Assembly: GCF_000733475.1 (NCBI RefSeq)
Contig: NZ_JPFK01000005.1
Coordinates: 310,001 to 374,000, forward strand
DNA length: 64,000 bases
Direction: 5' to 3'
Source: Mangrovimonas yunxiaonensis
GTDB taxonomy: Bacteria > Bacteroidota > Bacteroidia > Flavobacteriales > Flavobacteriaceae
Position numbers and translations under genes: made by a program. The notes below the pieces were generated by a model. The model worked only from the letters and a program-made list of their open reading frames with translations, was not told the origin of the DNA and searched no databases. The stretch's first letter is position 1. Each line of letters begins with the position of its first letter. This document shows positions 1 through 64,000 of the stretch, in pieces.

Positions 1-1
1 T

Positions 2-838
2 ATTGTAATTTTTAGCTGTAATACAAAAAACAAACCGAACGAATTAAAAACAGAAAGCCCAACTGAACAAAAAAATGATAAAATAAAAGTTTTAAACTTT
101 GGAACATTTCACTTTGGTTACACCCCTGATGCTAACAAAACAGAATTCGATGAACATAGTGAGGAAGCACAGAAAGAAATTAGAGAAATTTCTAAAATGT
201 TGGCACAATTTAAACCTACAATAATATGTATTGAAAATTTACCAAAATTTAATAATGAAATTAATAAAGCTTATCAGGATTTTTTAGATAATCCCTCTAC
301 GCTAAACACTAATTATGGCGAAAGTAGTATGATTGGATTTGATGTTGGCAGGTTGAGTAATGTAAAAAAAATATATGGCATAGATAACCATATGGGGTAT
401 AATTATAGTGTTGGAGATTTTATCGAAAATAATCCAGAACTTGAAAATTCTATTGATTCAAAAACGTATTTACAACTTACAAACGAGCCATTTAAAGAGT
501 ATCCTGAAATAGCTAAACGAGAGGCGAAATATGATGAACTATCTTTACTCGAAAAACTAAAATTAAGTAACGAGCCCATACATCTTGATTACGCAATAAA
601 CACTAATGCAGATAAATTACTTTATGTAGGAATAGATGATGGATTTGAAGGTGCTGATAATGCAGCCATCTTTTACCATAGAAATATGAAAATATTTTCC
701 AATCTAAACAGAATTCCAATGACAAAAAATGACAGAGTGTTTATAATTATGGGAACTGCTCATACGGCTTTTTTAAGAGAATTTATGAGAAGAAGCCCAA
801 AATTTGAAATGGTAAACACATTAGAATATTTAAATTAA
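2..838 (+). CDS. DUF5694-type lipoprotein, 5' end outside the window
   Basis: The frame is open from the first bases and starts inside a lipobox-like stretch (IVIFSC followed by N, T and lysines), so the true start lies just upstream. About 278 residues are visible. The mature part opens with VLNFGTFHFGYTPD and ends with a conserved block containing IIMGTAHTAFLREFM. I recall both as hallmarks of the DUF5694 family, which is common in Bacteroidota and of unknown biochemical function; the GTAHTAFL block recalls the GxxH end motif of TraB/GumN-like proteins, but I would not transfer that activity. Probably anchored in the inner leaflet of the outer membrane. The gene is AT-rich and sits in an accessory stretch; a hairpin follows the stop. 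Confidence 0.7.
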   Translation: MVIFSCNTKNKPNELKTESPTEQKNDKIKVLNFGTFHFGYTPDANKTEFDEHSEEAQKEIREISKMLAQFKPTIICIENLPKFNNEINKAYQDFLDNPSTLNTNYGESSMIGFDVGRLSNVKKIYGIDNHMGYNYSVGDFIENNPELENSIDSKTYLQLTNEPFKEYPEIAKREAKYDELSLLEKLKLSNEPIHLDYAINTNADKLLYVGIDDGFEGADNAAIFYHRNMKIFSNLNRIPMTKNDRVFIIMGTAHTAFLREFMRRSPKFEMVNTLEYLN

Positions 839-858
839 AAAAACAGGCTACCACAATG

Positions 859-877
859 GCCATAAGTAATGGCTTTT
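859..877 (+). terminator. Short hairpin after the DUF5694 gene
   Basis: GCCAT, a five-base loop and ATGGC followed by TTTT lie 21 bases after the stop codon. The stem is weak (5 bp), so this is a tentative terminator. The surrounding bases may instead belong to a decayed cassette-end repeat. Confidence 0.3.
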
Positions 878-1040
878 GCTTGTGTCCTCTCGAAAAACCC
901 TCCTAAACATGACAGGTTGTTATTTTTTTAGTTACCTAACACCTAAATGATTGTTTAACAGATTTTTGCTTACTATTAAAGAAATAATGATATGGATAGT
1001 AAGTTATTATTAATCATTTTCATTTAGTTATGTTTAAATT

Positions 1041-1073
1041 AAAAAAGGCTCTCTAAATTAGAAAGCCTTTTTG
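1041..1073. terminator. Bidirectional terminator between converging genes
   Basis: An A-tract plus AAGGCT pairs with AGCCTT plus a T-tract around an AT-rich loop. It lies 23 bases beyond the end of the minus-strand propeller gene and downstream of the plus-strand DUF5694 gene, so it can stop transcription from both sides. Confidence 0.7.
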
Positions 1074-1095
1074 TTATTAATATAGCCTCTTTATA

Positions 1096-2565
1096 TTACT
1101 CTATTATTATCTTTTTTGCAGATTTACCTTGGTCTGTTTCCACTTCAAAAACATACATGCCGCTGGATAGGTTTTTAATATCTACGCTTTTATTTTTTTC
1201 TGAATAAAGGTACCTGCCTTTTATGGTATAGATATTTACCTGTTTTAATGTTAGTCCTTTATTCAAGTTTATATTAAAAACATCTCTTACTGGATTAGGG
1301 TAAAAACTAAAGTAATCGTTTTCAAAGCTTTTGGTTGACATTGTTGCGCTTAAATCATACACACGCACATGGCCTGAATTTGCACCGTTTTCATCGTTAA
1401 AGGGAGCGCCAATGGCAACAATACCCCCATCAGAGGACAGGCTTACAGAATTCCCAGATTGATCATCTGCAGCTTCACCATCAATATCACTGCCTATCTG
1501 GACCCAACTACCCGATTGATTCTCATACACACGCACATGGCCTGAATCTGTGCCGTTTCCATCGTTATTATAAGCACCAATGGCAACAATACTCCCATTA
1601 GAGGACAGGCTAACCGACTGTCCAGAACGGTCAATTGCAGCTTCACCATCTATGTCACTGCCTATCTGGACCCAATTACCCGATTGGTTCTCATACACAC
1701 GCACATGGCCTGAACCTGTACCGTTTCCACCATTAAAGTGAGCACCAATGGCAACAATACTCCCATCAGAGGACAGGCTAACCGACCGTCCAGAACTGTC
1801 AATTGCAGCTTCACCATCTATGTCACTGCCTATCTGGACCCAATTACCCGATTGGTTCTCATACACACGCACATGGCCTGAATCTGTACCGTTTCCATCG
1901 TTTGAGGAGGCACCAATAGCAACAATACTCCCATTAGAGGACAGGCTAACAGAAACTCCAGAACGGTCACTTGCAGCTTCACCATCTATGTCACTGCCTA
2001 TCTGGATCCAATTACCCGATTGGTTCTCATACACACGCACATGGCCTGAATATGCACCGTTTCCATCGTTAAAGTAAGCACCAATGGCAACAATACTCCC
2101 ATCAGAGGACAGGCTTACAGAATTCCCAGAAAGATCACCTGCAGCTTCACCATCAATATCACTGCCTATCTGGATCCAATTACCCGATTGGTTCTCATAC
2201 ATACGCACATGGCCTGAATTTGTACCGTTTCCATCGTTATAATAAGCACCAATGGCAACAATACTCCCATCAGAGGACAGGCTAACCGACCATCCAGAAT
2301 TGTCATCTGCAGCTTCACCATCAATATCACTGCCTATCTGGACCCAACTACCCGATTGATTCTCATACACACGCACATGGCCTGAATCTGTACCGTTTCC
2401 ATCGTTTTTGTGAGCACCAATGGCAACAATACTCCCATCAGAGGACAGGCTTACAGAATACCCAGATCGATTATCTGCGGCTTCACCATCTATATCGGCT
2501 CCAATCTGGATTTGGGAAAAAGAAAAAAGAGGAGCTAATAAACAAAAAAGTAATAAATATTTCAT
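1096..2565 (-). CDS. Secreted repeat protein (seven 56-residue blades) with T9SS type A sorting domain
   Basis: A 489-residue protein with a clear signal peptide (about residues 1-18, ending LFSFSQ). Residues 21-404 consist of seven 56-residue repeats, each with the pattern IGSDIDGEAA, SGxSVSLSSDGSIVAIGA, NDGNGT, SGHVRVYENQ. Each resembles an FG-GAP/propeller blade, so seven suggests one closed seven-bladed beta-propeller. Residues from about 415 hold a T9SS type A sorting domain (FYPNPV, a GRYLYSE strand, LSSGMYVF, final KKIIIE). Expected path: Sec export, T9SS passage, surface attachment or release. Ligand unknown. The blades are nearly identical at DNA level, which points to recent duplication or homogenisation. 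It stands alone between a terminator and an AT-rich gap. Confidence 0.85.
   Translation of the reverse strand: MKYLLLFCLLAPLFSFSQIQIGADIDGEAADNRSGYSVSLSSDGSIVAIGAHKNDGNGTDSGHVRVYENQSGSWVQIGSDIDGEAADDNSGWSVSLSSDGSIVAIGAYYNDGNGTNSGHVRMYENQSGNWIQIGSDIDGEAAGDLSGNSVSLSSDGSIVAIGAYFNDGNGAYSGHVRVYENQSGNWIQIGSDIDGEAASDRSGVSVSLSSNGSIVAIGASSNDGNGTDSGHVRVYENQSGNWVQIGSDIDGEAAIDSSGRSVSLSSDGSIVAIGAHFNGGNGTGSGHVRVYENQSGNWVQIGSDIDGEAAIDRSGQSVSLSSNGSIVAIGAYNNDGNGTDSGHVRVYENQSGSWVQIGSDIDGEAADDQSGNSVSLSSDGGIVAIGAPFNDENGANSGHVRVYDLSATMSTKSFENDYFSFYPNPVRDVFNINLNKGLTLKQVNIYTIKGRYLYSEKNKSVDIKNLSSGMYVFEVETDQGKSAKKIIIE
1356..2505 (-). repeat. Seven tandem 168-bp coding repeats
   Basis: Each unit encodes one 56-residue blade. 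Long stretches around the codons for SLSSDGSIVAIGA are shared almost base for base between units; most variation is confined to the loop residues after GEAA and after AIGA. The last unit (1356-1497) departs from the others after RVYD, where the linker to the sorting domain begins. Confidence 0.9.
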
Positions 2566-2872
2566 AAAAATTTTTGTTTAATTATACAAAAACAAGAAAA
2601 TATCAAGGTAATAAAATTATTTTACATACTGATAAGCAAAGTGTTATTTGTTTTCTTTTAAAGAAGATGAAGACACATATTAAAACAAATATAAAATTAG
2701 GTTTTATTTAAGGATTATTTACTCTGGACTTATGGCTTGGTTTGATTATTCTGATGGGCAAGATTTTAGAATTTGGAAGGTTGTATTCAGCCATTATTTT
2801 TTTGGTGGTTTTATTTTTTTAACATACTGTAATCTGAAAAAACAAAGATAAAATTGCGTAAAAGCAACAAGA
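2566..2872. other. AT-rich gap without a recognisable gene
   Basis: I see no coding frame with sensible composition here. It should contain the promoter of the minus-strand repeat protein, but no good TAnnTTTG element could be placed. The right end runs into the attC-like sequence. Confidence 0.5.
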
Positions 2873-2873
2873 T

Positions 2874-3001
2874 GCCAACACCGGCTATCATTCATTGCTT
2901 CTAATTTTTCTTGCAGAAAACCTTCGTAAATTTACTATCTTTAGTCCACACCAAAAACCGAAGATGCAACGGCGTTAAACCATAGCTAAGCTGTTAGGTG
3001 C
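2874..3001 (+). repeat. attC-like imperfect palindrome ahead of a one-gene cassette
   Basis: The left end reads GCCAACACCGGCTA and the right end TAGCTAAGCTGTTAGGTGC; they are imperfectly complementary (TAGC, then GTGTTGGC against TGTTAGGT). GTTAGGT fits the GTTRRRY core of integron attC sites. The about 128-bp element carries a promoter-like sequence inside and is followed 47 bases later by a small gene. The left arm recurs as GCCTAACACCGGCTA at 3340. Whether an integrase ever acted here is inference; none is encoded in the window. Confidence 0.45.
2911..2943 (+). promoter_or_regulatory. Candidate promoter inside the attC-like element
   Basis: TTG at 2911-2913 and TATCTTTA at 2936-2943 are 22 bases apart and match 7 of 8 positions of the Bacteroidota minus-7 box TAnnTTTG with a last-base change. 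It points at the small gene at 3048. Confidence 0.4.
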
Positions 3002-3047
3002 ACTAGCGTGAGCTACTACCTACATTAAAAACCAAAGCATTATTATC

Positions 3048-3329
3048 TTGCAATTTGTTAAGTTGAAATCGAAACTTCCAGAGGAAGACATCCTGGATAG
3101 AGCAAACGAAAGAAAACCCGAGTTTGAGGCAATTCCCGGTCTGTTACAAAAGTACTATGTAAAAATGGCTGGAGAAGGGAACTATGGCGGCATATATGTT
3201 TGGGACAACAAAGAATCTTTAATAGCTTTTAAAGCATCGGACTTGGCCAAAAGCATACCTCAGGCTTATAAGGTGGTTGAAGCTCCCAATGTTGAAATAA
3301 TGGACATTTTGTTTCAGTTAAGAAACTAA
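3048..3329 (+). CDS. Small ABM/YdhR-like (dimeric alpha-beta barrel) protein
   Basis: A 93-residue protein with the pattern of YdhR-like putative monooxygenases: QFVKLKSKLPEEDI, then ERKPEFEAIPGLLQKYYVK, then GGIYVWDNKESLIAFKASDLAKSIPQAYKV and a closing beta strand. Families with this fold bind small aromatic or oxidisable ligands as dimers, but substrate and activity are not known. There is no ATG; the frame opens with TTG at 3048, and ATT codons at 3039 and 3042 are alternatives that would add the usual few N-terminal residues. It is alone between attC-like sequences and looks like a mobile cassette gene. Confidence 0.7.
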   Translation: MQFVKLKSKLPEEDILDRANERKPEFEAIPGLLQKYYVKMAGEGNYGGIYVWDNKESLIAFKASDLAKSIPQAYKVVEAPNVEIMDILFQLRN

Positions 3330-3339
3330 AAATAACAAC

Positions 3340-3373
3340 GCCTAACACCGGCTATTTTAGGAAAAAAATAGCG
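3340..3373 (+). repeat. Second, incomplete attC-like left arm
   Basis: GCCTAACACCGGCTA at 3340-3354 repeats the left arm at 2874 with one extra T, 10 bases after the small gene stops. It is followed by a local hairpin (CTATTTT with AAAATAG). No matching GTTAGGC right arm was found before the rnhA gene, so this copy seems truncated. The remaining bases to 3578 show no gene. Confidence 0.4.
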
Positions 3374-3578
3374 AAAAAAGGAATTGTAATCTTGGACTAT
3401 TTGGACAATAATTCCAAAACGTTCTCTTTAAAAAGACTGGAATTAAAAAACGCACTACAACAATATGTATAGCAATTTACTCGCTTCGGTTTATAATAAG
3501 GAAGGCGTGACCAAACCAATTTAATGGGAGTAATGATAGCTGTTGGTTTTGTTCCTTTTGTTGTTGAGAAAAACAGAA

Positions 3579-4220
3579 TTATTTCCGACCAAAATCGGCA
3601 GGAATTTCCCCCCAGGCCTTGGTTTCCCACTTAACAACAACAGTGGTGTAAGTGTGGGTTTTAAGCCAAGTTTCTGCGCGGTCTACAAGGTCGAATAAGG
3701 GTTTGTTGCTTTCGGTGCGTTTAAGTTTTGTGTTGCAACTTTTCTTTTTTACCCAACTCATGGCGGTTCGCGAATCGGTGTAAAGAATGCGTTTGCTGCC
3801 CTTATTTTTTAATAGGGCCAAGCCGTGCACAATAGCTAAAAACTCGCCAATGTTGTTGGTGCCTTCTTCAAAAGGGCCTTGTATAAAGAGTTGCTTTTTG
3901 GTTTGGGTGTCAACCCCACGGTATTCCATTTTTCCAGGATTGCCACTAACAGCAGCGTCTACACAAATAGAGTTGTTGTTGGGCTGTCCTATTTTTTTTA
4001 GTTGTTCATGCGTTAGTTCGCTAACAAACTTTTTAGATTTTCCTATATAGTCTTTGTAATTGCCTTTGAGGGCTGTTTTAGCAGCTTCAAAGGTGGCAAA
4101 CGATTTGTATTGGGCACCTTCAAAATCTTTTATTTGTGCCTTACAGTCGTCCCAAGAGTCAAACACGCCTGTGTGGTGCCCTTTCCAAACGGTGTAGTAT
4201 TTTTTCTTTTTTTTAGACAC
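3579..4220 (-). CDS. rnhA: Ribonuclease HI with N-terminal viroplasmin (hybrid-binding) domain
   Basis: A 213-residue protein that cleaves the RNA strand of RNA-DNA hybrids. Residues 6-52 form the viroplasmin/hybrid-binding domain (YYTVWKGHHTGVF, FATFEAAKTAL) known from eukaryotic RNase H1 and many Bacteroidota enzymes. The catalytic domain runs from about 84 to the end with the carboxylates Asp88 (VDAAVSGNPG), Glu126 (NNIGEFLA), Asp149 (YTDSRTA) and Asp209 (PADFGRK). The start codon is GTG, directly before a lysine run; there is no nearby ATG. It follows purN on the same strand with a 97-base gap, so it may be transcribed separately. Confidence 0.93.
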   Translation of the reverse strand: MSKKKKKYYTVWKGHHTGVFDSWDDCKAQIKDFEGAQYKSFATFEAAKTALKGNYKDYIGKSKKFVSELTHEQLKKIGQPNNNSICVDAAVSGNPGKMEYRGVDTQTKKQLFIQGPFEEGTNNIGEFLAIVHGLALLKNKGSKRILYTDSRTAMSWVKKKSCNTKLKRTESNKPLFDLVDRAETWLKTHTYTTVVVKWETKAWGEIPADFGRK

Positions 4221-4317
4221 GTTTTTGTAAAGTTTTGTATCCTTCAGAAGGAGGAACGACTAAAGAATTTTTTTATGGTTTTAGTTTGAAGATGCGTTAT
4301 TTTACACTAAATGACAG

Positions 4318-4884
4318 TTAATGGTTTAACAATTTCTCAACCACTTTAGGAAAATGTGCCATTTCCAATTCATGTATTTTAGCGGCTACATCTTCGGCCT
4401 TATCTAAAGGGGCAACCTCACAGGAGGCTTGAAAAATAATGGCGCCTTCGTCGTAATGTTCGTTTACATAATGAACCGTAATGCCTGTTTCGGACTCTTT
4501 ATTGGCCACAACAGCTTGGTGTACGTGCATGCCATACATACCTTTTCCGCCATATTTTGGTAATAGGGCAGGATGGATGTTAACGACTTTATTAGGAAAC
4601 GCATCTAGGATATTTTGCGGAAATTTCCATAAAAACCCGGCAAGAACGATTAAATCGGGCTGCGAGGCTCTTAAAATGTTCAAAACATCGTTTGTGGCTG
4701 TAAATGCCGTACGATTAAACGATAGGGCGCTAACTTTCAGGGTTTTGCATCTGTCGAGAACTTTGGCATGAGGATTGTTAGTGAGAACCTGAACAACCGT
4801 AGCATTATCTCGATCTTGAAAAAACCTGATTAAATTTTCAGCATTAGAGCCGCTACCGGACGCAAAAATTACAATTCGTTTCAT
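4318..4884 (-). CDS. purN: Phosphoribosylglycinamide formyltransferase
   Basis: A 188-residue GART enzyme transferring a formyl group from 10-formyl-tetrahydrofolate to glycinamide ribonucleotide, the third step of purine synthesis. The N-terminal phosphate-binding loop SGSGSNAENL starts near residue 9. The catalytic triad is present: Asn102 and His104 in NIHPALLPKYGGKGMYG, and Asp145 in HYDEGAIIFQ. Length is typical for the short bacterial form. It is divergent from acpP, an arrangement often seen in this family of bacteria, and the 183-base gap between them must hold both promoters. Confidence 0.95.
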   Translation of the reverse strand: MKRIVIFASGSGSNAENLIRFFQDRDNATVVQVLTNNPHAKVLDRCKTLKVSALSFNRTAFTATNDVLNILRASQPDLIVLAGFLWKFPQNILDAFPNKVVNIHPALLPKYGGKGMYGMHVHQAVVANKESETGITVHYVNEHYDEGAIIFQASCEVAPLDKAEDVAAKIHELEMAHFPKVVEKLLNH

Positions 4885-5028
4885 GTATAGGGGTTAGGCG
4901 GTTGTTGGTAACACAAAAAAAAGAATAATTATTAACAAATAAGGGGCAAAATAGAAATACTTCAAAGTAATTTTAGTAAATTACAATCACATTTTTAGGT
5001 CAAAGGTGTGTATTAAAATAAAGTTTTA

Positions 5029-5036
5029 TATTTTTG
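5029..5036 (+). promoter_or_regulatory. Minus-7 box of the acpP promoter
   Basis: TATTTTTG is a full match to TAnnTTTG, 31 bases before the acpP start codon. The minus-33 TTG is not evident. It implies a leader of roughly 25 bases. Confidence 0.6.
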
Positions 5037-5067
5037 CGTCCTAAATTTAAACTTAAAATTAAAAATT

Positions 5068-5301
5068 ATGTCAGACATTGCATCAAGAGTAAAAGCGATT
5101 ATCGTAGACAAATTAGGTGTAGATGAGAACGAAGTAGTAACAGAAGCTAGCTTCACTAACGATCTAGGAGCAGACTCATTAGACACAGTTGAATTAATTA
5201 TGGAATTTGAAAAAGAATTCGATATTCAAATCCCAGACGATCAAGCTGAAAACATTGCAACAGTTGGTCAAGCTATCTCATACATAGAAGAAGCAAAGTA
5301 A
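5068..5301 (+). CDS. acpP: Acyl carrier protein
   Basis: A 77-residue carrier for growing acyl chains in type II fatty acid synthesis. The 4'-phosphopantetheine attachment site is Ser37 in [12 protein letters not shown], and the protein is strongly acidic as expected. It is the first gene of the acpP-fabF-rnc group; fabF begins 14 bases after the stop. It has its own TAnnTTTG box and an A-rich leader without a Shine-Dalgarno sequence, typical for Bacteroidota. Confidence 0.97.
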
Positions 5302-5315
5302 TTCATATATAATTT

Positions 5316-6566
5316 ATGGAATTAAGGCGAGTTGTAGTTACTGGTTTAGGAGCGCTTACACCTATTGGCAATACCAAAGATGAATATTGGGATGGCTTAC
5401 TTAATGGAAAAAGTGGCGCTGCCCCTATAACATATTTTGATACTGAGAAGTTCAAGACTAAATTCGCTTGCGAATTAAAAGACTTTAACGCTACCGACTT
5501 TCTAGACAGAAAGGAGGCTCGTAAGATGGATAGGTTTACACAGTATGCCATGGTTGCCTCTGATGAGGCCATTGCAGATGCTAAGCTAAATCTAGACGTT
5601 GTAGATAAATTACGAGTAGGCGTTATTTGGGGTGCCGGAATTGGCGGCCTGGAAACGTTCCAAAACGAGGTGATTAATTTTGCCGAAGGCGATGGAACGC
5701 CCAGATTCAACCCGTTTTTCATCCCTAAAATGATTGCAGATATTGCTCCAGGAAACATTTCCATTAAACATGGATTTATGGGGCCTAATTACACAACAGT
5801 ATCTGCATGCGCTTCCTCTGCCAATGCCATGATCGATGCTCTAAACTACATTCGTTTAGGCCATTGCGATGTGGTTGTAACCGGTGGAAGCGAAGCTGCT
5901 GTAACCATTGCAGGAATGGGTGGTTTTAATGCTATGCACGCGTTATCAACAAGAAACGATAGCCCAGAAACAGCTTCTAGACCTTTCGATGCCACACGAG
6001 ATGGCTTCGTTTTAGGAGAAGGCGCTGGCGCAATTATCCTTGAAGATTACGAGCATGCTAAAGCCAGAGGTGCAAAAATATATGCCGAAGTAGTTGGAGG
6101 AGGCTTATCTTCCGATGCGCATCATATGACAGCCCCTCACCCCGATGGCATAGGCGTTATGGCCGTGATGAGAAATTGTTTAGAAAATGCTGGTTTGAAA
6201 CCTGAAGACGTAGACCATATTAACACGCACGGAACCTCTACACCTTTAGGAGATGTTGCCGAGTTAAAGGCTATTAAAGAAGTTTTTGGAGATCATGCCA
6301 AAACAATCAATATTAACTCAACAAAGTCCATGACTGGACACTTATTGGGTGCGGCTGGTGCTATAGAAGCCATAGCCTCTATACTTGCTATGGAGCATGG
6401 TGTTGTACCACCTACCATAAACCACAACACAGTTGATGAAAATATTGACCCAGCATTAAATCTAACCCTTAATAAAGCTCAAAAAAGAGATGTTAAAGTG
6501 GCCATGAGCAATACGTTTGGCTTTGGAGGTCACAATGCTTGTGTGTTGTTTAAGAAGCTGGATTAA
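5316..6566 (+). CDS. fabF: 3-oxoacyl-ACP synthase II
   Basis: A 416-residue beta-ketoacyl-ACP synthase that condenses malonyl-ACP with acyl-ACP during fatty acid elongation. The Cys-His-His triad is complete: Cys165 (VSACASS), His305 (NTHGTSTPLGD) and His342 (KSMTGHLLGAAG). The C-terminal glycine-rich NTFGFGGHNA motif is present. Length and motifs match FabF rather than FabH. It lies between its substrate carrier acpP and rnc, an order conserved in many bacteria. Confidence 0.97.
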   Translation: MELRRVVVTGLGALTPIGNTKDEYWDGLLNGKSGAAPITYFDTEKFKTKFACELKDFNATDFLDRKEARKMDRFTQYAMVASDEAIADAKLNLDVVDKLRVGVIWGAGIGGLETFQNEVINFAEGDGTPRFNPFFIPKMIADIAPGNISIKHGFMGPNYTTVSACASSANAMIDALNYIRLGHCDVVVTGGSEAAVTIAGMGGFNAMHALSTRNDSPETASRPFDATRDGFVLGEGAGAIILEDYEHAKARGAKIYAEVVGGGLSSDAHHMTAPHPDGIGVMAVMRNCLENAGLKPEDVDHINTHGTSTPLGDVAELKAIKEVFGDHAKTININSTKSMTGHLLGAAGAIEAIASILAMEHGVVPPTINHNTVDENIDPALNLTLNKAQKRDVKVAMSNTFGFGGHNACVLFKKLD

Positions 6567-6573
6567 TTCCTTA

Positions 6574-7314
6574 ATGATTTACATAAAAAACATATTTAAT
6601 TCCCGTGCAGATGATGGCGGGAATTTTTTTGTGGTAGTCCGGAATATTTTGGGGTTTAAACCTAAAACACTTAAATATTACCAAACAGCCTTTACCCACC
6701 GTTCTATGAATACCAAGGACGATAAGGGCAATCCTATTAATTACGAACGTCTCGAGTTTTTAGGCGATGCCATGTTGGGAGCGGTTATTGCATCGCATTT
6801 GTATTTAGAAGTGCCTAGTGGCGACGAGGGCTATTTAACCAAAATGCGCTCGAAAGTCGTTAGCCGCGAGCACCTAAACGAGTTGGGTCGCGATTTAGGA
6901 CTTATAAATCTGGTGCAAAGTAAAATACCCAAAGGCCAATTTGGCGATAACATTCACGGCAACCTTTTCGAAGCGCTTGTAGGCGCCATTTTCCTAGATA
7001 GGGGCTACAAGTACTGCGAGAAATTTATTTACAAAAAGGTCATTACCCCATATGTCGATATAGAAAAGCTGGAAGGCAAAGTTATCAGCTACAAAAGCCT
7101 GCTGATAGAATGGTGCCAAAAAGAAAAAAAGACGTTCGATTATAACGTTTACGACGATACCGGAAATGACGATACCAAGCATTTTTCGGTCAAATTATCC
7201 ATAAATGGAAAAGTGGTTAGTAAAGCCAGAGCAACTTCCAAAAAGAAAGCCGAAGAGAAAGCATCAAAACGCGCCTTCTTCGTTTTTCAAAAGCAAATAT
7301 CAAGAACATTCTAA
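6574..7314 (+). CDS. rnc: Ribonuclease III
   Basis: A 246-residue double-stranded RNA endonuclease acting in rRNA and mRNA processing. The signature YERLEFLGDAML is at residues 57-68, with a second acidic motif in NLFEALVGAIFLDRGY. A double-stranded RNA-binding domain ends the protein (from about 174: YKSLLIEWCQK to KKKAEEKASKRAF). The frame is open back into fabF (first ATG at 6517), but the 6574 ATG, 7 bases after the fabF stop, gives the normal N-terminus. Likely cotranscribed with acpP-fabF. Confidence 0.95.
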   Translation: MIYIKNIFNSRADDGGNFFVVVRNILGFKPKTLKYYQTAFTHRSMNTKDDKGNPINYERLEFLGDAMLGAVIASHLYLEVPSGDEGYLTKMRSKVVSREHLNELGRDLGLINLVQSKIPKGQFGDNIHGNLFEALVGAIFLDRGYKYCEKFIYKKVITPYVDIEKLEGKVISYKSLLIEWCQKEKKTFDYNVYDDTGNDDTKHFSVKLSINGKVVSKARATSKKKAEEKASKRAFFVFQKQISRTF

Positions 7315-7426
7315 GCGCTTCAAAACCATTTAGAAGCTGGTTTAAGGCCGCTATGGTTACCCAAGATTAAAGAAAACATAACTTTAATCACAGTTATAAG
7401 TGGTATATTTACATTTTATTGTAGCT

Positions 7427-7918
7427 ATGGGGATATATAAACTAAATCTTGATTGTTTTGACGAAATAGATTACAAGCTAATAGGCATTCATACGTCTAT
7501 AGAAGATTACAGATTAGCCTATTTGTTAAATAAAACCCTAAACTTAAACCTTAAGCGCGAAAAAGACGATCTGGAGTTTGGTGATGGTTCAAAATATGCC
7601 ATTTTTACCTGGCTTGACGAAGCCAGCCAAATAACATGGAACCTAGCAGCCAATGTTTGTAAACAAGAAATGGCAAGCCAACATCAAGAAAACAACAGCC
7701 TGTTTTCTGAGAGTGATAACAAAACGGTTTTAAGAACATCGTATTTGCTGCCAGAACACAAAAAAGTAAATTACCTGCTAAAAATTGAAGATGAAGGTAT
7801 GCCCCCCCAAATGGGCCAAAAACTTGCAGTGCGTTTGCAGGAAATGCCCCATGTTATTGCCGCTTACGAGATCAATACCGAGCGATTAAAATCTAAGAAC
7901 AATTTAATTTTTTATTAA
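7427..7918 (+). CDS. IPExxxVDY family protein
   Basis: A 163-residue protein of a family named for the motif IPExxxVDY, seen here as LPEHKKVNY followed by LLKIEDEG. The family is confined to Bacteroidota and almost always precedes pyruvate kinase; its function is unknown, although a role linked to pyk is suggested by this fixed pairing. The ATG at 7427 gives the usual MGIYKLNLD start; an upstream ATG at 7400 would add nine hydrophobic residues. The stop TAA overlaps the pyk start codon by one base (TAATG), which indicates translational coupling. Confidence 0.85.
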   Translation: MGIYKLNLDCFDEIDYKLIGIHTSIEDYRLAYLLNKTLNLNLKREKDDLEFGDGSKYAIFTWLDEASQITWNLAANVCKQEMASQHQENNSLFSESDNKTVLRTSYLLPEHKKVNYLLKIEDEGMPPQMGQKLAVRLQEMPHVIAAYEINTERLKSKNNLIFY

Positions 7919-9360
7919 TGCCACAACAGAAAAAAACCAAAATAGTAGCCACATTAGGACCAGCAACCAGTAGTAAGGATATACTAAAAGACATGCTGGA
8001 TGAAGGTGTAAATGTTTTTAGAATAAACTTTTCACACGCCAATTACGACGATGTAAGAGAACGCATAGCCATGATACGAGAACTCAATGAAACCTATGGC
8101 TATAATGCAGCCATCTTGGCCGATTTACAAGGGCCAAAATTAAGGGTGGGCGTAATGAAAGGCGAAGTTGTGGTAAACAAAGGCGATGAAATAACCTTTG
8201 CCACAGGAAAACGTTTTGAAGGGACTAAAGATAGGGTTTACATGACCTATAAGAACTTTCCGAAGGACGCCAATCCGGGAGAGCGAATTTTATTGGACGA
8301 TGGAAAATTAATCTTTGAAGTTGTCGCTACCAACAAAACGTCCGAGGTAAAAGCACGGGTTATACAAGGTGGCCCGCTGCGCTCTAAAAAAGGAGTTAAT
8401 TTGCCTAATACCAACATTTCGCAACCGGCATTAACCGAAAAAGATATTGAAGATACCCTATTTGCAATCGAGCAAAAGGTCGACTGGATAGCGTTGTCTT
8501 TTGTGCGCCGCGCAGAAGACTTAATGGAGCTTCAAGCCTTAATAAATGAGCATAGCGACCACAAAATACCAATTATCGCAAAAATAGAAAAACCAGAAGC
8601 AGTAGCGAATATAGATAAGCTGGTGGCGTATTGCGATGGGTTAATGGTGGCCCGAGGCGATTTGGGAGTAGAAATACCAGCCCAAGAAGTACCCTTGGTG
8701 CAAAAACAATTGGTGCAACGCGCAAAAAAAGCCCGTATTCCCGTAATTATCGCGACACAAATGATGGAGACCATGATCTCTAGCTTAACTCCAACCAGAG
8801 CCGAAGTAAACGATGTTGCCAATTCGGTTATGGACGGTGCCGATGCCGTTATGCTGTCTGGGGAAACCTCTGTAGGGCAATACCCTGTTCAGGTTATTAA
8901 ACAAATGACCGACATTATAAAAAGTGTAGAGGATTCGCATTTAATTCAAGTGCCACAGGCTCCGCCCCACATTCGTACAAAACGCTACATTACCAAATCG
9001 GTATGCTACCATGCAGCTCATATGGCCAACGAGATCGATGCCAAGGCTATTTCTACCTTAACCAATAGTGGTTATACGGCCTTTCAAATTTCAGCCTGGA
9101 GACCTAATGCGTACATATTGGCCTTTACCTCTAACAAGCGTATTTTAACCCAGTTAAACTTACTTTGGGGTGTTAAGGCGTTTTTCTACGATAAGTTTGT
9201 GAGTACAGACGAAACCATAGAAGATGTAAACGTCATAGCCTGTAAGGAAGGTTTTGTAGGCGCTGGCGACATGATTATTAGCTTGGCCGCAATGCCAATA
9301 CAGGATAAGGGCATGGTAAACACGCTTCGGGTAACCGAGATTGCAAATTGCGATTTTTAA
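7918..9360 (+). CDS. pyk: Pyruvate kinase
   Basis: A 480-residue glycolytic enzyme converting phosphoenolpyruvate and ADP into pyruvate and ATP. The N-terminus KTKIVATLGPAT, the active-site signature IPIIAKIEKPEAV, the MVARGDLGVEIP motif and the MMETMISSLTPTRAE/DVANSVMDGADA helices are all present. The C-terminal regulatory domain is slightly divergent, as usual in Bacteroidota. Its start codon overlaps the stop of the IPExxxVDY gene, and a strong terminator follows. Confidence 0.97.
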   Translation: MPQQKKTKIVATLGPATSSKDILKDMLDEGVNVFRINFSHANYDDVRERIAMIRELNETYGYNAAILADLQGPKLRVGVMKGEVVVNKGDEITFATGKRFEGTKDRVYMTYKNFPKDANPGERILLDDGKLIFEVVATNKTSEVKARVIQGGPLRSKKGVNLPNTNISQPALTEKDIEDTLFAIEQKVDWIALSFVRRAEDLMELQALINEHSDHKIPIIAKIEKPEAVANIDKLVAYCDGLMVARGDLGVEIPAQEVPLVQKQLVQRAKKARIPVIIATQMMETMISSLTPTRAEVNDVANSVMDGADAVMLSGETSVGQYPVQVIKQMTDIIKSVEDSHLIQVPQAPPHIRTKRYITKSVCYHAAHMANEIDAKAISTLTNSGYTAFQISAWRPNAYILAFTSNKRILTQLNLLWGVKAFFYDKFVSTDETIEDVNVIACKEGFVGAGDMIISLAAMPIQDKGMVNTLRVTEIANCDF

Positions 9361-9380
9361 ACAGTATAAAACTATTTTAA

Positions 9381-9416
9381 AAACGGGAAGCATATTTTTA
9401 CGCTTCCCGTTTTTTT
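9381..9416. terminator. Strong bidirectional terminator
   Basis: AACGGGAAGC and GCTTCCCGTT form a 10-bp stem with A- and T-tracts on either side, between converging pyk and the DoxD-DoxA gene. Confidence 0.9.
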
Positions 9417-9418
9417 GT

Positions 9419-10417
9419 TTAAAAGGGTTGTTGCCACTCAAGCCCGCTAATATCTGTAAGTTTTAGGGTGAAATGGTCGTTTTTAGGAAGGCTCTCCTTT
9501 AAGGGCAGCTGTAAAGTGGCCTTGGCACCCAGAGGGATAATAAGACTGTGTGCGCCGGGTTTTACCTTGGCAACATAGTAGTTTTTAATGTATTCTGAAG
9601 GGAGGTTAGCAAGATCATTCCCTTTTAATTCAAAAACAACCCGATGGTTGCTATCAAGCACCTGCAAGCCTATTAAAAATGACCCATACACGTCTACACC
9701 TTCGGTTCTGTAAACGTCAAAATAGAGGGTGTTGTTTGTTATGGTTGCATTAGAGAGTTCTAATTTGGGCTTTACCGACTTGTTATGAAGCGTGCCATAA
9801 ACACCACCGTGAAACACTTGGTTGGTGTAAAGCGTAAGCCCTAAGATTAAAAGGGAACCTGTTAAAACTATTTTAGGAAGCAGTTGCGCTTTAATAGGAA
9901 GTTCCCCAGAGCCCAACCAAGCAAACCACGATGTTTTTGTGATGCTGTGGTTGCGATTTAATAACAGGTTGTCTACAGAGTATTTCCCGCTTCCTGTAAA
10001 GAAAAGCACAAAACCGGTTGCTACGCCTAAAACGCCAATTTGCCACTCGTCCAAGCAGGTTGTTCCTATCCATCCAGAGCCCAGTAATATGCCCATAGCT
10101 AGAGAGAATACACCAAAGCTCATAAGCCTAGTGAATAGCCCAAACATGATAAACAACCCAACAATACCTTCAACAATAGTAAAAGAAGCCATACTCCACC
10201 AAAGTGCTTCGGGGTGGGTAACTAGGTATTCTATAATGGGTTTAATGCCTAGGGCATTGGGCAGGAAATGATTGAATTTCTCCCCAATATAACCGGCCGC
10301 ATCAGGATCGAGTTTATTGGCTAAAAATAACCGCCTCCAAAAGGCAGAAAAATAGGTCCAGCCTACAACCAGACGTAGTGCAAGGGCAAAAAGCCCCGAA
10401 TCGTTTTTATAATGCAT
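9419..10417 (-). CDS. DoxD-DoxA fusion: thiosulfate:quinone oxidoreductase-like membrane protein
   Basis: A 332-residue protein. Residues about 1-175 are a four-helix DoxX/DoxD-type membrane domain (LRLVVGWTYFSAFWRRL, GLFIMFGLFTRL, FTGSGKYSVDN). After another membrane segment near 190-205, residues about 210-332 form a beta-rich domain matching the DoxA small subunit (FHGGVYGTLHNKSV, then a strand-rich tail). In Acidianus, separate DoxD and DoxA form thiosulfate:quinone oxidoreductase; here both are on one chain. Actual use of thiosulfate is inference. A small FSPCKVRN protein is encoded 82 bases upstream on the same strand and probably shares the transcript. Confidence 0.8.
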   Translation of the reverse strand: MHYKNDSGLFALALRLVVGWTYFSAFWRRLFLANKLDPDAAGYIGEKFNHFLPNALGIKPIIEYLVTHPEALWWSMASFTIVEGIVGLFIMFGLFTRLMSFGVFSLAMGILLGSGWIGTTCLDEWQIGVLGVATGFVLFFTGSGKYSVDNLLLNRNHSITKTSWFAWLGSGELPIKAQLLPKIVLTGSLLILGLTLYTNQVFHGGVYGTLHNKSVKPKLELSNATITNNTLYFDVYRTEGVDVYGSFLIGLQVLDSNHRVVFELKGNDLANLPSEYIKNYYVAKVKPGAHSLIIPLGAKATLQLPLKESLPKNDHFTLKLTDISGLEWQQPF

Positions 10418-10499
10418 TGTATAAAATGTTTAAGGTTAAAAAAGAGTTGTAAGGTGTTTGCCTTACAGATAGAAAAAGTAATTTTTAGGACAGAAAATA

Positions 10500-10874
10500 T
10501 TACGCGTAAACCTTAAAATTCTGGTATAAAATGTAGTAGGGAATAGTAATTTCGCGGTGCACAAACAGTTGTTTGTGCCATTGCATTTTGTGTTTAGAAG
10601 AGTGTAAGGTCTTAAATAAGGCACCACCATAAAGATTCGGTATTTTGCCATGAACAGGCAGTTGAGCAGTAGCGCTAATAGGGGTTCTTTCGTATGATGC
10701 ACAAAGTTGGTGCTGTGCCGTTGTTTGGCTCTTGTTGCTAACAGAGGTTGTGTTGGCGCCTAAAGCTATTTCAACAGCATTTCTAACCTTACAAGGAGAA
10801 AACAGCAATAGCGTTACCAGTCCCAATAAAAGATAAAGGGACGAAGTGTTTCGTACTGTGTTTGATTTTCCCAT
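10500..10874 (-). CDS. Small flavobacterial membrane/secreted protein with FSPCKVRN motif
   Basis: A 124-residue protein with one hydrophobic segment (about residues 12-26, SLYLLLGLVTLLLF) followed by SPCKVRNAVEIALG and a Q/T-rich stretch with NKSQTT and a second cysteine. I recall similar short proteins across Flavobacteriia, unnamed and of unknown function. The cysteine right after the hydrophobic stretch is not a clean lipobox because it is preceded by FSP. Position upstream of the DoxD-DoxA gene suggests a shared role, possibly in redox or envelope chemistry; that is inference. Confidence 0.6.
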   Translation of the reverse strand: MGKSNTVRNTSSLYLLLGLVTLLLFSPCKVRNAVEIALGANTTSVSNKSQTTAQHQLCASYERTPISATAQLPVHGKIPNLYGGALFKTLHSSKHKMQWHKQLFVHREITIPYYILYQNFKVYA

Positions 10875-11002
10875 GCTGTAAACATATAAAATAAACCGAA
10901 CGCTGCTTGTTATAGTTTTCTTAATACTGCGTTTCGTTACTTGAGAAAAGCTTTATGAAGTAAGTTTTATGGGTTTTTTAGAAGGCGCATTTTCGCAATA
11001 AA

Positions 11003-12103
11003 TTAAAACGCAAATTGCAATTGTACGCTAACCGTTTTTGTGTCTTTGGGCTTGTGTTGTTTTTCGGTATTGAGATTGGACAGGGAAATTCCCAGAAGAC
11101 GCACCGAATTTTGAAGGGTCTCTTGGTATAACAGCTTCTTGGCGGTTTCAAGAATAATGCTTTTATCGCTTATAAAGTAGGGTAAGGTTTTGCTTCTGGT
11201 TTGTAAGGTAAAATCGCTGTATTTTATTTTTAAGGTAATTGTTTTTCCTGCAACCTTACTTTTGGTTAATCGTTTAGAGACTTCTTGGGCAATATGCTCT
11301 AGTTTTTCCAGCATAAAGACTTCCGAAGAAAGGTTTTCGCTAAAAGTGCGTTCGGCAGCCAACGATTTTCTAATGCGGTTAGATGTTACTGCACTGTTAT
11401 GAATGCCGCGTACCACATGGTAATAGTATCTGCCGGATTTTCCAAAATGGCTGTCAAGGTATTCTAGGGATTTGCTTTTTAGGTCCTTGCCGGTAAAAAT
11501 CCCCAATTGGTACATTTTTTCTGCCGTTACCTTTCCAACGCCATAAAACTTCCTAATATCCAAATCCTCCAAGAATTGTAGCACCTCTTCGGGAGTTACT
11601 GTTTTTTGTCCATTGGGTTTGTTGTAGTCACTGGCAACCTTGGCAATAAATTTATTGATGGAAATCCCTGCCGAAGCTGTTAAGCCAACCTCTTCAAAAA
11701 TACGAGCCCTGATGTCTTTGGCAATTAGGGTAGCGCTGGGGTTGCCCTTTTTGTTCTGCGTCACGTCTAGGTAAGCCTCGTCTAGCGATAACGGTTCTAC
11801 CAAATCGGTATAGTCGTGAAAAATATGTCTAATTTTTTTAGAAATCTCATGGTAGCGGTCAAAACGAGGTCTTACAAAAATAAGATCGGGGCATAATCGT
11901 CTTGCTTTTACACCGCTCATGGCGCTACGTACCCCAAATTTTCTGGCTTCATAGCTCGCTGCACTTACCACGCCGCGCTTGCTGCTTCCGCCAACAGCAA
12001 GGGGTTTGCCCTTTAGTTCGGGATGGTCCATTTGTTCTACAGAAGCATAAAAGGCATCCATATCAACATGAATAATCTTTCGTATTGGTAAATCGCTTAA
12101 CAT
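11003..12103 (-). CDS. dinB: DNA polymerase IV (Y family)
   Basis: A 366-residue translesion polymerase. Metal-binding acids are Asp14 in IIHVDMDAFYASVEQ and Asp108/Glu109 in LSLDEAYLDVT. The helix-hairpin-helix thumb (FYGVGKVTAEKMYQLGI) and little-finger domain (KSLAAERTFSENL) follow. The chain ends in QLQFAF, a likely sliding-clamp binding peptide. It is divergent from the CYTH gene, whose promoter overlaps the first codons of dinB. SOS control cannot be shown from the sequence. Confidence 0.93.
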   Translation of the reverse strand: MLSDLPIRKIIHVDMDAFYASVEQMDHPELKGKPLAVGGSSKRGVVSAASYEARKFGVRSAMSGVKARRLCPDLIFVRPRFDRYHEISKKIRHIFHDYTDLVEPLSLDEAYLDVTQNKKGNPSATLIAKDIRARIFEEVGLTASAGISINKFIAKVASDYNKPNGQKTVTPEEVLQFLEDLDIRKFYGVGKVTAEKMYQLGIFTGKDLKSKSLEYLDSHFGKSGRYYYHVVRGIHNSAVTSNRIRKSLAAERTFSENLSSEVFMLEKLEHIAQEVSKRLTKSKVAGKTITLKIKYSDFTLQTRSKTLPYFISDKSIILETAKKLLYQETLQNSVRLLGISLSNLNTEKQHKPKDTKTVSVQLQFAF

Positions 12104-12115
12104 GATGTAAATTTA
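12085..12115 (+). promoter_or_regulatory. Promoter of the CYTH-lipoprotein pair
   Basis: TTG at 12085-12087 and TAAATTTA at 12108-12115 are 20 bases apart. Transcription would begin near 12122, leaving the 12148 ATG as the usable start. The minus-33 element lies inside the dinB coding region. A 13-bp palindrome (GGCATT-A-AATGCC) at 12116-12128 sits on the presumed start point. Confidence 0.5.
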
Positions 12116-12147
12116 GGCATTAAATGCCTTTTAATACCTGCTTTTTA

Positions 12148-12633
12148 ATGATAGAAATTGAACGCAAATTTTTGGTCACCTCCAATGCTTTTAAAGACGA
12201 AGCTGTATCAAAAACCAGAATTGTACAAGGGTTTTTAAACACCCACCCAGAGCGTACGGTAAGGGTGCGAATAAAAGGCGATAAAGGGGTTTTAACCGTA
12301 AAAGGGAAATCGTCTGAGGACGGCACCAGCCGTTTTGAATGGGAGACCCCTATTGCTAAGGCAGACGCCGAAAACCTCTTGAAACTTTGTGAAGAAGGGA
12401 TTATCGACAAAACCCGTTACGAGGTTGTTGTAGAAAACCATACTTTTGAAATAGATGAATTTTATGGTGCCAACGCCGGACTAACAGTGGCAGAGGTCGA
12501 ACTTGGCCATGCCAATGAAACCTTTAAAACCCCAGATTGGTTGGGGGTTGAGGTTACAGGGCAACCGCAATATTACAATTCACAATTAAGCAAACATCCA
12601 TTTAAAACGTGGAATAACACAAAACACCTATGA
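12148..12633 (+). CDS. CYTH domain protein (inorganic triphosphatase-like)
   Basis: A 161-residue protein with the CYTH signature ExExK in MIEIERKFLV at its very N-terminus, followed by TVRVRIKGDKGVLTVKGKS, RFEWETPI, TRYEV and a closing VEVELGH-type strand, which together build the triphosphate tunnel. Bacterial stand-alone members of this size often hydrolyse tripolyphosphate; that activity is inferred from family. An upstream ATG at 12124 lies almost at the predicted transcription start and would precede the invariant motif with eight poor residues, so 12148 is preferred. The stop overlaps the next gene by four bases. Confidence 0.88.
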   Translation: MIEIERKFLVTSNAFKDEAVSKTRIVQGFLNTHPERTVRVRIKGDKGVLTVKGKSSEDGTSRFEWETPIAKADAENLLKLCEEGIIDKTRYEVVVENHTFEIDEFYGANAGLTVAEVELGHANETFKTPDWLGVEVTGQPQYYNSQLSKHPFKTWNNTKHL

Positions 12634-13172
12634 AACACTTTTTAACCGGTCTAGCTTTAATACTACTTATGGTCGCTTGTAAAGACGAAAAGCAAACGGT
12701 AATCACTCAAGAAACCCCAATGCCAGAAACAGTTGAAATACCCGTAGATACCGTTGCTGAGGTAAAAGAACAGGCTCCCGAAAAATCTATCGCAACAATT
12801 AAGCAAGAGTTAAAGGCGCAAGGATATCAAACGTTTGATTATGTCGATAAAAAAACAGGCGATACCATTTTAATGCAACAGTATTTTATGGCCTTTTTAA
12901 AAAGTGGTCCCATACGCAACCAAAATGAAGAAGAGACCGCCAAACTGCAAGAAGCGCACTTGGCACATTTAGCACGCATGTACGAGGAAGGTTTTGCTGA
13001 TATTTCGGGGCCTTTTGGCGATAATGGCGATATAAGGGGCATTACAATTTACAACGTACCCACACAAAAAATGGCCGATAGTCTAGCGCATTTAGATCCT
13101 ATGGTTCAAGCCAGAAGGTTGGAGGTAGAGGTGCGTCCGTGGTGGGCAGCAAAAGGCTTCCCTTTAAGGTAA
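12630..13172 (+). CDS. YciI-like domain lipoprotein
   Basis: A 180-residue lipoprotein: signal sequence with lipobox LMVAC (Cys17), then a flexible proline/valine-rich linker to about residue 60, then a domain with YFMAFLKSGPIRNQNEEE, LQEAHLAHLARMYEEG and VRPWWAAKG resembling the YciI fold (ferredoxin-like, related to muconolactone isomerase). Function unknown. The start codon overlaps the CYTH stop (ATGA), so the two are translated together, though no functional link is obvious. Confidence 0.8.
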   Translation: MKHFLTGLALILLMVACKDEKQTVITQETPMPETVEIPVDTVAEVKEQAPEKSIATIKQELKAQGYQTFDYVDKKTGDTILMQQYFMAFLKSGPIRNQNEEETAKLQEAHLAHLARMYEEGFADISGPFGDNGDIRGITIYNVPTQKMADSLAHLDPMVQARRLEVEVRPWWAAKGFPLR

Positions 13173-13180
13173 TAGTTATC

Positions 13181-14092
13181 TTATACAAAGGTTAAAACCC
13201 AATACCAGAAGGCCAGCGTAATAAACGATGCCGGAATACCTGCACTTACCATCATGTTGCTTAATTTGGGTTTTAGTCCGTAAGCGCTAGAAACAATAGC
13301 CGCCGTAATCATGGGTGCCATACCGGCTTCCATAACACAAACGTCTATAGGCACGCCAGATTGGTTTAACACCACCTTATAAAGTATTAAAATAAGAAAC
13401 GGCCATAACAGCAATTGATAGGCCAACCCCAAGGTGAGAAATCCCCAGTGTTTGCTGCGTTTCTGTAAATTAATTTGAAAGCCTACCGAGACCAGTGCCA
13501 AAGGCGTAATTGTGAGAGATAACTTTTCAAAAACATAATCTAAGGTTTCTGGTAGTTGTAGATTTAAAAGAATAAGGGAAAACCCGATAACAAATGCGAT
13601 AAACGGAGGAAAGCCAATCATTCGAGCGCCTATTTGTTTTAAGCTGGTTTTTCCGCGGGAAAAAGTGGCTGCAACAAAAATGCCCAATGTGGACAGCATG
13701 ATAAAAGACCCTGGTAAATCGACAAGAACAAGCGTTTCTAAACCGTCCTTTCCGTAAAGGGCTTCAATAACAGGAATCCCAACAAAAGAGGTGTTTCCCA
13801 AACCGCTGGTTAGTATTAAACAGCCCGTAAGACTTTTAGACCACCCCAGCCATTTTCCTAAAGAAGCAAACAACACAAAAGCGACTAAAAAACCAATCCA
13901 GGCGACCCCTATAGGGTATAATAGCTTAGCCGATAATTCAATTTTTGGTAAATAATGCAAGGCCATGGCCGGTAGGGAGATGTATACCACAAATTTGTTC
14001 AGCACCAAAGCCGTTTCCTTTGGAAATTGATTGCTCTTTTTAAAGAAAAACCCCAAGAATAAACACAGAAAAAGCAGGATGATATTAGCCAT
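13181..14092 (-). CDS. AEC family transporter (auxin efflux carrier-like)
   Basis: A 303-residue membrane protein with about ten hydrophobic segments in two similar halves (NIILLFLCLFLGFFF at the start; FWYWVLTFV at the end). Family features are the N-terminal VVYISLPAMALHYLP helix, GLGNTSFVGIPVIEALYG near the middle and EAGMAPMITAAIVSSAYGL in the second half. Bacterial AEC members export or import small organic anions; the substrate here is unknown. It converges on the YciI-like lipoprotein gene with only 8 bases between stops. Confidence 0.88.
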   Translation of the reverse strand: MANIILLFLCLFLGFFFKKSNQFPKETALVLNKFVVYISLPAMALHYLPKIELSAKLLYPIGVAWIGFLVAFVLFASLGKWLGWSKSLTGCLILTSGLGNTSFVGIPVIEALYGKDGLETLVLVDLPGSFIMLSTLGIFVAATFSRGKTSLKQIGARMIGFPPFIAFVIGFSLILLNLQLPETLDYVFEKLSLTITPLALVSVGFQINLQKRSKHWGFLTLGLAYQLLLWPFLILILYKVVLNQSGVPIDVCVMEAGMAPMITAAIVSSAYGLKPKLSNMMVSAGIPASFITLAFWYWVLTFV

Positions 14093-14158
14093 AATAAGTC
14101 AAAAAAAATGCAAATGTACGGCCTTGGGTGCTGTCTAAAAAATAATTAACAAAGCATG

Positions 14159-14473
14159 TTAAAGCGACGGAGTAAAGGCATATTCCCGTTCTACTTTGCA
14201 AACCTTAACAGCATACCAATCGTACCATTGGGTGCGCCCTTTTTGTTGTGCCAACAGGTGTTCGCTCTGTTGTTTCCATTGGGTAATGGCTTCAAGGGAC
14301 AGCCAATAGCTTACGGTAATGCCAATCGCATCTCGGGCGCTTTCCATACCTAAAAACCCGTTTTGCTGCTTGGCAAGCTGTTCCATTTTTTGAGACATGT
14401 CATGATAGCCTTCCAAATTATTAGAATGCTTCGATGTAAAAATAACAGCGTAATAAGGTAGGACTTTGGTCAT
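14159..14473 (-). CDS. Antibiotic biosynthesis monooxygenase (ABM) fold protein
   Basis: A 104-residue dimeric alpha-beta barrel protein: YYAVIFTSKH strand, EKMEQL-type helix with NGFLGMESARDAIGITVSYW, then LEAITQWKQQSEHLLAQQKGR and WYDWYAVKVCKVE. The last block, with W, H and GRxxWY, is typical of the ABM group related to heme-degrading IsdG-like enzymes, but catalysis is not assured. The frame is open to 14584; starting at 14473 (MTKVLPYY) matches the fold and leaves room for a promoter shared with the divergent dehydrogenase gene. Confidence 0.8.
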   Translation of the reverse strand: MTKVLPYYAVIFTSKHSNNLEGYHDMSQKMEQLAKQQNGFLGMESARDAIGITVSYWLSLEAITQWKQQSEHLLAQQKGRTQWYDWYAVKVCKVEREYAFTPSL

Positions 14474-14566
14474 TACTGGGTTTAAAAGGTTTTGTTGTTT
14501 AAGCGATCTGCTAAAGTTAACAAATTTTAACCCTTTACATTGTTTAATTAAGCAACTAATTATTAG

Positions 14567-14574
14567 TATATTCG
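14567..14574 (+). promoter_or_regulatory. Candidate minus-7 box for the aldehyde dehydrogenase gene
   Basis: TATATTCG, one mismatch from TAnnTTTG, lies 36 bases before the start codon. A well-spaced minus-33 TTG is missing (the nearest is 24 bases away). Confidence 0.35.
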
Positions 14575-14610
14575 CAAAAATCATACAATTAAATACAAAA
14601 AAAGAAGAAT

Positions 14611-16164
14611 ATGCAAGCAGTAGCTACAGATTTTGGGATTACTGAAGCCTTAAAAGCACTAGGCGTTAACGATATTAATAATGGCACTTCAACAGGGTCG
14701 AATAGTTTTTCAAATGGCGATATAATTGAAAGCTACTCTCCTGTAGATGGGCAGTTGATAGGTAAGGTGAAAAGCACCACAAAAGCCGATTATGAAAAAG
14801 TGATGGAAACCGCCACCGCAGCATTTAAAACGTGGCGAACCATGCCAGCACCACAGCGTGGCGAAATTGTACGTCAGTTTGGAGAAAAGCTTCGCGAGCT
14901 TAAAGAGCCTTTAGGAAAATTGGTATCTTACGAAATGGGTAAAAGCTACCAAGAAGGATTGGGCGAGGTTCAAGAAATGATTGACATTTGTGATTTTGCC
15001 GTGGGATTATCGCGCCAACTTCACGGGTTAACAATGCATAGCGAACGCCCAGGACATAGAATGTACGAACAGTACCATCCGTTAGGCGTGGTTGGTATTA
15101 TTTCTGCCTTTAACTTTCCAGTGGCCGTTTGGAGCTGGAACACCGCTTTAGCCTGGATTTGTGGCGATGTGTGTGTGTGGAAACCAAGTGAAAAAACACC
15201 GCTTACAGGTATTGCTTGCCAAAATATTGCCGCCCAAGTGTTTAAAGCCAATGGCTTACCAGAAGGGATTTCTTGCTTAATTAATGGCGATTACCAAGTG
15301 GGTGAGTTTATGACCAAAGACAAGCGTGTGCCTTTAGTTTCTGCAACAGGATCGACAAGAATGGGTAAAATTGTGGCCCAAGAAGTTGCTGCCAGATTAG
15401 GAAAAAGCCTATTGGAGCTAGGTGGTAACAACGCCATTATTGTTACACCAGACGCCGATATTAAAATGACGGTTATTGGTGCAGTATTTGGTGCTGTAGG
15501 AACAGCAGGACAACGCTGTACTTCAACCAGACGTTTAATCATCCACGACAGTATTTACGATAAGGTAAAAAATGCCGTTGTAGATGCTTATAAGCAATTA
15601 CGAATAGGAAACCCACTTGACGAAAACAACCACGTTGGGCCGCTTATCGATAAAGATGCAGTAAAAATGTACCAGCAGGCACTTGAGCGCGTTGTAGAAG
15701 AAGGTGGAAATGTTGTTGTAGAAGGTGGCGTACTAGAAGGCGAAGGTTACGAGAGCGGTTGCTACGTAAAACCAGCCATTGCCGAGGCCGAAAATCATTT
15801 TAACATTGTACAGCACGAAACCTTTGCTCCGGTATTGTATTTACTAAAATACTCGGGCGATGTAGAAAACGCTATCGATATGCAAAATGGGGTGGCACAA
15901 GGGCTTTCTTCAGCTATCATGACCAATAATTTAAGAGAAGCAGAAAGATTCTTGTCGCAAGCCGGATCGGATTGTGGTATAGCCAACGTAAACATTGGAA
16001 CCTCAGGAGCCGAAATAGGCGGTGCTTTTGGAGGTGAAAAAGAAACTGGTGGAGGGCGTGAGTCTGGAAGCGATGCCTGGAAAATATACATGCGTCGCCA
16101 GACCAATACCATTAACTATACAACCGAATTGCCTTTAGCACAAGGTATTAAGTTCGATTTATAA
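14611..16164 (+). CDS. Aldehyde dehydrogenase of the ALDH7 (2-aminoadipate semialdehyde) type
   Basis: A 517-residue NAD-dependent dehydrogenase. Residues 151-200 show PLGVVGIISAFNFP, the cofactor-binding block with AFNFPVAVWSW and VCVWKPSEKTPLT. Glu269 (LLELGGNNA) and nucleophile Cys303 (GTAGQRCTSTRR) are in place, and GGEKETGGGRESGSD near the end is typical of the ALDH7/antiquitin branch. That branch oxidises L-2-aminoadipate 6-semialdehyde in lysine breakdown; no other lysine-degradation gene is near, so substrate is inferred from family only. A strong terminator follows directly. Confidence 0.9.
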   Translation: MQAVATDFGITEALKALGVNDINNGTSTGSNSFSNGDIIESYSPVDGQLIGKVKSTTKADYEKVMETATAAFKTWRTMPAPQRGEIVRQFGEKLRELKEPLGKLVSYEMGKSYQEGLGEVQEMIDICDFAVGLSRQLHGLTMHSERPGHRMYEQYHPLGVVGIISAFNFPVAVWSWNTALAWICGDVCVWKPSEKTPLTGIACQNIAAQVFKANGLPEGISCLINGDYQVGEFMTKDKRVPLVSATGSTRMGKIVAQEVAARLGKSLLELGGNNAIIVTPDADIKMTVIGAVFGAVGTAGQRCTSTRRLIIHDSIYDKVKNAVVDAYKQLRIGNPLDENNHVGPLIDKDAVKMYQQALERVVEEGGNVVVEGGVLEGEGYESGCYVKPAIAEAENHFNIVQHETFAPVLYLLKYSGDVENAIDMQNGVAQGLSSAIMTNNLREAERFLSQAGSDCGIANVNIGTSGAEIGGAFGGEKETGGGRESGSDAWKIYMRRQTNTINYTTELPLAQGIKFDL

Positions 16165-16182
16165 AAGAGAATTCAATAATAA

Positions 16183-16222
16183 AAAGAAGGTTCATAGCGA
16201 TTTATATGAACCTTCTTTGTTT
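16183..16222 (+). terminator. Terminator after the aldehyde dehydrogenase gene
   Basis: AAAGAAGGTTCATA pairs with TATGAACCTTCTTT around an 8-base loop (16183-16196 with 16205-16218). The ATG at 16206 lies inside this stem, which argues against it as the start of the next gene. Confidence 0.85.
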
Positions 16223-16241
16223 AATATCAATTAGCATAAAT

Positions 16242-18395
16242 ATGATGAAAAAGTATGTAATGCCCCTTTTAGGTTTTGCCGCTCTGTTGGGATGTAAAGA
16301 CGCGCAAAAAGAAACAACCGAAGCAGCCATGATATACCCAGAAACAAAAAAAGTCGATACGGTAGATACGTATTTTGGCACCAAAATTAAAGATCCTTAC
16401 CGCTGGTTAGAAGACGACCGAAGCGAAGAAACTGGCGCCTGGGTAGCTGCACAAAACGAAGTGACCCAAGAGTTTTTAAACCAAATTCCTTATCGAGATG
16501 CCCTAAAAAGCCAGCTTAAGGACTTATGGAATTACGAGCGTGTAGGAGCACCGTTTAAAGAAGGGGAATCGATATACTTTTATAAAAATGATGGGGTGCA
16601 AAACCACAGTGTGCTATATAAAAAGCAAGCCGATGGTACCGATACCGTATTTTTAGATCCCAATACGTTTTCTAAGGACGGTACTTCGTCCTTATCGGAA
16701 ATTAACTTCTCTAAAGACGGCAGCTTAGCCGCATATACCATTTCTGAAGGCGGAAGTGATTGGAGAAAAGTGGTTATAATCGATACCGAAACCAACACAC
16801 AACTAGGCGATACGCTTTATGATGTGAAATTTACAAAACTCTCTTGGAAAGGTAACGAAGGACTTTACTATTCAAGCTACGATAAGCCTAGCGGTAGTGA
16901 ACTTTCAGCAAAAACAGACCAGCACAAGGTGTACTACCACAAATTAGGAACGTCTCAAAAAGACGATTTAAAGGTGTACGGCCATACCGATGAAGAAAAA
17001 CACCGCTACATCTACGCCGAAGTATCGCCAGACGAAAAATACTTGGTTTTAACACCAAGAGTGTCTACCTCGGGAAATAAAATGTTCATTAAAGATTTAA
17101 CCAAGGAACAAGCGCCTTTAGTAGCGGTTATTGAGCATACAAATTCCGATACCAATATTATTGAAAATAATGGCGACACCCTTTACCTATTTACTAACTT
17201 AGAAGCCCCTAATGGGCGTGTGGTAAAAGTAGATGCTAGCAATCCTACACCCGAGCATTGGGAAGATGTTATTCCAGAAACCAAGCATGTGTTGTCCATC
17301 TCAAAAGGGGGCGGGTACTTCTTTGCAGAATACATGGTTGATGCCCTTTCGCAAGTAAAACAATACACTTACGATGGCGAGTTGGTTAGAGAGCTTAAAC
17401 TGCCAGGATTGGGAAGCTCGAGCGCTATTTCGGGTAAAAAAGACCAAACAGAATTGTATTATTCTTATACCAATTACAACACGCCATCAAGCATTTATAA
17501 GTTCAATGCCGAAACAGGAGATTCTGAATTGTATTGGGCGCCAAACATCAACTTCAATCCAGAGGATTATGTAAGCGAGCAGGTGTTCTACACTTCTAAA
17601 GATGGGACCAAGGTTCCTATGATGGTTACTTATAAGAAAGGCTTGGAGCGCAATGGTAAAAACCCAACCATTTTATATGGTTATGGTGGGTTCAACATTA
17701 GTTTAACACCTTCCTTTAGTGTTACCAATGCGGTTTGGTTAGAGCAAGGTGGTATTTATGCTGTGCCTAACCTGCGCGGTGGCGGAGAATACGGAAAAGA
17801 GTGGCATAAAGCAGGAACACAACAGCAAAAACAAAATGTGTTTGACGATTTTATTGCTGCTGCAGAATATTTAATTGCTAATAATTATACAGCTTCAGAT
17901 TACTTGGCCATTTCTGGCCGATCGAATGGCGGGCTTTTAGTTGGTGCAACAATGACCCAACGTCCAGACTTGTTTAAAGTAGCTCTGCCAGGAGTTGGTG
18001 TGTTGGATATGTTGCGTTATCACACCTTTACCGCTGGTGCCGGGTGGGCCTACGATTACGGTACGGCAGAAGATAGTAAAGAGATGTTCGATTACTTAAA
18101 AGCATATTCTCCGGTACATAATGTAACCCAAGGAACGTCTTACCCTGCAACCATGATTACGACAGCCGATCACGACGATCGCGTGGTTCCGGCGCACAGT
18201 TTTAAGTTTGCTGCTGCTTTGCAGGACAAACAATCTGGGCCTAACCCAACTTTAATTAGAATTGATGTTAATGCCGGGCATGGCGCAGGAAAACCTGTTA
18301 GCATGATCATACAGGAGTGGGCCGATATTTATGGGTTTACCCTTTACAATATGGGCTATAAGGTGTTGCCGGGAAAAGCCGAGCTAAAAAAATAA
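16242..18395 (+). CDS. Prolyl oligopeptidase (S9A), lipoprotein
   Basis: A 717-residue serine peptidase cutting after proline in short peptides. The start MMKKYVMPLLGFAALLGC gives a lipoprotein signal, so it is probably tethered in the envelope. The N-terminal YPETKKVDTVDTYFGTKIKDPYRWLED is characteristic of S9A, followed by a seven-bladed propeller to about residue 430. The alpha/beta hydrolase domain has Ser561 in SGRSNGGLL, the acid in TADHDDRVVP and His in NAGHGAGK. An ATG at 16206 is rejected because it falls in the preceding terminator. Confidence 0.93.
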   Translation: MMKKYVMPLLGFAALLGCKDAQKETTEAAMIYPETKKVDTVDTYFGTKIKDPYRWLEDDRSEETGAWVAAQNEVTQEFLNQIPYRDALKSQLKDLWNYERVGAPFKEGESIYFYKNDGVQNHSVLYKKQADGTDTVFLDPNTFSKDGTSSLSEINFSKDGSLAAYTISEGGSDWRKVVIIDTETNTQLGDTLYDVKFTKLSWKGNEGLYYSSYDKPSGSELSAKTDQHKVYYHKLGTSQKDDLKVYGHTDEEKHRYIYAEVSPDEKYLVLTPRVSTSGNKMFIKDLTKEQAPLVAVIEHTNSDTNIIENNGDTLYLFTNLEAPNGRVVKVDASNPTPEHWEDVIPETKHVLSISKGGGYFFAEYMVDALSQVKQYTYDGELVRELKLPGLGSSSAISGKKDQTELYYSYTNYNTPSSIYKFNAETGDSELYWAPNINFNPEDYVSEQVFYTSKDGTKVPMMVTYKKGLERNGKNPTILYGYGGFNISLTPSFSVTNAVWLEQGGIYAVPNLRGGGEYGKEWHKAGTQQQKQNVFDDFIAAAEYLIANNYTASDYLAISGRSNGGLLVGATMTQRPDLFKVALPGVGVLDMLRYHTFTAGAGWAYDYGTAEDSKEMFDYLKAYSPVHNVTQGTSYPATMITTADHDDRVVPAHSFKFAAALQDKQSGPNPTLIRIDVNAGHGAGKPVSMIIQEWADIYGFTLYNMGYKVLPGKAELKK

Positions 18396-18414
18396 ACAAA
18401 CATCTTTAAGACAT

Positions 18415-18450
18415 AAAAAAACGCTTTGGAGAAACCCAAAGCGTTTTTTT
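18415..18450 (+). terminator. Strong terminator after the oligopeptidase gene
   Basis: AAACGCTTTGG and CCAAAGCGTTT form the stem, flanked by A6 and T7 runs. Confidence 0.92.
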
Positions 18451-18464
18451 ATGGTATATAATGT

Positions 18465-18511
18465 ATAAACCTGCTTCAATGCCGAAACTTTGCCGGGAGA
18501 AGCAGGTTTAT
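18465..18511. repeat. 13-bp inverted repeat with a 21-base loop
   Basis: ATAAACCTGCTTC (18465-18477) and GAAGCAGGTTTAT (18499-18511) are perfect complements. The loop contains CCG and CCGG tracts. It lies between the oligopeptidase terminator and the end of the minus-strand AlbA_2 gene. It lacks a T-run, so it may be a secondary stop, an RNA processing site or a small repeat element. Confidence 0.6.
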
Positions 18512-18618
18512 GAATATAATATATAATTAATAGCCTTACTAAGATGTGAAAAAAAGCTGGGCTTGTAAAATAAATCCTATGAAAGGCATAAAAAATGGTA
18601 TAAAAAACTGATGCATAG

Positions 18619-19758
18619 CTAGCTATACTTAACTTTTCGTAAAATTCTTAAGGTATCTTTGTATGCTGAATAGACACTTTCGTTATAAGCTTTAAGGTAG
18701 GGTTTTGCTTGGTGAAGCTTGTCTATGGCCTCATGAAAAAGGTTTAAATAGCAAATTAAATAAGTAGCAGGTAAGTTTTTAATGTCAATTTGGTCGGTTT
18801 TGGTAAGAGAAATGCCTTTTTTAAGCTTTTCCAATATGGCATTGTTGGTGTTGTATATGTGGTGCAGTACTTTTTTATCGTATTGTGGGGGCTGAAAGAG
18901 CAGTTGGCTGTTTATATGATACGACCCGTTGTCTTCAAAACAAAAAATGGTCTCTTCTAAAGGGTAGTATTTGTAAGAATTTTGAAGCCCTAGACTCACA
19001 TATTCAATAATTTTAAACGTATCATCATCATATGAAATAGCGACTTCGTCTAGGTTGGAATAAAAAAGCCTAACCTGTTCGTTAATAAGCTTAATGTCTA
19101 CTCTGGAAAAGAAGACGTCATCTTTTACCACTTTTTTCAGTCCGGCCCAGCACACAACAAAATACTCTTTAAAAACCTTGTATTGTGGGTTAAAATCCTC
19201 TCGGGCTTTCATAAAATCGAAAACCCCATCTAAGGTGTGTTCAATGTTGTTTTGGGCGTGTTGCTCTATTTGCGAAACAAGGCTGGAGTTGGTGTCCTTA
19301 ATTTCTATATCGAACACTTTAGGCATGCTCATGCTACCATCTCTAAAAAACACCGAGCCACCGTAATATTTCCAAATGTTTTTCCGAAGCGATGTTATGG
19401 TGTTATCGCCTTTGGGTCTAATGGTTACCAGACCCACAACCTTGTCGTCGGGTAAATGTGGAAAAGGAATGTTCTCGTATTGAACAATGGGTGGGTTGGT
19501 TAAGTACGCATTAATGAGGTTTTGGATTTTACTATCGTCAAAAAAATCGACACCGATAATGGCATTGTCCGCATCGTCTACACCAATAACAATATACGAG
19601 TTGTTGTTGGGGTTGCTGTTAGAGAGTGCGCAAATATGCTTTAAAAACTTAGCTTTGCCCTCTTTTTGGCCGATATCAATTTTGCGCTTTTTGTCATAAA
19701 AACTATTCTCATCGTTATGAGCTAGCAAGTTTTTTATAAGCAGGCGTTTGTTAATCAT
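18619..19758 (-). CDS. AlbA_2/Schlafen-AAA domain protein
   Basis: A 379-residue protein. The N-terminal domain (about 15-150) has the pattern of the AlbA_2 family: IGQKEGKAKFLKHICALSNSN, then NNSYIVIGVDDADNAIIGVDFFDD, then LVTIRPKGD and GGSVFFRDGSMS. This domain is often, without strong proof, annotated as an ATP- or DNA-binding regulator. The C-terminal half is mostly helical and unrecognised. The ATG at 19758 is chosen over 19785 because the added residues are not family-like. It stands alone; no toxin, phage or defence partner is next to it. Confidence 0.72.
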   Translation of the reverse strand: MINKRLLIKNLLAHNDENSFYDKKRKIDIGQKEGKAKFLKHICALSNSNPNNNSYIVIGVDDADNAIIGVDFFDDSKIQNLINAYLTNPPIVQYENIPFPHLPDDKVVGLVTIRPKGDNTITSLRKNIWKYYGGSVFFRDGSMSMPKVFDIEIKDTNSSLVSQIEQHAQNNIEHTLDGVFDFMKAREDFNPQYKVFKEYFVVCWAGLKKVVKDDVFFSRVDIKLINEQVRLFYSNLDEVAISYDDDTFKIIEYVSLGLQNSYKYYPLEETIFCFEDNGSYHINSQLLFQPPQYDKKVLHHIYNTNNAILEKLKKGISLTKTDQIDIKNLPATYLICYLNLFHEAIDKLHQAKPYLKAYNESVYSAYKDTLRILRKVKYS

Positions 19759-19939
19759 GGTTAGAAGGCCTTTAAATTTCTGCACAAATAGCGCTCTAAA
19801 TGCAAAAATGTATTGTAACGTTTTTTGTTCCCAAAAGATACTTAAAAATACAGACTAGGGAAATCTTTTGTGAATAATGTCATCCAAAAGCCGTTTTGCT
19901 TCGTATATGATAATAGAAAACAAAAAAACCTTAGAATTT

Positions 19940-21010
19940 ATGAAAGCTTTTAAGCAGTTAAAACTAACTTTTCTTTCACTATTAGCCTTAACACTGTTCA
20001 ACTGTACTGAAGATAATAACGATACACCTCAAGCAGAGGGCAAGTCTTTTATCTCGGTAAAACTTGTTGATGATCCAGGCGATTTCGACAATGTTTTTGT
20101 CGAGGTGGTAGACGTTATGGTTAAGGTGAACGATAACAGTGAAGGCGAAGAAGGCTGGATAAGCCTAGACCCAATTAACACTGGAGTATACGATTTATTA
20201 GAATTAACAGGAGGCGTTAATGTGCTATTGGCAGACGACTTTCAAATTCCTTCGGGAACGTTAAACCAAATTAGATTGGTGCTAGGCGAAGATAACTCTG
20301 TGGTTATCGATGGCGAAACACACCCTCTAAACACGCCTAGTGCACAACAGTCTGGATTAAAAATTCAGGTGAACCAAACTCTAGAACCAGGATTTACCTA
20401 CGATTATGTTTTAGATTTTGATGTAGACGAGTCTATCGTAATTGCCGGAAACTCAGGAAACATCAACTTAAAGCCAGTTATTCGTGCAACAGCCGAAGTA
20501 TCTTCAGGAAAAATAGAAGGTGTAGTAACACCATTCGACTTTCAAGTACAAGCTGCTGTTACAACACCAGATGGCGATATTACAGCCTATGTCGATGAAA
20601 ACGGTGCATTTGTACTAAACGGCGTTCCTGCTGGCGTGCATACCGTAACCATTACACCAGATCCCGAGTCTGGATATGCCGTAGCCATGGTAGAAAATGT
20701 AGAAGTGGTAAACGGCCAAATAACCAATATAGGAACCATAGAACTTCTTGAAGTACCCGTTGTTGGAGCCATTACAGGAACCATTTTAAATGAAGGTGTA
20801 GTAGCAACCGCTGCTGTAGAGGTGAACGGCGAAATGGTTGAAGCCACAACCGATGAAACAGGGGCGTTCTTATTAGCAGATATTCCTGTAGGCATTTATG
20901 CTGTAACCATCACACCGGAAGAAGGTACTGGATTAACAGAACTGGTTGTTCCAGATGTTGAGGTGGTAGCAGACATGACCGCCGATTTAGGAGAAATTAC
21001 CCTAGAGTAA
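19940..21010 (+). CDS. DUF4382 lipoprotein with two carboxypeptidase-regulatory-like domains
   Basis: A 356-residue lipoprotein (lipobox LTLFNC near residue 21). Residues about 35-190 match DUF4382: SFISVKLVDDPGDFDNVFVE, YDLLELTGGVNVLLADDFQIPSG, IRLVLGEDNSV. Two repeats of about 80 residues follow, each with a GAFVL/GAFLL strand and PxGxxxVTITP turn, typical of CarboxypepD_reg-like beta-sandwiches. Likely located at the outer membrane, perhaps binding polysaccharide or peptide; unproven. An upstream ATG at 19877 adds 21 residues before the signal sequence and is rejected. Confidence 0.8.
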   Translation: MKAFKQLKLTFLSLLALTLFNCTEDNNDTPQAEGKSFISVKLVDDPGDFDNVFVEVVDVMVKVNDNSEGEEGWISLDPINTGVYDLLELTGGVNVLLADDFQIPSGTLNQIRLVLGEDNSVVIDGETHPLNTPSAQQSGLKIQVNQTLEPGFTYDYVLDFDVDESIVIAGNSGNINLKPVIRATAEVSSGKIEGVVTPFDFQVQAAVTTPDGDITAYVDENGAFVLNGVPAGVHTVTITPDPESGYAVAMVENVEVVNGQITNIGTIELLEVPVVGAITGTILNEGVVATAAVEVNGEMVEATTDETGAFLLADIPVGIYAVTITPEEGTGLTELVVPDVEVVADMTADLGEITLE

Positions 21011-21033
21011 GTCATCCACTATAAATTTTTGTT

Positions 21034-21067
21034 AAAGAGCAGCGCATTTGCGCTGCTCTTTTGTTTT
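21034..21067 (+). terminator. Strong terminator after the DUF4382 gene
   Basis: AAAGAGCAGCGC and GCGCTGCTCTTT form a 12-bp stem with a 4-base loop, followed by T-rich sequence. Confidence 0.92.
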
Positions 21068-21109
21068 TTAACCAATTATTAACAGCGGTGCAGAAAAAAA
21101 ATTAACAAT

Positions 21110-21140
21110 TTGCATCACTCAAATAAGGAAACTATATTCG
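21110..21140 (+). promoter_or_regulatory. Promoter of the moxR-bat operon
   Basis: TTG at 21110-21112 and TATATTCG at 21133-21140 are separated by 20 bases, one mismatch from the Bacteroidota consensus. Transcription would start near 21147, 15 bases ahead of moxR. Confidence 0.6.
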
Positions 21141-21161
21141 AGCTTTTAAAATCCTATAATA

Positions 21162-22166
21162 ATGATAGAAGAAACAAGTACAATTGATATTAAAGCAATT
21201 AACGAGAAAATTGAGCGAGAGAGTGCTTTTGTTGATTTACTTACCAGAGAAATGAATAAAGTTATCGTTGGTCAAAAACACATGGTCGAACGGTTGCTTA
21301 TCGGTTTGTTAGGGCAAGGGCATATCCTGTTGGAAGGCGTTCCGGGACTAGCAAAAACACTGGCCATAAACACCTTGTCGCAGGCGGTCGATGGCAGTTT
21401 TAGTAGAATACAATTTACACCAGATTTGTTGCCAGCCGATGTGGTTGGAACATTAATCTACAACATTAAAGAGAACGATTTCTCCATAAAAAAAGGCCCT
21501 ATTTTCGCCAATTTTGTGCTGGCCGATGAGATTAACAGAGCACCGGCAAAAGTACAATCGGCATTGCTAGAGGCCATGCAGGAAAAGCAAGTAACTATTG
21601 GCGACGAAACCTTTGTGTTGGACAAGCCGTTTTTGGTTATGGCCACACAAAACCCTGTAGAGCAAGAAGGAACCTACCCGTTACCAGAAGCACAGGTAGA
21701 CCGTTTTATGTTAAAAACGGTTATAGATTACCCCAAGCAAGCCGAAGAACAACTTATTATTAGAGCCAACCTAAAAGGGGCTTTCGAAAAAGTAAACCCT
21801 GTCGTGTCTATAGAACAAATATTAAAGGCACAACAAGCCGTTCGTGAGGTTTACATGGACGAAAAGATTGAAACCTACATCCTGGACATTATTTTCGCAA
21901 CACGTTACCCAGAACAATATAAATTAGACCATTTAAAACCGTTAATTTCCTTTGGGGCATCGCCGCGTGGTAGTATTAATTTGGCCAATGCCGCTAAATG
22001 CTACGCCTTTATTAAGCGTCGTGGGTATGTTATTCCAGAAGATGTGCGCGCAGTAGTTCACGATGTGTTACGCCATAGAATAGGCATTACTTACGAGGCC
22101 GAGGCCGAAAATGTCACTTCAGAAGACATCATCAACAAAATCGTTAACGAGATTGAAGTACCTTAA
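21162..22166 (+). CDS. MoxR family AAA+ ATPase
   Basis: A 334-residue AAA+ ATPase thought to act as a chaperone for the von Willebrand A proteins encoded downstream. Walker A is GVPGLAKT at residues 59-66, Walker B VLADEINRAPAKVQ with Asp122-Glu123, and sensor/arginine-finger regions (MATQNPVEQEGTYPLPEAQ, DRFMLK) follow. It opens the aerotolerance operon, with its own promoter, and is followed after 108 bases by the DUF58 gene. Confidence 0.93.
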   Translation: MIEETSTIDIKAINEKIERESAFVDLLTREMNKVIVGQKHMVERLLIGLLGQGHILLEGVPGLAKTLAINTLSQAVDGSFSRIQFTPDLLPADVVGTLIYNIKENDFSIKKGPIFANFVLADEINRAPAKVQSALLEAMQEKQVTIGDETFVLDKPFLVMATQNPVEQEGTYPLPEAQVDRFMLKTVIDYPKQAEEQLIIRANLKGAFEKVNPVVSIEQILKAQQAVREVYMDEKIETYILDIIFATRYPEQYKLDHLKPLISFGASPRGSINLANAAKCYAFIKRRGYVIPEDVRAVVHDVLRHRIGITYEAEAENVTSEDIINKIVNEIEVP

Positions 22167-22173
22167 TTAGTTG

Positions 22174-22272
22174 GCAGTATTCAGTCGTCAGTCTTCAGTG
22201 TAAAACTGAAAACTAATTACTGGATGCTATTTTAGGACTGCTTACTGCATACTGAACACTGCATACTAAAAA
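22174..22272. repeat. Imperfect inverted repeat built of CAGT/ACTG words
   Basis: The gap between moxR and the DUF58 gene is full of short words: CAGTATTCAGTCGTCAGTCTTCAG-type on the left and ACTGCTTACTGCATACTGAAC-type on the right. The reverse complement of the right half lines up with the left half with scattered mismatches, so a long imperfect hairpin is possible. It lies inside an operon, where it could affect mRNA stability or differential expression. Confidence 0.5.
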
Positions 22273-22274
22273 AA

Positions 22275-23141
22275 ATGGATACTAAGGAATTACTCAAAAA
22301 AGTACGTAAAATAGAGATCAAGACACGCCGGTTGTCCGATCATATTTTTGGGGGCGAATACCATTCTACCTTCAAAGGGCGTGGTATGACATTTTCCGAA
22401 GTGCGCCAATATCAATTTGGAGACGATGTAAGAAACATCGATTGGAACGTTACCGCGCGTTACAACGAGCCCTACGTAAAGGTGTTTGAAGAAGAGCGCG
22501 AGCTTACCATGATGCTTATGGTCGATGTGTCTGGTTCGGAGTTTTTTGGTACCGAGCAGCAATTCAAAAGTGAAATTGTTACCGAAATAGCCGCAACACT
22601 AGCATTTTCTGCGACGCAAAACAACGATAAAATTGGTCTTATTTTATTTTCAGATGATGTTGAGCTGTACATTCCACCTAAAAAAGGACGTTCGCACGTT
22701 TTGCGAATTATTAGGGAGCTTATAGAGTTTGAACCCAAAAGCAAACAAACCAACATTACCGAAGCCCTGAAGTTTTTGTCTAACGTCATGAAAAAGAAAG
22801 CCATTGTGTTTGTACTAAGCGATTTTATTACCGACCAGTACCAACACACCTTAAAAATTGCTTCTGGAAGGCACGATGTTACAGGCATTCGCGTGTACGA
22901 CAAGCACGAGGCGCAAATCCCAAATCTGGGCATGGTACAAATGCAAGACGAAGAAACAGGCGAGTTGCTTTTAGTGAATACAGCATCGAAAAAAGTACGC
23001 CGCAATTACGGGGCATTTTACCAAGAGCGGGTCGATTATTTTAAGGACAGCTTTACAAAAGCGGGGGCTGGAAGTTTGGCCTGTAGAACCGATGAAAGCT
23101 ACGTAAAAAAACTCTTGGGGTATTTTAAAAGACGCGGATAA
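22275..23141 (+). CDS. DUF58 (vWA-like) protein of the aerotolerance operon
   Basis: A 288-residue protein with the DUF58 core YHSTFKGRGMTFSEVRQYQFGDDVRNIDW followed by a von Willebrand A-like fold (MLMVDVSGSEFFG, where the metal-site pattern DxSxS appears as DVSGS). KIGLILFSDDVELYIPPKKGR and FVLSDFI are the other conserved strands. No membrane segment, so it is probably cytoplasmic. It is a standard companion of MoxR; the molecular role is unknown. Confidence 0.9.
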   Translation: MDTKELLKKVRKIEIKTRRLSDHIFGGEYHSTFKGRGMTFSEVRQYQFGDDVRNIDWNVTARYNEPYVKVFEEERELTMMLMVDVSGSEFFGTEQQFKSEIVTEIAATLAFSATQNNDKIGLILFSDDVELYIPPKKGRSHVLRIIRELIEFEPKSKQTNITEALKFLSNVMKKKAIVFVLSDFITDQYQHTLKIASGRHDVTGIRVYDKHEAQIPNLGMVQMQDEETGELLLVNTASKKVRRNYGAFYQERVDYFKDSFTKAGAGSLACRTDESYVKKLLGYFKRRG

Positions 23142-23156
23142 AAGGAGTTTAGAGTT

Positions 23157-24866
23157 ATGATTAACGATTTTCGATATAAGAACAAAACCACTTCAAGCCT
23201 TAAGCGCCAAGCCATAAACGGCTTGTTTGTGTTTTTCGCCCTCTGTTCGCTGTGCTCCTATGCCCAAGTAACATCGTCTATCGATTCTACGGCCATAAAA
23301 ATTGGCGAACAAATAACCTATAAAATAGAAGTTGAAGTAGATTCTACCGATTTGGTCATCTTTCCAGAAGGCCAAACCTTTGCGCCATTGGAAATGATTG
23401 AATCGTATAAAATTGATACCACCAAGCAAGACGCCAAGCTTCAACTCATTAAAAAATACGGTTTAACCCAATTCGATTCGGGGGCATACACCATTCCAAG
23501 ACAAAAAATACTTATAGGCGACAAAACCTTTTTAACCGATTCGCTTCGCGTAAGGGTAAACCCCGTACAAGTCGATACCACCAAACAAGGCATGTACGAT
23601 ATTAAACCGCTGATAAATGTAGAAAAACCAGCTAGTAATTGGTGGAAAACAGCCCTTGTAGGGCTTGCGGTTTTATTGGTTGTTGCATTTGTATTGTATT
23701 GGTTTGTATGGCGTAAAAAGCCATTAACCGAAGACGAAAAAATGGCCTTGTTACCTCCTTACGATAAGGCTAAAGCAGCCTTAAAGCAGCTGGATGAAAG
23801 CCACTATTTACAACATTCAAAATTAAAGGAGTATTACTCAGAATTAACCTTCATTATTAGAAGGTATCTCGACGAAAAAGTATACGACCGGGCGTTGGAA
23901 AGCACAACCGATGAATTGATATCACGATTAAACTTGCTTAAAGAAGGCAATCAAATTGATATTAGTAAAGACGATATTCAAAAACTAGAGGCCATTTTAC
24001 GCCGTGCCGATTTGGTAAAATTTGCTAAGTCTGCCCCAGATACGGCTTTGGCCGAACTGGATAGGCAAACCATCGATCAGGAAATCGATCATGTAAAAGA
24101 AGCTTTGCCAGAACCATCAGAAGAAGAAAAACTGTTGGATGAAAGATATAAAGCAGCCCAAGAGGAAAAAAAGAAACGTCAAAAAATATGGATTACAGTT
24201 GCCATAGGCGTGTTTTTATTGCTGGCAACATTTGTGGGCTTTGGCGTAAAATATGGCTTTGGCTATGTTAAGGATACCATTATAGGCCACGAAAGCAAAG
24301 AATTGCTGGAGGGTCATTGGGTAACTAGCGATTATGGGGTGCCGCCAATTACCATTTCAACCCCAAAAGTGTTAAAACGCATCGAGCTTCCGGTTCCCGA
24401 ACAGGTAAAGCAACAAAGCAGCTCCATTGGGTTTAGTTACGGCACCATGTTGGATATGTTTAGTGTAACCGTTGCGACATCGGTTTATAACCAACCACAA
24501 CAGTCACCACAACCCCAGCAAAATCAAGCCCAGCAGCAAGCCCCAGAAATAGATCTGAATATGGTAACAGAAAGTGTTATTAAGGAAATGGAGCAAAAGG
24601 GCATGACCAACATTTTTGTAAAACGCGATAAGTTTACCACGCCTAACGGTGCCGAAGGACTAAAAACTCACGGAACCATGAGCGTGCCCATTTTGCAAAC
24701 AGAAAATTACATCGCTGCCAATTATACCATGCTGCATTTTACATCGCAAAACGTCTTACAGCAAATTATTGTAACCTGGCCGCAAAACGATGCTTATGCA
24801 GATGAAATGGTAGAAAGAATTATAAACTCGGTGGAGTTACAGCCCGAAAAAACCGAAACAGAATAA
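23157..24866 (+). CDS. BatD-like membrane protein between DUF58 and BatA
   Basis: A 569-residue protein: long signal peptide (to about residue 36, LCSYAQ), an N-terminal beta domain related to the BatD/oxygen-tolerance type (DSTAIKIGEQITYKIEV, GLTQFDSGAYTIP), a membrane helix at about 162-182, a charged helical region (YDKAKAALKQLDESH, STDELISRL) like DUF4381, a second helix at about 342-362, and a C-terminal domain after a Q/P-rich linker (about 440-465). It is not the main BatD, which is encoded later. Its stop overlaps the batA start (TAATG). Function unknown beyond operon membership. Confidence 0.75.
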   Translation: MINDFRYKNKTTSSLKRQAINGLFVFFALCSLCSYAQVTSSIDSTAIKIGEQITYKIEVEVDSTDLVIFPEGQTFAPLEMIESYKIDTTKQDAKLQLIKKYGLTQFDSGAYTIPRQKILIGDKTFLTDSLRVRVNPVQVDTTKQGMYDIKPLINVEKPASNWWKTALVGLAVLLVVAFVLYWFVWRKKPLTEDEKMALLPPYDKAKAALKQLDESHYLQHSKLKEYYSELTFIIRRYLDEKVYDRALESTTDELISRLNLLKEGNQIDISKDDIQKLEAILRRADLVKFAKSAPDTALAELDRQTIDQEIDHVKEALPEPSEEEKLLDERYKAAQEEKKKRQKIWITVAIGVFLLLATFVGFGVKYGFGYVKDTIIGHESKELLEGHWVTSDYGVPPITISTPKVLKRIELPVPEQVKQQSSSIGFSYGTMLDMFSVTVATSVYNQPQQSPQPQQNQAQQQAPEIDLNMVTESVIKEMEQKGMTNIFVKRDKFTTPNGAEGLKTHGTMSVPILQTENYIAANYTMLHFTSQNVLQQIIVTWPQNDAYADEMVERIINSVELQPEKTETE

Positions 24867-25870
24867 TGTTAGAAGGGATCGAATTTTTAAATAAGGAGTT
24901 CTTTTGGCTGTTGCTGTTGCTGCCGGTAGCAATAGCTTGGTATGTGTATAAGCGCAACCAACAAACGGCCGAATTAAAAATGTCTAGCCTAAAAGGGTTT
25001 AAAGCAACAAGGTCTTGGTTACCCATGCTAAAGCATTTGCTGTTCGCCTTGCGTTTAGGGGCTTTGGCGTTACTAATTACCGCTTTGGCCAGACCTCGTA
25101 CCGTAGATGTTTCTACAAAAACAAAAACCACTAAGGGGATTGATATCGTTATGGCTATAGACGTATCGGCAAGTATGTTGGCAAAAGATTTGCGTCCCAA
25201 CCGATTGGAAGCCTTAAAAGATGTGGCTGCGGAGTTTATAAAAGGACGCCCAAACGACCGTATTGGGTTGGTGGAGTATGCGGGCGAAAGTTATACAAAA
25301 ACACCAATAACCAGCGATAAAGCCATTGTGCTACGTTCCTTAGAAGATATAAAATACAACAACATTATTGAAGGCGGGACCGCCATAGGCATGGGGCTGG
25401 CCACAGCTGTTAACCGCCTTAAGGATAGCAAGGCCATAAGCAAGGTTATTATTCTACTAACCGATGGGGTAAACAACTCGGGTTTTATCGACCCTAAAAT
25501 AGCTAGCGAACTGGCTGTAGAATATGGTATTAAAACCTATACCATAGGCCTTGGCACAAATGGTATGGCGCTATCGCCTGTCGCCATTTTGCCTAATGGC
25601 AATTTTCAATATGGACGTGTTCAGGTTGAGATTGATGAAGATTTGCTGAAAGACATTGCCCAAGTTACTGGCGGCCGTTATTTTAGAGCGACCAACAACC
25701 AAAAATTGGCAGAGATCTACGATGAAATCAACAAATTGGAAAAAACAGAGATCGAAGAGTTTAAATATTATAATTACGAAGAAAAATTTCGTCCACTGGT
25801 CCTACTAGCAGGGCTAATGTTATTGTTTGAAGTGTTGTTAAGACATACCGTTTTTAGGAGTTTTATTTGA
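24866..25870 (+). CDS. batA: BatA, membrane vWA protein
   Basis: A 334-residue protein with two N-terminal membrane segments (about 11-27 and 57-76), a periplasmic or cytoplasmic von Willebrand A domain with an intact metal site DVSAS at residues 99-103, a conserved TPITSD threonine loop and LLTDGVNNSG, and a C-terminal membrane helix (LVLLAGLMLLFEVLL). In Bacteroides fragilis the bat genes support aerotolerance. Interaction with BatB and the MoxR chaperone is expected from family knowledge. It is 7 bases from batB. Confidence 0.9.
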   Translation: MLEGIEFLNKEFFWLLLLLPVAIAWYVYKRNQQTAELKMSSLKGFKATRSWLPMLKHLLFALRLGALALLITALARPRTVDVSTKTKTTKGIDIVMAIDVSASMLAKDLRPNRLEALKDVAAEFIKGRPNDRIGLVEYAGESYTKTPITSDKAIVLRSLEDIKYNNIIEGGTAIGMGLATAVNRLKDSKAISKVIILLTDGVNNSGFIDPKIASELAVEYGIKTYTIGLGTNGMALSPVAILPNGNFQYGRVQVEIDEDLLKDIAQVTGGRYFRATNNQKLAEIYDEINKLEKTEIEEFKYYNYEEKFRPLVLLAGLMLLFEVLLRHTVFRSFI

Positions 25871-25877
25871 TGGATTT

Positions 25878-26924
25878 ATGATGGATTATTTTCAATTAGA
25901 AGAAAAAATATGGTTTTGGGCATTGCTGGTTATTCCGGTGGTTGTACTTATGTTTTTGGTGCTTCAGTTTTGGAAAAAAAGGGCTCAAAAGCGGTTTGCC
26001 AACAAAGTGCTCTTAAAGCGTTTAAGCCCCAACCAATCTTTATTTAAGGCAGTATTAAAGCTGGTTGTTTGGTGTTTGGCCATAGCCTGTTTGGTATTGG
26101 CTTTGGTAAACCCCAAAGTAGGCACCAAATTAGAAACTGTAAAACGAGAAGGAGTCGATATTGTATTTGCCGTAGACGTCTCTAAAAGTATGCTGGCAGA
26201 GGACATTGCACCAAACCGCTTAGAGAAATCAAAGCAATTGGTTACGCAAATCATTAACAACTTGGCAAGCGATCGCTTGGGCATTATTGCCTATGCCGGT
26301 AAGGCCTTTCCGCAGTTGCCCATTACAACCGATTATGCGGCGGCAAAAATGTTCCTTCAGAACATGAACACCGACATGCTCTCATCGCAGGGTACAGCCA
26401 TTAGCGAGGCGATAGAGCTGGCCAAAACCTATTTTGATAATGAAGAACAAACCAACCGCGTTTTAATCATTATTTCAGACGGCGAGGACCACTCTCAAGT
26501 GGCTACAGATATTGCAGAAGAAGCCAGCAACGAAGGCATTCGTATTTTTACCATAGGCGTTGGTGCCGTAAAAGGCGGGCCAATTCCTATAAAGAGAAAC
26601 GGTGTGGTTTTAAATTATAAAAAAGACAACCAAGGCGAAACGGTTATCACCAAACTTGATGAGGAAACCCTTAAAGCCATTGCCACAGCGGCCAATGGCG
26701 TATACATAAATGGTCAAAACACCCAAGAGGTTGTCGATAACATCCGCGATATTTTAAACAAAATGGATAAAACCGAGTTCGAGGCCAAGGAATTTGCCGA
26801 TTTTAAAGACCAATTTCAGTGGTTTTTAGCCTGTGCCGTGTTTTTACTATTTATCGATATTTTTCTTTTAGAACGTAAAACGGCCTGGCTTAAAAAGCTT
26901 AACCTATTTAACGAAAACCTATAA
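25878..26924 (+). CDS. batB: BatB, membrane vWA protein
   Basis: A 348-residue paralogue of BatA with the same layout: two N-terminal membrane helices (about 12-31 and 60-77), vWA domain with DVSKS at residues 100-104, LPITTDYAAAK, IISDGEDHS and a C-terminal helix (WFLACAVFLLFIDIFLL). Two ATGs in a row make 25878 or 25881 equally possible. The next gene follows after 126 bases, the longest gap in the bat operon. Confidence 0.9.
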   Translation: MMDYFQLEEKIWFWALLVIPVVVLMFLVLQFWKKRAQKRFANKVLLKRLSPNQSLFKAVLKLVVWCLAIACLVLALVNPKVGTKLETVKREGVDIVFAVDVSKSMLAEDIAPNRLEKSKQLVTQIINNLASDRLGIIAYAGKAFPQLPITTDYAAAKMFLQNMNTDMLSSQGTAISEAIELAKTYFDNEEQTNRVLIIISDGEDHSQVATDIAEEASNEGIRIFTIGVGAVKGGPIPIKRNGVVLNYKKDNQGETVITKLDEETLKAIATAANGVYINGQNTQEVVDNIRDILNKMDKTEFEAKEFADFKDQFQWFLACAVFLLFIDIFLLERKTAWLKKLNLFNENL

Positions 26925-26997
26925 TGTCACGCTTTAATTTTATAAAACATTTAACTCATAAAACGCGAAATGCTTTATAAATTAGGGGCTAAAAGCT

Positions 26998-27013
26998 AAA
27001 ACCAATTGGTTTT
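26998..27013. repeat. 16-bp perfect palindrome upstream of batC
   Basis: AAAACCAATTGGTTTT is fully self-complementary and lies 37 bases before the batC start in the widest intergenic gap of the bat operon. It could be an operator or simply a chance AT-rich palindrome. Confidence 0.5.
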
Positions 27014-27050
27014 GAAAAAACACCCATCAAAAACGCTGTTTAAAAATAAA

Positions 27051-27905
27051 ATGAAACAGATATTCTCTATAGCATTGCTTTGTATAACCTCATTGGTGTG
27101 GGGGCAAGATGCTGCCGATAAAGCGCAGGAACAGGCTCTTAAAAAAGCCAATGGTTTGGTGTATGAAGCCAACGAAATGTTGGGGCAAGACGATTATGTA
27201 TCTGCCGAAATGGAATACCGAAAAGCCATTTCAGAGCAACCAAACCATACCGTAGGAGCTTATAATTTAGGCACCTCGTATTATAAAAAAGGAAGTCTGG
27301 ACGAAGCTTTGTACCGCCTAGAGCAGGCTGCAAAAGGAGCGACTACAAAAGAAGAAAAGCACAAGGCCTATCACAACATAGGCAACATACTGTATAAAAA
27401 TAAGCGTTGCCAGGAAGCCGTAGAAGCTTATAAAAATGCGTTGCGTAACAATCCTGCCGACCATGAAACCCGTTATAATTTTGCTTTGGCAAAAGCATGC
27501 GCAGAGCAGCAAAAACAAGAAAACGACCAAAATCAGGATAACCAAGATCAGGAGAACCAAGACGAAAGTCAGGAGCAAAAAGAAGAAAACAAAGAAAACG
27601 AAGAAAGCCAGGACGACCAAAATAAAGATAACGAAGATAAAGGCGATCAAGACGAAAAGGAAGGCGAAGATGAAAAGGACGAAGACGGGCAGCCTAAAGA
27701 CGATAATCAAGACCAAAAGAACGATCAGGAAAAAAATCAAGATAACACCCAGCAACAACAGCCAAAGCCTAAGCAAGGACAACTATCGCCACAACAAGTA
27801 AAAAACCTTTTAGAGGCGATGAACAACCAAGAGCAAAAGGTGCAAGAAAAAATGAATGCCGAAAAACAAAAAGGCATAAAAGTACAGACAGATAAAGATT
27901 GGTAA
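27051..27905 (+). CDS. batC: BatC, TPR protein with acidic, glutamine-rich tail
   Basis: A 284-residue secreted or periplasmic protein with signal peptide MKQIFSIALLCITSLVWG. TPR motifs occupy about residues 30-150 (YVSAEMEYRKAI, VGAYNLGTSYYKKGSLDEAL, HNIGNILYKNKRCQEAVEAYKNAL). The rest is a long low-complexity stretch of E, D, Q, N and K, ending in a conserved LSPQQVKNLLEAMNNQEQKV segment. The frame is open to a TTG at 27006; the ATG at 27051 gives a proper signal peptide. Confidence 0.88.
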   Translation: MKQIFSIALLCITSLVWGQDAADKAQEQALKKANGLVYEANEMLGQDDYVSAEMEYRKAISEQPNHTVGAYNLGTSYYKKGSLDEALYRLEQAAKGATTKEEKHKAYHNIGNILYKNKRCQEAVEAYKNALRNNPADHETRYNFALAKACAEQQKQENDQNQDNQDQENQDESQEQKEENKENEESQDDQNKDNEDKGDQDEKEGEDEKDEDGQPKDDNQDQKNDQEKNQDNTQQQQPKPKQGQLSPQQVKNLLEAMNNQEQKVQEKMNAEKQKGIKVQTDKDW

Positions 27906-27936
27906 AAATTAATCGATAATGGTCTTTCGTTAAAAT

Positions 27937-29706
27937 ATGAGATTAAAAGAGAACATATTTATATTATTCATACTGCTATCTAGCTTTACTTATGCGCAAG
28001 TTAAATTTGAAGCTAAGGTGAGCAAGAAAAAGTTGGGCGTAAACGAGCGCCTGCGTGTAGATTTTGAAATGAACCAAGACGGCGATAATTTTAATCCGCC
28101 AAGTTTTCAAAACTTTACGATTGTGGGAGGCCCCAATCAATCGGTAAGTCATTCTTGGGTAAATGGCAAGCGTTCATTCTCTAAAACTTACAGCTATTTT
28201 TTAGCCCCAAAACGTCAGGGAACGTTTACAATTCAGCAAGCTACCATAGAAATTAAGGGCGAAATCTATAAAACAACACCAATAGCTATTGTGGTTACCA
28301 AAGCAGTAGACAAACCTACAGATGGTAATAATGCCGATTATATTGCATCGGAGAACATTCATTTGGTTGCCGAGGTGTCTAAAACCAAGCCTTACCTAAA
28401 TGAAGCCATAACGGTGGTTTACAAACTTTATGTTAGTCCCAATACGGGCGTTAGCAATTGGCGTGAAGTAGACAGTCCAAAATATAGTGATTTTTGGAGT
28501 CAGAACATCGATATTAAGGGCCTTAAAATTCAGAACGGACAGTACAAGGGCGAGGATTACCGCTATGTGGTTTTGCGTAAAACGGTGCTGTATCCACAAA
28601 AAACAGGAAAACTGGAAATAGAGCCCCTAAGTTTAAACGTAACGGTTGAGGTCCCCACCAATAGGCGTGATATTTTTGGCGGGCGTTTAATGACACAAGC
28701 CCACAGAACCATTTCGGCAGGCAGCAGGACCATTCATGTAAAACCGCTCCCAGAAGCAGGAAAACCAGCCGATTTTACGGGAGCAGTTGGTGATTTTGAT
28801 TTTGCCGTAACCACATCAAAAGAACAACTTAAAGCGTCAGAATCCTTACAATTAAAAATTGAGGTCTCAGGAAATGGCAACCTTAAACTGTTCGAATTGC
28901 CAAAAGTCTCTGTGCCGAGCTCCTTAGAAATTTACGAGCCAGAACACACCGAAAACATACGCACCAATTTAAATGGCATGCAAGGCCAAATAGCCGATAC
29001 GTATACCGTTGTGCCGCAGTATAAAGGGAAATACCCCATACCAGACGTGTCGTTTTCTTATTTCGATCCTAAAACAGAAACCTACAAGAGCCTAAACTCC
29101 AACAGTATTGTAATTGATGTTTTAGAAGGCCCAACCAATGCCTCGTCTAACGATAATATAGCAGCCGCACCAAACAGCAAACAAAAGGTTATTATGAGTA
29201 ACGACCAGTTTGCTTTTGTAAAAACCGAAACGCGGTTTACTTCGGTAAAACCAGAGCCTTTCTTTAAATCGGTTGGTTTTTGGACATCGCTATTGGCACC
29301 ATTATTAGCCATACCGTTAGCCATGGTTTTTCGTAGGGAAAAAGAAAAACGCGATGCCGATGTGTTTGGGAATAAGATTAGAAAAGCCGATAAATTGGCG
29401 AAAAAATATTTAGGTGAAGCCAAGAAAACACTAGGGCAAAAAGAAGCCTTTTATGTGGCTCTAGAGAAAGCGCTTCACAATTATTTGAAAGCAAAATTAC
29501 ATATAGAAACAAGCGATTTTAGTAAAGACAAAATTAAAGCCTTGCTCCTTTCAAAACAGGTGGATCATGCTGTAGTGGGCGAGTTTTTAGACCTGCTGGA
29601 AAATTGTGAATTGGCGCGCTATACCCCTTTTAGCAATGTGGCCATGCAACAAGATTACGACAAGGCTGCCAAAACCATTTCGTTAATCGATAAACAAGCC
29701 AAATAA
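27937..29706 (+). CDS. batD: BatD, oxygen-tolerance protein
   Basis: A 589-residue protein: signal peptide to about residue 21 (LLSSFTYAQ), repeated immunoglobulin-like beta domains (VKFEAKVSKKKLGVNERLRV, VSHSWVNGKRSFSKTYSYFLAPKRQG, VYKLYVSPNTG), one membrane helix near 445-465 (FWTSLLAPLLAIPLAMVF), and a cytoplasmic helical tail resembling DUF4381. This is the usual BatD, with most of its mass in the periplasm. BatE begins one base after its stop. Confidence 0.9.
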   Translation: MRLKENIFILFILLSSFTYAQVKFEAKVSKKKLGVNERLRVDFEMNQDGDNFNPPSFQNFTIVGGPNQSVSHSWVNGKRSFSKTYSYFLAPKRQGTFTIQQATIEIKGEIYKTTPIAIVVTKAVDKPTDGNNADYIASENIHLVAEVSKTKPYLNEAITVVYKLYVSPNTGVSNWREVDSPKYSDFWSQNIDIKGLKIQNGQYKGEDYRYVVLRKTVLYPQKTGKLEIEPLSLNVTVEVPTNRRDIFGGRLMTQAHRTISAGSRTIHVKPLPEAGKPADFTGAVGDFDFAVTTSKEQLKASESLQLKIEVSGNGNLKLFELPKVSVPSSLEIYEPEHTENIRTNLNGMQGQIADTYTVVPQYKGKYPIPDVSFSYFDPKTETYKSLNSNSIVIDVLEGPTNASSNDNIAAAPNSKQKVIMSNDQFAFVKTETRFTSVKPEPFFKSVGFWTSLLAPLLAIPLAMVFRREKEKRDADVFGNKIRKADKLAKKYLGEAKKTLGQKEAFYVALEKALHNYLKAKLHIETSDFSKDKIKALLLSKQVDHAVVGEFLDLLENCELARYTPFSNVAMQQDYDKAAKTISLIDKQAK

Positions 29707-29707
29707 G

Positions 29708-30457
29708 ATGAAGAGGATTTTATTTTACCTGATGTTTTTTGTAGTGGCAATGGGGGTTTCGCAAAACCAGCAGTGGTTCGATCAAGGCAATGAGCTGTAT
29801 AACCAAGGAAAGTACGCCGAGGCCATTACTAGGTATGAAAAGGTGCTGGAAAGTGGAAAACATTCGGCCGAGCTGTATTTTAACCTCGCCAATGCCCATT
29901 ACAAACTAAACCATATAGCTCCTAGTATTTATAATTACGAAAAAGCGCTGCGATTGGCACCAAACGACAAGGCTATTAAAAACAATATGGCATTTGCCAA
30001 GAACATGACCATAGATGCTATTGATGTGATTCCGGAGGTTGGTTTAACACGGTTTTTAAAAGCGGTTACCAATACCTTTGGTTTTGATGGTTGGGCGTAT
30101 TTGTCTATAGGAACCATGCTGGTGTTTGTTATTGCATATTTGTTGTATTACTTTAACACAGCAACAGCCAGAAAGCGTCTGGCCTTTGTTCTGGGCCTGT
30201 TGTTTTTAGCGTTATCGGTAACTGCACTTGCTTTCGCTTTTCATAAATATAACTTAGACCAAAACAACAAACCGGCAATTATCTTTGCCCAAGAAACCCA
30301 AGTAAAAAGCGAGCCCAATTTACGCAGTGTAGAGGCTTTTAAACTTCACGAGGGCACCAAGGTTCAAATTCTGGATACGGTTAACGAATGGAAGCAAATT
30401 AAGCTCTCAGACGGCAAAACAGGGTGGGTTCCTTCGCAGGATTTAAAGGCATTATAG
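29708..30457 (+). CDS. batE: BatE, TPR and SH3b membrane protein
   Basis: A 249-residue protein with signal peptide (MKRILFYLMFFVVAMGVSQ), TPR motifs at about 22-95 (LYNQGKYAEAITRYEKVL, LYFNLANAHYKLNH, IYNYEKALRLAPND), two membrane helices at about 135-180 and a C-terminal SH3b domain (VKSEPNLRSVEAFKLHEGTKVQIL, GKTGWVPSQDL). It closes the bat operon. SH3b domains often touch peptidoglycan peptides, but the ligand is not known here. Confidence 0.88.
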   Translation: MKRILFYLMFFVVAMGVSQNQQWFDQGNELYNQGKYAEAITRYEKVLESGKHSAELYFNLANAHYKLNHIAPSIYNYEKALRLAPNDKAIKNNMAFAKNMTIDAIDVIPEVGLTRFLKAVTNTFGFDGWAYLSIGTMLVFVIAYLLYYFNTATARKRLAFVLGLLFLALSVTALAFAFHKYNLDQNNKPAIIFAQETQVKSEPNLRSVEAFKLHEGTKVQILDTVNEWKQIKLSDGKTGWVPSQDLKAL

Positions 30458-30459
30458 TT

Positions 30460-30504
30460 TTAAAGTTTATTTAACGTAACTTTAAGGTGGATGCTGTATA
30501 TTTG
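30460..30504 (+). promoter_or_regulatory. Promoter with inverted repeat ahead of the 97-residue gene
   Basis: TATATTTG at 30497-30504 is a full TAnnTTTG match 20 bases before the start codon. An 8-bp inverted repeat (TTAAAGTT at 30460-30467, AACTTTAA at 30478-30485) covers the minus-33 region, where a TTA stands in for TTG. It could be an operator or the tail hairpin of batE. Confidence 0.55.
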
Positions 30505-30523
30505 CCACCGATTACAATAAACT

Positions 30524-30817
30524 ATGCCCAAGCGTATTATTAATACATTTTTCCTATTTATTTTCGCCATGTTTTTGCTGGCGCCAACGGTTATATCTAT
30601 TGTAGACGATTCTTACGATGTTTCCTTCTTTTACAGTGTTAGTGAGGAGGAGAACAACCCTAACGAAATTAAGCATATAGAAAATTACAATGCAGATGGC
30701 TTTATGCAGTCTTTAGGGCAAAAACAATCTAATAAAATCTCAGATTTTTATTTAAACCATTATTCAAACTTAAGTTTAGAAAATCTTTCTCCACCTCCCG
30801 AACAAGACATATTATAA
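30524..30817 (+). CDS. Small membrane-anchored protein upstream of the first SulP gene
   Basis: A 97-residue protein with one N-terminal hydrophobic stretch (IINTFFLFIFAMFLLAPTVISIV) and a soluble tail ending in PPPEQDIL. Not recognised as a named family; I have seen similar short proteins near transporters in Flavobacteriia but cannot assign a role. It has a consensus promoter and is separated from SulP by a hairpin, so it may be a leader gene of the bicarbonate-transport cluster. Confidence 0.6.
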   Translation: MPKRIINTFFLFIFAMFLLAPTVISIVDDSYDVSFFYSVSEEENNPNEIKHIENYNADGFMQSLGQKQSNKISDFYLNHYSNLSLENLSPPPEQDIL

Positions 30818-30829
30818 CAGGTTTTTAAT

Positions 30830-30862
30830 TCCCAAATCTTCATTTGGGGGAGTCTTATTTTT
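30830..30862 (+). terminator. Terminator or attenuator before the first SulP gene
   Basis: CCCAAAT and ATTTGGG form a 7-bp stem with a 4-base loop, followed after a few bases by a T-rich run. It lies 22 bases before the SulP start, so partial readthrough is needed if SulP uses the upstream promoter. Confidence 0.55.
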
Positions 30863-30883
30863 AAAATTTATAAACTTTATAAT

Positions 30884-32476
30884 ATGTTTAAATACATAAA
30901 AAACGACTTGCCCGCTAGTATTGTCGTGTTTTTTGTGGCTTTGCCCTTATGTTTGGGTATTGCACTAGCTAGTGGCGCACCATTATTTTCAGGATTAATT
31001 GCCGGGATTGTCGGCGGAATTGTAGTAGGGGGGCTAAGTGGCTCTAAAATAGGAGTAAGCGGTCCGGCTGCAGGATTGGCAGCCATTGTTTTAACTGCTA
31101 TTGGCGCTTTAGGAGGATACCAAAACTTTTTGGTGGCCGTAGTTTTGGCTGGGGTTATCCAATTAATTTTCGGGGTTCTTAAGGCCGGAATTATTGGGTA
31201 TTATTTTCCTTCATCGGTAATTAAAGGCATGCTTACCGGTATTGGGGTGATTATTATCTTAAAACAAATCCCCAATTTTTTTGGGTACGATGAAGCATCG
31301 GCTTGGGATTTGGAGTTCTTCGAATTAGATGGCGGTACCACGTTTTCAGAAATTTTTCAGATTATTAATAACATTCATCCAGGAGCCGCTTTAATAGGTA
31401 TTGTAAGCTTGGCCATTTTAATCCTTTGGGACAAGGTGCTAAGTAAAAAGGGGAAAATATTCCAATTGGTACAGGGGCCTTTGGTAGCTGTGGTCTTAGG
31501 TATTATTTTTTTCAATTTAACAGGGGCTTCAACGGTGCTTTCCATTTCTGGGAGCCACTTGGTAAGTGTGCCCATACCAGAAGATGCAGCATCGTTCTTT
31601 AACCAGTTTAGCTTTCCAAATTTTGCAGCCATCACCCAAGCAGACATTTGGGTTACCGCATTTACCATTGCTTTGGTGGCTAGTTTAGAGACTCTGTTGT
31701 GTGTAGAGGCTTCAGATAAAATAGATCCAGATAAAAACGTGACCCCAACCAATAGGGAGTTACTGGCACAGGGTACCGGTAATATTGTTTCTGGACTAAT
31801 TGGGGGGTTGCCTGTTACACAGGTTATTGTAAGAAGTTCTGCCAATGTGCAGTCTGGAGGAAAATCGAAAATGTCTACCATTATACACGGGTTTTTATTG
31901 CTCATATCGGTCATCTTAATCCCGAGGTTACTTAATATGATTCCACTTTCGGTATTGGCAGCCATTTTATTGGTGGTTGGCTACAAACTGGCCAAGCCAG
32001 CCTTGTTTAAGGACATGTACAAAATGGGGTGGAAACAGTCCGTGCCATTTTTTGTTACAGTGTTTGGTATTGTATTTACCGATTTGTTAATGGGAATAAG
32101 CCTAGGGCTTGCCGTAGGTATTGTTGTGATACTCTTAAAAAGTTACCAAAACTCTCATTTTCTTCATATTGAAGATAAAAGTAATGGCAAGCACAGAATA
32201 AAAATGACGCTTGCCGAAGAGGTAACCTTTTTTAACAAAGGCGCCATCCTTAAAGAATTGGATAGTTTGCCAAGGGACACCTATTTAGAGATTAACCTGA
32301 TTAAAACTCGCTATCTGGACAACGATATTATTGAAATATTGGAGGATTTTCTGCATAAGGCCGAAGAGCGCAATATAGACATAAAGCTGGTGTCTAAAAG
32401 AGGGGTGGTAGAAAACCCGTCTAGTTTTATTAGGTTCTTTAACGAACGGCCAAAGTCTAATTTAAGTTTAAGCTAA
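30884..32476 (+). CDS. SulP family anion transporter (first copy)
   Basis: A 530-residue membrane protein of the SulP/SLC26 family. It starts at once with the family motif YIKNDLPASIVVFFVALPLCLGIALASG, carries GVSGPAAGLAA, and ends with a shortened STAS-like domain (about 440-520, VTFFNKGAILKELDSLP, TYLEINLIKT). SulP proteins move sulfate, bicarbonate or other anions; the adjoining carbonic anhydrase favours bicarbonate, but this is inference. The universal stress gene follows after 5 bases, so both share a transcript. Confidence 0.88.
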   Translation: MFKYIKNDLPASIVVFFVALPLCLGIALASGAPLFSGLIAGIVGGIVVGGLSGSKIGVSGPAAGLAAIVLTAIGALGGYQNFLVAVVLAGVIQLIFGVLKAGIIGYYFPSSVIKGMLTGIGVIIILKQIPNFFGYDEASAWDLEFFELDGGTTFSEIFQIINNIHPGAALIGIVSLAILILWDKVLSKKGKIFQLVQGPLVAVVLGIIFFNLTGASTVLSISGSHLVSVPIPEDAASFFNQFSFPNFAAITQADIWVTAFTIALVASLETLLCVEASDKIDPDKNVTPTNRELLAQGTGNIVSGLIGGLPVTQVIVRSSANVQSGGKSKMSTIIHGFLLLISVILIPRLLNMIPLSVLAAILLVVGYKLAKPALFKDMYKMGWKQSVPFFVTVFGIVFTDLLMGISLGLAVGIVVILLKSYQNSHFLHIEDKSNGKHRIKMTLAEEVTFFNKGAILKELDSLPRDTYLEINLIKTRYLDNDIIEILEDFLHKAEERNIDIKLVSKRGVVENPSSFIRFFNERPKSNLSLS

Positions 32477-32481
32477 TCGCT

Positions 32482-33300
32482 ATGGGACACAAGAGATATA
32501 AAATTTTAGTGCTCACAGACTTAAAAGATGCCACAGAGGCCATTTTAAAAAGCGCCTTGGGCCTAGCAAATATAATTTCTGGCGATGTGGAGTTGTTGTG
32601 TGTAAAAAAACCAACAGAGGTTGTTAAACAAGACAACCAGTTGGCAGCCATGCGTACCATCCATTCAGAGCAAACAGATATAGACAAACAATTGCAGGCA
32701 GTAACAAGTACGTTGTTCAAGCAATACAAAATACCTGTGAATTATAGGTATGCCATTGGTCATGTAAAAACAGAAATAGGCAATTATATAAAAACACAGC
32801 AACCAGATGTGATTGTTTTGGGAAAGCAAAAGCAGCGCCCATTTAATCCGATAGGCGATCAAGTAACCAAGTTTGTGTTAAAAAACCACAAGGGCGCCAT
32901 TTTAATTGCTGGCCATGCGGCCTTAGCGCCTAAAAAAACCTTGCATTTGGGCGTGTTTAACGGGAAAACATCAGGACTTAAGGTGCCGTTTGCCCAAGAT
33001 TTAATCAGCTATTCGCAACAACCACTTAGGCTGTTTAATGTTCTTGATAAAAATGAAGCAGACAATAAAGCAGCGCTTTATAGCCATAACGATGCCGTTG
33101 AATTTGCGTTTGAAGAAAACGATCACACAATAAAAAGCATATCGAAATATTTACTGAAAAGTAAGGTAGACCTTTTGTATGCAGATCGAGAAGAGCATAA
33201 ACAAGGGGCTAAAAAGGGACGTGTTCAATTGCAAGAGCTATTAAAAACCATAAATGTACCGTTGTTGGTATCGGGTACCGAAAATTATGCTATAACATGA
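32482..33300 (+). CDS. Universal stress protein, tandem UspA type
   Basis: A 272-residue cytoplasmic protein with a first UspA domain (KILVLTDLKDATEAILKSALGLANI, PDVIVLGKQK, GAILIAGHA) and a degenerate second one (from about 150). ATP-binding glycines of the second half are not clear. It is sandwiched between two SulP transporter genes and may tune their activity, as proposed for other Usp-transporter pairs; that is inference. 174 bases separate it from the next gene. Confidence 0.82.
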   Translation: MGHKRYKILVLTDLKDATEAILKSALGLANIISGDVELLCVKKPTEVVKQDNQLAAMRTIHSEQTDIDKQLQAVTSTLFKQYKIPVNYRYAIGHVKTEIGNYIKTQQPDVIVLGKQKQRPFNPIGDQVTKFVLKNHKGAILIAGHAALAPKKTLHLGVFNGKTSGLKVPFAQDLISYSQQPLRLFNVLDKNEADNKAALYSHNDAVEFAFEENDHTIKSISKYLLKSKVDLLYADREEHKQGAKKGRVQLQELLKTINVPLLVSGTENYAIT

Positions 33301-33474
33301 TTTTAAAATAACGGGTGTAGCCAGCGCTTTAAACAAATTGTATTAGGTCTTGCCTTTAAGATAAGGTAGCCTAATAGATAAGTAAACTGAGATAAATTAT
33401 TTACAGGATAATGCCTTGGGGCAAAATTGTAAATAAAGTGATAAAGTAAGTCGAACTTAATATAACAGATTAAT

Positions 33475-35340
33475 ATGAGCAAATTCTTTTCAAATTTAAA
33501 AGGTGATGCCTTTGGCGGCATTACGGCGGGTATCGTAGCATTGCCATTGGCCTTGGCATTTGGGGTGTCTTCTGGGCTAGGCGCTACGGCAGGTTTGTAC
33601 GGAGCTATTTTTATTAGCTTTTTTGCAGCTTTGTTTGGAGGCACCAACACGCAAATTTCGGGGCCCACAGCACCCATGACCGCGGTTAGTATGGTGGTTA
33701 TTGCAGGAATTATTGCTGCCAACGATGGCGATGTAACCAAAGCCTTGCCAGCCATTTTAACTGTTTTTCTATTAGCTGGGTTAATGCAAATTGGCTTAGG
33801 TGTTTTAGGACTTGGTAAGTATATTAGATACATTCCTTACCCCGTTGTTTCGGGATTTATGACCGCTATTGGGGTTATTATTCTAATAACACAAATTCTT
33901 CCGGCAGTAGGGTATTACCCAAAGGAGGATTTAGAATTTGTAAACACCTTTAAGCCGCAAGCCGAAGAGGTTATTCTAGAGAATATCTTGAAAGAAGAAG
34001 CCGGAGAGGGCATTTTGGTGCTGGAAGACTTTAAAGAAACCATTTCCAGAGCCGAACAGGTTACGCAAGACGATATTATGAAAGAAGCTAAAACCTTAGC
34101 AGCCAAAGAGGCCTCAGGGGTTTTAGGGACGTTTAAAGTTTTGGGTAAGGCCTTAGGCAATATTAGTTGGTTAGAGTTAATGTTGGCTTTAGGAACCATT
34201 ATCATTATTTATGGTTTTAAGCGCATAACCACGGCGGTGCCTAGTACATTGGTTGCCCTATTGGTTATGTCTGGTTTGGCGGTAGCGCTAGGGCTAGACT
34301 ATAGGCGAATTGAAGAAATTCCTAGCGGTTTTCCTGTTCCTAATTTGGCCATTTTTACCGAGTTTCAACTAAGCAGCATTACACCTTATGTGTTTACGGC
34401 ATTAACCCTAGCCTTGTTAGGGGCAATCGACTCGTTGTTAACAAGTGTCGTGGCCGATAACATGACCAAAACCAAGCACAAGCCCAACAAGGAATTGATG
34501 GGGCAGGGTATAGGGAATAGCATAGCTGCTATTTTTGGCGGTATTCCGGGCGCAGGAGCAACCATAAGAACGGTGGTTAACATTCAATCGGGAGGAAAAA
34601 CCAGATTGTCTGGTATGATTGCTGGCGTGTTGCTTTTAGTGGTATTGTTGGCATTGGGGCCTATAGCTTCCCAAATTCCAGCAGCCGTATTGGCCGGGAT
34701 TTTAATAACCGTTGGTATTGGTGTTATGGACTATAAAGGCTTAAAAGCCATACCAAGTTTACCAAAAGATGTTAAATTAGGACCGTTAAAAGTAAGTTCA
34801 GAAGTTATTATCATGCTAATTGTATTGGCCTTATCAACGTTCTGGAACTTGGTTTATGCCGTAGGAATAGGCTTGGTTATTGCTTCGCTAATGTTTATGA
34901 AAAAAATTGGCGACCTTACGGCACAGCGTTCAGATGTTAAAGCTCTGGCCAACGAAAAAGCTTGGGACGACGAGAAGGATTTCCCTGTATCGCTTAAGGA
35001 AGAAGTCTTTATCAAGCACCTAAAAGGGCCATTGTTCTTTGGAACCACAAGCGACTTTCAAAGTTTGGCAGACCAGATACCAAGTACGGCATCAACGGTT
35101 GTCATCAGATTGGGGCGCATGCAATATATGGACCAGTCGGGACTGTACGCTATGGAAGACGTGCTCCAAGAGCTTCGTAAAAACAAAGTAAGGGTGCTGT
35201 TTGTCGATTTATTAAAACAACCTAGGTATATGATGGAACGCATAGACATTATTCCCGATTTAATTTCAGAAGAGCATATCTTTAAGACATTTAAAGCGTG
35301 TACACAATGGATAAAAAATAACGTAGAAAATAAATATTAA
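33475..35340 (+). CDS. SulP family transporter with STAS domain and soluble insertion (second copy)
   Basis: A 621-residue SulP protein: start GDAFGGITAGIVALPLALAFGVSSG, ISGPTAPMTA motif, LGAIDSLLTSVVADNMT, and a full C-terminal STAS domain (about 500-615, LKGPLFFGTTSDFQSL, MQYMDQSGLYAMEDVLQEL). Between helices there is an about 85-residue hydrophilic helical insertion (residues 147-231), about 50 longer than in the first copy. It ends 14 bases before carbonic anhydrase. The pairing resembles BicA/DAB-like or Na-dependent bicarbonate uptake modules, pointing to bicarbonate as substrate. Confidence 0.9.
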   Translation: MSKFFSNLKGDAFGGITAGIVALPLALAFGVSSGLGATAGLYGAIFISFFAALFGGTNTQISGPTAPMTAVSMVVIAGIIAANDGDVTKALPAILTVFLLAGLMQIGLGVLGLGKYIRYIPYPVVSGFMTAIGVIILITQILPAVGYYPKEDLEFVNTFKPQAEEVILENILKEEAGEGILVLEDFKETISRAEQVTQDDIMKEAKTLAAKEASGVLGTFKVLGKALGNISWLELMLALGTIIIIYGFKRITTAVPSTLVALLVMSGLAVALGLDYRRIEEIPSGFPVPNLAIFTEFQLSSITPYVFTALTLALLGAIDSLLTSVVADNMTKTKHKPNKELMGQGIGNSIAAIFGGIPGAGATIRTVVNIQSGGKTRLSGMIAGVLLLVVLLALGPIASQIPAAVLAGILITVGIGVMDYKGLKAIPSLPKDVKLGPLKVSSEVIIMLIVLALSTFWNLVYAVGIGLVIASLMFMKKIGDLTAQRSDVKALANEKAWDDEKDFPVSLKEEVFIKHLKGPLFFGTTSDFQSLADQIPSTASTVVIRLGRMQYMDQSGLYAMEDVLQELRKNKVRVLFVDLLKQPRYMMERIDIIPDLISEEHIFKTFKACTQWIKNNVENKY

Positions 35341-35354
35341 AAAATACTAAGATA

Positions 35355-35984
35355 ATGAAAGCACATACAAAAGAATCACAAGCAACCATGACACCAGAAA
35401 AGTCGTTGCAATTTTTAAAGGAAGGAAACGTGAGGTTTCAAAGCAACCTAAAAGCAAATAGAAATTTATTAGAACAAGTAAACGATACTAGCGATGGGCA
35501 ATTTCCTTTTGCAACCATTTTAAGTTGTATAGACTCTCGCGTATCGGCCGAGCTGGTTTTCGACCAAGGGTTAGGAGACATATTTAGTGTTCGTATTGCC
35601 GGAAATTTTGTTAATGAAGACATTTTAGGAAGCATGGAGTTTGCCTGTAAACTAGCGGGCACAAAGCTAATAGTTGTATTGGGGCATACCAGCTGCGGCG
35701 CCATAAAAGGGGCTTGCGACCACGCCGAAATGGGGAATTTAACCAAGTTAATCGAAAAAATAACCCCAGCCGTAAATGCAACAGACCTACCAAAAGACGA
35801 AAGCCAAAGAACATCTAAAAATTTGGAATTTGTAGATTCGGTAGCCAAAAAGAATGTCGAATTAACCCTAGATCGCATTCACCAAGAAAGCCCTATCCTT
35901 TCGGAAATGGCGAAAAATGGCGAAATCATGATTATAGGTGCCATGTACGACATTAATACTGGTGGGGTTACTTTTTACGAGTAA
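35355..35984 (+). CDS. Beta-class carbonic anhydrase
   Basis: A 209-residue zinc enzyme interconverting carbon dioxide and bicarbonate. Zinc and catalytic residues are Cys58, Asp60 and Arg62 in SCIDSRVSAE, and His111 and Cys114 in LGHTSCGAIKGA. FVNEDILGSMEFA and GAMYDINTGGV are also typical. No signal peptide, so cytoplasmic. Located directly behind a SulP transporter, it would supply or use bicarbonate for carboxylases such as those of fatty acid synthesis and anaplerosis. Confidence 0.95.
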   Translation: MKAHTKESQATMTPEKSLQFLKEGNVRFQSNLKANRNLLEQVNDTSDGQFPFATILSCIDSRVSAELVFDQGLGDIFSVRIAGNFVNEDILGSMEFACKLAGTKLIVVLGHTSCGAIKGACDHAEMGNLTKLIEKITPAVNATDLPKDESQRTSKNLEFVDSVAKKNVELTLDRIHQESPILSEMAKNGEIMIIGAMYDINTGGVTFYE

Positions 35985-36021
35985 AAAATTCTAAAGCACC
36001 TTAAAAAGGTGTTGCCATATA

Positions 36022-36050
36022 AAAGCCGCTTTGTTACAAAGCGGCTTTAT
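36022..36050. terminator. Bidirectional terminator between carbonic anhydrase and cvpA
   Basis: AAAGCCGCTTTG and CAAAGCGGCTTT form a 12-bp stem with a 3-base loop. A smaller hairpin (CACCTT/AAGGTG) sits at 35997-36011 just upstream. Confidence 0.88.
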
Positions 36051-36052
36051 TG

Positions 36053-36592
36053 TTATGTAGTGGGTTGTTGTTCTGGAAGTTCGTCTTGATCCTGTTCTTC
36101 TAAAGGAACATCTGTATTTAAAATACTGGGAAATATTGTGGGAGCCAAAGCTTTTACCGGCTGGTATAAAAGCGATTCGCCTAAGCTTTCCTCATTGGCA
36201 AACGGAATGGTTTTATTCATCCTATCAAACACCACCAATAGAACACTTAAGATCAGGGCTATTTTAAGTCCGCCAAAAACACCCCCTAGAAGTTTATTAA
36301 TAATGCCCAAAGCAGCAAAATTGGCCAATTTGGTTAAGGCTTTTCCGGCTAGGGCAATGGCTAGAACAATAATAACAAAGGTTATGGCAAAAGCAGTGGC
36401 ACTAATTACCTTGTCGTCCCAATCAACTTTAGCTTGTAAAAAATCGCCTGCATAATTGCTAAAGTGTATGGCACCATAAACACCGGCAACCAAAGCCACT
36501 AGCGAAGCCACTTCAACAAAAAGCCCTTTCATAAACCCGCGAACCAGCCCAAATAAAATTAAAGCTGCCAAAACAATATCAATACCGCTCAT
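36053..36592 (-). CDS. CvpA family membrane protein
   Basis: A 179-residue protein with four membrane helices, starting MSGIDIVLAALILFGLVRGFMKGLFVEVASLVALV and carrying the family pattern FAITFVIIVLAIALAGKALTKLANFAALGIINKLLGGVFGGLKI. The C-terminal tail is acidic and Q-rich. CvpA is linked to colicin V production and cell-envelope functions in E. coli; in Bacteroidota the role is unclear. Divergent from the small gene upstream of pheS. Confidence 0.9.
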   Translation of the reverse strand: MSGIDIVLAALILFGLVRGFMKGLFVEVASLVALVAGVYGAIHFSNYAGDFLQAKVDWDDKVISATAFAITFVIIVLAIALAGKALTKLANFAALGIINKLLGGVFGGLKIALILSVLLVVFDRMNKTIPFANEESLGESLLYQPVKALAPTIFPSILNTDVPLEEQDQDELPEQQPTT

Positions 36593-36618
36593 AATGTAAT
36601 ATTTCTGTAAATATAAAC

Positions 36619-36626
36619 TAACTTTG
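36619..36626 (+). promoter_or_regulatory. Minus-7 box upstream of the 119-residue gene
   Basis: TAACTTTG is a full TAnnTTTG match, 17-24 bases before the start codons. No TTG at the right distance was found. Confidence 0.5.
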
Positions 36627-36642
36627 CAACTTTAAAATGATT

Positions 36643-36999
36643 ATGGCAAGAGACGAGCAATTAAAAGAACGATGGGAACTGGTGGTAAGCAAGCTATCTA
36701 CACAATTTGCCGATGGCGACACACTAGATCTCGATGCAGTAATATACTTAATAGGGGTGCAAGAGCTTGGACAGTTGCACCGGCGATTTAAAAAAGACCA
36801 CAAACTAGATTTAATGCATATAGCCATTTGCAGACTATTGGAACCCTATGGCTATTACGAGTTTGATTATTTTGATGATGATGGGTGGCCACACTACAAG
36901 GTCAAGGAACAGCTGCCTCACTTAAAAGCAGGCGAACAAAGTGTGCTTATGAAAGAGGCCATTGTTAACTATTTTCTAGAAGCCAATTACATACAATAA
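36643..36999 (+). CDS. Conserved flavobacterial protein of unknown function
   Basis: A 118-residue soluble protein beginning MARDEQLKERWELVVSKLS; an ATG at 36637 would add two residues but lies almost at the expected transcription start. Conserved blocks are YLIGVQELGQ, KLDLMHIAICRLLEPYGYYEF, GWPHYKV and LMKEAIVNYF. It often sits by cvpA and pheS in Flavobacteriia. No catalytic motif is visible; the helical and acidic/aromatic pattern gives no clear fold. Confidence 0.75.
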   Translation: MARDEQLKERWELVVSKLSTQFADGDTLDLDAVIYLIGVQELGQLHRRFKKDHKLDLMHIAICRLLEPYGYYEFDYFDDDGWPHYKVKEQLPHLKAGEQSVLMKEAIVNYFLEANYIQ

Positions 37000-37066
37000 C
37001 AGTAAGACGTAGCCCATTTTTTATAATATGTATGGGTAATCCCTAACGCAGTTGGGGTAAAATCGT

Positions 37067-37074
37067 TAAATTTG
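37067..37074 (+). promoter_or_regulatory. Minus-7 box upstream of pheS
   Basis: TAAATTTG is a full TAnnTTTG match 20 bases before the pheS start codon. The nearest TTG (37052) is too close to be its partner. Confidence 0.5.
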
Positions 37075-37093
37075 CAGCCATTATTACAATATC

Positions 37094-38113
37094 ATGATAG
37101 ATAAAATAAAAGAGCTTATTGTTGAAGCCGAGGCGTTTACAGCAAAATCTAAAGAAGAGGTAGAAGAGTTTCGTATTAAATACCTTGGAAAAAAAGGCTT
37201 GTTAAACACCTACTTTGCCGAGTTTAAAAATGTAGCAAACGACCAGAAAAAGGAGTTTGGGCAAACGATTAATACCTTAAAAAACACGGTACAGGAAAAA
37301 GTTAACGCCCTAAAGGAAGAGCTGGAAAGCAAAGAAGATCGTAAAGGCCTTTATGGCGATTTGTCTAGACCTGGCGAACCCATAGAAATTGGTGCGCGCC
37401 ATCCTATTTCAATCGTAAAAAATCAAATCATCGATATTTTTTCCCGCATTGGTTTTAACGTAAGCGAAGGACCAGAAATTGAAGACGATTGGCACAACTT
37501 TACCGCGTTAAACTTGCCAGAATATCACCCGGCACGCGACATGCAGGATACCTTTTTTATTCAAACCAATCCAGATATCTTGTTGCGTACGCATACCAGT
37601 TCGGTACAGGTGCGTTATATGGAAAACAACAAGCCGCCCATTCGAACGATTTCACCAGGACGCGTGTACAGAAACGAAGCCATTTCGGCGCGTTCGCACT
37701 GTTTCTTCCATCAAGTAGAAGGTTTGTATATTGATAAAGATGTAAGCTTTGCCGATTTAAAGCAAACCCTACAGTATTTCACTACCGAAATGTTTGGGAA
37801 AAGTAAAATACGGCTACGCCCATCGTATTTCCCATTTACAGAGCCTAGTGCCGAGGTAGATGTGTATTGGGGCTTAGAGACCGAAATAGATTACCGCATT
37901 ACAAAAGGTACCGGTTGGTTAGAAATTATGGGCTGTGGTATGGTAGATCCCAATGTGTTGGATAACTGCGGGATAGACTCCAAAAAATACTCGGGCTTTG
38001 CCTTTGGTATGGGAATCGATCGTATTGCCATGTTATTACACCAAATAGGAGATATTCGCTTATTAAGTGAAAACGATGTGCGGTTTTTAGAGCAGTTTAA
38101 ATCGGCGCTTTAA
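37094..38113 (+). CDS. pheS: Phenylalanine-tRNA ligase alpha subunit
   Basis: A 339-residue catalytic subunit that charges tRNA-Phe as an alpha2-beta2 enzyme. The N-terminal coiled coil (about 1-85) binds tRNA. Class II motifs are visible: motif 2 ISPGRVYRNEAISARSHCFFHQVEGL, LEIMGCGMVDPNVL, and motif 3 GFAFGMGIDRIAMLLHQIGDIR. Length is normal. pheT is not in the window, so the two subunits are encoded apart, as usual in Bacteroidota. A strong terminator follows. Confidence 0.97.
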   Translation: MIDKIKELIVEAEAFTAKSKEEVEEFRIKYLGKKGLLNTYFAEFKNVANDQKKEFGQTINTLKNTVQEKVNALKEELESKEDRKGLYGDLSRPGEPIEIGARHPISIVKNQIIDIFSRIGFNVSEGPEIEDDWHNFTALNLPEYHPARDMQDTFFIQTNPDILLRTHTSSVQVRYMENNKPPIRTISPGRVYRNEAISARSHCFFHQVEGLYIDKDVSFADLKQTLQYFTTEMFGKSKIRLRPSYFPFTEPSAEVDVYWGLETEIDYRITKGTGWLEIMGCGMVDPNVLDNCGIDSKKYSGFAFGMGIDRIAMLLHQIGDIRLLSENDVRFLEQFKSAL

Positions 38114-38134
38114 TACATGGTATATAAATATGTT

Positions 38135-38169
38135 AACCCGTTGAAAAACAATTTTCAACGGGTTTTTTT
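38135..38169 (+). terminator. Strong terminator after pheS
   Basis: AACCCGTTGAAAA and TTTTCAACGGGTT form a 13-bp stem with a short loop, followed by a T-run. Confidence 0.92.
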
Positions 38170-38187
38170 ATTTGGAAAACCAGTATT

Positions 38188-38218
38188 TTGTTTTTTCATA
38201 AAAGTAAAAGTATCTTCA
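38188..38218 (+). promoter_or_regulatory. Candidate promoter of the helicase gene
   Basis: TTG at 38188-38190 and TATCTTCA at 38211-38218 are 20 bases apart; the minus-7 box has two mismatches. Start codon 19 bases downstream. Confidence 0.35.
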
Positions 38219-38236
38219 TAGCTTATTGTAAAAAGT

Positions 38237-40672
38237 ATGAAGGAAAACATAGAACTTGATTTAGCTTGGAGTTTTGTTACTAAAACCAACCGGAATATCT
38301 TTTTGACGGGAAAAGCAGGTACAGGAAAAACAACATTTCTTCATAAATTAAAAAAAGAATGCCGTAAACGCCTGATTGTTGTAGCCCCAACAGGAGTGGC
38401 TGCTATTAATGCAAAAGGGGTGACCATTCATTCGTTTTTTCAAATGCCTTTTGGCCCTATTTTGCCAAACGAAGACCTGCAAACCGCTTCAAAGTTTAGT
38501 AGGAAGTTCAGTAAAACAAAAATCAACATCATTAAGTCACTCGATTTACTAATTATTGATGAAATTAGTATGGTGCGAGCAGATTTGCTGGATGGTATTG
38601 ATAAGGTGTTAAGGCGGTTTAAAAACAGACAATTGCCCTTTGGTGGTACACAATTACTAATGATTGGCGACCTCCAGCAATTATCTCCTGTTGTCAAGGA
38701 ACACGAATGGCAATTGTTAAAGTCATATTATAAAAATTATTTTTTCTTCAGCAGTTTGGCCTATGAGCAATGTCGGGCCATAACAATAGAATTAAAACAT
38801 ATTTACAGACAAGAAAACCCTGTTTTTATTGCTATTTTAAATGGCATTAGAAACAATCAATTATCACAACAATCGGCAGATGAGCTCAATAAAAGATATC
38901 AGCCTGATTTTAGTCCCAAAGAAGGCTATATTTCTTTAACAACACACAACCGAAAAGCCGCCCAGATAAACCAAAAAAAATTGGATGAGTTAGAAGGAGA
39001 AACACAGACCTACCAAGCCATTTTAGCGGGCGATTTCCCAGAACATGCTTTTCCAAATAAAGACGACTTGCAACTAAAAATAGGGGCACAAGTCATGTTT
39101 ATTAAAAATGACAGCGCGGCTGAAAAGCGGTATTTTAATGGAAAAATAGGCAAGGTCATTGCGTTAAGCGAAGATGAGGTTGTGGTACGTTGTCCCCAAG
39201 ACGATTTTAATATTACCACGTCATTTGAAACTTGGGAAAATATTAAATACACTGTTAATAACGCTACCAAAGAAATTACAGAAGACAAAATAGGAAGCTA
39301 TTCACAAATACCATTGCGATTGGCTTGGTCTATTACCATACACAAAAGTCAGGGGTTAACGTTTGAAAAAGCCATTATTGATGCTGAAGATGCCTTTGCC
39401 CATGGACAAACTTATGTGGCTTTAAGCAGATGTAAATCTTTAGAGGGTTTGGTTTTAAAAAGTAAAATATCCCCGCAACAAATTATTACCGATAGCCATG
39501 TGGTATCCTTTAATAAAACGGCGGAAAACAACCAACCTAACGAAGGCATTTTACAAGAATCCAAACGGCAGTTTCAGTTGGATTTAATTTCAGAAGTGTT
39601 TAATTTTTATGAGTTTTTGCACCCAACAAATCGGACGCTGGATATTTACTATAAAAACCGAAATAGTATTGAAGGCAAGCTGGAAGAACCACTAAAGCGG
39701 ATTAAAAACTTAGTAACCCATTTATTAAAAATCAGCAATTCCTTCAATTTACAATTGCAAACAGTGGTTGGTAAAACCGAAATTCCTGAAACCAGCAATG
39801 CATTGCAAGACCGTTTTGTTAAGGCAATAAGCTACTTTAATGAGCAAACCAAATCAGGCATTGAGACGGCTATAAATGCCATAAGTTTTACTACAGATAA
39901 TAAAACGGTTGATAAAGATATTGTAAAACAATTAGATGCTTTAGAAGAATTGCTAGCGGCAAAATTATTCTATTTTGAAGGCTTGAAAAATGAGTTCCAT
40001 ACGGATGCTTTTTTAAAATTAAGAGCCGAATCGGTTTTCCTATTAAACGTACAGCCCAAAAAACAACGAAAAACAGTTGTTGAAGGCACATCCAATACAA
40101 AGCTTTTCGAACTGCTTAAGGCCTTAAGAAGCCAGATAGCAACTAGGGAAAACGTGGCGCATTTTCAAATTTTTACACAAAAATCCTTGTATGCCATGTG
40201 TGAGTTGCTACCAACCACAAAGCAAGAACTTAAGGCAGTACATGGTATGGGGAAAAAGCGCATTGAAACATATGGTGCAGAAATTCTTGAAGTAATTTCA
40301 GAATACATCAATGATAACAATGTTGTTGTTCAAAACAATTTTAATTCAGAATCTAAACACCCTAAACGAAAAAAAGGCGATTCACAAAAAGCATCCCTGC
40401 AACTGTTCAAACAAGGAAAAACCATTGCGCAAATAGCTGACGAACGGGAACTCAATACCAATACCATCTTTGGGCATTTAGCAAGCTTTATCCCATCGGG
40501 AGAAATTGAAATTACCGATTTAATGACCAAAACGAACTACAAGGAGCTTAAAAAAGTGATACCAACCAAGACATTTGATAATCTATCGGATTTGAAACAT
40601 CAATTAGATGAAAAATTCTCTTATGGCGAAATAAGACTTGTGCTTAATGAGCTGGAAAAGCTCTCAGGATAA
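38237..40672 (+). CDS. Pif1/RecD-like helicase with HRDC and helix-turn-helix domains
   Basis: An 811-residue superfamily 1B DNA helicase. Walker A is FLTGKAGTGKTTF near residue 24, GVAAINAKGVTIHSFF motif Ia, LLIIDEISMVRADLL Walker B, LLMIGDLQQLSPV motif III, and WSITIHKSQGLTFEKAIID plus AYVALSRCKSLEGL close the core near residue 410. After a long linker come an HRDC domain (about 635-705, LFELLKALRSQIA, MCELLPTTKQELKAVHGMG) and a helix-turn-helix domain (about 715-765, QLFKQGKTIAQIADEREL). This arrangement is widespread in Bacteroidota. Likely role in replication-fork or G-quadruplex processing; inferred. Confidence 0.88.
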   Translation: MKENIELDLAWSFVTKTNRNIFLTGKAGTGKTTFLHKLKKECRKRLIVVAPTGVAAINAKGVTIHSFFQMPFGPILPNEDLQTASKFSRKFSKTKINIIKSLDLLIIDEISMVRADLLDGIDKVLRRFKNRQLPFGGTQLLMIGDLQQLSPVVKEHEWQLLKSYYKNYFFFSSLAYEQCRAITIELKHIYRQENPVFIAILNGIRNNQLSQQSADELNKRYQPDFSPKEGYISLTTHNRKAAQINQKKLDELEGETQTYQAILAGDFPEHAFPNKDDLQLKIGAQVMFIKNDSAAEKRYFNGKIGKVIALSEDEVVVRCPQDDFNITTSFETWENIKYTVNNATKEITEDKIGSYSQIPLRLAWSITIHKSQGLTFEKAIIDAEDAFAHGQTYVALSRCKSLEGLVLKSKISPQQIITDSHVVSFNKTAENNQPNEGILQESKRQFQLDLISEVFNFYEFLHPTNRTLDIYYKNRNSIEGKLEEPLKRIKNLVTHLLKISNSFNLQLQTVVGKTEIPETSNALQDRFVKAISYFNEQTKSGIETAINAISFTTDNKTVDKDIVKQLDALEELLAAKLFYFEGLKNEFHTDAFLKLRAESVFLLNVQPKKQRKTVVEGTSNTKLFELLKALRSQIATRENVAHFQIFTQKSLYAMCELLPTTKQELKAVHGMGKKRIETYGAEILEVISEYINDNNVVVQNNFNSESKHPKRKKGDSQKASLQLFKQGKTIAQIADERELNTNTIFGHLASFIPSGEIEITDLMTKTNYKELKKVIPTKTFDNLSDLKHQLDEKFSYGEIRLVLNELEKLSG

Positions 40673-40706
40673 GAGGAAAACGCTATTTAACAATTTCTTA
40701 ACTTCG

Positions 40707-40732
40707 TTTAGTTCGGTTTGTTCCGAACTAAA
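40707..40732. promoter_or_regulatory. Perfect palindromic operator in the efflux regulator promoter
   Basis: TTTAGTTCGG (40707-40716) and CCGAACTAAA (40723-40732) are exact complements around TTTGTT. The site lies immediately before the minus-7 box at 40736, where a bound repressor would block polymerase. The obvious candidate ligand is the GbsR/MarR protein encoded downstream; TetR is an alternative. Confidence 0.75.
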
Positions 40733-40735
40733 TGT

Positions 40736-40743
40736 TACTTTTG
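40736..40743 (+). promoter_or_regulatory. Minus-7 box of the efflux operon
   Basis: TACTTTTG is a full TAnnTTTG match, 3 bases past the operator. Transcription would begin near 40750, so the ATG at 40732 cannot be the start of the regulator. Confidence 0.6.
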
Positions 40744-40758
40744 CATGGTAAAATTAAA

Positions 40759-41253
40759 ATGACGATGAATTTAATAGCAACAAGAAAGAGTGAACTGGTA
40801 GAGAAATTGGGTATTTTCTTAGAAAAAAAAGAGCAAATGGCTCCTGTGGCCGCAAGGATTTTTTCATACATTATTTTAACAGGAAAGCAAGGCACAACCT
40901 TCGAAGATTTGGTGTCTAACCTCTGTGCTAGTAAAAGTACCATTTCTACGCACCTAAGTCATTTACAGGATTTAAAAAAAATAGACTATTTTACTAGACC
41001 AGGTGACCGAAAGAAATATTTTACCATAAACAAACACACCATGATTCAAGGAATTAGCGATATGGTAGAGGAGTGGAAAAACGAAAAACAATTACATATA
41101 GAAATAAAGGCCTATAAAGAAGATGCCAACAAAACGTTAGAAGAAGAAAACCAGTTCGAACTGGGGTTTCACGATAGTTTTATAGACTTCTTAGATGGGG
41201 CAATGACATCCATAACCAAATTAAAAGAAACAATAATCAATAACAAACACTAA
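40759..41253 (+). CDS. GbsR/MarR family transcriptional regulator of the efflux operon
   Basis: A 164-residue winged-helix protein. The DNA-binding region (about 20-80) shows PVAARIFSYIILTGKQGTTFEDLVSNLCASKSTISTHLSHLQ, followed by the wing with KIDYFTRPGDRKKYF; the remainder is a helical dimerisation part. I start it at 40759 (a second ATG at 40765 is equally possible) because the 40732 ATG lies inside the operator-promoter. It precedes the RND genes by 15 bases, so it is cotranscribed and probably autoregulates through the palindrome. Confidence 0.85.
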   Translation: MTMNLIATRKSELVEKLGIFLEKKEQMAPVAARIFSYIILTGKQGTTFEDLVSNLCASKSTISTHLSHLQDLKKIDYFTRPGDRKKYFTINKHTMIQGISDMVEEWKNEKQLHIEIKAYKEDANKTLEEENQFELGFHDSFIDFLDGAMTSITKLKETIINNKH

Positions 41254-41268
41254 TACAAGTCAAAAAAA

Positions 41269-42396
41269 ATGAAACGATTAAAGACATATAGCCTACTGGT
41301 TTTTGGTATTTCGGCCTTAGCAGTAAGCAGCTGTAAGCAGGAAGCACAACAAGGGCCGCAGCAGCCCCAAGTATTACCTTTTGTGGTTTCAGAAATGCCA
41401 CAAAAAGACGTAACGTCTTACATAGCCTATCCCACAACAATAGAAGGTACCATAAGCAGTGAAGTACGCGCGAAAGTTTCTGGTTACATTCAAAACGTAT
41501 TGGTAGACGAAGGCCAAAAAGTAAAAAAAGGTCAGGCGTTATTTAAGCTAGAAACCCAGTCGTTAAGCCAAGATGCCGAAGCCGCCAAGGCTCGTGTAAA
41601 CGTGGCGCAAGTAGAAGTAGATAAACTTATTCCGCTTGTTGAAAAAAACATCATTAGCCAAGTGCAGTTAGAAACAGCCAAGGCTAATCTAGCACAGGCT
41701 AAAAGCGCTTATAACAGTGTGGTGGCCAACATTGGTTACGCGACTGTAACCAGCCCGGTAGATGGTTATGTGGGCGCCATTTCTTATAGAGAAGGCTCTT
41801 TGGTAAGCGCCACTAGCGCCAAACCTTTAACCACAGTAGCCAGCATTGATAAGGTGTACGCTTACTTTTCAATGAACGAAACCGAATACTTAAATTTTTT
41901 ACAACAAACCGAAGGCAAAACACGTCAAGATAAAATAAACAACTTTCCGAAGGTAGGATTGTTATTGGCCAACGGTCAAGCTTACGACCAAAAGGGCACC
42001 ATAGAAACCGTTACCGGACAAATAGATGCCAACACAGGAACAGTAAGCTTTAGAGCAACATTTAACAACCCAAACCTGTTGTTAACCAACGGTAACAGCG
42101 GAACGATAGAAATTCCGAAGCATTACGAAAATTCCGTAGTTGTACCACAATCGGCCACCTTCGAGCAGCAAGGACAAACCTTTGTGTACAAAGTAGATGA
42201 AAGTAATACAGCCATAGCCACCATGGTTACGGTAAAAGATAAAGCTGATGGGCTTTATGTTGTAGGAGCTGGTATAAAAGCAGGCGATCTTGTTGTAGTA
42301 AAAGGCATAGGCAAGCTGCGTAACCGCACCCCTATACAACCTCAAAAAGTTGCTTTCGATAGTATTGTAAAGCCTATCAAACCACTTTTTCAATAA
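41269..42396 (+). CDS. RND efflux periplasmic adaptor lipoprotein
   Basis: A 375-residue membrane fusion protein of the AcrA/MexA type. Lipobox is AVSSC near residue 24. The lipoyl halves are SEVRAKVSGYIQNVLVDEGQKVKKGQALFKL and YATVTSPVDGYVGAISYREGSLV, separated by a helical hairpin with AKARVNVAQVEVDKLIPL and LETAKANLAQAKS. It links the inner-membrane pump to the outer-membrane channel. Followed after 19 bases by the permease gene. Confidence 0.95.
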   Translation: MKRLKTYSLLVFGISALAVSSCKQEAQQGPQQPQVLPFVVSEMPQKDVTSYIAYPTTIEGTISSEVRAKVSGYIQNVLVDEGQKVKKGQALFKLETQSLSQDAEAAKARVNVAQVEVDKLIPLVEKNIISQVQLETAKANLAQAKSAYNSVVANIGYATVTSPVDGYVGAISYREGSLVSATSAKPLTTVASIDKVYAYFSMNETEYLNFLQQTEGKTRQDKINNFPKVGLLLANGQAYDQKGTIETVTGQIDANTGTVSFRATFNNPNLLLTNGNSGTIEIPKHYENSVVVPQSATFEQQGQTFVYKVDESNTAIATMVTVKDKADGLYVVGAGIKAGDLVVVKGIGKLRNRTPIQPQKVAFDSIVKPIKPLFQ

Positions 42397-42415
42397 CACT
42401 TAGAAGCTAGAAATC

Positions 42416-45400
42416 ATGTTAAAAACCTTTATAGAAAGACCGGTATTATCTACCGTTATTTCCATTATCATTGTTATTTTGGGTATTTTGGGCTATACAA
42501 CATTGCCTGTAGAGCAGTACCCAGATATTGCACCGCCTACCATTCAGGTAAATGCGACCTATCCGGGCGCCAGTGCCGAAACCATTCTGGAGAGTGTTAT
42601 TATTCCTATCGAAGAACAAATAAACGGTGTGGAAGGCATGACCTATATGACGTCTTCTGCATCTAATAACGGTACGGCCAATATTACCGTATTTTTCGAC
42701 CAGGAAATGGACCCCGACATTGCGGCGGTAAACGTACAAAACCGTGTGGCTAGAGCAAATCCGTTATTACCACAAGAAGTAATACAAACCGGGGTTACCA
42801 CACAAAAGCAACAAACATCGGCATTAATGTTCCTTTCGGTATTTTCCGAAAACGACGATTACAACGCTACCTTTGTTCAAAACTATTTAAAGATTAACGT
42901 AATACCGGCCCTTCAAAGGGTAAACGGTGTGGGTAACGTAAACGTGTTCTCTAACCAAGACTACGCCATGCGCATTTGGTTAAAGCCCGAAAAATTAGCG
43001 GCTTATAACTTAATCCCTTCAGAAGTAACAGCAGCGTTAAGAGAGCAAAGTTTAGAAGCTTCTGCGGGCTCGCTAGGGCAAAACGACGGCCAAGCATTTT
43101 CTTATAACATTAAGTATAGTGGGCGCTTTAAAACCGAAAAGCAGTACGAGGATATTGTTATTAAAGCTCTGGATAATGGAGAGTACCTGCGTTTAAAAGA
43201 TGTGGCTAAAATTGAATTGGATTCGCAAGGCTACGATTCTTATGGGTTTACCGAGGGGTACCCAAGTGTAAACATGGGTATTTATCAAACAGCGGGATCT
43301 AATGCACAAGAGATTATAGAAGAAATTAAATCGGAGTTGGAACGCTTGTCGCAAGATTTTCCTGAGGGCATTAAATACGAGATCAATTACGATACGAACA
43401 ATTTCCTAACGGCATCCATGAACAAGGTAAGAAACACCTTAATCGAGGCCTTCTTATTGGTGTTCTTGGTGGTGTTTATTTTCTTACAAGATTTCCGTTC
43501 GACCCTAATTCCAGCAATTGCAGTACCAGTAGCTATTGTAGGTACGTTCTTTTTCTTGAATTTGTTTGGGTACTCGATTAACCTATTAACCTTATTCGCA
43601 TTAGTATTAGCCATTGGTATTGTGGTAGACGACGCCATTGTGGTGGTTGAAGCCGTACATGCCAAAATAGACCAAGGTGAAACAAATGCCAAAACCGCAA
43701 CACTAGATGCTATGCACGAAATCTCGGGAGCCATTATCTCGATTACCTTGGTTATGGCTGCGGTATTTATTCCTGTTACCTTTATTCAAGGACCTACGGG
43801 GGTGTTTTATGAGCAATTTGGGGTAACGCTAATTGTCGCCATTTTAATTTCGGCAGTTAATGCCTTAACCTTAAGTCCGGCACTTTGTGCCTTATTCTTA
43901 AAAGGGCATGAAGAACACGAAGATAAAAACAAAAGCTTTTTGCAGAAATTCTACGACAGATTTAATGCAGGCTTTAATGCCACTACAGAGCGTTATGGAA
44001 AGTCATTAGCCTTTTTATATAAAAACAAATGGATAACGGCGGCCATACTCATACTTTCTGGAGTAGGTATTTGGTGGGCGGCAAACACCACACCAACAGG
44101 GTTTGTGCCTAACGAAGACCGTGGAATTATTTTTGTAAACGTCGAACTGCCTGCTGGAGCCTCTATGGATAGAACCAACATGGTAACACAGGAGTTGTAT
44201 GAGAAAGCAAGACAAATTCCAGGGGTTAGAGGAATAACCCTAATTAACGGTAGAAGTTTAATTAGTGGCGCCGGTACCAACTACGGGTTGGGCTTTGTAA
44301 AGTTAAAAGATTGGGAAGAGCGCGAGAGTGAAGACCAATCGGCAAATGCTATTATAGGAAAATTGTTTGGGGTTGCAGCAACCATTCCAGATGCCAATAT
44401 TATTTTCTTCGCACCACCAAGTATTCCAGGGTTTGGACTCTCGGGAGGGTTTGAAGTAAACTTAATGGATAAGTCTGGCGGTAGTTTTGAAGAGTTAGAT
44501 GCTACCACCCAACAGTTTATTGGCAATTTAATGAAGCATCCGGAAATTCAGTACGGACAATCATCATTCAATACCAAATATCCCCAATACGAATTGGATA
44601 TCGATGTGCCATTGGCTAAGAAATACGGGGTTTCCATAAGCAGTATATTTTCAACCTTACAAGGGTACATCGGTGGAGTTTATGCCGCAGATTTTGCAAG
44701 GTTTGGTAAGCAGTACCGCGTGTATGTCCAGGCGCAGCCAGAAGACCGAAGCGATGCCAATTCCCTAAACGAACTGTACATAAAGACCGGCAGTGGCGAG
44801 ATGACACCAATCACCCAATTTGTGAATTTAAAACGGGTGTATGGCCCACAATCGGTAACGCGTTTTAACCTGTACAATTCAGCTAAAATAAGTGGGGCTT
44901 CCAACCCAGGGTTTAGTACTGGTGATGCCATTGCTATCGTAAACGAAGAAATTAAAAACCTGCCGAGCAACTACGAGGTGGCCTATTCTGGCCTATCGCG
45001 AGAGGAGGTGAACGCCGGTAACCAAACGGTGGTTATTTTCTTATTGGTAATTGTATTTGTTTACTTTTTATTGGCTGCCCAATACGAAAGCTATATTTTA
45101 CCATTAGCAGTAATCTTGTCGTTACCTTTAGGGGTATTTGGAGCCTTTTTCTCGACAAAGGTTATGGGGCTGGAGAACAACATCTATTTCCAGATTGCCT
45201 TGATTATGTTGGTTGGGCTCTTGGCTAAAAATGCCATTCTAATTGTGGAATTTGCCGTACAGCGCCGCCGTCATGGTGAAAGTCTGGTAGATGCCGCTAT
45301 TCATGGCGCCAAAGCACGTTTACGCCCTATTTTAATGACCTCTTTTGCCTTTATTTTAGGACTAATGCCTTTGGTGTTAGCAAAAGGTGTAGGTGCCGAA

Positions 45401-45553
45401 GGAAATAATTCTATTGGTACAGGAGCAGCAGGAGGCATGTTTATAGGAACCATTTTAGGGGTGTTTATTATACCAATCTTGTTTATCCTGTTCCAGTGGT
45501 TGCAAGAGAAAGTATCCAGTAAGCCCGTTGTTGTTGAAACTAAAGAAAATTAA
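42416..45553 (+). CDS. RND efflux pump, HAE-1 type permease
   Basis: A 1045-residue inner-membrane transporter of the AcrB type using the proton gradient to expel hydrophobic compounds and drugs. It starts MLKTFIERPVLSTVISIIIVILG; the proton-relay pair is in GIVVDDAIVVVEAV, and the lysine in GLLAKNAILIVEFA. Both large periplasmic loops are present (NGVEGMTYMTSSASNNGT; GVRGITLINGRS). The length and the F/P-rich docking regions are normal. Substrates unknown. Confidence 0.96.
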   Translation: MLKTFIERPVLSTVISIIIVILGILGYTTLPVEQYPDIAPPTIQVNATYPGASAETILESVIIPIEEQINGVEGMTYMTSSASNNGTANITVFFDQEMDPDIAAVNVQNRVARANPLLPQEVIQTGVTTQKQQTSALMFLSVFSENDDYNATFVQNYLKINVIPALQRVNGVGNVNVFSNQDYAMRIWLKPEKLAAYNLIPSEVTAALREQSLEASAGSLGQNDGQAFSYNIKYSGRFKTEKQYEDIVIKALDNGEYLRLKDVAKIELDSQGYDSYGFTEGYPSVNMGIYQTAGSNAQEIIEEIKSELERLSQDFPEGIKYEINYDTNNFLTASMNKVRNTLIEAFLLVFLVVFIFLQDFRSTLIPAIAVPVAIVGTFFFLNLFGYSINLLTLFALVLAIGIVVDDAIVVVEAVHAKIDQGETNAKTATLDAMHEISGAIISITLVMAAVFIPVTFIQGPTGVFYEQFGVTLIVAILISAVNALTLSPALCALFLKGHEEHEDKNKSFLQKFYDRFNAGFNATTERYGKSLAFLYKNKWITAAILILSGVGIWWAANTTPTGFVPNEDRGIIFVNVELPAGASMDRTNMVTQELYEKARQIPGVRGITLINGRSLISGAGTNYGLGFVKLKDWEERESEDQSANAIIGKLFGVAATIPDANIIFFAPPSIPGFGLSGGFEVNLMDKSGGSFEELDATTQQFIGNLMKHPEIQYGQSSFNTKYPQYELDIDVPLAKKYGVSISSIFSTLQGYIGGVYAADFARFGKQYRVYVQAQPEDRSDANSLNELYIKTGSGEMTPITQFVNLKRVYGPQSVTRFNLYNSAKISGASNPGFSTGDAIAIVNEEIKNLPSNYEVAYSGLSREEVNAGNQTVVIFLLVIVFVYFLLAAQYESYILPLAVILSLPLGVFGAFFSTKVMGLENNIYFQIALIMLVGLLAKNAILIVEFAVQRRRHGESLVDAAIHGAKARLRPILMTSFAFILGLMPLVLAKGVGAEGNNSIGTGAAGGMFIGTILGVFIIPILFILFQWLQEKVSSKPVVVETKEN

Positions 45554-45555
45554 TC

Positions 45556-46956
45556 ATGAATGCTATTTTAAATAAAAGCTTAATCGTGGTTGTCATGGCC
45601 ACCACCCTACAAAGTTGTTTTGTAGCCAAGGATTATGTGCGTCCGGAGTTGGAAGAAACAGAGCACTTATACCGTACCGATAATTTGCCACAAGACAGCT
45701 TGTCTATGGCAGATGTATCGTGGAAAGACATGTTTACCGACACGTATTTAAAGCAATATATTGAAGAAGGCCTACAGCATAACCTAGACATTCGCGTTGC
45801 CTTACAGCAAATGGCGGCAGCCGAAGCTTATATGAAACAAGGCAAAGCGGGCTATTTGCCCAGCATAGGGATTGGCGCAACAGCGACACACCAGGAGTTG
45901 GCAAAAAACAGTCAGTTTGGAGCGTTTTTCGACGGAAGCCTGCAGCAATTCGAGCTTACCGGAAACCTGTCTTGGGAAGCCGATATTTGGGGTAAAATAA
46001 GAAGCACAAAAAGAGCCGGTGAAGCTAGCTACTTGCAAAGTGTAGCCGCCCATCAAGCGGTAAAAACCCAATTGGTTTCGGCCATTGCTTCAACCTATTA
46101 CCAACTGGTAGCCTTAGATGCTCAATTAGACATCACCAAAAAAACCATTGCTACCAGAGACAGTAGTGTGGTTACTATTAAAGCCTTAAAGGATGCCGGG
46201 AATGTAACCCAAGTGGCGGTAGATCAAAACATAGCGCAATACAATAACGCCAAAGCCTTAAAGGTAGAATTGGAAGCTGCTATTTTTAAAACTGAAAACA
46301 CATTAAATCTGCTTTTAGGCAGACCTGCCGTGGCTATTGAGCGTAGCACACTGGACGGCCAGCAGTTAAACGCCGAGGTTAAATTGGGCGTTCCTACGAC
46401 CTTGCTACGAAACAGACCCGATGTTATGGCAGCCGAATACGGATTGATCAATGCCTTCGAGATGACCAATGTCACACGAAGTCAATTCTACCCGTCGTTA
46501 ACCTTAACGGCCAACGGTGGTTTTCAAAGTTTGGAATTGGACGAACTGTTAAGTGCCAATTCGTTATTTGCCAATATAGTTGGCGGTTTAACACAGCCTA
46601 TTTTTAATAAGCGTGCCATAAAAACCCAACACGAAGTTGCCCAAGCACAGCAGGAACAAGCGCTGCTAAGCTTTAAGAAAACATTGCTTACGGCCGGTAA
46701 CGAGGTGTCTAATGCACTGTTTGATTACAAGGCCGAAACCGAAAAATTTGAATACAGGGAGAAAGAAGTTGAAGCCTTGCGTAAGGCCGAAGCCAATTCT
46801 GAGGAACTGCTTAAAAACGGCTATGCCAATTACTTGGATTTGTTAACAGCAAGACAAAGTGCGTTAAGCGCCGAATTGAATATGATTAACAACAAATTAA
46901 ACCAGTTGTTAAGCATCGTGAATTTATACGAAGCCCTTGGTGGCGGATGGCAATAA
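45556..46956 (+). CDS. Outer-membrane efflux channel (TolC/OprM type)
   Basis: A 466-residue outer-membrane factor, lipoprotein form (LQSC near residue 21), with the two internal repeats of the family (LEEGLQHNLDIRVALQQMAAAEAYMKQGKAGYLPSIGIGA; RNRPDVMAAEYGLINAFEMTNVTRSQFYPSLTLTANGG is spread across the second). A LLGRPA motif and YLDLLTARQSALSAEL near the end are also typical of NodT-type members. It starts 2 bases after the permease stop and completes the tripartite pump. Confidence 0.94.
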   Translation: MNAILNKSLIVVVMATTLQSCFVAKDYVRPELEETEHLYRTDNLPQDSLSMADVSWKDMFTDTYLKQYIEEGLQHNLDIRVALQQMAAAEAYMKQGKAGYLPSIGIGATATHQELAKNSQFGAFFDGSLQQFELTGNLSWEADIWGKIRSTKRAGEASYLQSVAAHQAVKTQLVSAIASTYYQLVALDAQLDITKKTIATRDSSVVTIKALKDAGNVTQVAVDQNIAQYNNAKALKVELEAAIFKTENTLNLLLGRPAVAIERSTLDGQQLNAEVKLGVPTTLLRNRPDVMAAEYGLINAFEMTNVTRSQFYPSLTLTANGGFQSLELDELLSANSLFANIVGGLTQPIFNKRAIKTQHEVAQAQQEQALLSFKKTLLTAGNEVSNALFDYKAETEKFEYREKEVEALRKAEANSEELLKNGYANYLDLLTARQSALSAELNMINNKLNQLLSIVNLYEALGGGWQ

Positions 46957-46985
46957 AATGAAGAAGAAAAGTAAATAAATTTAAT

Positions 46986-47027
46986 AGAGCAGGAGTGTCG
47001 TTTTTTGATACTTCTGCTTTATTTTTA
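46986..47027 (+). terminator. Terminator after the efflux operon
   Basis: AGCAGGAGTGTC and GATACTTCTGCT pair with two mismatches, followed by a T-rich run. The ORF of the next gene extends back into this hairpin (to 47005), which favours the later start at 47047. Confidence 0.7.
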
Positions 47028-47046
47028 TAATAAACTAATTAGAAGA

Positions 47047-47637
47047 ATGACGAGTAAGCGTGACGTTTTGGAGTGTTCTGTTTCCAACTTCACCAAGTTT
47101 GGAAGCAAACGTTTTACTATGGATGAGCTTGCTTCGGAGTTGGGAATTTCTAAAAAAACCATTTATAAATACTTCGATAGTAAAGAGGCTTTGGTTATAG
47201 CAAGCGTACAGTACTTAATAGACGATTACAACCAGACATTAGAAGCTATGTTGCGTGGGCAAGACGATCCCATTGCACGCATAATTATAATGTACGAAAA
47301 AGCATTTGAACGGTTAAAGTACTTTAAGCCTTCTTTTATTTTTGGACTTAGAAAGTACTATCCGACAGCCAATAAGGTGTTTGATGATTTTCGGGATGAT
47401 TTTGTTAGGGTAAGGGTGTATAACTTGCTAAAAGAGGCTCAAGAAAGTGGGATTTTAATGGCAGGTGTTAACCTAAACTTATTCTGCGACCTGTATTTTA
47501 AGCGGTTTGAGGAAATTGCCTTTACAAATAACAATCTGTTCGATATTTACCCGAGCAATACCTTACTAAACCACACCATTATTTATAGTCTTAGAGGAAT
47601 TACCAAGCCTTCTTATGTGTTTCCTTTGGCGGAATAA
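47047..47637 (+). CDS. TetR/AcrR family regulator downstream of the efflux operon
   Basis: A 196-residue regulator with the TetR helix-turn-helix (FTMDELASELGISKKTIYKYFDSKEAL, about residues 25-50) and a helical ligand-binding half. Presence next to an RND pump suggests it senses a pump substrate, but it is beyond the pump terminator and no TetR operator is evident. The start at 47047 (MTSKRDVLEC) is preferred over 47005, which lies in a terminator. Its last 71 bases, including the stop, are repeated exactly at 58765-58835. Confidence 0.88.
   Translation: MTSKRDVLECSVSNFTKFGSKRFTMDELASELGISKKTIYKYFDSKEALVIASVQYLIDDYNQTLEAMLRGQDDPIARIIIMYEKAFERLKYFKPSFIFGLRKYYPTANKVFDDFRDDFVRVRVYNLLKEAQESGILMAGVNLNLFCDLYFKRFEEIAFTNNNLFDIYPSNTLLNHTIIYSLRGITKPSYVFPLAE
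47567..47637 (+). repeat. 71-bp direct repeat, left copy (end of tetR)
   Basis: Bases from the codons before HTIIYSLRG to the stop of tetR. Identical over 71 bases to 58765-58835 in the same orientation, with different flanks on both sides. The 11.1-kb stretch between copies contains all of the giant-protein block. Confidence 0.95.
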
Positions 47638-47669
47638 GAACTTATATTGGGGCTAGATAGGAGTTATAA

Positions 47670-47700
47670 AAAAGGTGCTATAATTTATAGCACCTTTTCT
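47670..47700. terminator. Bidirectional terminator between tetR and the giant gene
   Basis: AAAAGGTGCTATAA and TTATAGCACCTTTT form a 14-bp stem with a single-base centre, next to A- and T-rich runs. Confidence 0.88.
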
Positions 47701-47711
47701 AAATAAAATGA

Positions 47712-50700
47712 CTATTTCACAAGAAGTTCTGTTTTGGTTTGACCTGCGATGGTTATTTGTATTAAATAAATTCCTGCGGACAAATCTTCAGTGTTTGAAC
47801 TGATTATGCTTCCAGAATCTTCCATGAAATCAACTTCTGTGGGATTTAAATTAAAATCAAATAATTGAACGTCAACAGTTGATAAATCGATAGCGTATGA
47901 AAAATTAAGGTGTATAGCTTCAGCTATCGGTACTGGATAAATGGTGACTTCAAGATTCTGTCTGAATTTTAATACAGCCGAACCGGCACTGTCTTCTACC
48001 GTAATTTCAATAGTATCTGTGGCCGTATTTCCACTACTATCAGTTGCTGTGAGAGTAACCGTATAAACCCCAATAGATGTAAATATGGATTGGTTAATAT
48101 CCAATGAAGCAACTTCGCAATTGTCTGAGGAGTTTCTATGAACATCATCAGTAGTAATGTTGTAAGCCGACATGCCATTAAGATCTACCACAAAATCATT
48201 TAGGGTTGATACCGATGGATTCAAATTATCTACAACATAAAGATTGACCATTTGTACTGCCGTATTTCCGGCTTGATCGGTTACCATTAACTCTAGCTGA
48301 TTTAAACCCAAGTTACCGCAGTTAAAATTTGATTGAGAAATTTCAAAAATCAAATCTGTCGAAGCTGTGATGTTGTCATAAGAACCATTATCAAACTCAT
48401 TAGCTACTACCGAAGCCTTTCCTTGGTTGTTTAAATAGATGGTGACATCATTCGAAATAATGGTTGGATCTAAGCAATCTGGGTCGGTATAATATGCGGT
48501 CCAGTCATCCTTAATCCAGCCTATTGGAATAGCGTCCGGATTGTCAACGCCTATACAAAATAAATCGGGATTGTTTAGGGTATTCAAATCGTTTAATGAA
48601 TTAAGGTCTCTTACATCAAGGGTATTTAATAAATTGGATTCGGCATTTAACAATTCCAAATTATTAAAGTTTTCAACGATCAAGTTTACTAACTGATTGT
48701 CGCTAACATTTAAACTTATTAATGAATTCCCACTATTCAAACTGTTTAATTCCTCTAAGTTGTTAAATGACACATCCAAATTTTCCAGAGACGTATTTTC
48801 TGTTAAATTGACTGTGTTTAGAAGGTTGTTTGAAATGTTCAGGTGTGTAAGATTTATAAACCCTTCTATCCCTTTAAGGTCTGATATGGACTTATTGCTG
48901 ACGTCTAATACCAAAGGGGTTTCGGCATCGGTTCTTAAAATATTTCCAGTTAAACCATTTGAATCAATGTTCAAGTCAATTAAGGCCTGTTCAAAATTTG
49001 GATCTGGAATCAAGACCACGTCGGGTTCATTCCCACAATCCAAGCTTAATGTTACTCCAAGATCCATGAGCCAACCATTATAAGGGGCTTGTGTGTTATC
49101 ATTGGAATCTGCCATGATACACGTTAATAAATTGTTGGTAGCGTCAAACTGTAGCAGATTGACGTTATTACCATTTTGAACATTTAAGATTTCCAGTTGG
49201 TTATTATAAACATAAAGCGATACTAATTGCGAATTGGATGAGAGATCCATGTCATCAATCATATTGTGGTGAACTGAAAGCAGTTGAATGTTTGGAATAT
49301 TTCCGGTATTCAACCTGGTTAAGTTGTTATCATCCAACAATAGAGATTCTAAATTAGGATACAAAGTTGGATTGAAATTGGATAATCCTGTGCTGGATAA
49401 GTCTAAATGCAATAGCGAAGGACTTCCAGTAGCAGCTGTTATCAGTTTTAATCCATCATTATAGCTGGCGTTGAGGTATTCCAAAGATTGATTAACTGAT
49501 ATGTCCAATTGATCAATATTATTTTGGCCAGCGGCTAAATTCAAAAGGTCAACATTTGATAAAATGTCTAATTCTTCCAAGTTGTTCTGATGGACATATA
49601 AGTACATTAGATTGACATTATTGGACAAGTTCAAAGTTGCAAGATTATTATTGCCAATATGCAAGGTTTCTAATAAGGGATTTCCGGTTGTGTCTAAGTT
49701 GGTCAATTGATTTTCTCTTGCATCCAATGATACCAAGTTTGCTAAATCAGATACATCTAGTTGGGTCAATTGATTTTGCCATAGTAGGAGTGTATCAACT
49801 TGATTTAATCCTGCAAGATTAATAGAGCTCAGTTGGTTTCCTCCTGCGGAGACACGTTCCATTAATGTATTAGATGATAAATCCAACTCGGTTAATTGAT
49901 TATAATACACCCATATTTTTTCTAATAATACATTTTGTGACACATCAATACTGGTAAGCTGGTTTTCCCCTGCTTGCAACTCTGTAATATTTACAAACGC
50001 TTCAATACCTGTTAAATCACTAATATTTTTCCCACTTATACCTAAATGACCAGTAGTAGCTTCTGCATCATTACGCAATAACCACGTATTCACTATACCG
50101 TCACTATCAATACCCAAGTCTACTAAAGCCTGTTCAAAGTTAGGGTCAGGAATATAGACATGCTCCGGTTTGGTATTGCAGTCACTGCTGTAAATGGCAT
50201 GGGCATCTTTTACCCAATCTGAAGGAATATTTTCAATCACATCTTCATCTGCTTGAATACATTCTAAATTTGGGTTTCCATCAGCCGAGAAAGAAGCGCT
50301 TGTCCAATTAGGTGGTGTAAAATTAATGTTGTTGCCATTGGCAATATTCAAGTTTGTTAATTGGTTATAACCACATTGAAGGAATGTTAAGTTTGTATTG
50401 TAAGAGACATCCAAACTTGTAAGGTGGTTACCAAGTAAAATAAGCTCTTTTAAATTCGGATTATTTGAAACATTCAAGTTGGTAAGTTGATTTGACCATA
50501 AATGCAGAAACTCCAAATTCGAATTTAAATCAACATTGAGCGTTTGTATATTACATTGATTAGCATATATATCTTTTAATAAAAGATTTGAACTGAAATC
50601 TAAATGAGCAATCTCATTCCCATTTAAGTTAATCCCTACTAAGTTTACAAAAGCTTCTATTCCTGTTAAATCAATAATCTTACCATTTACATTAGGTAAG

Positions 50701-53700
50701 CTAGGGTTTGTTAAAGGATCATTTAATCCTAACCCCACAACACCGTTAACATCTTGTCTTAAAACAGAAGTATTGACAACCCCATCGCTATCTATTCCTA
50801 AATCAATAAGTGCCTGCTCAAAATTTGGATCAGGTATATAAACAAAGTCGCCACAGTCTTCACTAAAGGTTTTCCCTGAATTAATCATAGCTTGAGAAAT
50901 TACAGGGTCGGCATTGATACAAGTAAGGTTTGGTGTGTTGAAAACTTGGAAAAATGTAATATTAGAATTATTACCATTTCTTATATCCAAATGCGATAAA
51001 TTTAAGTTATTATTGATATTAATGAACTCTAAGTTTATATTATTAGAGAGTTGTAAGGATGTTATATTGTTGTTGGTTGCAAAAAACATTCTTAAACTCA
51101 CGTTGTTTGAAGCATCAATATTTGATAAATTATTATTATCCAAGCCTATTAAATCTAGGTTGATGTTTTGTGATAAATCTATTGTTGCAACTTGATTTTC
51201 ATATAAATAAAGAGTTTCCAGTAAACTATTTTGAGTCAAATTGACATCATTAATATGGCCATAATTGCAGCTTAAATAAATTAATTGAGTATTACCCGAT
51301 AAATCTAATGTTTCAATTTCATTATAATCACAAGTTAAACTAGTAAGATTTATAAAAGCTTCAATTCCTGTTAGATCATAAATCTTTTCTGTTACATTTT
51401 GAATTAACGGATTCCCTTGAAAGGTAAATGTTACAAACAATGGATTGTTTAAATTTAATTCTACTACCGCTTCCGCATCACTCCTTAACAAACCCTGGTT
51501 TACAACACCATCACTGTCAATCCCCAAATCAATCAATGCCTGTTCAAAGTTGGGGTCTGGAATATAGACAAAGTCTCCACAGTCTTCACTAAAGGTTTTG
51601 CCTGAATTAATCATCGCTTGAGAAATTACAGGGTCTGCATTAATACAAGTAAGGTTTGGTGTGTTAGTTACATCAAAATAGCTGATACTTGTATTATAAC
51701 CGTTCCTTAAATCTAAGTGTGAAAGATTAAGATTATTATGCAAAATTAAAAACAGCATTCCTGAATTACCACTCAAATTCAATGATTCTATTGTAGATTC
51801 TGTAATCCAAACTTGATTAAGTAAAGGAATAGTCCCAAAGTTCACATGTTGTAAAGTTGAATTGTTTACAGCAAAAAACTTATACAGATTTACGTTATTA
51901 CTCAAATCAAGAGTTGAAATAGGTAAATTACCTATTGACAATTGATTAAGGTTAATGTTTAATGAAACATCTAGCGTTGTCATTAGGTTTGATCCACAAG
52001 ACAAATAAGTAAGACTTGTATTTTGCGATAAGTCAATACTGGTCAAATTATTCCCACCAATTATTAAATCATTAAGATTAGTAAAAGCTTCAATACCAGT
52101 TAAATCAGAAATATTATTATTGCTAACATTTAACTGAGCTGTGACTGCTTCTGCATCACTTCTTAACAAACTCTGATTTACAACTCCATCACTGTCTATT
52201 CCTAAATCAATCAATGCTTGTTCAAAGTTAGGGTCTGGGATATAAACAAAGTCGCCACAGTCTTCACTAAAGGTTTTACCTGAATTAATCATCGCTTGAG
52301 AAATTACAGGGTCTGCATTGATACAATTAAGGTTTGGTGTGTTTGATGCTATAAAATAATTCATGTTTGCATTGTTCCCATTCCTTAAATCTAAATGACT
52401 TAAGTTTAGATTATTCTGAATTTGTAAATATTCCAAACTTGAATTGTTAGATAAGTCAAGAGCCACTAAATCATTATCAGAAACATCTATACCTAAAAGA
52501 TTTATGTTTTGTGATAAGTCTAGATTAGTAAGTCCATTATTTTTAACATACAGCTCCTGTAAATTGATATTTTGTGATAAATCAATTGAGGTAACACTGG
52601 TATAGGCTATGTCTAATTGAATCAGTTGAGCATAATTAGTTACATCTAAATCAGTAATAGCATTATTTCTCAAGTTGATACGCTCTATAATATTAGCATT
52701 TGAAAATGAAATGCTACTTATAGAATTATTGTCTGCATATAAATCTTTAAAATTATGGTTTGATGATAAATCTAAAGATGTCAATTGATTATCCCAAATA
52801 CCCAACAAAATTAACTCAGTATTAGAACTTAAATCTATTGAACTAATTTGATTATACTGACAACGAAGATCTTTTAAATTTATAAAGGCTTCTATTCCAG
52901 ATAAATCTGAAATGTTTTTATTACTTACATTTAAATACTCCGTTACTAATTCGGCATCACTTTTTAATAAACTCTGGTTTACTACCCCATCACTATCTAT
53001 ACCCAGATCAATCAAGGCCTGCTCAAAATTAGAATCTGGAATTTCAACTAATTCTTCAATTGAGTACGTTAATGTGGTGAAATTGGCCGTTACTTTATAA
53101 TATCCTGCTGTTACAGGGATATTAACTCCGTGTAAATCTAAGATACCATCATTATCAAAGTTGACTTCTCCATCACCATAATTCCAACTCCAGTCATTAT
53201 TTAACCTGAATTTAAATTCTCCATCTATCAAGTGCACATTAGCCACCCAATTGCTGGTTGTTTCATTATACTCCATAGGAAAGTCAGGACTACTTCCCCA
53301 GTTATTATAGGCTGATCCTACAATGCCCCATATCTCTTGATAAGGTTCAATTGAATATGTAAGATCATTTAAGTTGAGGATTACTTTGTATGTTCCCTGC
53401 GTAACAGGAATATCATTGGCATTTGGTGGCGCATCTAGAATACCATCACCTTCAAAATCGCCGTAATTTCCAACGTTCCAATCATTATTAGCTCTAAATT
53501 TGATGTAGCCGTCTGTAAAGTCGGTAATGATTTCAAAGACATTGTTGATTTCGGTAGTATTAAACTGAACGTCTGGCCCTATCCAGCCATTAGGAGTGGC
53601 ATTTCCTACTATTCCCCAAGTAATTTCAACAACTTCATCTATACCATCGCAATCTTCATCAATGCCATTATTTGGTATTTCAGTAGCTCCAGGATTAATG

Positions 53701-56700
53701 CCATTGTTCGAATCATCACAATCAGTATTATCAGATACATAGCCTGCAGGTTGTTCATTAGCAGTTTGCGTAGAGGCTAAATCACCAAAGGTATCGCCAT
53801 CCGTATCTGCATACCAAGTTTTAAGATCAAAGCCATCACAGTCTTCGTCTATTTCATTATCTGGTATTTCAGTAGCTCCAGGATAAATACCATTGTTTGT
53901 ATCATCGCAATCTGTATTATCTGAAACATAGCCTGCTGGTTGTTCATTGGCTGTTTGCGTTGAAGCTAAATCCCCAAAGGTGTCACCATCCGTATCTGCA
54001 TACCATGTTTTAAGGTCAAAGCCATCACAGTCTTCGTCTATTCCATTATCTGGTGTTTCAATAGCTCCAGGATAGATGGTATCATTCGAATCATCACAGT
54101 CTGTGTTATCAGACACATAACCTGCTGGTTGTTGATTAGCAGTTTGCGATGTTGCTAAATCCCCAAAGGTATCGCCATCAGTATCTGCATACCAAGTTTT
54201 ATGATCAAAGCCATCACAGTCTTCGTCTATTCCATTATCTGGTGTTTCAATAGCTCCAGGATAAATACCATTGTTCGAATCATCACAATCTGTGTTGTCA
54301 GATACATAGCCTGCTGGTTGTTCATTAGCAGTTTGTGATGTTGCTAAATCCCCAAAGGTGTCACCATCAACATCTGCATACCAAGTTTTAAGATCAAAAC
54401 CATCACAGTCTTCGTCTACTCCATTATCTGGTATCTCACTAGCACCTGGATAGATGGCACTATTTGAATCATCACAATCGGTATTGTTGTTTACGTAGCC
54501 TGTTGGTTGCTCATTGGCTATTATGACAATACTTGGATTACCATATAAATCATTATCTGTATCAGCAAACCAGTTTTTTAAATCAAAACCGTCACAGTCT
54601 TCATCAATATCATTACCAGGAACTTCAGTTGCTCCGGGGTTAATCGCTGGATTAGCATCGTTACAATCTACATCATTTGTGTAACCATCCCCATCAGCAT
54701 CCACTAAGGTATTATCTAGTGTAGCAGGATTACAGTCGTCATCCTTTCCATTGTTTTCTATTTCAACAGCATCTGGATTAACTGTAGCATCAGTATCATC
54801 ACAGTCTGTGTTATCAGACACATAACCTGTTGGTTGTTCGTTGGCTGTTTGCGTAGAGGCTAAATCCCCAAAGGTATCTCCATCCGTATCTGCATACCAT
54901 GTTTTAAGATCAAAGCCATCACAGTCTTCGTCTATTTCATTATCTGGTATTTCAGTAGCTCCAGGATAAATACCATTGTTTGTATCATCGCAATCTGTAT
55001 TATCTGAAACATAGCCTGCTGGTTGTTCATTGGCTGTTTGCGTTGAAGCTAAATCCCCAAAGGTGTCACCATCCGTATCTGCATACCATGTTTTAAGATC
55101 AAAGCCATCACAGTCTTCGTCTATTCCATTATCTGGTGTTTCACTAGCTCCAGGATAAATACCATTGTTCGAATCATCACAGTCTGTGTTGTCAGACACA
55201 TAGCCTGCTGGTTGTTCATTGGCTGTTTGCGTTGAAGCTAAATCACCAAAGGTGTCACCATCCGTATCGGCGTACCATGTTTTAAGGTCAAAACCATCAC
55301 AGTCTTCGTCTATTCCATTATCTAGTGTTTCAGTAGCTCCAGGATAAATACCATTGTTTGTATCATCACAATCTGTGTTATCAATTACATAACCAGTAGG
55401 TTGTGTTTCTGCTAATTGACTAACATTTGGATTTCCAAATCCATCATCATCAGCATCTTGATACCATGTTGTATCTGTACCACCACCGTTATAGGCTAAT
55501 ACGGTTACTACCACATCTTGAGTGCTGATGTTTCCTAAGGCATCTGTAGCTGTAATGGTTACTTGATTTTCTCCAACATCAGCAGTAGTGTAATTGTATT
55601 GAGGTTGCGCCAATTCAACAGAAACCAATTCACAATCATCATAAGTACCATTATCCACATCAACTAATGTGAGTAGGCCTTCGCCAGTTTCATCTAATTG
55701 AACAGTAATGCTTGGATTTACAACTATAGTTGGTCCTCCAGTGTCATAAACATCAATATCTTCTAATAACTTAATTTGCGAATAATCGCCACCTGCATTT
55801 TTTAGACGTAGGGAAAGGTCATGAATATCACAGAGTTCATTATCTGTAGGAATAGAAATAGTGTATTCATCAGGGTTTCCTGTTGGTGTTAAACTTACTA
55901 AGGCTTCTTCATCAGGGCCAAAGGTTCCATTGAAAAGGTACTCTACTCCTACTAACTGCTCTAAATCTCCCGTTTCAAAGAGTGTATTATCAATAACATA
56001 GAATGTTTTACGGTCAAACATGCTCCACGAACCGTCCAAGTTTTGAGCACGAATTACTAGTTGATGATATCCGCCTTCCAAACTTCCCAAGGGAATAATT
56101 AAGTTATCTTGAATTTCACTAGGGCTACCCGAGATACTAATAGCTGTGCCATTACCTAAACCAGGATCTGTATCAAACCAATATTCCATTGTCGCAAGAT
56201 TTGAAACAGCCTCACTCCCTGAAAAAGGCTCGCTGACATAAAATGTATTTAAATCGTAAAGACTCCAAATGCCTTCAGTATTTTGAACTCTTATACCAAT
56301 TTTGTGGAAGCCTTGTTCTAAACTTCCCAAAGGAATAATATAACTTTGGTTTAACTCGGTTGTTGCTCCAGAAACTGACAAAGGAATACCGTTGCCCATA
56401 CCAGGGTCCGTATCAAACCAGTACTCAGCGGCTGATAAACTTATAATTGGATCACTACCGGAGATTGGCTCACTGATATAGAATGTATTCTGGTCGTACA
56501 TGCTCCAAACACCTTCGGTATTTTGTACTCTTAGTCCTAATTTATGAAATCCTTGATCTAAATTACCTAAAGGCAAAACAAAGCTTTCAGTTAAGTTTTC
56601 AGATGAAGTTGAAATAGATAATGCGGTTCCATTACCAAAGCCTGGATCTGTATCAAACCAGTACTCAGCTGAAGCTAGATTAGCCACTGATTCACTACCT

Positions 56701-57038
56701 GATAGTGGCTCACTAATATAAAAGGTAACGGCTTTGTAAAGACTTAAAGTATCTAAATCGTTCTTGGCTCGTATTGTGAGTTTATGAAAACCCGATTCCA
56801 TTCCTGAAAGTGAAATGTTCAAATCTTGGGTGATTTCACCCGTGTTGGTATTTGCTGCAACTATGGTTCCATTACCTATACCTGGATCGTTACCAAAAAA
56901 GTACTCAAAAGATTCTATGCTTTGCGCCTGTAATCCTACAGTGCTTATCAAAAATAAGCCAAGCAATAAAATATTTTTCTTGATACTAGGAAATAGGTTT
57001 AAAACCATGGTTGAGCGTATTTTTCTTAACGCTCTCAT
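47712..57038 (-). CDS. Giant modular T9SS surface protein (EYxF repeats, MopE motifs, SusE/F-like domains, LRR modules)
   Basis: A 3108-residue exported protein with signal peptide (to about residue 39, GLQAQ). In order: about five repeats of roughly 80 residues headed by EYWFDTDPGxGNG (near 44, 124, 204, 283 and 362); a HYR-like segment; ten MopE-type motifs with DCDD and DEDCDG (about 520-1135); two SusE/F-like beta domains with WGIVG starts (about 1135-1330); six leucine-rich modules, each headed by PNFEQALIDLGID (1330-2850); two HYR-like domains; T9SS type A sorting domain (from about 3035, ending ELLVK). Expected at the cell surface, binding metal and polymer or protein; partner unknown. 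Its start is 5 bases after the beta-helix gene; a second Met at 57008 begins a more usual signal peptide. Confidence 0.88.
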   Translation of the reverse strand: MRALRKIRSTMVLNLFPSIKKNILLLGLFLISTVGLQAQSIESFEYFFGNDPGIGNGTIVAANTNTGEITQDLNISLSGMESGFHKLTIRAKNDLDTLSLYKAVTFYISEPLSGSESVANLASAEYWFDTDPGFGNGTALSISTSSENLTESFVLPLGNLDQGFHKLGLRVQNTEGVWSMYDQNTFYISEPISGSDPIISLSAAEYWFDTDPGMGNGIPLSVSGATTELNQSYIIPLGSLEQGFHKIGIRVQNTEGIWSLYDLNTFYVSEPFSGSEAVSNLATMEYWFDTDPGLGNGTAISISGSPSEIQDNLIIPLGSLEGGYHQLVIRAQNLDGSWSMFDRKTFYVIDNTLFETGDLEQLVGVEYLFNGTFGPDEEALVSLTPTGNPDEYTISIPTDNELCDIHDLSLRLKNAGGDYSQIKLLEDIDVYDTGGPTIVVNPSITVQLDETGEGLLTLVDVDNGTYDDCELVSVELAQPQYNYTTADVGENQVTITATDALGNISTQDVVVTVLAYNGGGTDTTWYQDADDDGFGNPNVSQLAETQPTGYVIDNTDCDDTNNGIYPGATETLDNGIDEDCDGFDLKTWYADTDGDTFGDLASTQTANEQPAGYVSDNTDCDDSNNGIYPGASETPDNGIDEDCDGFDLKTWYADTDGDTFGDLASTQTANEQPAGYVSDNTDCDDTNNGIYPGATEIPDNEIDEDCDGFDLKTWYADTDGDTFGDLASTQTANEQPTGYVSDNTDCDDTDATVNPDAVEIENNGKDDDCNPATLDNTLVDADGDGYTNDVDCNDANPAINPGATEVPGNDIDEDCDGFDLKNWFADTDNDLYGNPSIVIIANEQPTGYVNNNTDCDDSNSAIYPGASEIPDNGVDEDCDGFDLKTWYADVDGDTFGDLATSQTANEQPAGYVSDNTDCDDSNNGIYPGAIETPDNGIDEDCDGFDHKTWYADTDGDTFGDLATSQTANQQPAGYVSDNTDCDDSNDTIYPGAIETPDNGIDEDCDGFDLKTWYADTDGDTFGDLASTQTANEQPAGYVSDNTDCDDTNNGIYPGATEIPDNEIDEDCDGFDLKTWYADTDGDTFGDLASTQTANEQPAGYVSDNTDCDDSNNGINPGATEIPNNGIDEDCDGIDEVVEITWGIVGNATPNGWIGPDVQFNTTEINNVFEIITDFTDGYIKFRANNDWNVGNYGDFEGDGILDAPPNANDIPVTQGTYKVILNLNDLTYSIEPYQEIWGIVGSAYNNWGSSPDFPMEYNETTSNWVANVHLIDGEFKFRLNNDWSWNYGDGEVNFDNDGILDLHGVNIPVTAGYYKVTANFTTLTYSIEELVEIPDSNFEQALIDLGIDSDGVVNQSLLKSDAELVTEYLNVSNKNISDLSGIEAFINLKDLRCQYNQISSIDLSSNTELILLGIWDNQLTSLDLSSNHNFKDLYADNNSISSISFSNANIIERINLRNNAITDLDVTNYAQLIQLDIAYTSVTSIDLSQNINLQELYVKNNGLTNLDLSQNINLLGIDVSDNDLVALDLSNNSSLEYLQIQNNLNLSHLDLRNGNNANMNYFIASNTPNLNCINADPVISQAMINSGKTFSEDCGDFVYIPDPNFEQALIDLGIDSDGVVNQSLLRSDAEAVTAQLNVSNNNISDLTGIEAFTNLNDLIIGGNNLTSIDLSQNTSLTYLSCGSNLMTTLDVSLNINLNQLSIGNLPISTLDLSNNVNLYKFFAVNNSTLQHVNFGTIPLLNQVWITESTIESLNLSGNSGMLFLILHNNLNLSHLDLRNGYNTSISYFDVTNTPNLTCINADPVISQAMINSGKTFSEDCGDFVYIPDPNFEQALIDLGIDSDGVVNQGLLRSDAEAVVELNLNNPLFVTFTFQGNPLIQNVTEKIYDLTGIEAFINLTSLTCDYNEIETLDLSGNTQLIYLSCNYGHINDVNLTQNSLLETLYLYENQVATIDLSQNINLDLIGLDNNNLSNIDASNNVSLRMFFATNNNITSLQLSNNINLEFININNNLNLSHLDIRNGNNSNITFFQVFNTPNLTCINADPVISQAMINSGKTFSEDCGDFVYIPDPNFEQALIDLGIDSDGVVNTSVLRQDVNGVVGLGLNDPLTNPSLPNVNGKIIDLTGIEAFVNLVGINLNGNEIAHLDFSSNLLLKDIYANQCNIQTLNVDLNSNLEFLHLWSNQLTNLNVSNNPNLKELILLGNHLTSLDVSYNTNLTFLQCGYNQLTNLNIANGNNINFTPPNWTSASFSADGNPNLECIQADEDVIENIPSDWVKDAHAIYSSDCNTKPEHVYIPDPNFEQALVDLGIDSDGIVNTWLLRNDAEATTGHLGISGKNISDLTGIEAFVNITELQAGENQLTSIDVSQNVLLEKIWVYYNQLTELDLSSNTLMERVSAGGNQLSSINLAGLNQVDTLLLWQNQLTQLDVSDLANLVSLDARENQLTNLDTTGNPLLETLHIGNNNLATLNLSNNVNLMYLYVHQNNLEELDILSNVDLLNLAAGQNNIDQLDISVNQSLEYLNASYNDGLKLITAATGSPSLLHLDLSSTGLSNFNPTLYPNLESLLLDDNNLTRLNTGNIPNIQLLSVHHNMIDDMDLSSNSQLVSLYVYNNQLEILNVQNGNNVNLLQFDATNNLLTCIMADSNDNTQAPYNGWLMDLGVTLSLDCGNEPDVVLIPDPNFEQALIDLNIDSNGLTGNILRTDAETPLVLDVSNKSISDLKGIEGFINLTHLNISNNLLNTVNLTENTSLENLDVSFNNLEELNSLNSGNSLISLNVSDNQLVNLIVENFNNLELLNAESNLLNTLDVRDLNSLNDLNTLNNPDLFCIGVDNPDAIPIGWIKDDWTAYYTDPDCLDPTIISNDVTIYLNNQGKASVVANEFDNGSYDNITASTDLIFEISQSNFNCGNLGLNQLELMVTDQAGNTAVQMVNLYVVDNLNPSVSTLNDFVVDLNGMSAYNITTDDVHRNSSDNCEVASLDINQSIFTSIGVYTVTLTATDSSGNTATDTIEITVEDSAGSAVLKFRQNLEVTIYPVPIAEAIHLNFSYAIDLSTVDVQLFDFNLNPTEVDFMEDSGSIISSNTEDLSAGIYLIQITIAGQTKTELLVK
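53640..55475 (-). repeat. Ten MopE-type coding repeats of about 189 bp
   Basis: Each encodes WYADTDGDTFGD, ANEQPAGYVSDNTDCDD and a NGIDEDCDGFD end; one unit is shortened. 53818-54014 and 54901-55097 are identical over 197 bases at a distance of 1083 bp (361 codons), showing recent duplication or gene conversion. Confidence 0.9.
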
Positions 57039-57043
57039 AGTTT

Positions 57044-58123
57044 CTAGTGTGCTTTGGCTTCAACAGTTACATTAATATTACCATTTTTTGGCACAGCACC
57101 AGTATAGGTTACAATATCAAAAGTGGGAATCCCTCTAGGGTTACCTAAGTACTTAAAATTAAACCCATTGTTAAATATTCCTAACTCTGAACCACCGCCA
57201 CCACCAGTAAGTGCTGGAGAACTGGCTTGAAGGGTAAGATCATCTTCTGGTCGGGCTGCTGGATTGTAAGTTGAAGTGCCAGCAAAACTGGTACTTACTG
57301 TAGAATCTACATTAGTAAACAATGGGTCTGTATTTATTAAGCTTCCATTATGTTCAAAAGTACCAGTTCCTGTATGATTTAAAGTAAAGTCGCCTGTACC
57401 ATAATTATATATAAGATTGTTTGAGATATTCCAGTCACCAACACCTGAAAAGGTTATAGTTCTATTGTTTGCGCTATTATTGATAAACATATTGTTATAA
57501 ATAATGGCAGTTTGAGCAGCTGCATTATTAGAAAAACTCATGTTAGAGGTATGCTTGAAAATATTATTAGCTACAATTATGTTTGTTGGATTATCTATAC
57601 TTCCTCCAGAGCGTATAATATTGTTTGATATCAAAACATTTGTTGCTGTAGCATATTGATTGAATGAATTAAAATAACAACCTCTAACCGTAACATCATC
57701 AGCTATACCACCAGCATATGCTAAATAAAGTGTTGAAAATTTACACTCATAAATTTTGGTATTTGAAGTATTTGAACCACTATATGAAGCATAACAACTT
57801 GAGAAACTCAATCCTTTAATTGTAACATTATCTGCCTGAACAATAACACTTGTCAAGTTTGAAACCTCACTAGGTTCACTGTGCGAACGCCCTATAATAG
57901 TCAATGGTTTGTTAATGGTAGCACTTCCATAGCTAGTAGCCGAGGGTTGTACATAAATAATATCCCCATCACTAGCAGCATCTATGGCTGCTTGAATTGT
58001 AGTATATTGCGTGGTAGATTGTGGCCCGTTGTCTATAATGATAGTGTTTTGGGCTTGGGTTGCTGTCACGAATAAGAGTAAAACAGCAATTGTTTTTAAA
58101 AGGTTGGGTCGTAACGTTTTCAT
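57044..58123 (-). CDS. Secreted right-handed beta-helix protein
   Basis: A 359-residue protein with signal peptide (about 1-24, LLLFVTATQAQ). Residues 25-260 are built of short repeated coils (TIQAAIDAASDGDIIYV, NVTIKGLSFSSC, NVLISNNIIRSGG, IIVANNIFKH, NLIYNYGTG), the pattern of pectate-lyase-like or parallel beta-helix proteins. Catalytic residues of a lyase are not apparent, so binding is as likely as cleavage. There is no sorting domain at the C-terminus, which instead has a Gly-rich segment and a short beta tail. It is the first gene of a two-gene operon with the giant protein. Confidence 0.82.
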   Translation of the reverse strand: MKTLRPNLLKTIAVLLLFVTATQAQNTIIIDNGPQSTTQYTTIQAAIDAASDGDIIYVQPSATSYGSATINKPLTIIGRSHSEPSEVSNLTSVIVQADNVTIKGLSFSSCYASYSGSNTSNTKIYECKFSTLYLAYAGGIADDVTVRGCYFNSFNQYATATNVLISNNIIRSGGSIDNPTNIIVANNIFKHTSNMSFSNNAAAQTAIIYNNMFINNSANNRTITFSGVGDWNISNNLIYNYGTGDFTLNHTGTGTFEHNGSLINTDPLFTNVDSTVSTSFAGTSTYNPAARPEDDLTLQASSPALTGGGGGSELGIFNNGFNFKYLGNPRGIPTFDIVTYTGAVPKNGNINVTVEAKAH

Positions 58124-58490
58124 TGTATATTAAATTATTGGTTAATAGCCAGATTTATAAAAAGCATTGCGCTTTTGATACCATGAAGGAGTAGGGAAAA
58201 TACGTGCGAATTGAGGAGTCCTATTCTTGTTAAATAGTATGTTGTAAACTTAGATGCTATAGGCTATTAAAGAAATACCTGATGCTGGGTATTTTTTAAG
58301 AAGAGAAACTGCACACATGCATGGACAGTTTTAATTCTCAACATTCCTCTCAGAGTTTATGATTAATAGCGTTTATAAATTTATTCTATAATTATTAGTA
58401 AAACAATACTCAATTTGAGTATTTTTTAATCACTTTCATAGAAGCAAGGGTTGCTTCTTGTTTGTGTGTAGAAAAAAGATTGTTGAATAA
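58124..58490. other. Gap upstream of the beta-helix gene
   Basis: No coding frame is visible. It must hold the promoter of the minus-strand beta-helix/giant operon, but I found no good TAnnTTTG box in that orientation. Composition is AT-rich. Confidence 0.45.
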
Positions 58491-58751
58491 AGTGAAAATA
58501 GGTCAAAATTTCATTGCAAACTGAAAGAAAGAAATGAAGCTTCAACAAATGGGATTGAATGTGTCTTTACGAAAAGGGAGCAGTAAATTTTAAAACAAAT
58601 AGCTCAAGGAAAAAAAGCAAAAGACATAGCTAAAGAATTGTATATATCCACCCTTACTGTCAATACTCATAAACGGAATATTTTAAAGAAATTCCATTGC
58701 AAAAACATTTCACATTTGGCGGCTGTTTGTGTTAAAGAAGGTCTTATTTGA
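58491..58751 (+). pseudogene. LuxR-type helix-turn-helix remnant with in-frame stop
   Basis: The plus-strand frame encodes FTKREQ, then TAA at 58584-58586, then ILKQIAQGKKAKDIAKELYI, STLTVNTHKRNIL and a C-terminal HLAAVCVKEGLI followed by TGA. Joined, this is the GerE/LuxR DNA-binding domain with its conserved glutamate codon (GAA) turned into TAA. The frame goes back only to a stop before 58491 and there is no start, so the receiver or sensor part is missing. It ends 13 bases before the right copy of the 71-bp repeat. Confidence 0.8.
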
Positions 58752-58764
58752 AACCAACTCCTTT

Positions 58765-58835
58765 TAAACCACACCATTATTTATAGTCTTAGAGGAATTA
58801 CCAAGCCTTCTTATGTGTTTCCTTTGGCGGAATAA
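58765..58835 (+). repeat. 71-bp direct repeat, right copy
   Basis: Identical to the end of tetR at 47567-47637, including its stop codon, but with no tetR upstream. Directly followed by a TAnnTTTG box for the next gene. Confidence 0.95.
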
Positions 58836-58837
58836 AT

Positions 58838-58845
58838 TATTTTTG
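58838..58845 (+). promoter_or_regulatory. Minus-7 box of the 131-residue gene
   Basis: TATTTTTG is a full TAnnTTTG match 43 bases before the start codon. Its minus-33 region would fall in the right repeat copy, so this promoter probably existed when tetR was the direct neighbour. Confidence 0.5.
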
Positions 58846-58888
58846 CCGTATGAAAGGCTCATGAACAAGAGCTGTAAACCCACCGAAA

Positions 58889-59284
58889 ATGAAAAAAGAC
58901 ATACAAATTCCCAAAGTTGAAGGTGTTTATATGGCGGCCATAAACCAATTTAACGACACCCACAGAACGCACGATTGGAACGTTTACTTAATAAACGACA
59001 ACGATTACGCTTTAGAAACGGTTTTAATCGTTTCTTTAGGATATTCGGCAGACAAAAAAACGTCTGTTATGCGCCATAAGTTAGACGTTTTACCAGCTAA
59101 AAGCTACGCAAAAGTCGAGTTTTTACAGGAAGATGTCTTGGCTTTAACCAATGAGTTTAAAGTAACTTTTTTTAAGGCGAATACCATGCTTGATAAAACG
59201 TACACCTTCGCCGAGAACACCATTAATAAGGACGCCTTACAGGCTGTTCCGGTTATGAACGAGCAAGGTGTTTTACTCGGGTAG
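58889..59284 (+). CDS. Conserved flavobacterial protein of unknown function
   Basis: A 131-residue protein with alternating strand pattern: IQIPKVEGVYMAAINQF, DWNVYLINDNDYALETVLIVSLGY, SVMRHKLDVLPAKSYAKVEFLQEDVLALTNEFKVTFF and a short tail. I recall close relatives in most Flavobacteriia, sometimes wrongly named as a phenylalanyl-tRNA synthetase fragment. No aminoacyl-tRNA synthetase motif is present. It converges on gpsA with one base between stops. Confidence 0.75.
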   Translation: MKKDIQIPKVEGVYMAAINQFNDTHRTHDWNVYLINDNDYALETVLIVSLGYSADKKTSVMRHKLDVLPAKSYAKVEFLQEDVLALTNEFKVTFFKANTMLDKTYTFAENTINKDALQAVPVMNEQGVLLG

Positions 59285-59285
59285 T

Positions 59286-60287
59286 TTAATCTAGTTTTTC
59301 GGTTAATTTCTTAAATACCTTTTTCGGGTTTTTGCCTTCGTATAGCACATCGTAAACCGCATCGATAATAGGAATTTTGGTCTTTTTGCTACTTTGGGCG
59401 TTTAGTAAATGGGCGCTTTTGGTGGCGTAATAGCCTTCGGCAACCATATTCATCTCCATTTGAGCCGATTTTACCGTATACCCTTTGCCTATCATGTTGC
59501 CAAACATACGATTTCGTGAAAACAGCGAATATCCGGTAACCAGCAAATCGCCAAGGTAGGCCGAGTTGTTAATGTTGCGTTTCATTTTATGGCGCTTTTT
59601 TATAAACCGTTTCATTTCGCGAATGGCATTGCTCATTAACACGCTCTGAAAATTGTCGCCATACCCCAAACCATGCGCAATACCAGCGGCAATGGCATAA
59701 ATGTTTTTCAGCATAACAGCGTATTCGGTCCCGATGACATCGTCGCTAATTTTGGTTTGAATGTAATCGCTAGACAATGTTTTGGCTACTTCTTTGGCTT
59801 TGTTGGCATCGGCACAAGAAATGGTTAGATAGGACAAACGTTCTAAGGCAACCTCCTCGGCATGGCAAGGGCCTGCAATAACAACAATGTTACTAAAAGG
59901 AATGTTGTATTCGCTGTGAAAATGTTCTCCTACCAGTTTTCCAGATTCTGGAATAATACCTTTAACGGCCGAAACAAGAATTTTTTGAGAAATATCGACG
60001 GTAAGTTTTTCGAGTTCAGAGTGCATAAATGCCGAAGGCACAACAAAAATAAGCACATCGGCCCAATGAGCAATCTCGTTAATATCGTTGCTGAGCTTAA
60101 GTTGTGAGGGATCAAACTCTACCGAACTTAAGTAGTTTGGGTTGTGGTCTTCTTTTAAGAGATGCTCCTTTATATAAGCACTGCGCATGTACCAGCCCAC
60201 TTCATTTAAGTTTTCGCACAACATTTTTACAATTGCGGTAGCCCAGCTGCCAGCACCAAAAACAGCATATTTTAAAGGTGTTTCCAT
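59286..60287 (-). CDS. gpsA: NAD(P)-dependent glycerol-3-phosphate dehydrogenase
   Basis: A 333-residue enzyme reducing dihydroxyacetone phosphate to sn-glycerol 3-phosphate for phospholipid synthesis. The Rossmann motif is VFGAGSWATAI near residue 10, and VIAGPCHAEE, the catalytic lysine in GTEYAVMLKNIYAIAAGIAHGLGYGDN and the YLGDLLVTGYSLFSRN motif follow. The branched FSRN block and the final KKVFKKLTEKL tail are as usual. Confidence 0.95.
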   Translation of the reverse strand: METPLKYAVFGAGSWATAIVKMLCENLNEVGWYMRSAYIKEHLLKEDHNPNYLSSVEFDPSQLKLSNDINEIAHWADVLIFVVPSAFMHSELEKLTVDISQKILVSAVKGIIPESGKLVGEHFHSEYNIPFSNIVVIAGPCHAEEVALERLSYLTISCADANKAKEVAKTLSSDYIQTKISDDVIGTEYAVMLKNIYAIAAGIAHGLGYGDNFQSVLMSNAIREMKRFIKKRHKMKRNINNSAYLGDLLVTGYSLFSRNRMFGNMIGKGYTVKSAQMEMNMVAEGYYATKSAHLLNAQSSKKTKIPIIDAVYDVLYEGKNPKKVFKKLTEKLD

Positions 60288-60420
60288 CTGTGGATTAAAA
60301 AATTAGTTCGTTCAAAAGTACGCAAAATATCACTGTTTGTAAAGCCTGTTGTTACAAGCTTTTTAATTTTTGGCATGCGTTTTGAAAAGGTTATGAAAGT
60401 AACCCTAAAATTTATGGCTT

Positions 60421-61371
60421 ATGAGACCTTTAAAACTACTTTTAGCATTCACGCTAACCGCCTTTTTATTTACATCGTGTATTTACGAAGAAGCAGTTGT
60501 TTACGATACTTATAATCCAACCCCAACAACACCCATCGTAACAGCAGACCAATTGTTGCATTCTTACGAACTGTGGTATGTAGATATTAACCAAACCATA
60601 GGGTATGGCGAGACGCCTTTTATGGAAATAGCTTTTACCTTATCGTTTAGAAATGGGGTGCTCTATGCCAACAACAATTTAGTAGGCTTTGAAAGCCAAG
60701 GGAACGGTTTTGGTATTCCGGTAGGTGATTACGATGCTTATAACATGATTTTAGATGTGTACCACGATATAGATGGCTACCAAACATTTGATGTGTACGA
60801 AGTAGATTACAATACCATAGAATTGTACAACCCGTATACAGATACATCGTATTTTTTACACGGTTACCAACGTCATACGTTCGATTACGACTTTGTGTTT
60901 TACGATAACATTCACTATTTCCTACAAGAATACGAGGCTTGGGAAAAAACCTATACAAGCAGTTATGGGGCACTAAACGAGTTTGATAACGAAAACTATT
61001 TGCAGTTTTTGGCTGGAGGCAACGACTCCGAATTTAGAAGCTCTCAAGACCCTGCAGGGTTAAACCCAGATTATCTGTATTGGGATTACACAGGAGTGTA
61101 TGGCGTAGGCAATGTAGCAAACAACATGTATGTAAAAACATTAACGCTAGATTACGATTATTTTAACAATGAATATTTTGAGTTAAGTGTTGTAAATGAC
61201 CAACGTATCGAGCTGTACCACCCATCATCTGGAACACTATACGAGTTTACAGGAAGAGGCTACATACAATACATGAAAAATGCTGCGGGCAAACAAACCC
61301 AACAGCCTAAAAAACGTAAACAGAAGACAGAGAAAAAAGCAAACCCGAGAGAAAACACAAGAAAAGCATAG
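60421..61371 (+). CDS. Flavobacterial lipoprotein of unknown function upstream of the nadD region
   Basis: A 316-residue lipoprotein (lipobox FTSC near residue 20). The mature chain is rich in Tyr, Asp and Asn with a repeated theme: HSYELWYVDINQT, NNLVGFESQGNGFG, YFLHGYQRHTF, FQEYEAWEKTY, NEYFELSVVNDQRIELYHPSSGT. The last 25 residues are strongly basic (many K, R and Q). I recall homologues mislabelled as nicotinic acid mononucleotide adenylyltransferase, an artefact of the neighbouring nadD; none of its motifs are present. Likely outer-membrane attached. Confidence 0.75.
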   Translation: MRPLKLLLAFTLTAFLFTSCIYEEAVVYDTYNPTPTTPIVTADQLLHSYELWYVDINQTIGYGETPFMEIAFTLSFRNGVLYANNNLVGFESQGNGFGIPVGDYDAYNMILDVYHDIDGYQTFDVYEVDYNTIELYNPYTDTSYFLHGYQRHTFDYDFVFYDNIHYFLQEYEAWEKTYTSSYGALNEFDNENYLQFLAGGNDSEFRSSQDPAGLNPDYLYWDYTGVYGVGNVANNMYVKTLTLDYDYFNNEYFELSVVNDQRIELYHPSSGTLYEFTGRGYIQYMKNAAGKQTQQPKKRKQKTEKKANPRENTRKA

Positions 61372-61401
61372 ATATTTTGGTTGATTAGTTAGTTAGTTGA
61401 T

Positions 61402-61447
61402 GAGAGTGCTTTAACAATATATTAATGTTGTAGCACTCTCTTTTTTT
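61402..61447 (+). terminator. Terminator after the lipoprotein gene
   Basis: GAGAGTGCT and TAGCACTCTC pair around an AT-rich loop with extra pairing (AACA/TGTT), followed by seven T. Confidence 0.88.
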
Positions 61448-61509
61448 AGTATATTGACTTTTTAACTTTTTAAAACGTAATATTAACCTTTAAAATCATA
61501 CAAACAATT

Positions 61510-62004
61510 ATGGGATTATTTTCATTTATTAAAGATGCCGGAGCCAAGATTTTTGGCGGAAAAACATCAGCAGAAGAAGCTGCCGAAGCTACAGCAGAAG
61601 CCGCTGCTGCTAAATTAAAGGCCGAAGAAGCTGCAGCAAGAACACTAGAAGAAACCATTTCAGACTTATCACTACAAGTCGAAAACTTAAACATTCATAT
61701 AGCTGACGACAAAGCTACAGTTACAGGAGCGGCTTACGACCAAGCCACCAAGGAAAAAGTGGTTCTAGTTGTAGGAAACTCGGTTGGAATAGCTACTGTA
61801 GACGACCAAATGACCGTTGAAAACCCAGAGCCTGAAGCGCAGTTTCATACTGTTGTAAGTGGCGACACCTTAGGGAAAATTGCTAAAAAATACTATGGAA
61901 ACGCGATGAAATACCCTGTTATATTTGAAGCCAATAAGCCTATGCTTAAAGATCCAGATTTAATTTACCCAGGACAAGTACTACGTATTCCTGCGTTGGA
62001 CTAA
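61510..62004 (+). CDS. BON-LysM protein (Kbp/YgaU-like)
   Basis: A 164-residue protein: an amphipathic N-terminus (MGLFSFIKDAGAKIFG), an Ala/Glu-rich helix, a BON domain at about 47-100 (ISDLSLQVENLNIHIADDKATVTGAA) and a LysM domain at about 115-162 (FHTVVSGDTLGKIAKKYYG, PDLIYPGQVLRIP). The E. coli relative Kbp binds potassium; whether this holds here is inference. No signal peptide, so cytoplasmic as for Kbp. Flanked by strong terminators on both sides, so it is a single-gene unit. Confidence 0.9.
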   Translation: MGLFSFIKDAGAKIFGGKTSAEEAAEATAEAAAAKLKAEEAAARTLEETISDLSLQVENLNIHIADDKATVTGAAYDQATKEKVVLVVGNSVGIATVDDQMTVENPEPEAQFHTVVSGDTLGKIAKKYYGNAMKYPVIFEANKPMLKDPDLIYPGQVLRIPALD

Positions 62005-62024
62005 CCGCATTTATTTAAAAACAG

Positions 62025-62056
62025 AAAAAAGCGCATTGTTGTAATGCGCTTTTTTT
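62025..62056. terminator. Bidirectional terminator between the LysM gene and nadD
   Basis: AAAGCGCATT and AATGCGCTTT pair around a short loop, with A- and T-runs on either side. Confidence 0.9.
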
Positions 62057-62633
62057 ATTTGTAAAAATTCATTTCATCCAAATACTCCCAAACGTTTTCG
62101 GGTAGCATGGGTTTAATATTTTTGCCTGCTTTTATGCTATCGCGAATAAAGGTGGAGGATAATTCCATTATAGGAGCTTCAACACGATTAATTTTCTCAT
62201 GCCCGTCAAAATGGGTTTCAATAGTGCCTTTAGAAATGCGTGGGTACACATAAATATCGTGATGCTCTAAAATAGCCTGGTAGTTTTTCCATTTGTGGAA
62301 CCCCTTTAAATTGTCTTCACCCATAATTAATGAAAACGTATGTTTAGGGTATTTTTCGTAAAGGTGCGCTAAGGTGTTAACCGTGTAATTGGGCTGTGGT
62401 AATTTAAATTCAATATTGCTTGGTTTTAGCTTGTCGTAAGCCTCGGTGGCACGATACACCATTTCGTAGCGGTGGTGATCATCTAACAACGAGCTTTTTT
62501 TCTTAAACGGGCTGTGTGGTGTAATCACAAACCACACCTGATCTAAATCACTAAATTCTGCCATATGGTTGGCAATAACTAGGTGGCCAATATGAATGGG
62601 GTTAAAAGTACCAAAGTAAAGCCCTATTTTCAT
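62055..62633 (-). CDS. nadD: Nicotinate-nucleotide adenylyltransferase
   Basis: A 192-residue enzyme joining nicotinate mononucleotide to AMP in NAD synthesis. The nucleotidyltransferase signature is LYFGTFNPIHIGH, with HIGH at residues 14-17, and the second motif SSTFIRDSI lies near 170. LIMGEDNLKGFHKW is also conserved. It starts 6 bases after gmk stops, as part of yicC-gmk-nadD. Confidence 0.95.
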   Translation of the reverse strand: MKIGLYFGTFNPIHIGHLVIANHMAEFSDLDQVWFVITPHSPFKKKSSLLDDHHRYEMVYRATEAYDKLKPSNIEFKLPQPNYTVNTLAHLYEKYPKHTFSLIMGEDNLKGFHKWKNYQAILEHHDIYVYPRISKGTIETHFDGHEKINRVEAPIMELSSTFIRDSIKAGKNIKPMLPENVWEYLDEMNFYK

Positions 62634-62639
62634 GCGTTG

Positions 62640-63215
62640 TTATTTAGAGATAAATTCAGACACTAAGCGATACGATTCTTCTAAAGCGTGCTCTAAGGTG
62701 TCGTTAACTACAATATGATCAAATAACGGTGCTGTAGCCAACTCGGCCGAAGCTTTGGCAATGCGCATGTTAATTTTATCGTTGGTTTCGGTCTGGCGTT
62801 TTTTAAGTCTAATTTTAAGCTCGTCTATACTAGGCGGTTTTACAAAAATGGCCAAGGTTTCTTCTGGGAATTTGCGTTTAATACGCAATCCACCAGATAC
62901 GTCAATATCAAAAATAACATGTTTGCCTTTTGCCCAAATGCGTTCGACTTCGGTTTTTAAGGTGCCGTAAAAGTTGTCGCGATACACTTCTTCCCATTCT
63001 AAAAATGCATCGTCTTTAATATTTTGTTTAAATGCTTCAAACGATAAAAAATAGTAATCTTTGCCATCTACTTCTTCACCGCGTTTGTCGCGCGAGGTGG
63101 CAGAAATAGAAAACTCCAGATCTAACTCTTTTTGTTTAAGCAAATGTTTTACTATGGTAGTTTTTCCAGAGCCTGAAGGGGCAGAAAAAACAATAAGCTT
63201 TCCTTTTTTTTGCAT
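62640..63215 (-). CDS. gmk: Guanylate kinase
   Basis: A 191-residue kinase converting GMP to GDP. P-loop APSGSGKTT is at residues 12-20, the GMP-binding region has FSISATSRDKRGEEVDGKDYYF and EWEEVYRDNFYGT, and IFDIDVSGGLRIK is Walker B-like. Its start overlaps the yicC stop by one base. Confidence 0.96.
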   Translation of the reverse strand: MQKKGKLIVFSAPSGSGKTTIVKHLLKQKELDLEFSISATSRDKRGEEVDGKDYYFLSFEAFKQNIKDDAFLEWEEVYRDNFYGTLKTEVERIWAKGKHVIFDIDVSGGLRIKRKFPEETLAIFVKPPSIDELKIRLKKRQTETNDKINMRIAKASAELATAPLFDHIVVNDTLEHALEESYRLVSEFISK

Positions 63216-64000
63216 TAGAGCACGTTTAAGAGTTGTTCTTTAATTTTTTCTAGCTCGTCTTTCATTTGAACTACCAGTTTTTGCATGGGTGCATGGTTGG
63301 ATTTTGAGCCAATGGTATTGATTTCTCGACCCATTTCCTGACCGATAAATCCGAGTTTTTTTCCGTTGGATTCTTTGGTGCCTAGAACTTTTAAGAAGTA
63401 GTCTAAATGGTTTTTTAAACGCACTTTTTCTTCGGTTATATCGTATTTTTCAATGTAGTAAACCAGCTCTTGCTCAAAGCGGTTTTCGTCTACCTTTTCC
63501 TTAATGTCTGCAATGCCTTTTTCCAAACGTGTTCTTACGGCATCAATGCGGTCTGGATCCATAGCTATTACGTCATCCAATAGCTGGTGAATGTTCTCCA
63601 GACGTTCTTTAAAATCGGTTTCCAAGCTTTTGCCTTCGTCTAAACGGTACTGCTCAATTTTTTCGAGCGTTTCATCTAGGGCGTTAGAAATGGTATTCCA
63701 CTCGTCCTCATCAATATCATCACGTTCAGTCGTTACGGCATCGGGTAGGCGAATGGCTATTTTTAACAATTCGGTAGCATCGCCATCAACCACATCCTTA
63801 AGTTGTTTTATGTACTCTTTTACAACGGTTTTGTTAATCTGTGACGAGGTTTCTTCACCGGTAATTTCTACATATAGCGAAAAGTCTATTTTTCCACGGC
63901 TTAAAGTCGCGGCAATGCGCTTTCTTATGTCGAGTTCTTTTTCTCTGTAAATAGAAGGCATTCTAGCGTTTAGGTCTAGGTTTTTGCTGTTTAAAGACTT
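63215..64000 (-). CDS. YicC family protein, 5' end outside the window
   Basis: About 261 residues are visible; the frame runs through the window edge (KSLNSKNLDLNAR then MPSIYREKELDIRKRIA), so the Met at 63961 is internal and the N-terminal MTGFG part is missing. The C-terminal DUF1732 region shows FIGQEMGREINTIGSKSNHAPMQKLVVQMKDELEKIKEQLLN. In E. coli YicC is an endoribonuclease, and the gene is often next to gmk, as here. Confidence 0.92.
   Translation of the reverse strand, partial: KSLNSKNLDLNARMPSIYREKELDIRKRIAATLSRGKIDFSLYVEITGEETSSQINKTVVKEYIKQLKDVVDGDATELLKIAIRLPDAVTTERDDIDEDEWNTISNALDETLEKIEQYRLDEGKSLETDFKERLENIHQLLDDVIAMDPDRIDAVRTRLEKGIADIKEKVDENRFEQELVYYIEKYDITEEKVRLKNHLDYFLKVLGTKESNGKKLGFIGQEMGREINTIGSKSNHAPMQKLVVQMKDELEKIKEQLLNVL

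Follow-up and report, generated by a model that had tools for sequence, protein, structure and literature searches.

Gene 3' ends, direct repeats and restored target genes are typical of site-specific elements. A CIME lacks a recombinase by definition, so that only a shared site bears on this class, and the cassette of a minimal mobile element carries no mobility genes. In Neisseria, minimal mobile elements are described as varying whole-gene cassettes between two conserved genes, and the definition given there does not mention a duplicated gene end (PMC3082526). Homology-facilitated illegitimate recombination (HFIR), in which one side of the foreign DNA is joined by homology and the opposite side illegitimately, was described in naturally competent Acinetobacter, Pseudomonas stutzeri and Streptococcus pneumoniae. 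Moreover, it has been proposed to act at T6SS effector-immunity arrays and Rhs loci, at which new inserts leave the old 3' parts in place behind them (PMC5361080, PMC2884548).

The locus studied here lies in a window of 64,000 nucleotides (the whole stretch of DNA analysed) from Mangrovimonas yunxiaonensis. Like an IME or CIME, it has direct repeats at both ends that derive from a gene 3' end, and the target gene is restored. Unlike these elements, it was found with no recombinase or relaxase among the scanned ORFs and with no common site, while the targets of the same scar type were unrelated and the cargo mostly so. As in the Neisseria elements, different whole-gene cassettes were found between the same two conserved genes, and no mobility genes were found among the ORFs scanned in the block; however, species and genera rather than strains were compared here, and an exchange by recombination within the flanks is something we infer. 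The likeness to HFIR lies in the way the foreign DNA would have been joined, by homology on one side only. In contrast to the T6SS and Rhs cases, the anchor gene is whole here and only a short tail is orphaned, and the cargo is no toxin-immunity module. Furthermore, unlike the HFIR described in the laboratory, the event here is known from sequence comparison alone.

The last 71 bp of tetR, including the stop codon, occur twice as a direct repeat with no mismatches (Table 1). Only these two places in the window matched the 71-mer when up to 3 mismatches were allowed; in 100 dinucleotide shuffles, the mean number of matches was 0.00. In the search of the organism's own genome (2.67 Mb), this part of tetR matched nowhere beyond both repeat copies, and two further matches belonged to another part of tetR, outside the 71-bp segment. 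The identity stops precisely at the tetR stop codon; the left copy is followed by G and the right copy by A. The right copy begins 13 bp past the stop of the LuxR C-terminal fragment, which stands there instead of a tetR. The earlier note had reported an exact repeat with no tetR before its second copy and with differing flanks, and each of these observations was reproduced. The tetR gene itself may start at the ATG at 47047 rather than at the TTG at 47005.

The copies are 11,127 bp apart, and the DNA between them contains a terminator-like hairpin, the 3108-aa ORF, the 359-aa ORF and the LuxR fragment. The segment 47638-47712 (75 nt), which includes the hairpin, folds at -19.7 kcal/mol (z -3.7). 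An ORF of the size claimed for a 3108-residue T9SS protein was present, but its T9SS tail stayed below the curated cut-offs (19.4 against 27 bits and 18.3 against 23 bits), and this part of the claim can be kept only as a sub-threshold resemblance. The LuxR regulator is indeed broken, as had been proposed: the C-terminal GerE part is alone, with an in-frame stop immediately ahead of it. The 359-aa protein is presumably beta-helix-like, a name given from the look of its sequence. Neither PHROGs for this protein and the 131-aa protein nor an Rfam scan of 46800-59600 gave anything useful.

Table 1. Positions of the features at the tetR-p131 site in the window.
Feature	Position	Strand	Remarks
Putative TolC-like outer membrane efflux gene	45556..46956	+	upstream of tetR; conserved left neighbour
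tetR family regulator, complete	47005..47637	+	PF00440, 42.9 bits against a cut-off of 24
Left repeat copy	47567..47637	+	tetR 3' end with stop codon
Terminator-like hairpin	47670..47698	.	predicted fold; between tetR and the giant ORF (convergent genes)
3108-aa secreted-type repeat protein	47712..57038	-	MopE-type metal-binding repeats, leucine-rich repeats, sub-threshold T9SS tail
359-aa beta-helix-like protein	57044..58123	-	in other genera, paired with the N-terminal part of the giant protein
C-terminal LuxR (GerE) fragment	58587..58751	+	PF00196, 53.5 bits against a cut-off of 23.5
Right repeat copy	58765..58835	+	orphan tetR 3' end
53-bp leader of the 131-aa gene	58836..58888	+	starts with bases that align to the gap between tetR and p131 in G003
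131-aa conserved gene (p131)	58889..59284	+	right neighbour of the site; in 4/4 genomes of the genus, own included

Relatives of the beta-helix protein were found in 25 of the 299 family genomes searched (own included; the 299 being a sample of a larger group), and none was matched in the congeners G001 and G002 within this search. At the four nearest beta-helix loci read, the beta-helix gene is directly followed by one that carries the giant protein's N-terminal repeats; therefore, the two form a conserved pair. Genes near the pair are presumably two-component-type regulators. In four of seven loci from another collection (L200, L201, L202 and L204, from Winogradskyella, Lacinutrix and an uncultured relative), the module was near one common left-hand neighbour gene. 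In the own genome and in G094, it was located elsewhere, not beside that neighbour.

The tetR-p131 site was compared between the own genome (G000) and three congeners (G001, G002 and G003). In G003, a single tetR end is followed by 14 bp and then by p131, without the block, and the bases behind the right copy in G000 align with this junction. In G001 and G002, the gene for a 787-aa S9 peptidase (Pfam assignment made on the G002 copy) fills the gap, and there is no repeat. In G016, which belongs to another genus, the gap holds the gene for a 238-aa AhpC/TSA protein, and p131 was not found in G031, G004 and G014 within the 18-19 kb fetched. The TolC-like gene stands immediately before tetR in G002, G016, G031, G004 and G014, and extra ORFs separate the two in G001 and G003. 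The block was inserted in a way that left tetR complete, as the earlier note had suggested, and it is absent from the junction in all three congeners. The earlier note had placed the old promoter context of the 131-residue gene at the right copy; the alignment with G003 shows that this copy preserves the older junction, which may include a promoter. The intact single-copy junction, which was to be looked for in a relative, was found in the same genome. Judged by these comparisons, the interval from tetR to the 131-residue gene has gained the block as accessory DNA, and among the genomes compared the block is specific to this lineage at this place. In addition, the junction takes different cargo in different lineages. 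In a DNA-level comparison of five genes, tetR alone had G000 nearer to G003 than to G001/G002, which hints at an allele exchange there. This discordance was not far from other noise, because the RND pump protein of G000, compared over partial lengths, was about equally near to G003 (92.5%) and to G001/G002 (91.8 and 92.1%).

The same scar type was present at other genes. At the lysM gene of G001, 59-bp copies with 97% identity surround a 1.85 kb insert with two ORFs; with looser scoring, the match extends 31 bp beyond the stop at 82% overall. The lysM junction is 50 bp long without insert in G000; it holds a sulfatase-like gene in G002 and 1.7 kb of other DNA in G003, and no repeat was found in either. 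At the mutS-like gene of G001, 84-bp copies with 82% identity flank one inserted 190-aa gene. At this site, G000 and G002 have a single copy and no insert, the query pieces overlapping by 84 and 85 bp on the subject, while in G003 a related gene lies directly behind mutS and a search for a second copy found none. Compared with G002, the left mutS-like copy was unusually similar (96%), more so than the right one (83%), and either of them may be the resident one. The cargo at the lysM and mutS-like scars differs from the tetR block. In G094, from another genus, 97-bp copies of the katG end (85%) flank cargo related to the own block, namely a beta-helix gene, its giant-like partner and two regulator genes. 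The module lies between the complete gene and the 3' fragment of that gene, in the same orientation as at tetR. By gene order, this is the same place as in Paucihalobacter ruber CWB-1 (L203). Among the seven beta-helix loci of the other collection, only katG showed a clear flanking copy of a coding end within the DNA compared. Moreover, in the uncultured relative L200 a single additional gene is flanked by 47-bp copies of a regulator gene's untranslated end, and L202 has one copy and no extra gene at that site.

The copies differed at 15 of 81 coding bases in the mutS-like pair, 15 of 97 in katG, 2 of 59 in lysM and 0 of 71 in tetR. When the four pairs were pooled, 20 of the 32 differences fell on third codon positions (p 0.0007 against 1/3, the sites being non-independent), with 9/15 in mutS-like, 9/15 in katG, 2/2 in lysM and 0/0 in tetR. 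This excess fits alleles that would have diverged as working genes before they were joined. The identity ended at the stop codon in tetR, lysM and katG and 3 bp behind it in the mutS-like pair, as would be expected of alleles that resemble each other only as far as the gene end. For the tetR pair, identity of the copies means that two alleles cannot be read from it. The four duplicated ends showed no common motif, as their mean longest shared word was 6.33 compared with 6.53 in random gene ends; a common attachment site is therefore disfavoured.

The frequency of such scars was surveyed with a simple ORF caller on 1635 ORFs of at least 100 aa, in 1.974 Mb of sampled stretches from the four genus genomes, leaving out the array at C5:1-27000. 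The survey gave 12 C-terminal rows and 1 N-terminal row. Four of the 12 were on the same strand, downstream, outside ORFs and reached the C-terminus, and they were tetR, lysM, mutS-like and an ambiguous case in G002. The sole N-terminal row lay 7 bp downstream of its own gene, and none was upstream; the ratio of four downstream 3'-end copies to zero upstream is suggestive only (one-sided 1/16). No clean case emerged from an additional 331 ORFs in 400 kb of G000, and lysM was recovered again, together with katG, among 173 ORFs from 11 fetched loci. Among conserved junctions with gene-sized length differences in the sampled stretches, 8 of 107 rows were flagged with any terminal repeat, and a clear 3'-end copy of a flanking gene was seen in two rows, tetR and lysM; this method missed the mutS-like site, and its rows are partly shared between genomes and include deletions. 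The scar is thus a minority outcome and rare in the survey.

Several other candidates were put aside. The 68-bp copies (97%) at C5:175854-176588 in G000 look like an intergenic repeat rather than a gene end, and the 66% match at 679478 in G003 lies within a coding gene. The match at 505763 in G003 (27 aa, 56%) stops short of the C-terminus, and that at C3:187958-188131 in G000 (59 aa, 44%) lies 11 bp behind its gene with no insert. The 143-aa gene of G002 (73 bp, 94%), which supplies 2 of the 8 flagged rows, was counted as ambiguous; it is one of several small, partly related genes in a row, and its copy could represent a decayed paralogue. In G001, two short matches (27 and 33 bp, 85%) were also seen.

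HFIR at a site like a minimal mobile element probably accounts for the tetR block, although our confidence in this is only a little above even. Linear donor DNA with a tetR end, the terminator and the cargo would have entered the cell, and its left side would have recombined by homology inside tetR or upstream of it. The right end of the donor, which would have had no homology, would have been attached to the recipient by an illegitimate joint, 71 bp ahead of the old tetR stop. The incoming allele would then complete tetR, and the last 71 bp of the resident allele would remain as a scar together with the old p131 junction. Selection might keep such products, since tetR and the leader of the next gene would both survive. 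The one-sided homology, the illegitimate right joint, the selection and the uptake route are thus what we infer, and for tetR the mechanism would be carried over from the sister scars, the tetR copies being identical. If HFIR acted here, these identical copies would point to a very close donor strain that already carried the cargo behind tetR; the first capture would therefore have happened elsewhere. Natural transformation was reported in some Flavobacteriaceae, and Flavobacterium johnsoniae was given as not competent in the same source (PMC7965970). ComEC was found in the own genome and in 10 of 14 control genomes, and it is no proof of competence. The event type is already known, and it explains the insertion to a fair degree. 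Of the routes that the earlier note had offered, movement by recombination fits best.

A fairly unlikely alternative is that a circle with the cargo and one tetR 3' end, made earlier in another strain, was inserted by a single crossover within the 71 bp. This would give the same geometry and account for the perfect identity of the copies, and it predicts that the block could leave by recombination between the repeats. However, it requires a prior event that brought a tetR end next to the cargo, a stretch of 71 bp is short for RecA to exchange efficiently, and the 3-18% divergence of the other pairs would be left unexplained.

It is quite improbable that the tetR 3' end served as attB for an integrase supplied in trans, with a block that is decayed or integrase-less in a CIME-like way. 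The repeat, its place in a gene 3' end and the restored target are as expected for such an element, and the related cargo pair at katG in G094, in the same orientation between a complete gene and its 3' fragment, would also agree. On the other hand, no recombinase or relaxase was found in the block by a profile scan of the two long ORFs and the LuxR fragment, the other strand also having overlapping ORFs of 86-128 aa, and the absence of an integrase noted earlier was confirmed among the ORFs scanned. PF00589 gave six matches in the own genome, and the nearest tyrosine recombinase found on the contig was about 258 kb away. Neither a recombinase in or beside the element nor a specific att site shared with other elements was found. 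Moreover, the duplicated ends have no motif in common, katG is alone among the seven loci with a clear end copy, and the lysM and mutS-like scars hold other cargo. The proposal that the tetR 3' end served as the attachment site of an integrative element was accordingly not supported, with no recombinase, no common motif and the scar at unrelated genes. Phage and plasmid records gave no match to the 71-mer, viral contigs gave no exact match to a 28-base segment of it, and a beta-helix search of plasmids gave nothing useful. The IS or composite transposon class did not fit, because no inverted pairs of at least 25 nt (seed 14) were found in 46000-61000. The attC-like repeat of an integron cassette was not recognised either, as the 71-mer was dissimilar to the repeat-rich array at C5:1-28000, a candidate integron.

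Improbable to much the same degree is a local duplication of the tetR end by slippage or template switching, followed by a later insertion of the cargo between the copies. It would also yield identical tetR copies, but two rare events at one place would be required. Furthermore, the 20/32 third-position differences in lysM, mutS-like and katG are unlike those of a neutral local copy, and simple local duplication is disfavoured for the diverged pairs because of this excess. It is very improbable that the beta-helix and giant module is an integrase-less mobile unit that repeatedly docks behind the 3' ends of unrelated genes (tetR and the Paucihalobacter ruber katG) in one orientation and copies the gene end. 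An assembly artefact at the right copy is hardly credible: the repeat is known from the assembled contig alone, but the right copy is continuous with sequence that can be aligned to the G003 junction between tetR and p131, the site is interior to a 708-kb contig, and the same scar type occurs in the one-contig genome G001.

What deserves to be kept from this analysis is that the scar recurs and can serve as a marker. Short duplicated gene ends would be a scar from which one-sided gene acquisition can be read. Should the pattern hold, additions of single or multiple genes in Flavobacteriaceae that lack the marks of a mobile element could be counted and polarised, and the spread of giant secreted-type proteins of unknown role could be traced as well.

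The interval between the TolC-like outer membrane efflux gene and tetR was another variable gap, adjoining the studied gap between tetR and the 131-residue gene. Two extra ORFs, of 96 and 271 aa, were found there in the congener G001, and one extra ORF of 271 aa in G003, whereas these genes were absent from the gap in the source genome G000 and in the third congener, G002. The 271-aa ORF presumably resembles a universal stress protein. Furthermore, the tetR protein of G001 closely resembled that of G002 towards the C-terminus, whereas the N-termini of the two differed, and this mosaic suggests recombination within tetR.

At the beta-helix locus of an uncultured relative (L200), one extra gene was flanked by 47-bp copies of a terminator-like region, which was present in a single copy, without the extra gene, in the related record L202. 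Within the window, a 489-aa ORF contained internal DNA repeats in 168-bp steps with about 87-89% identity. In addition, a 145-aa ORF on contig C5 of G000 was flanked by copies of an apparent intergenic repeat. At the end of the same contig, outside the window, many small ORFs were followed by similar repeats of about 125-150 bp. From its sequence, this region looks like a candidate large integron-type cassette array.

Positions of the features described
Feature	Stretch	Positions
Extra ORFs, 96 and 271 aa	L038 (G001)	2874-4036
Extra ORF, 271 aa	L035 (G003)	3048-3863
tetR	L038 (G001)	4055-4642
tetR	L037 (G002)	2789-3409
47-bp copies	L200	7286-7332, 9777-9823
489-aa ORF	window	1096-2565 (- strand)
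145-aa ORF with flanking repeat copies	G000 C5	175854-176588
Candidate array	G000 C5 (L086, L087)	1-27000
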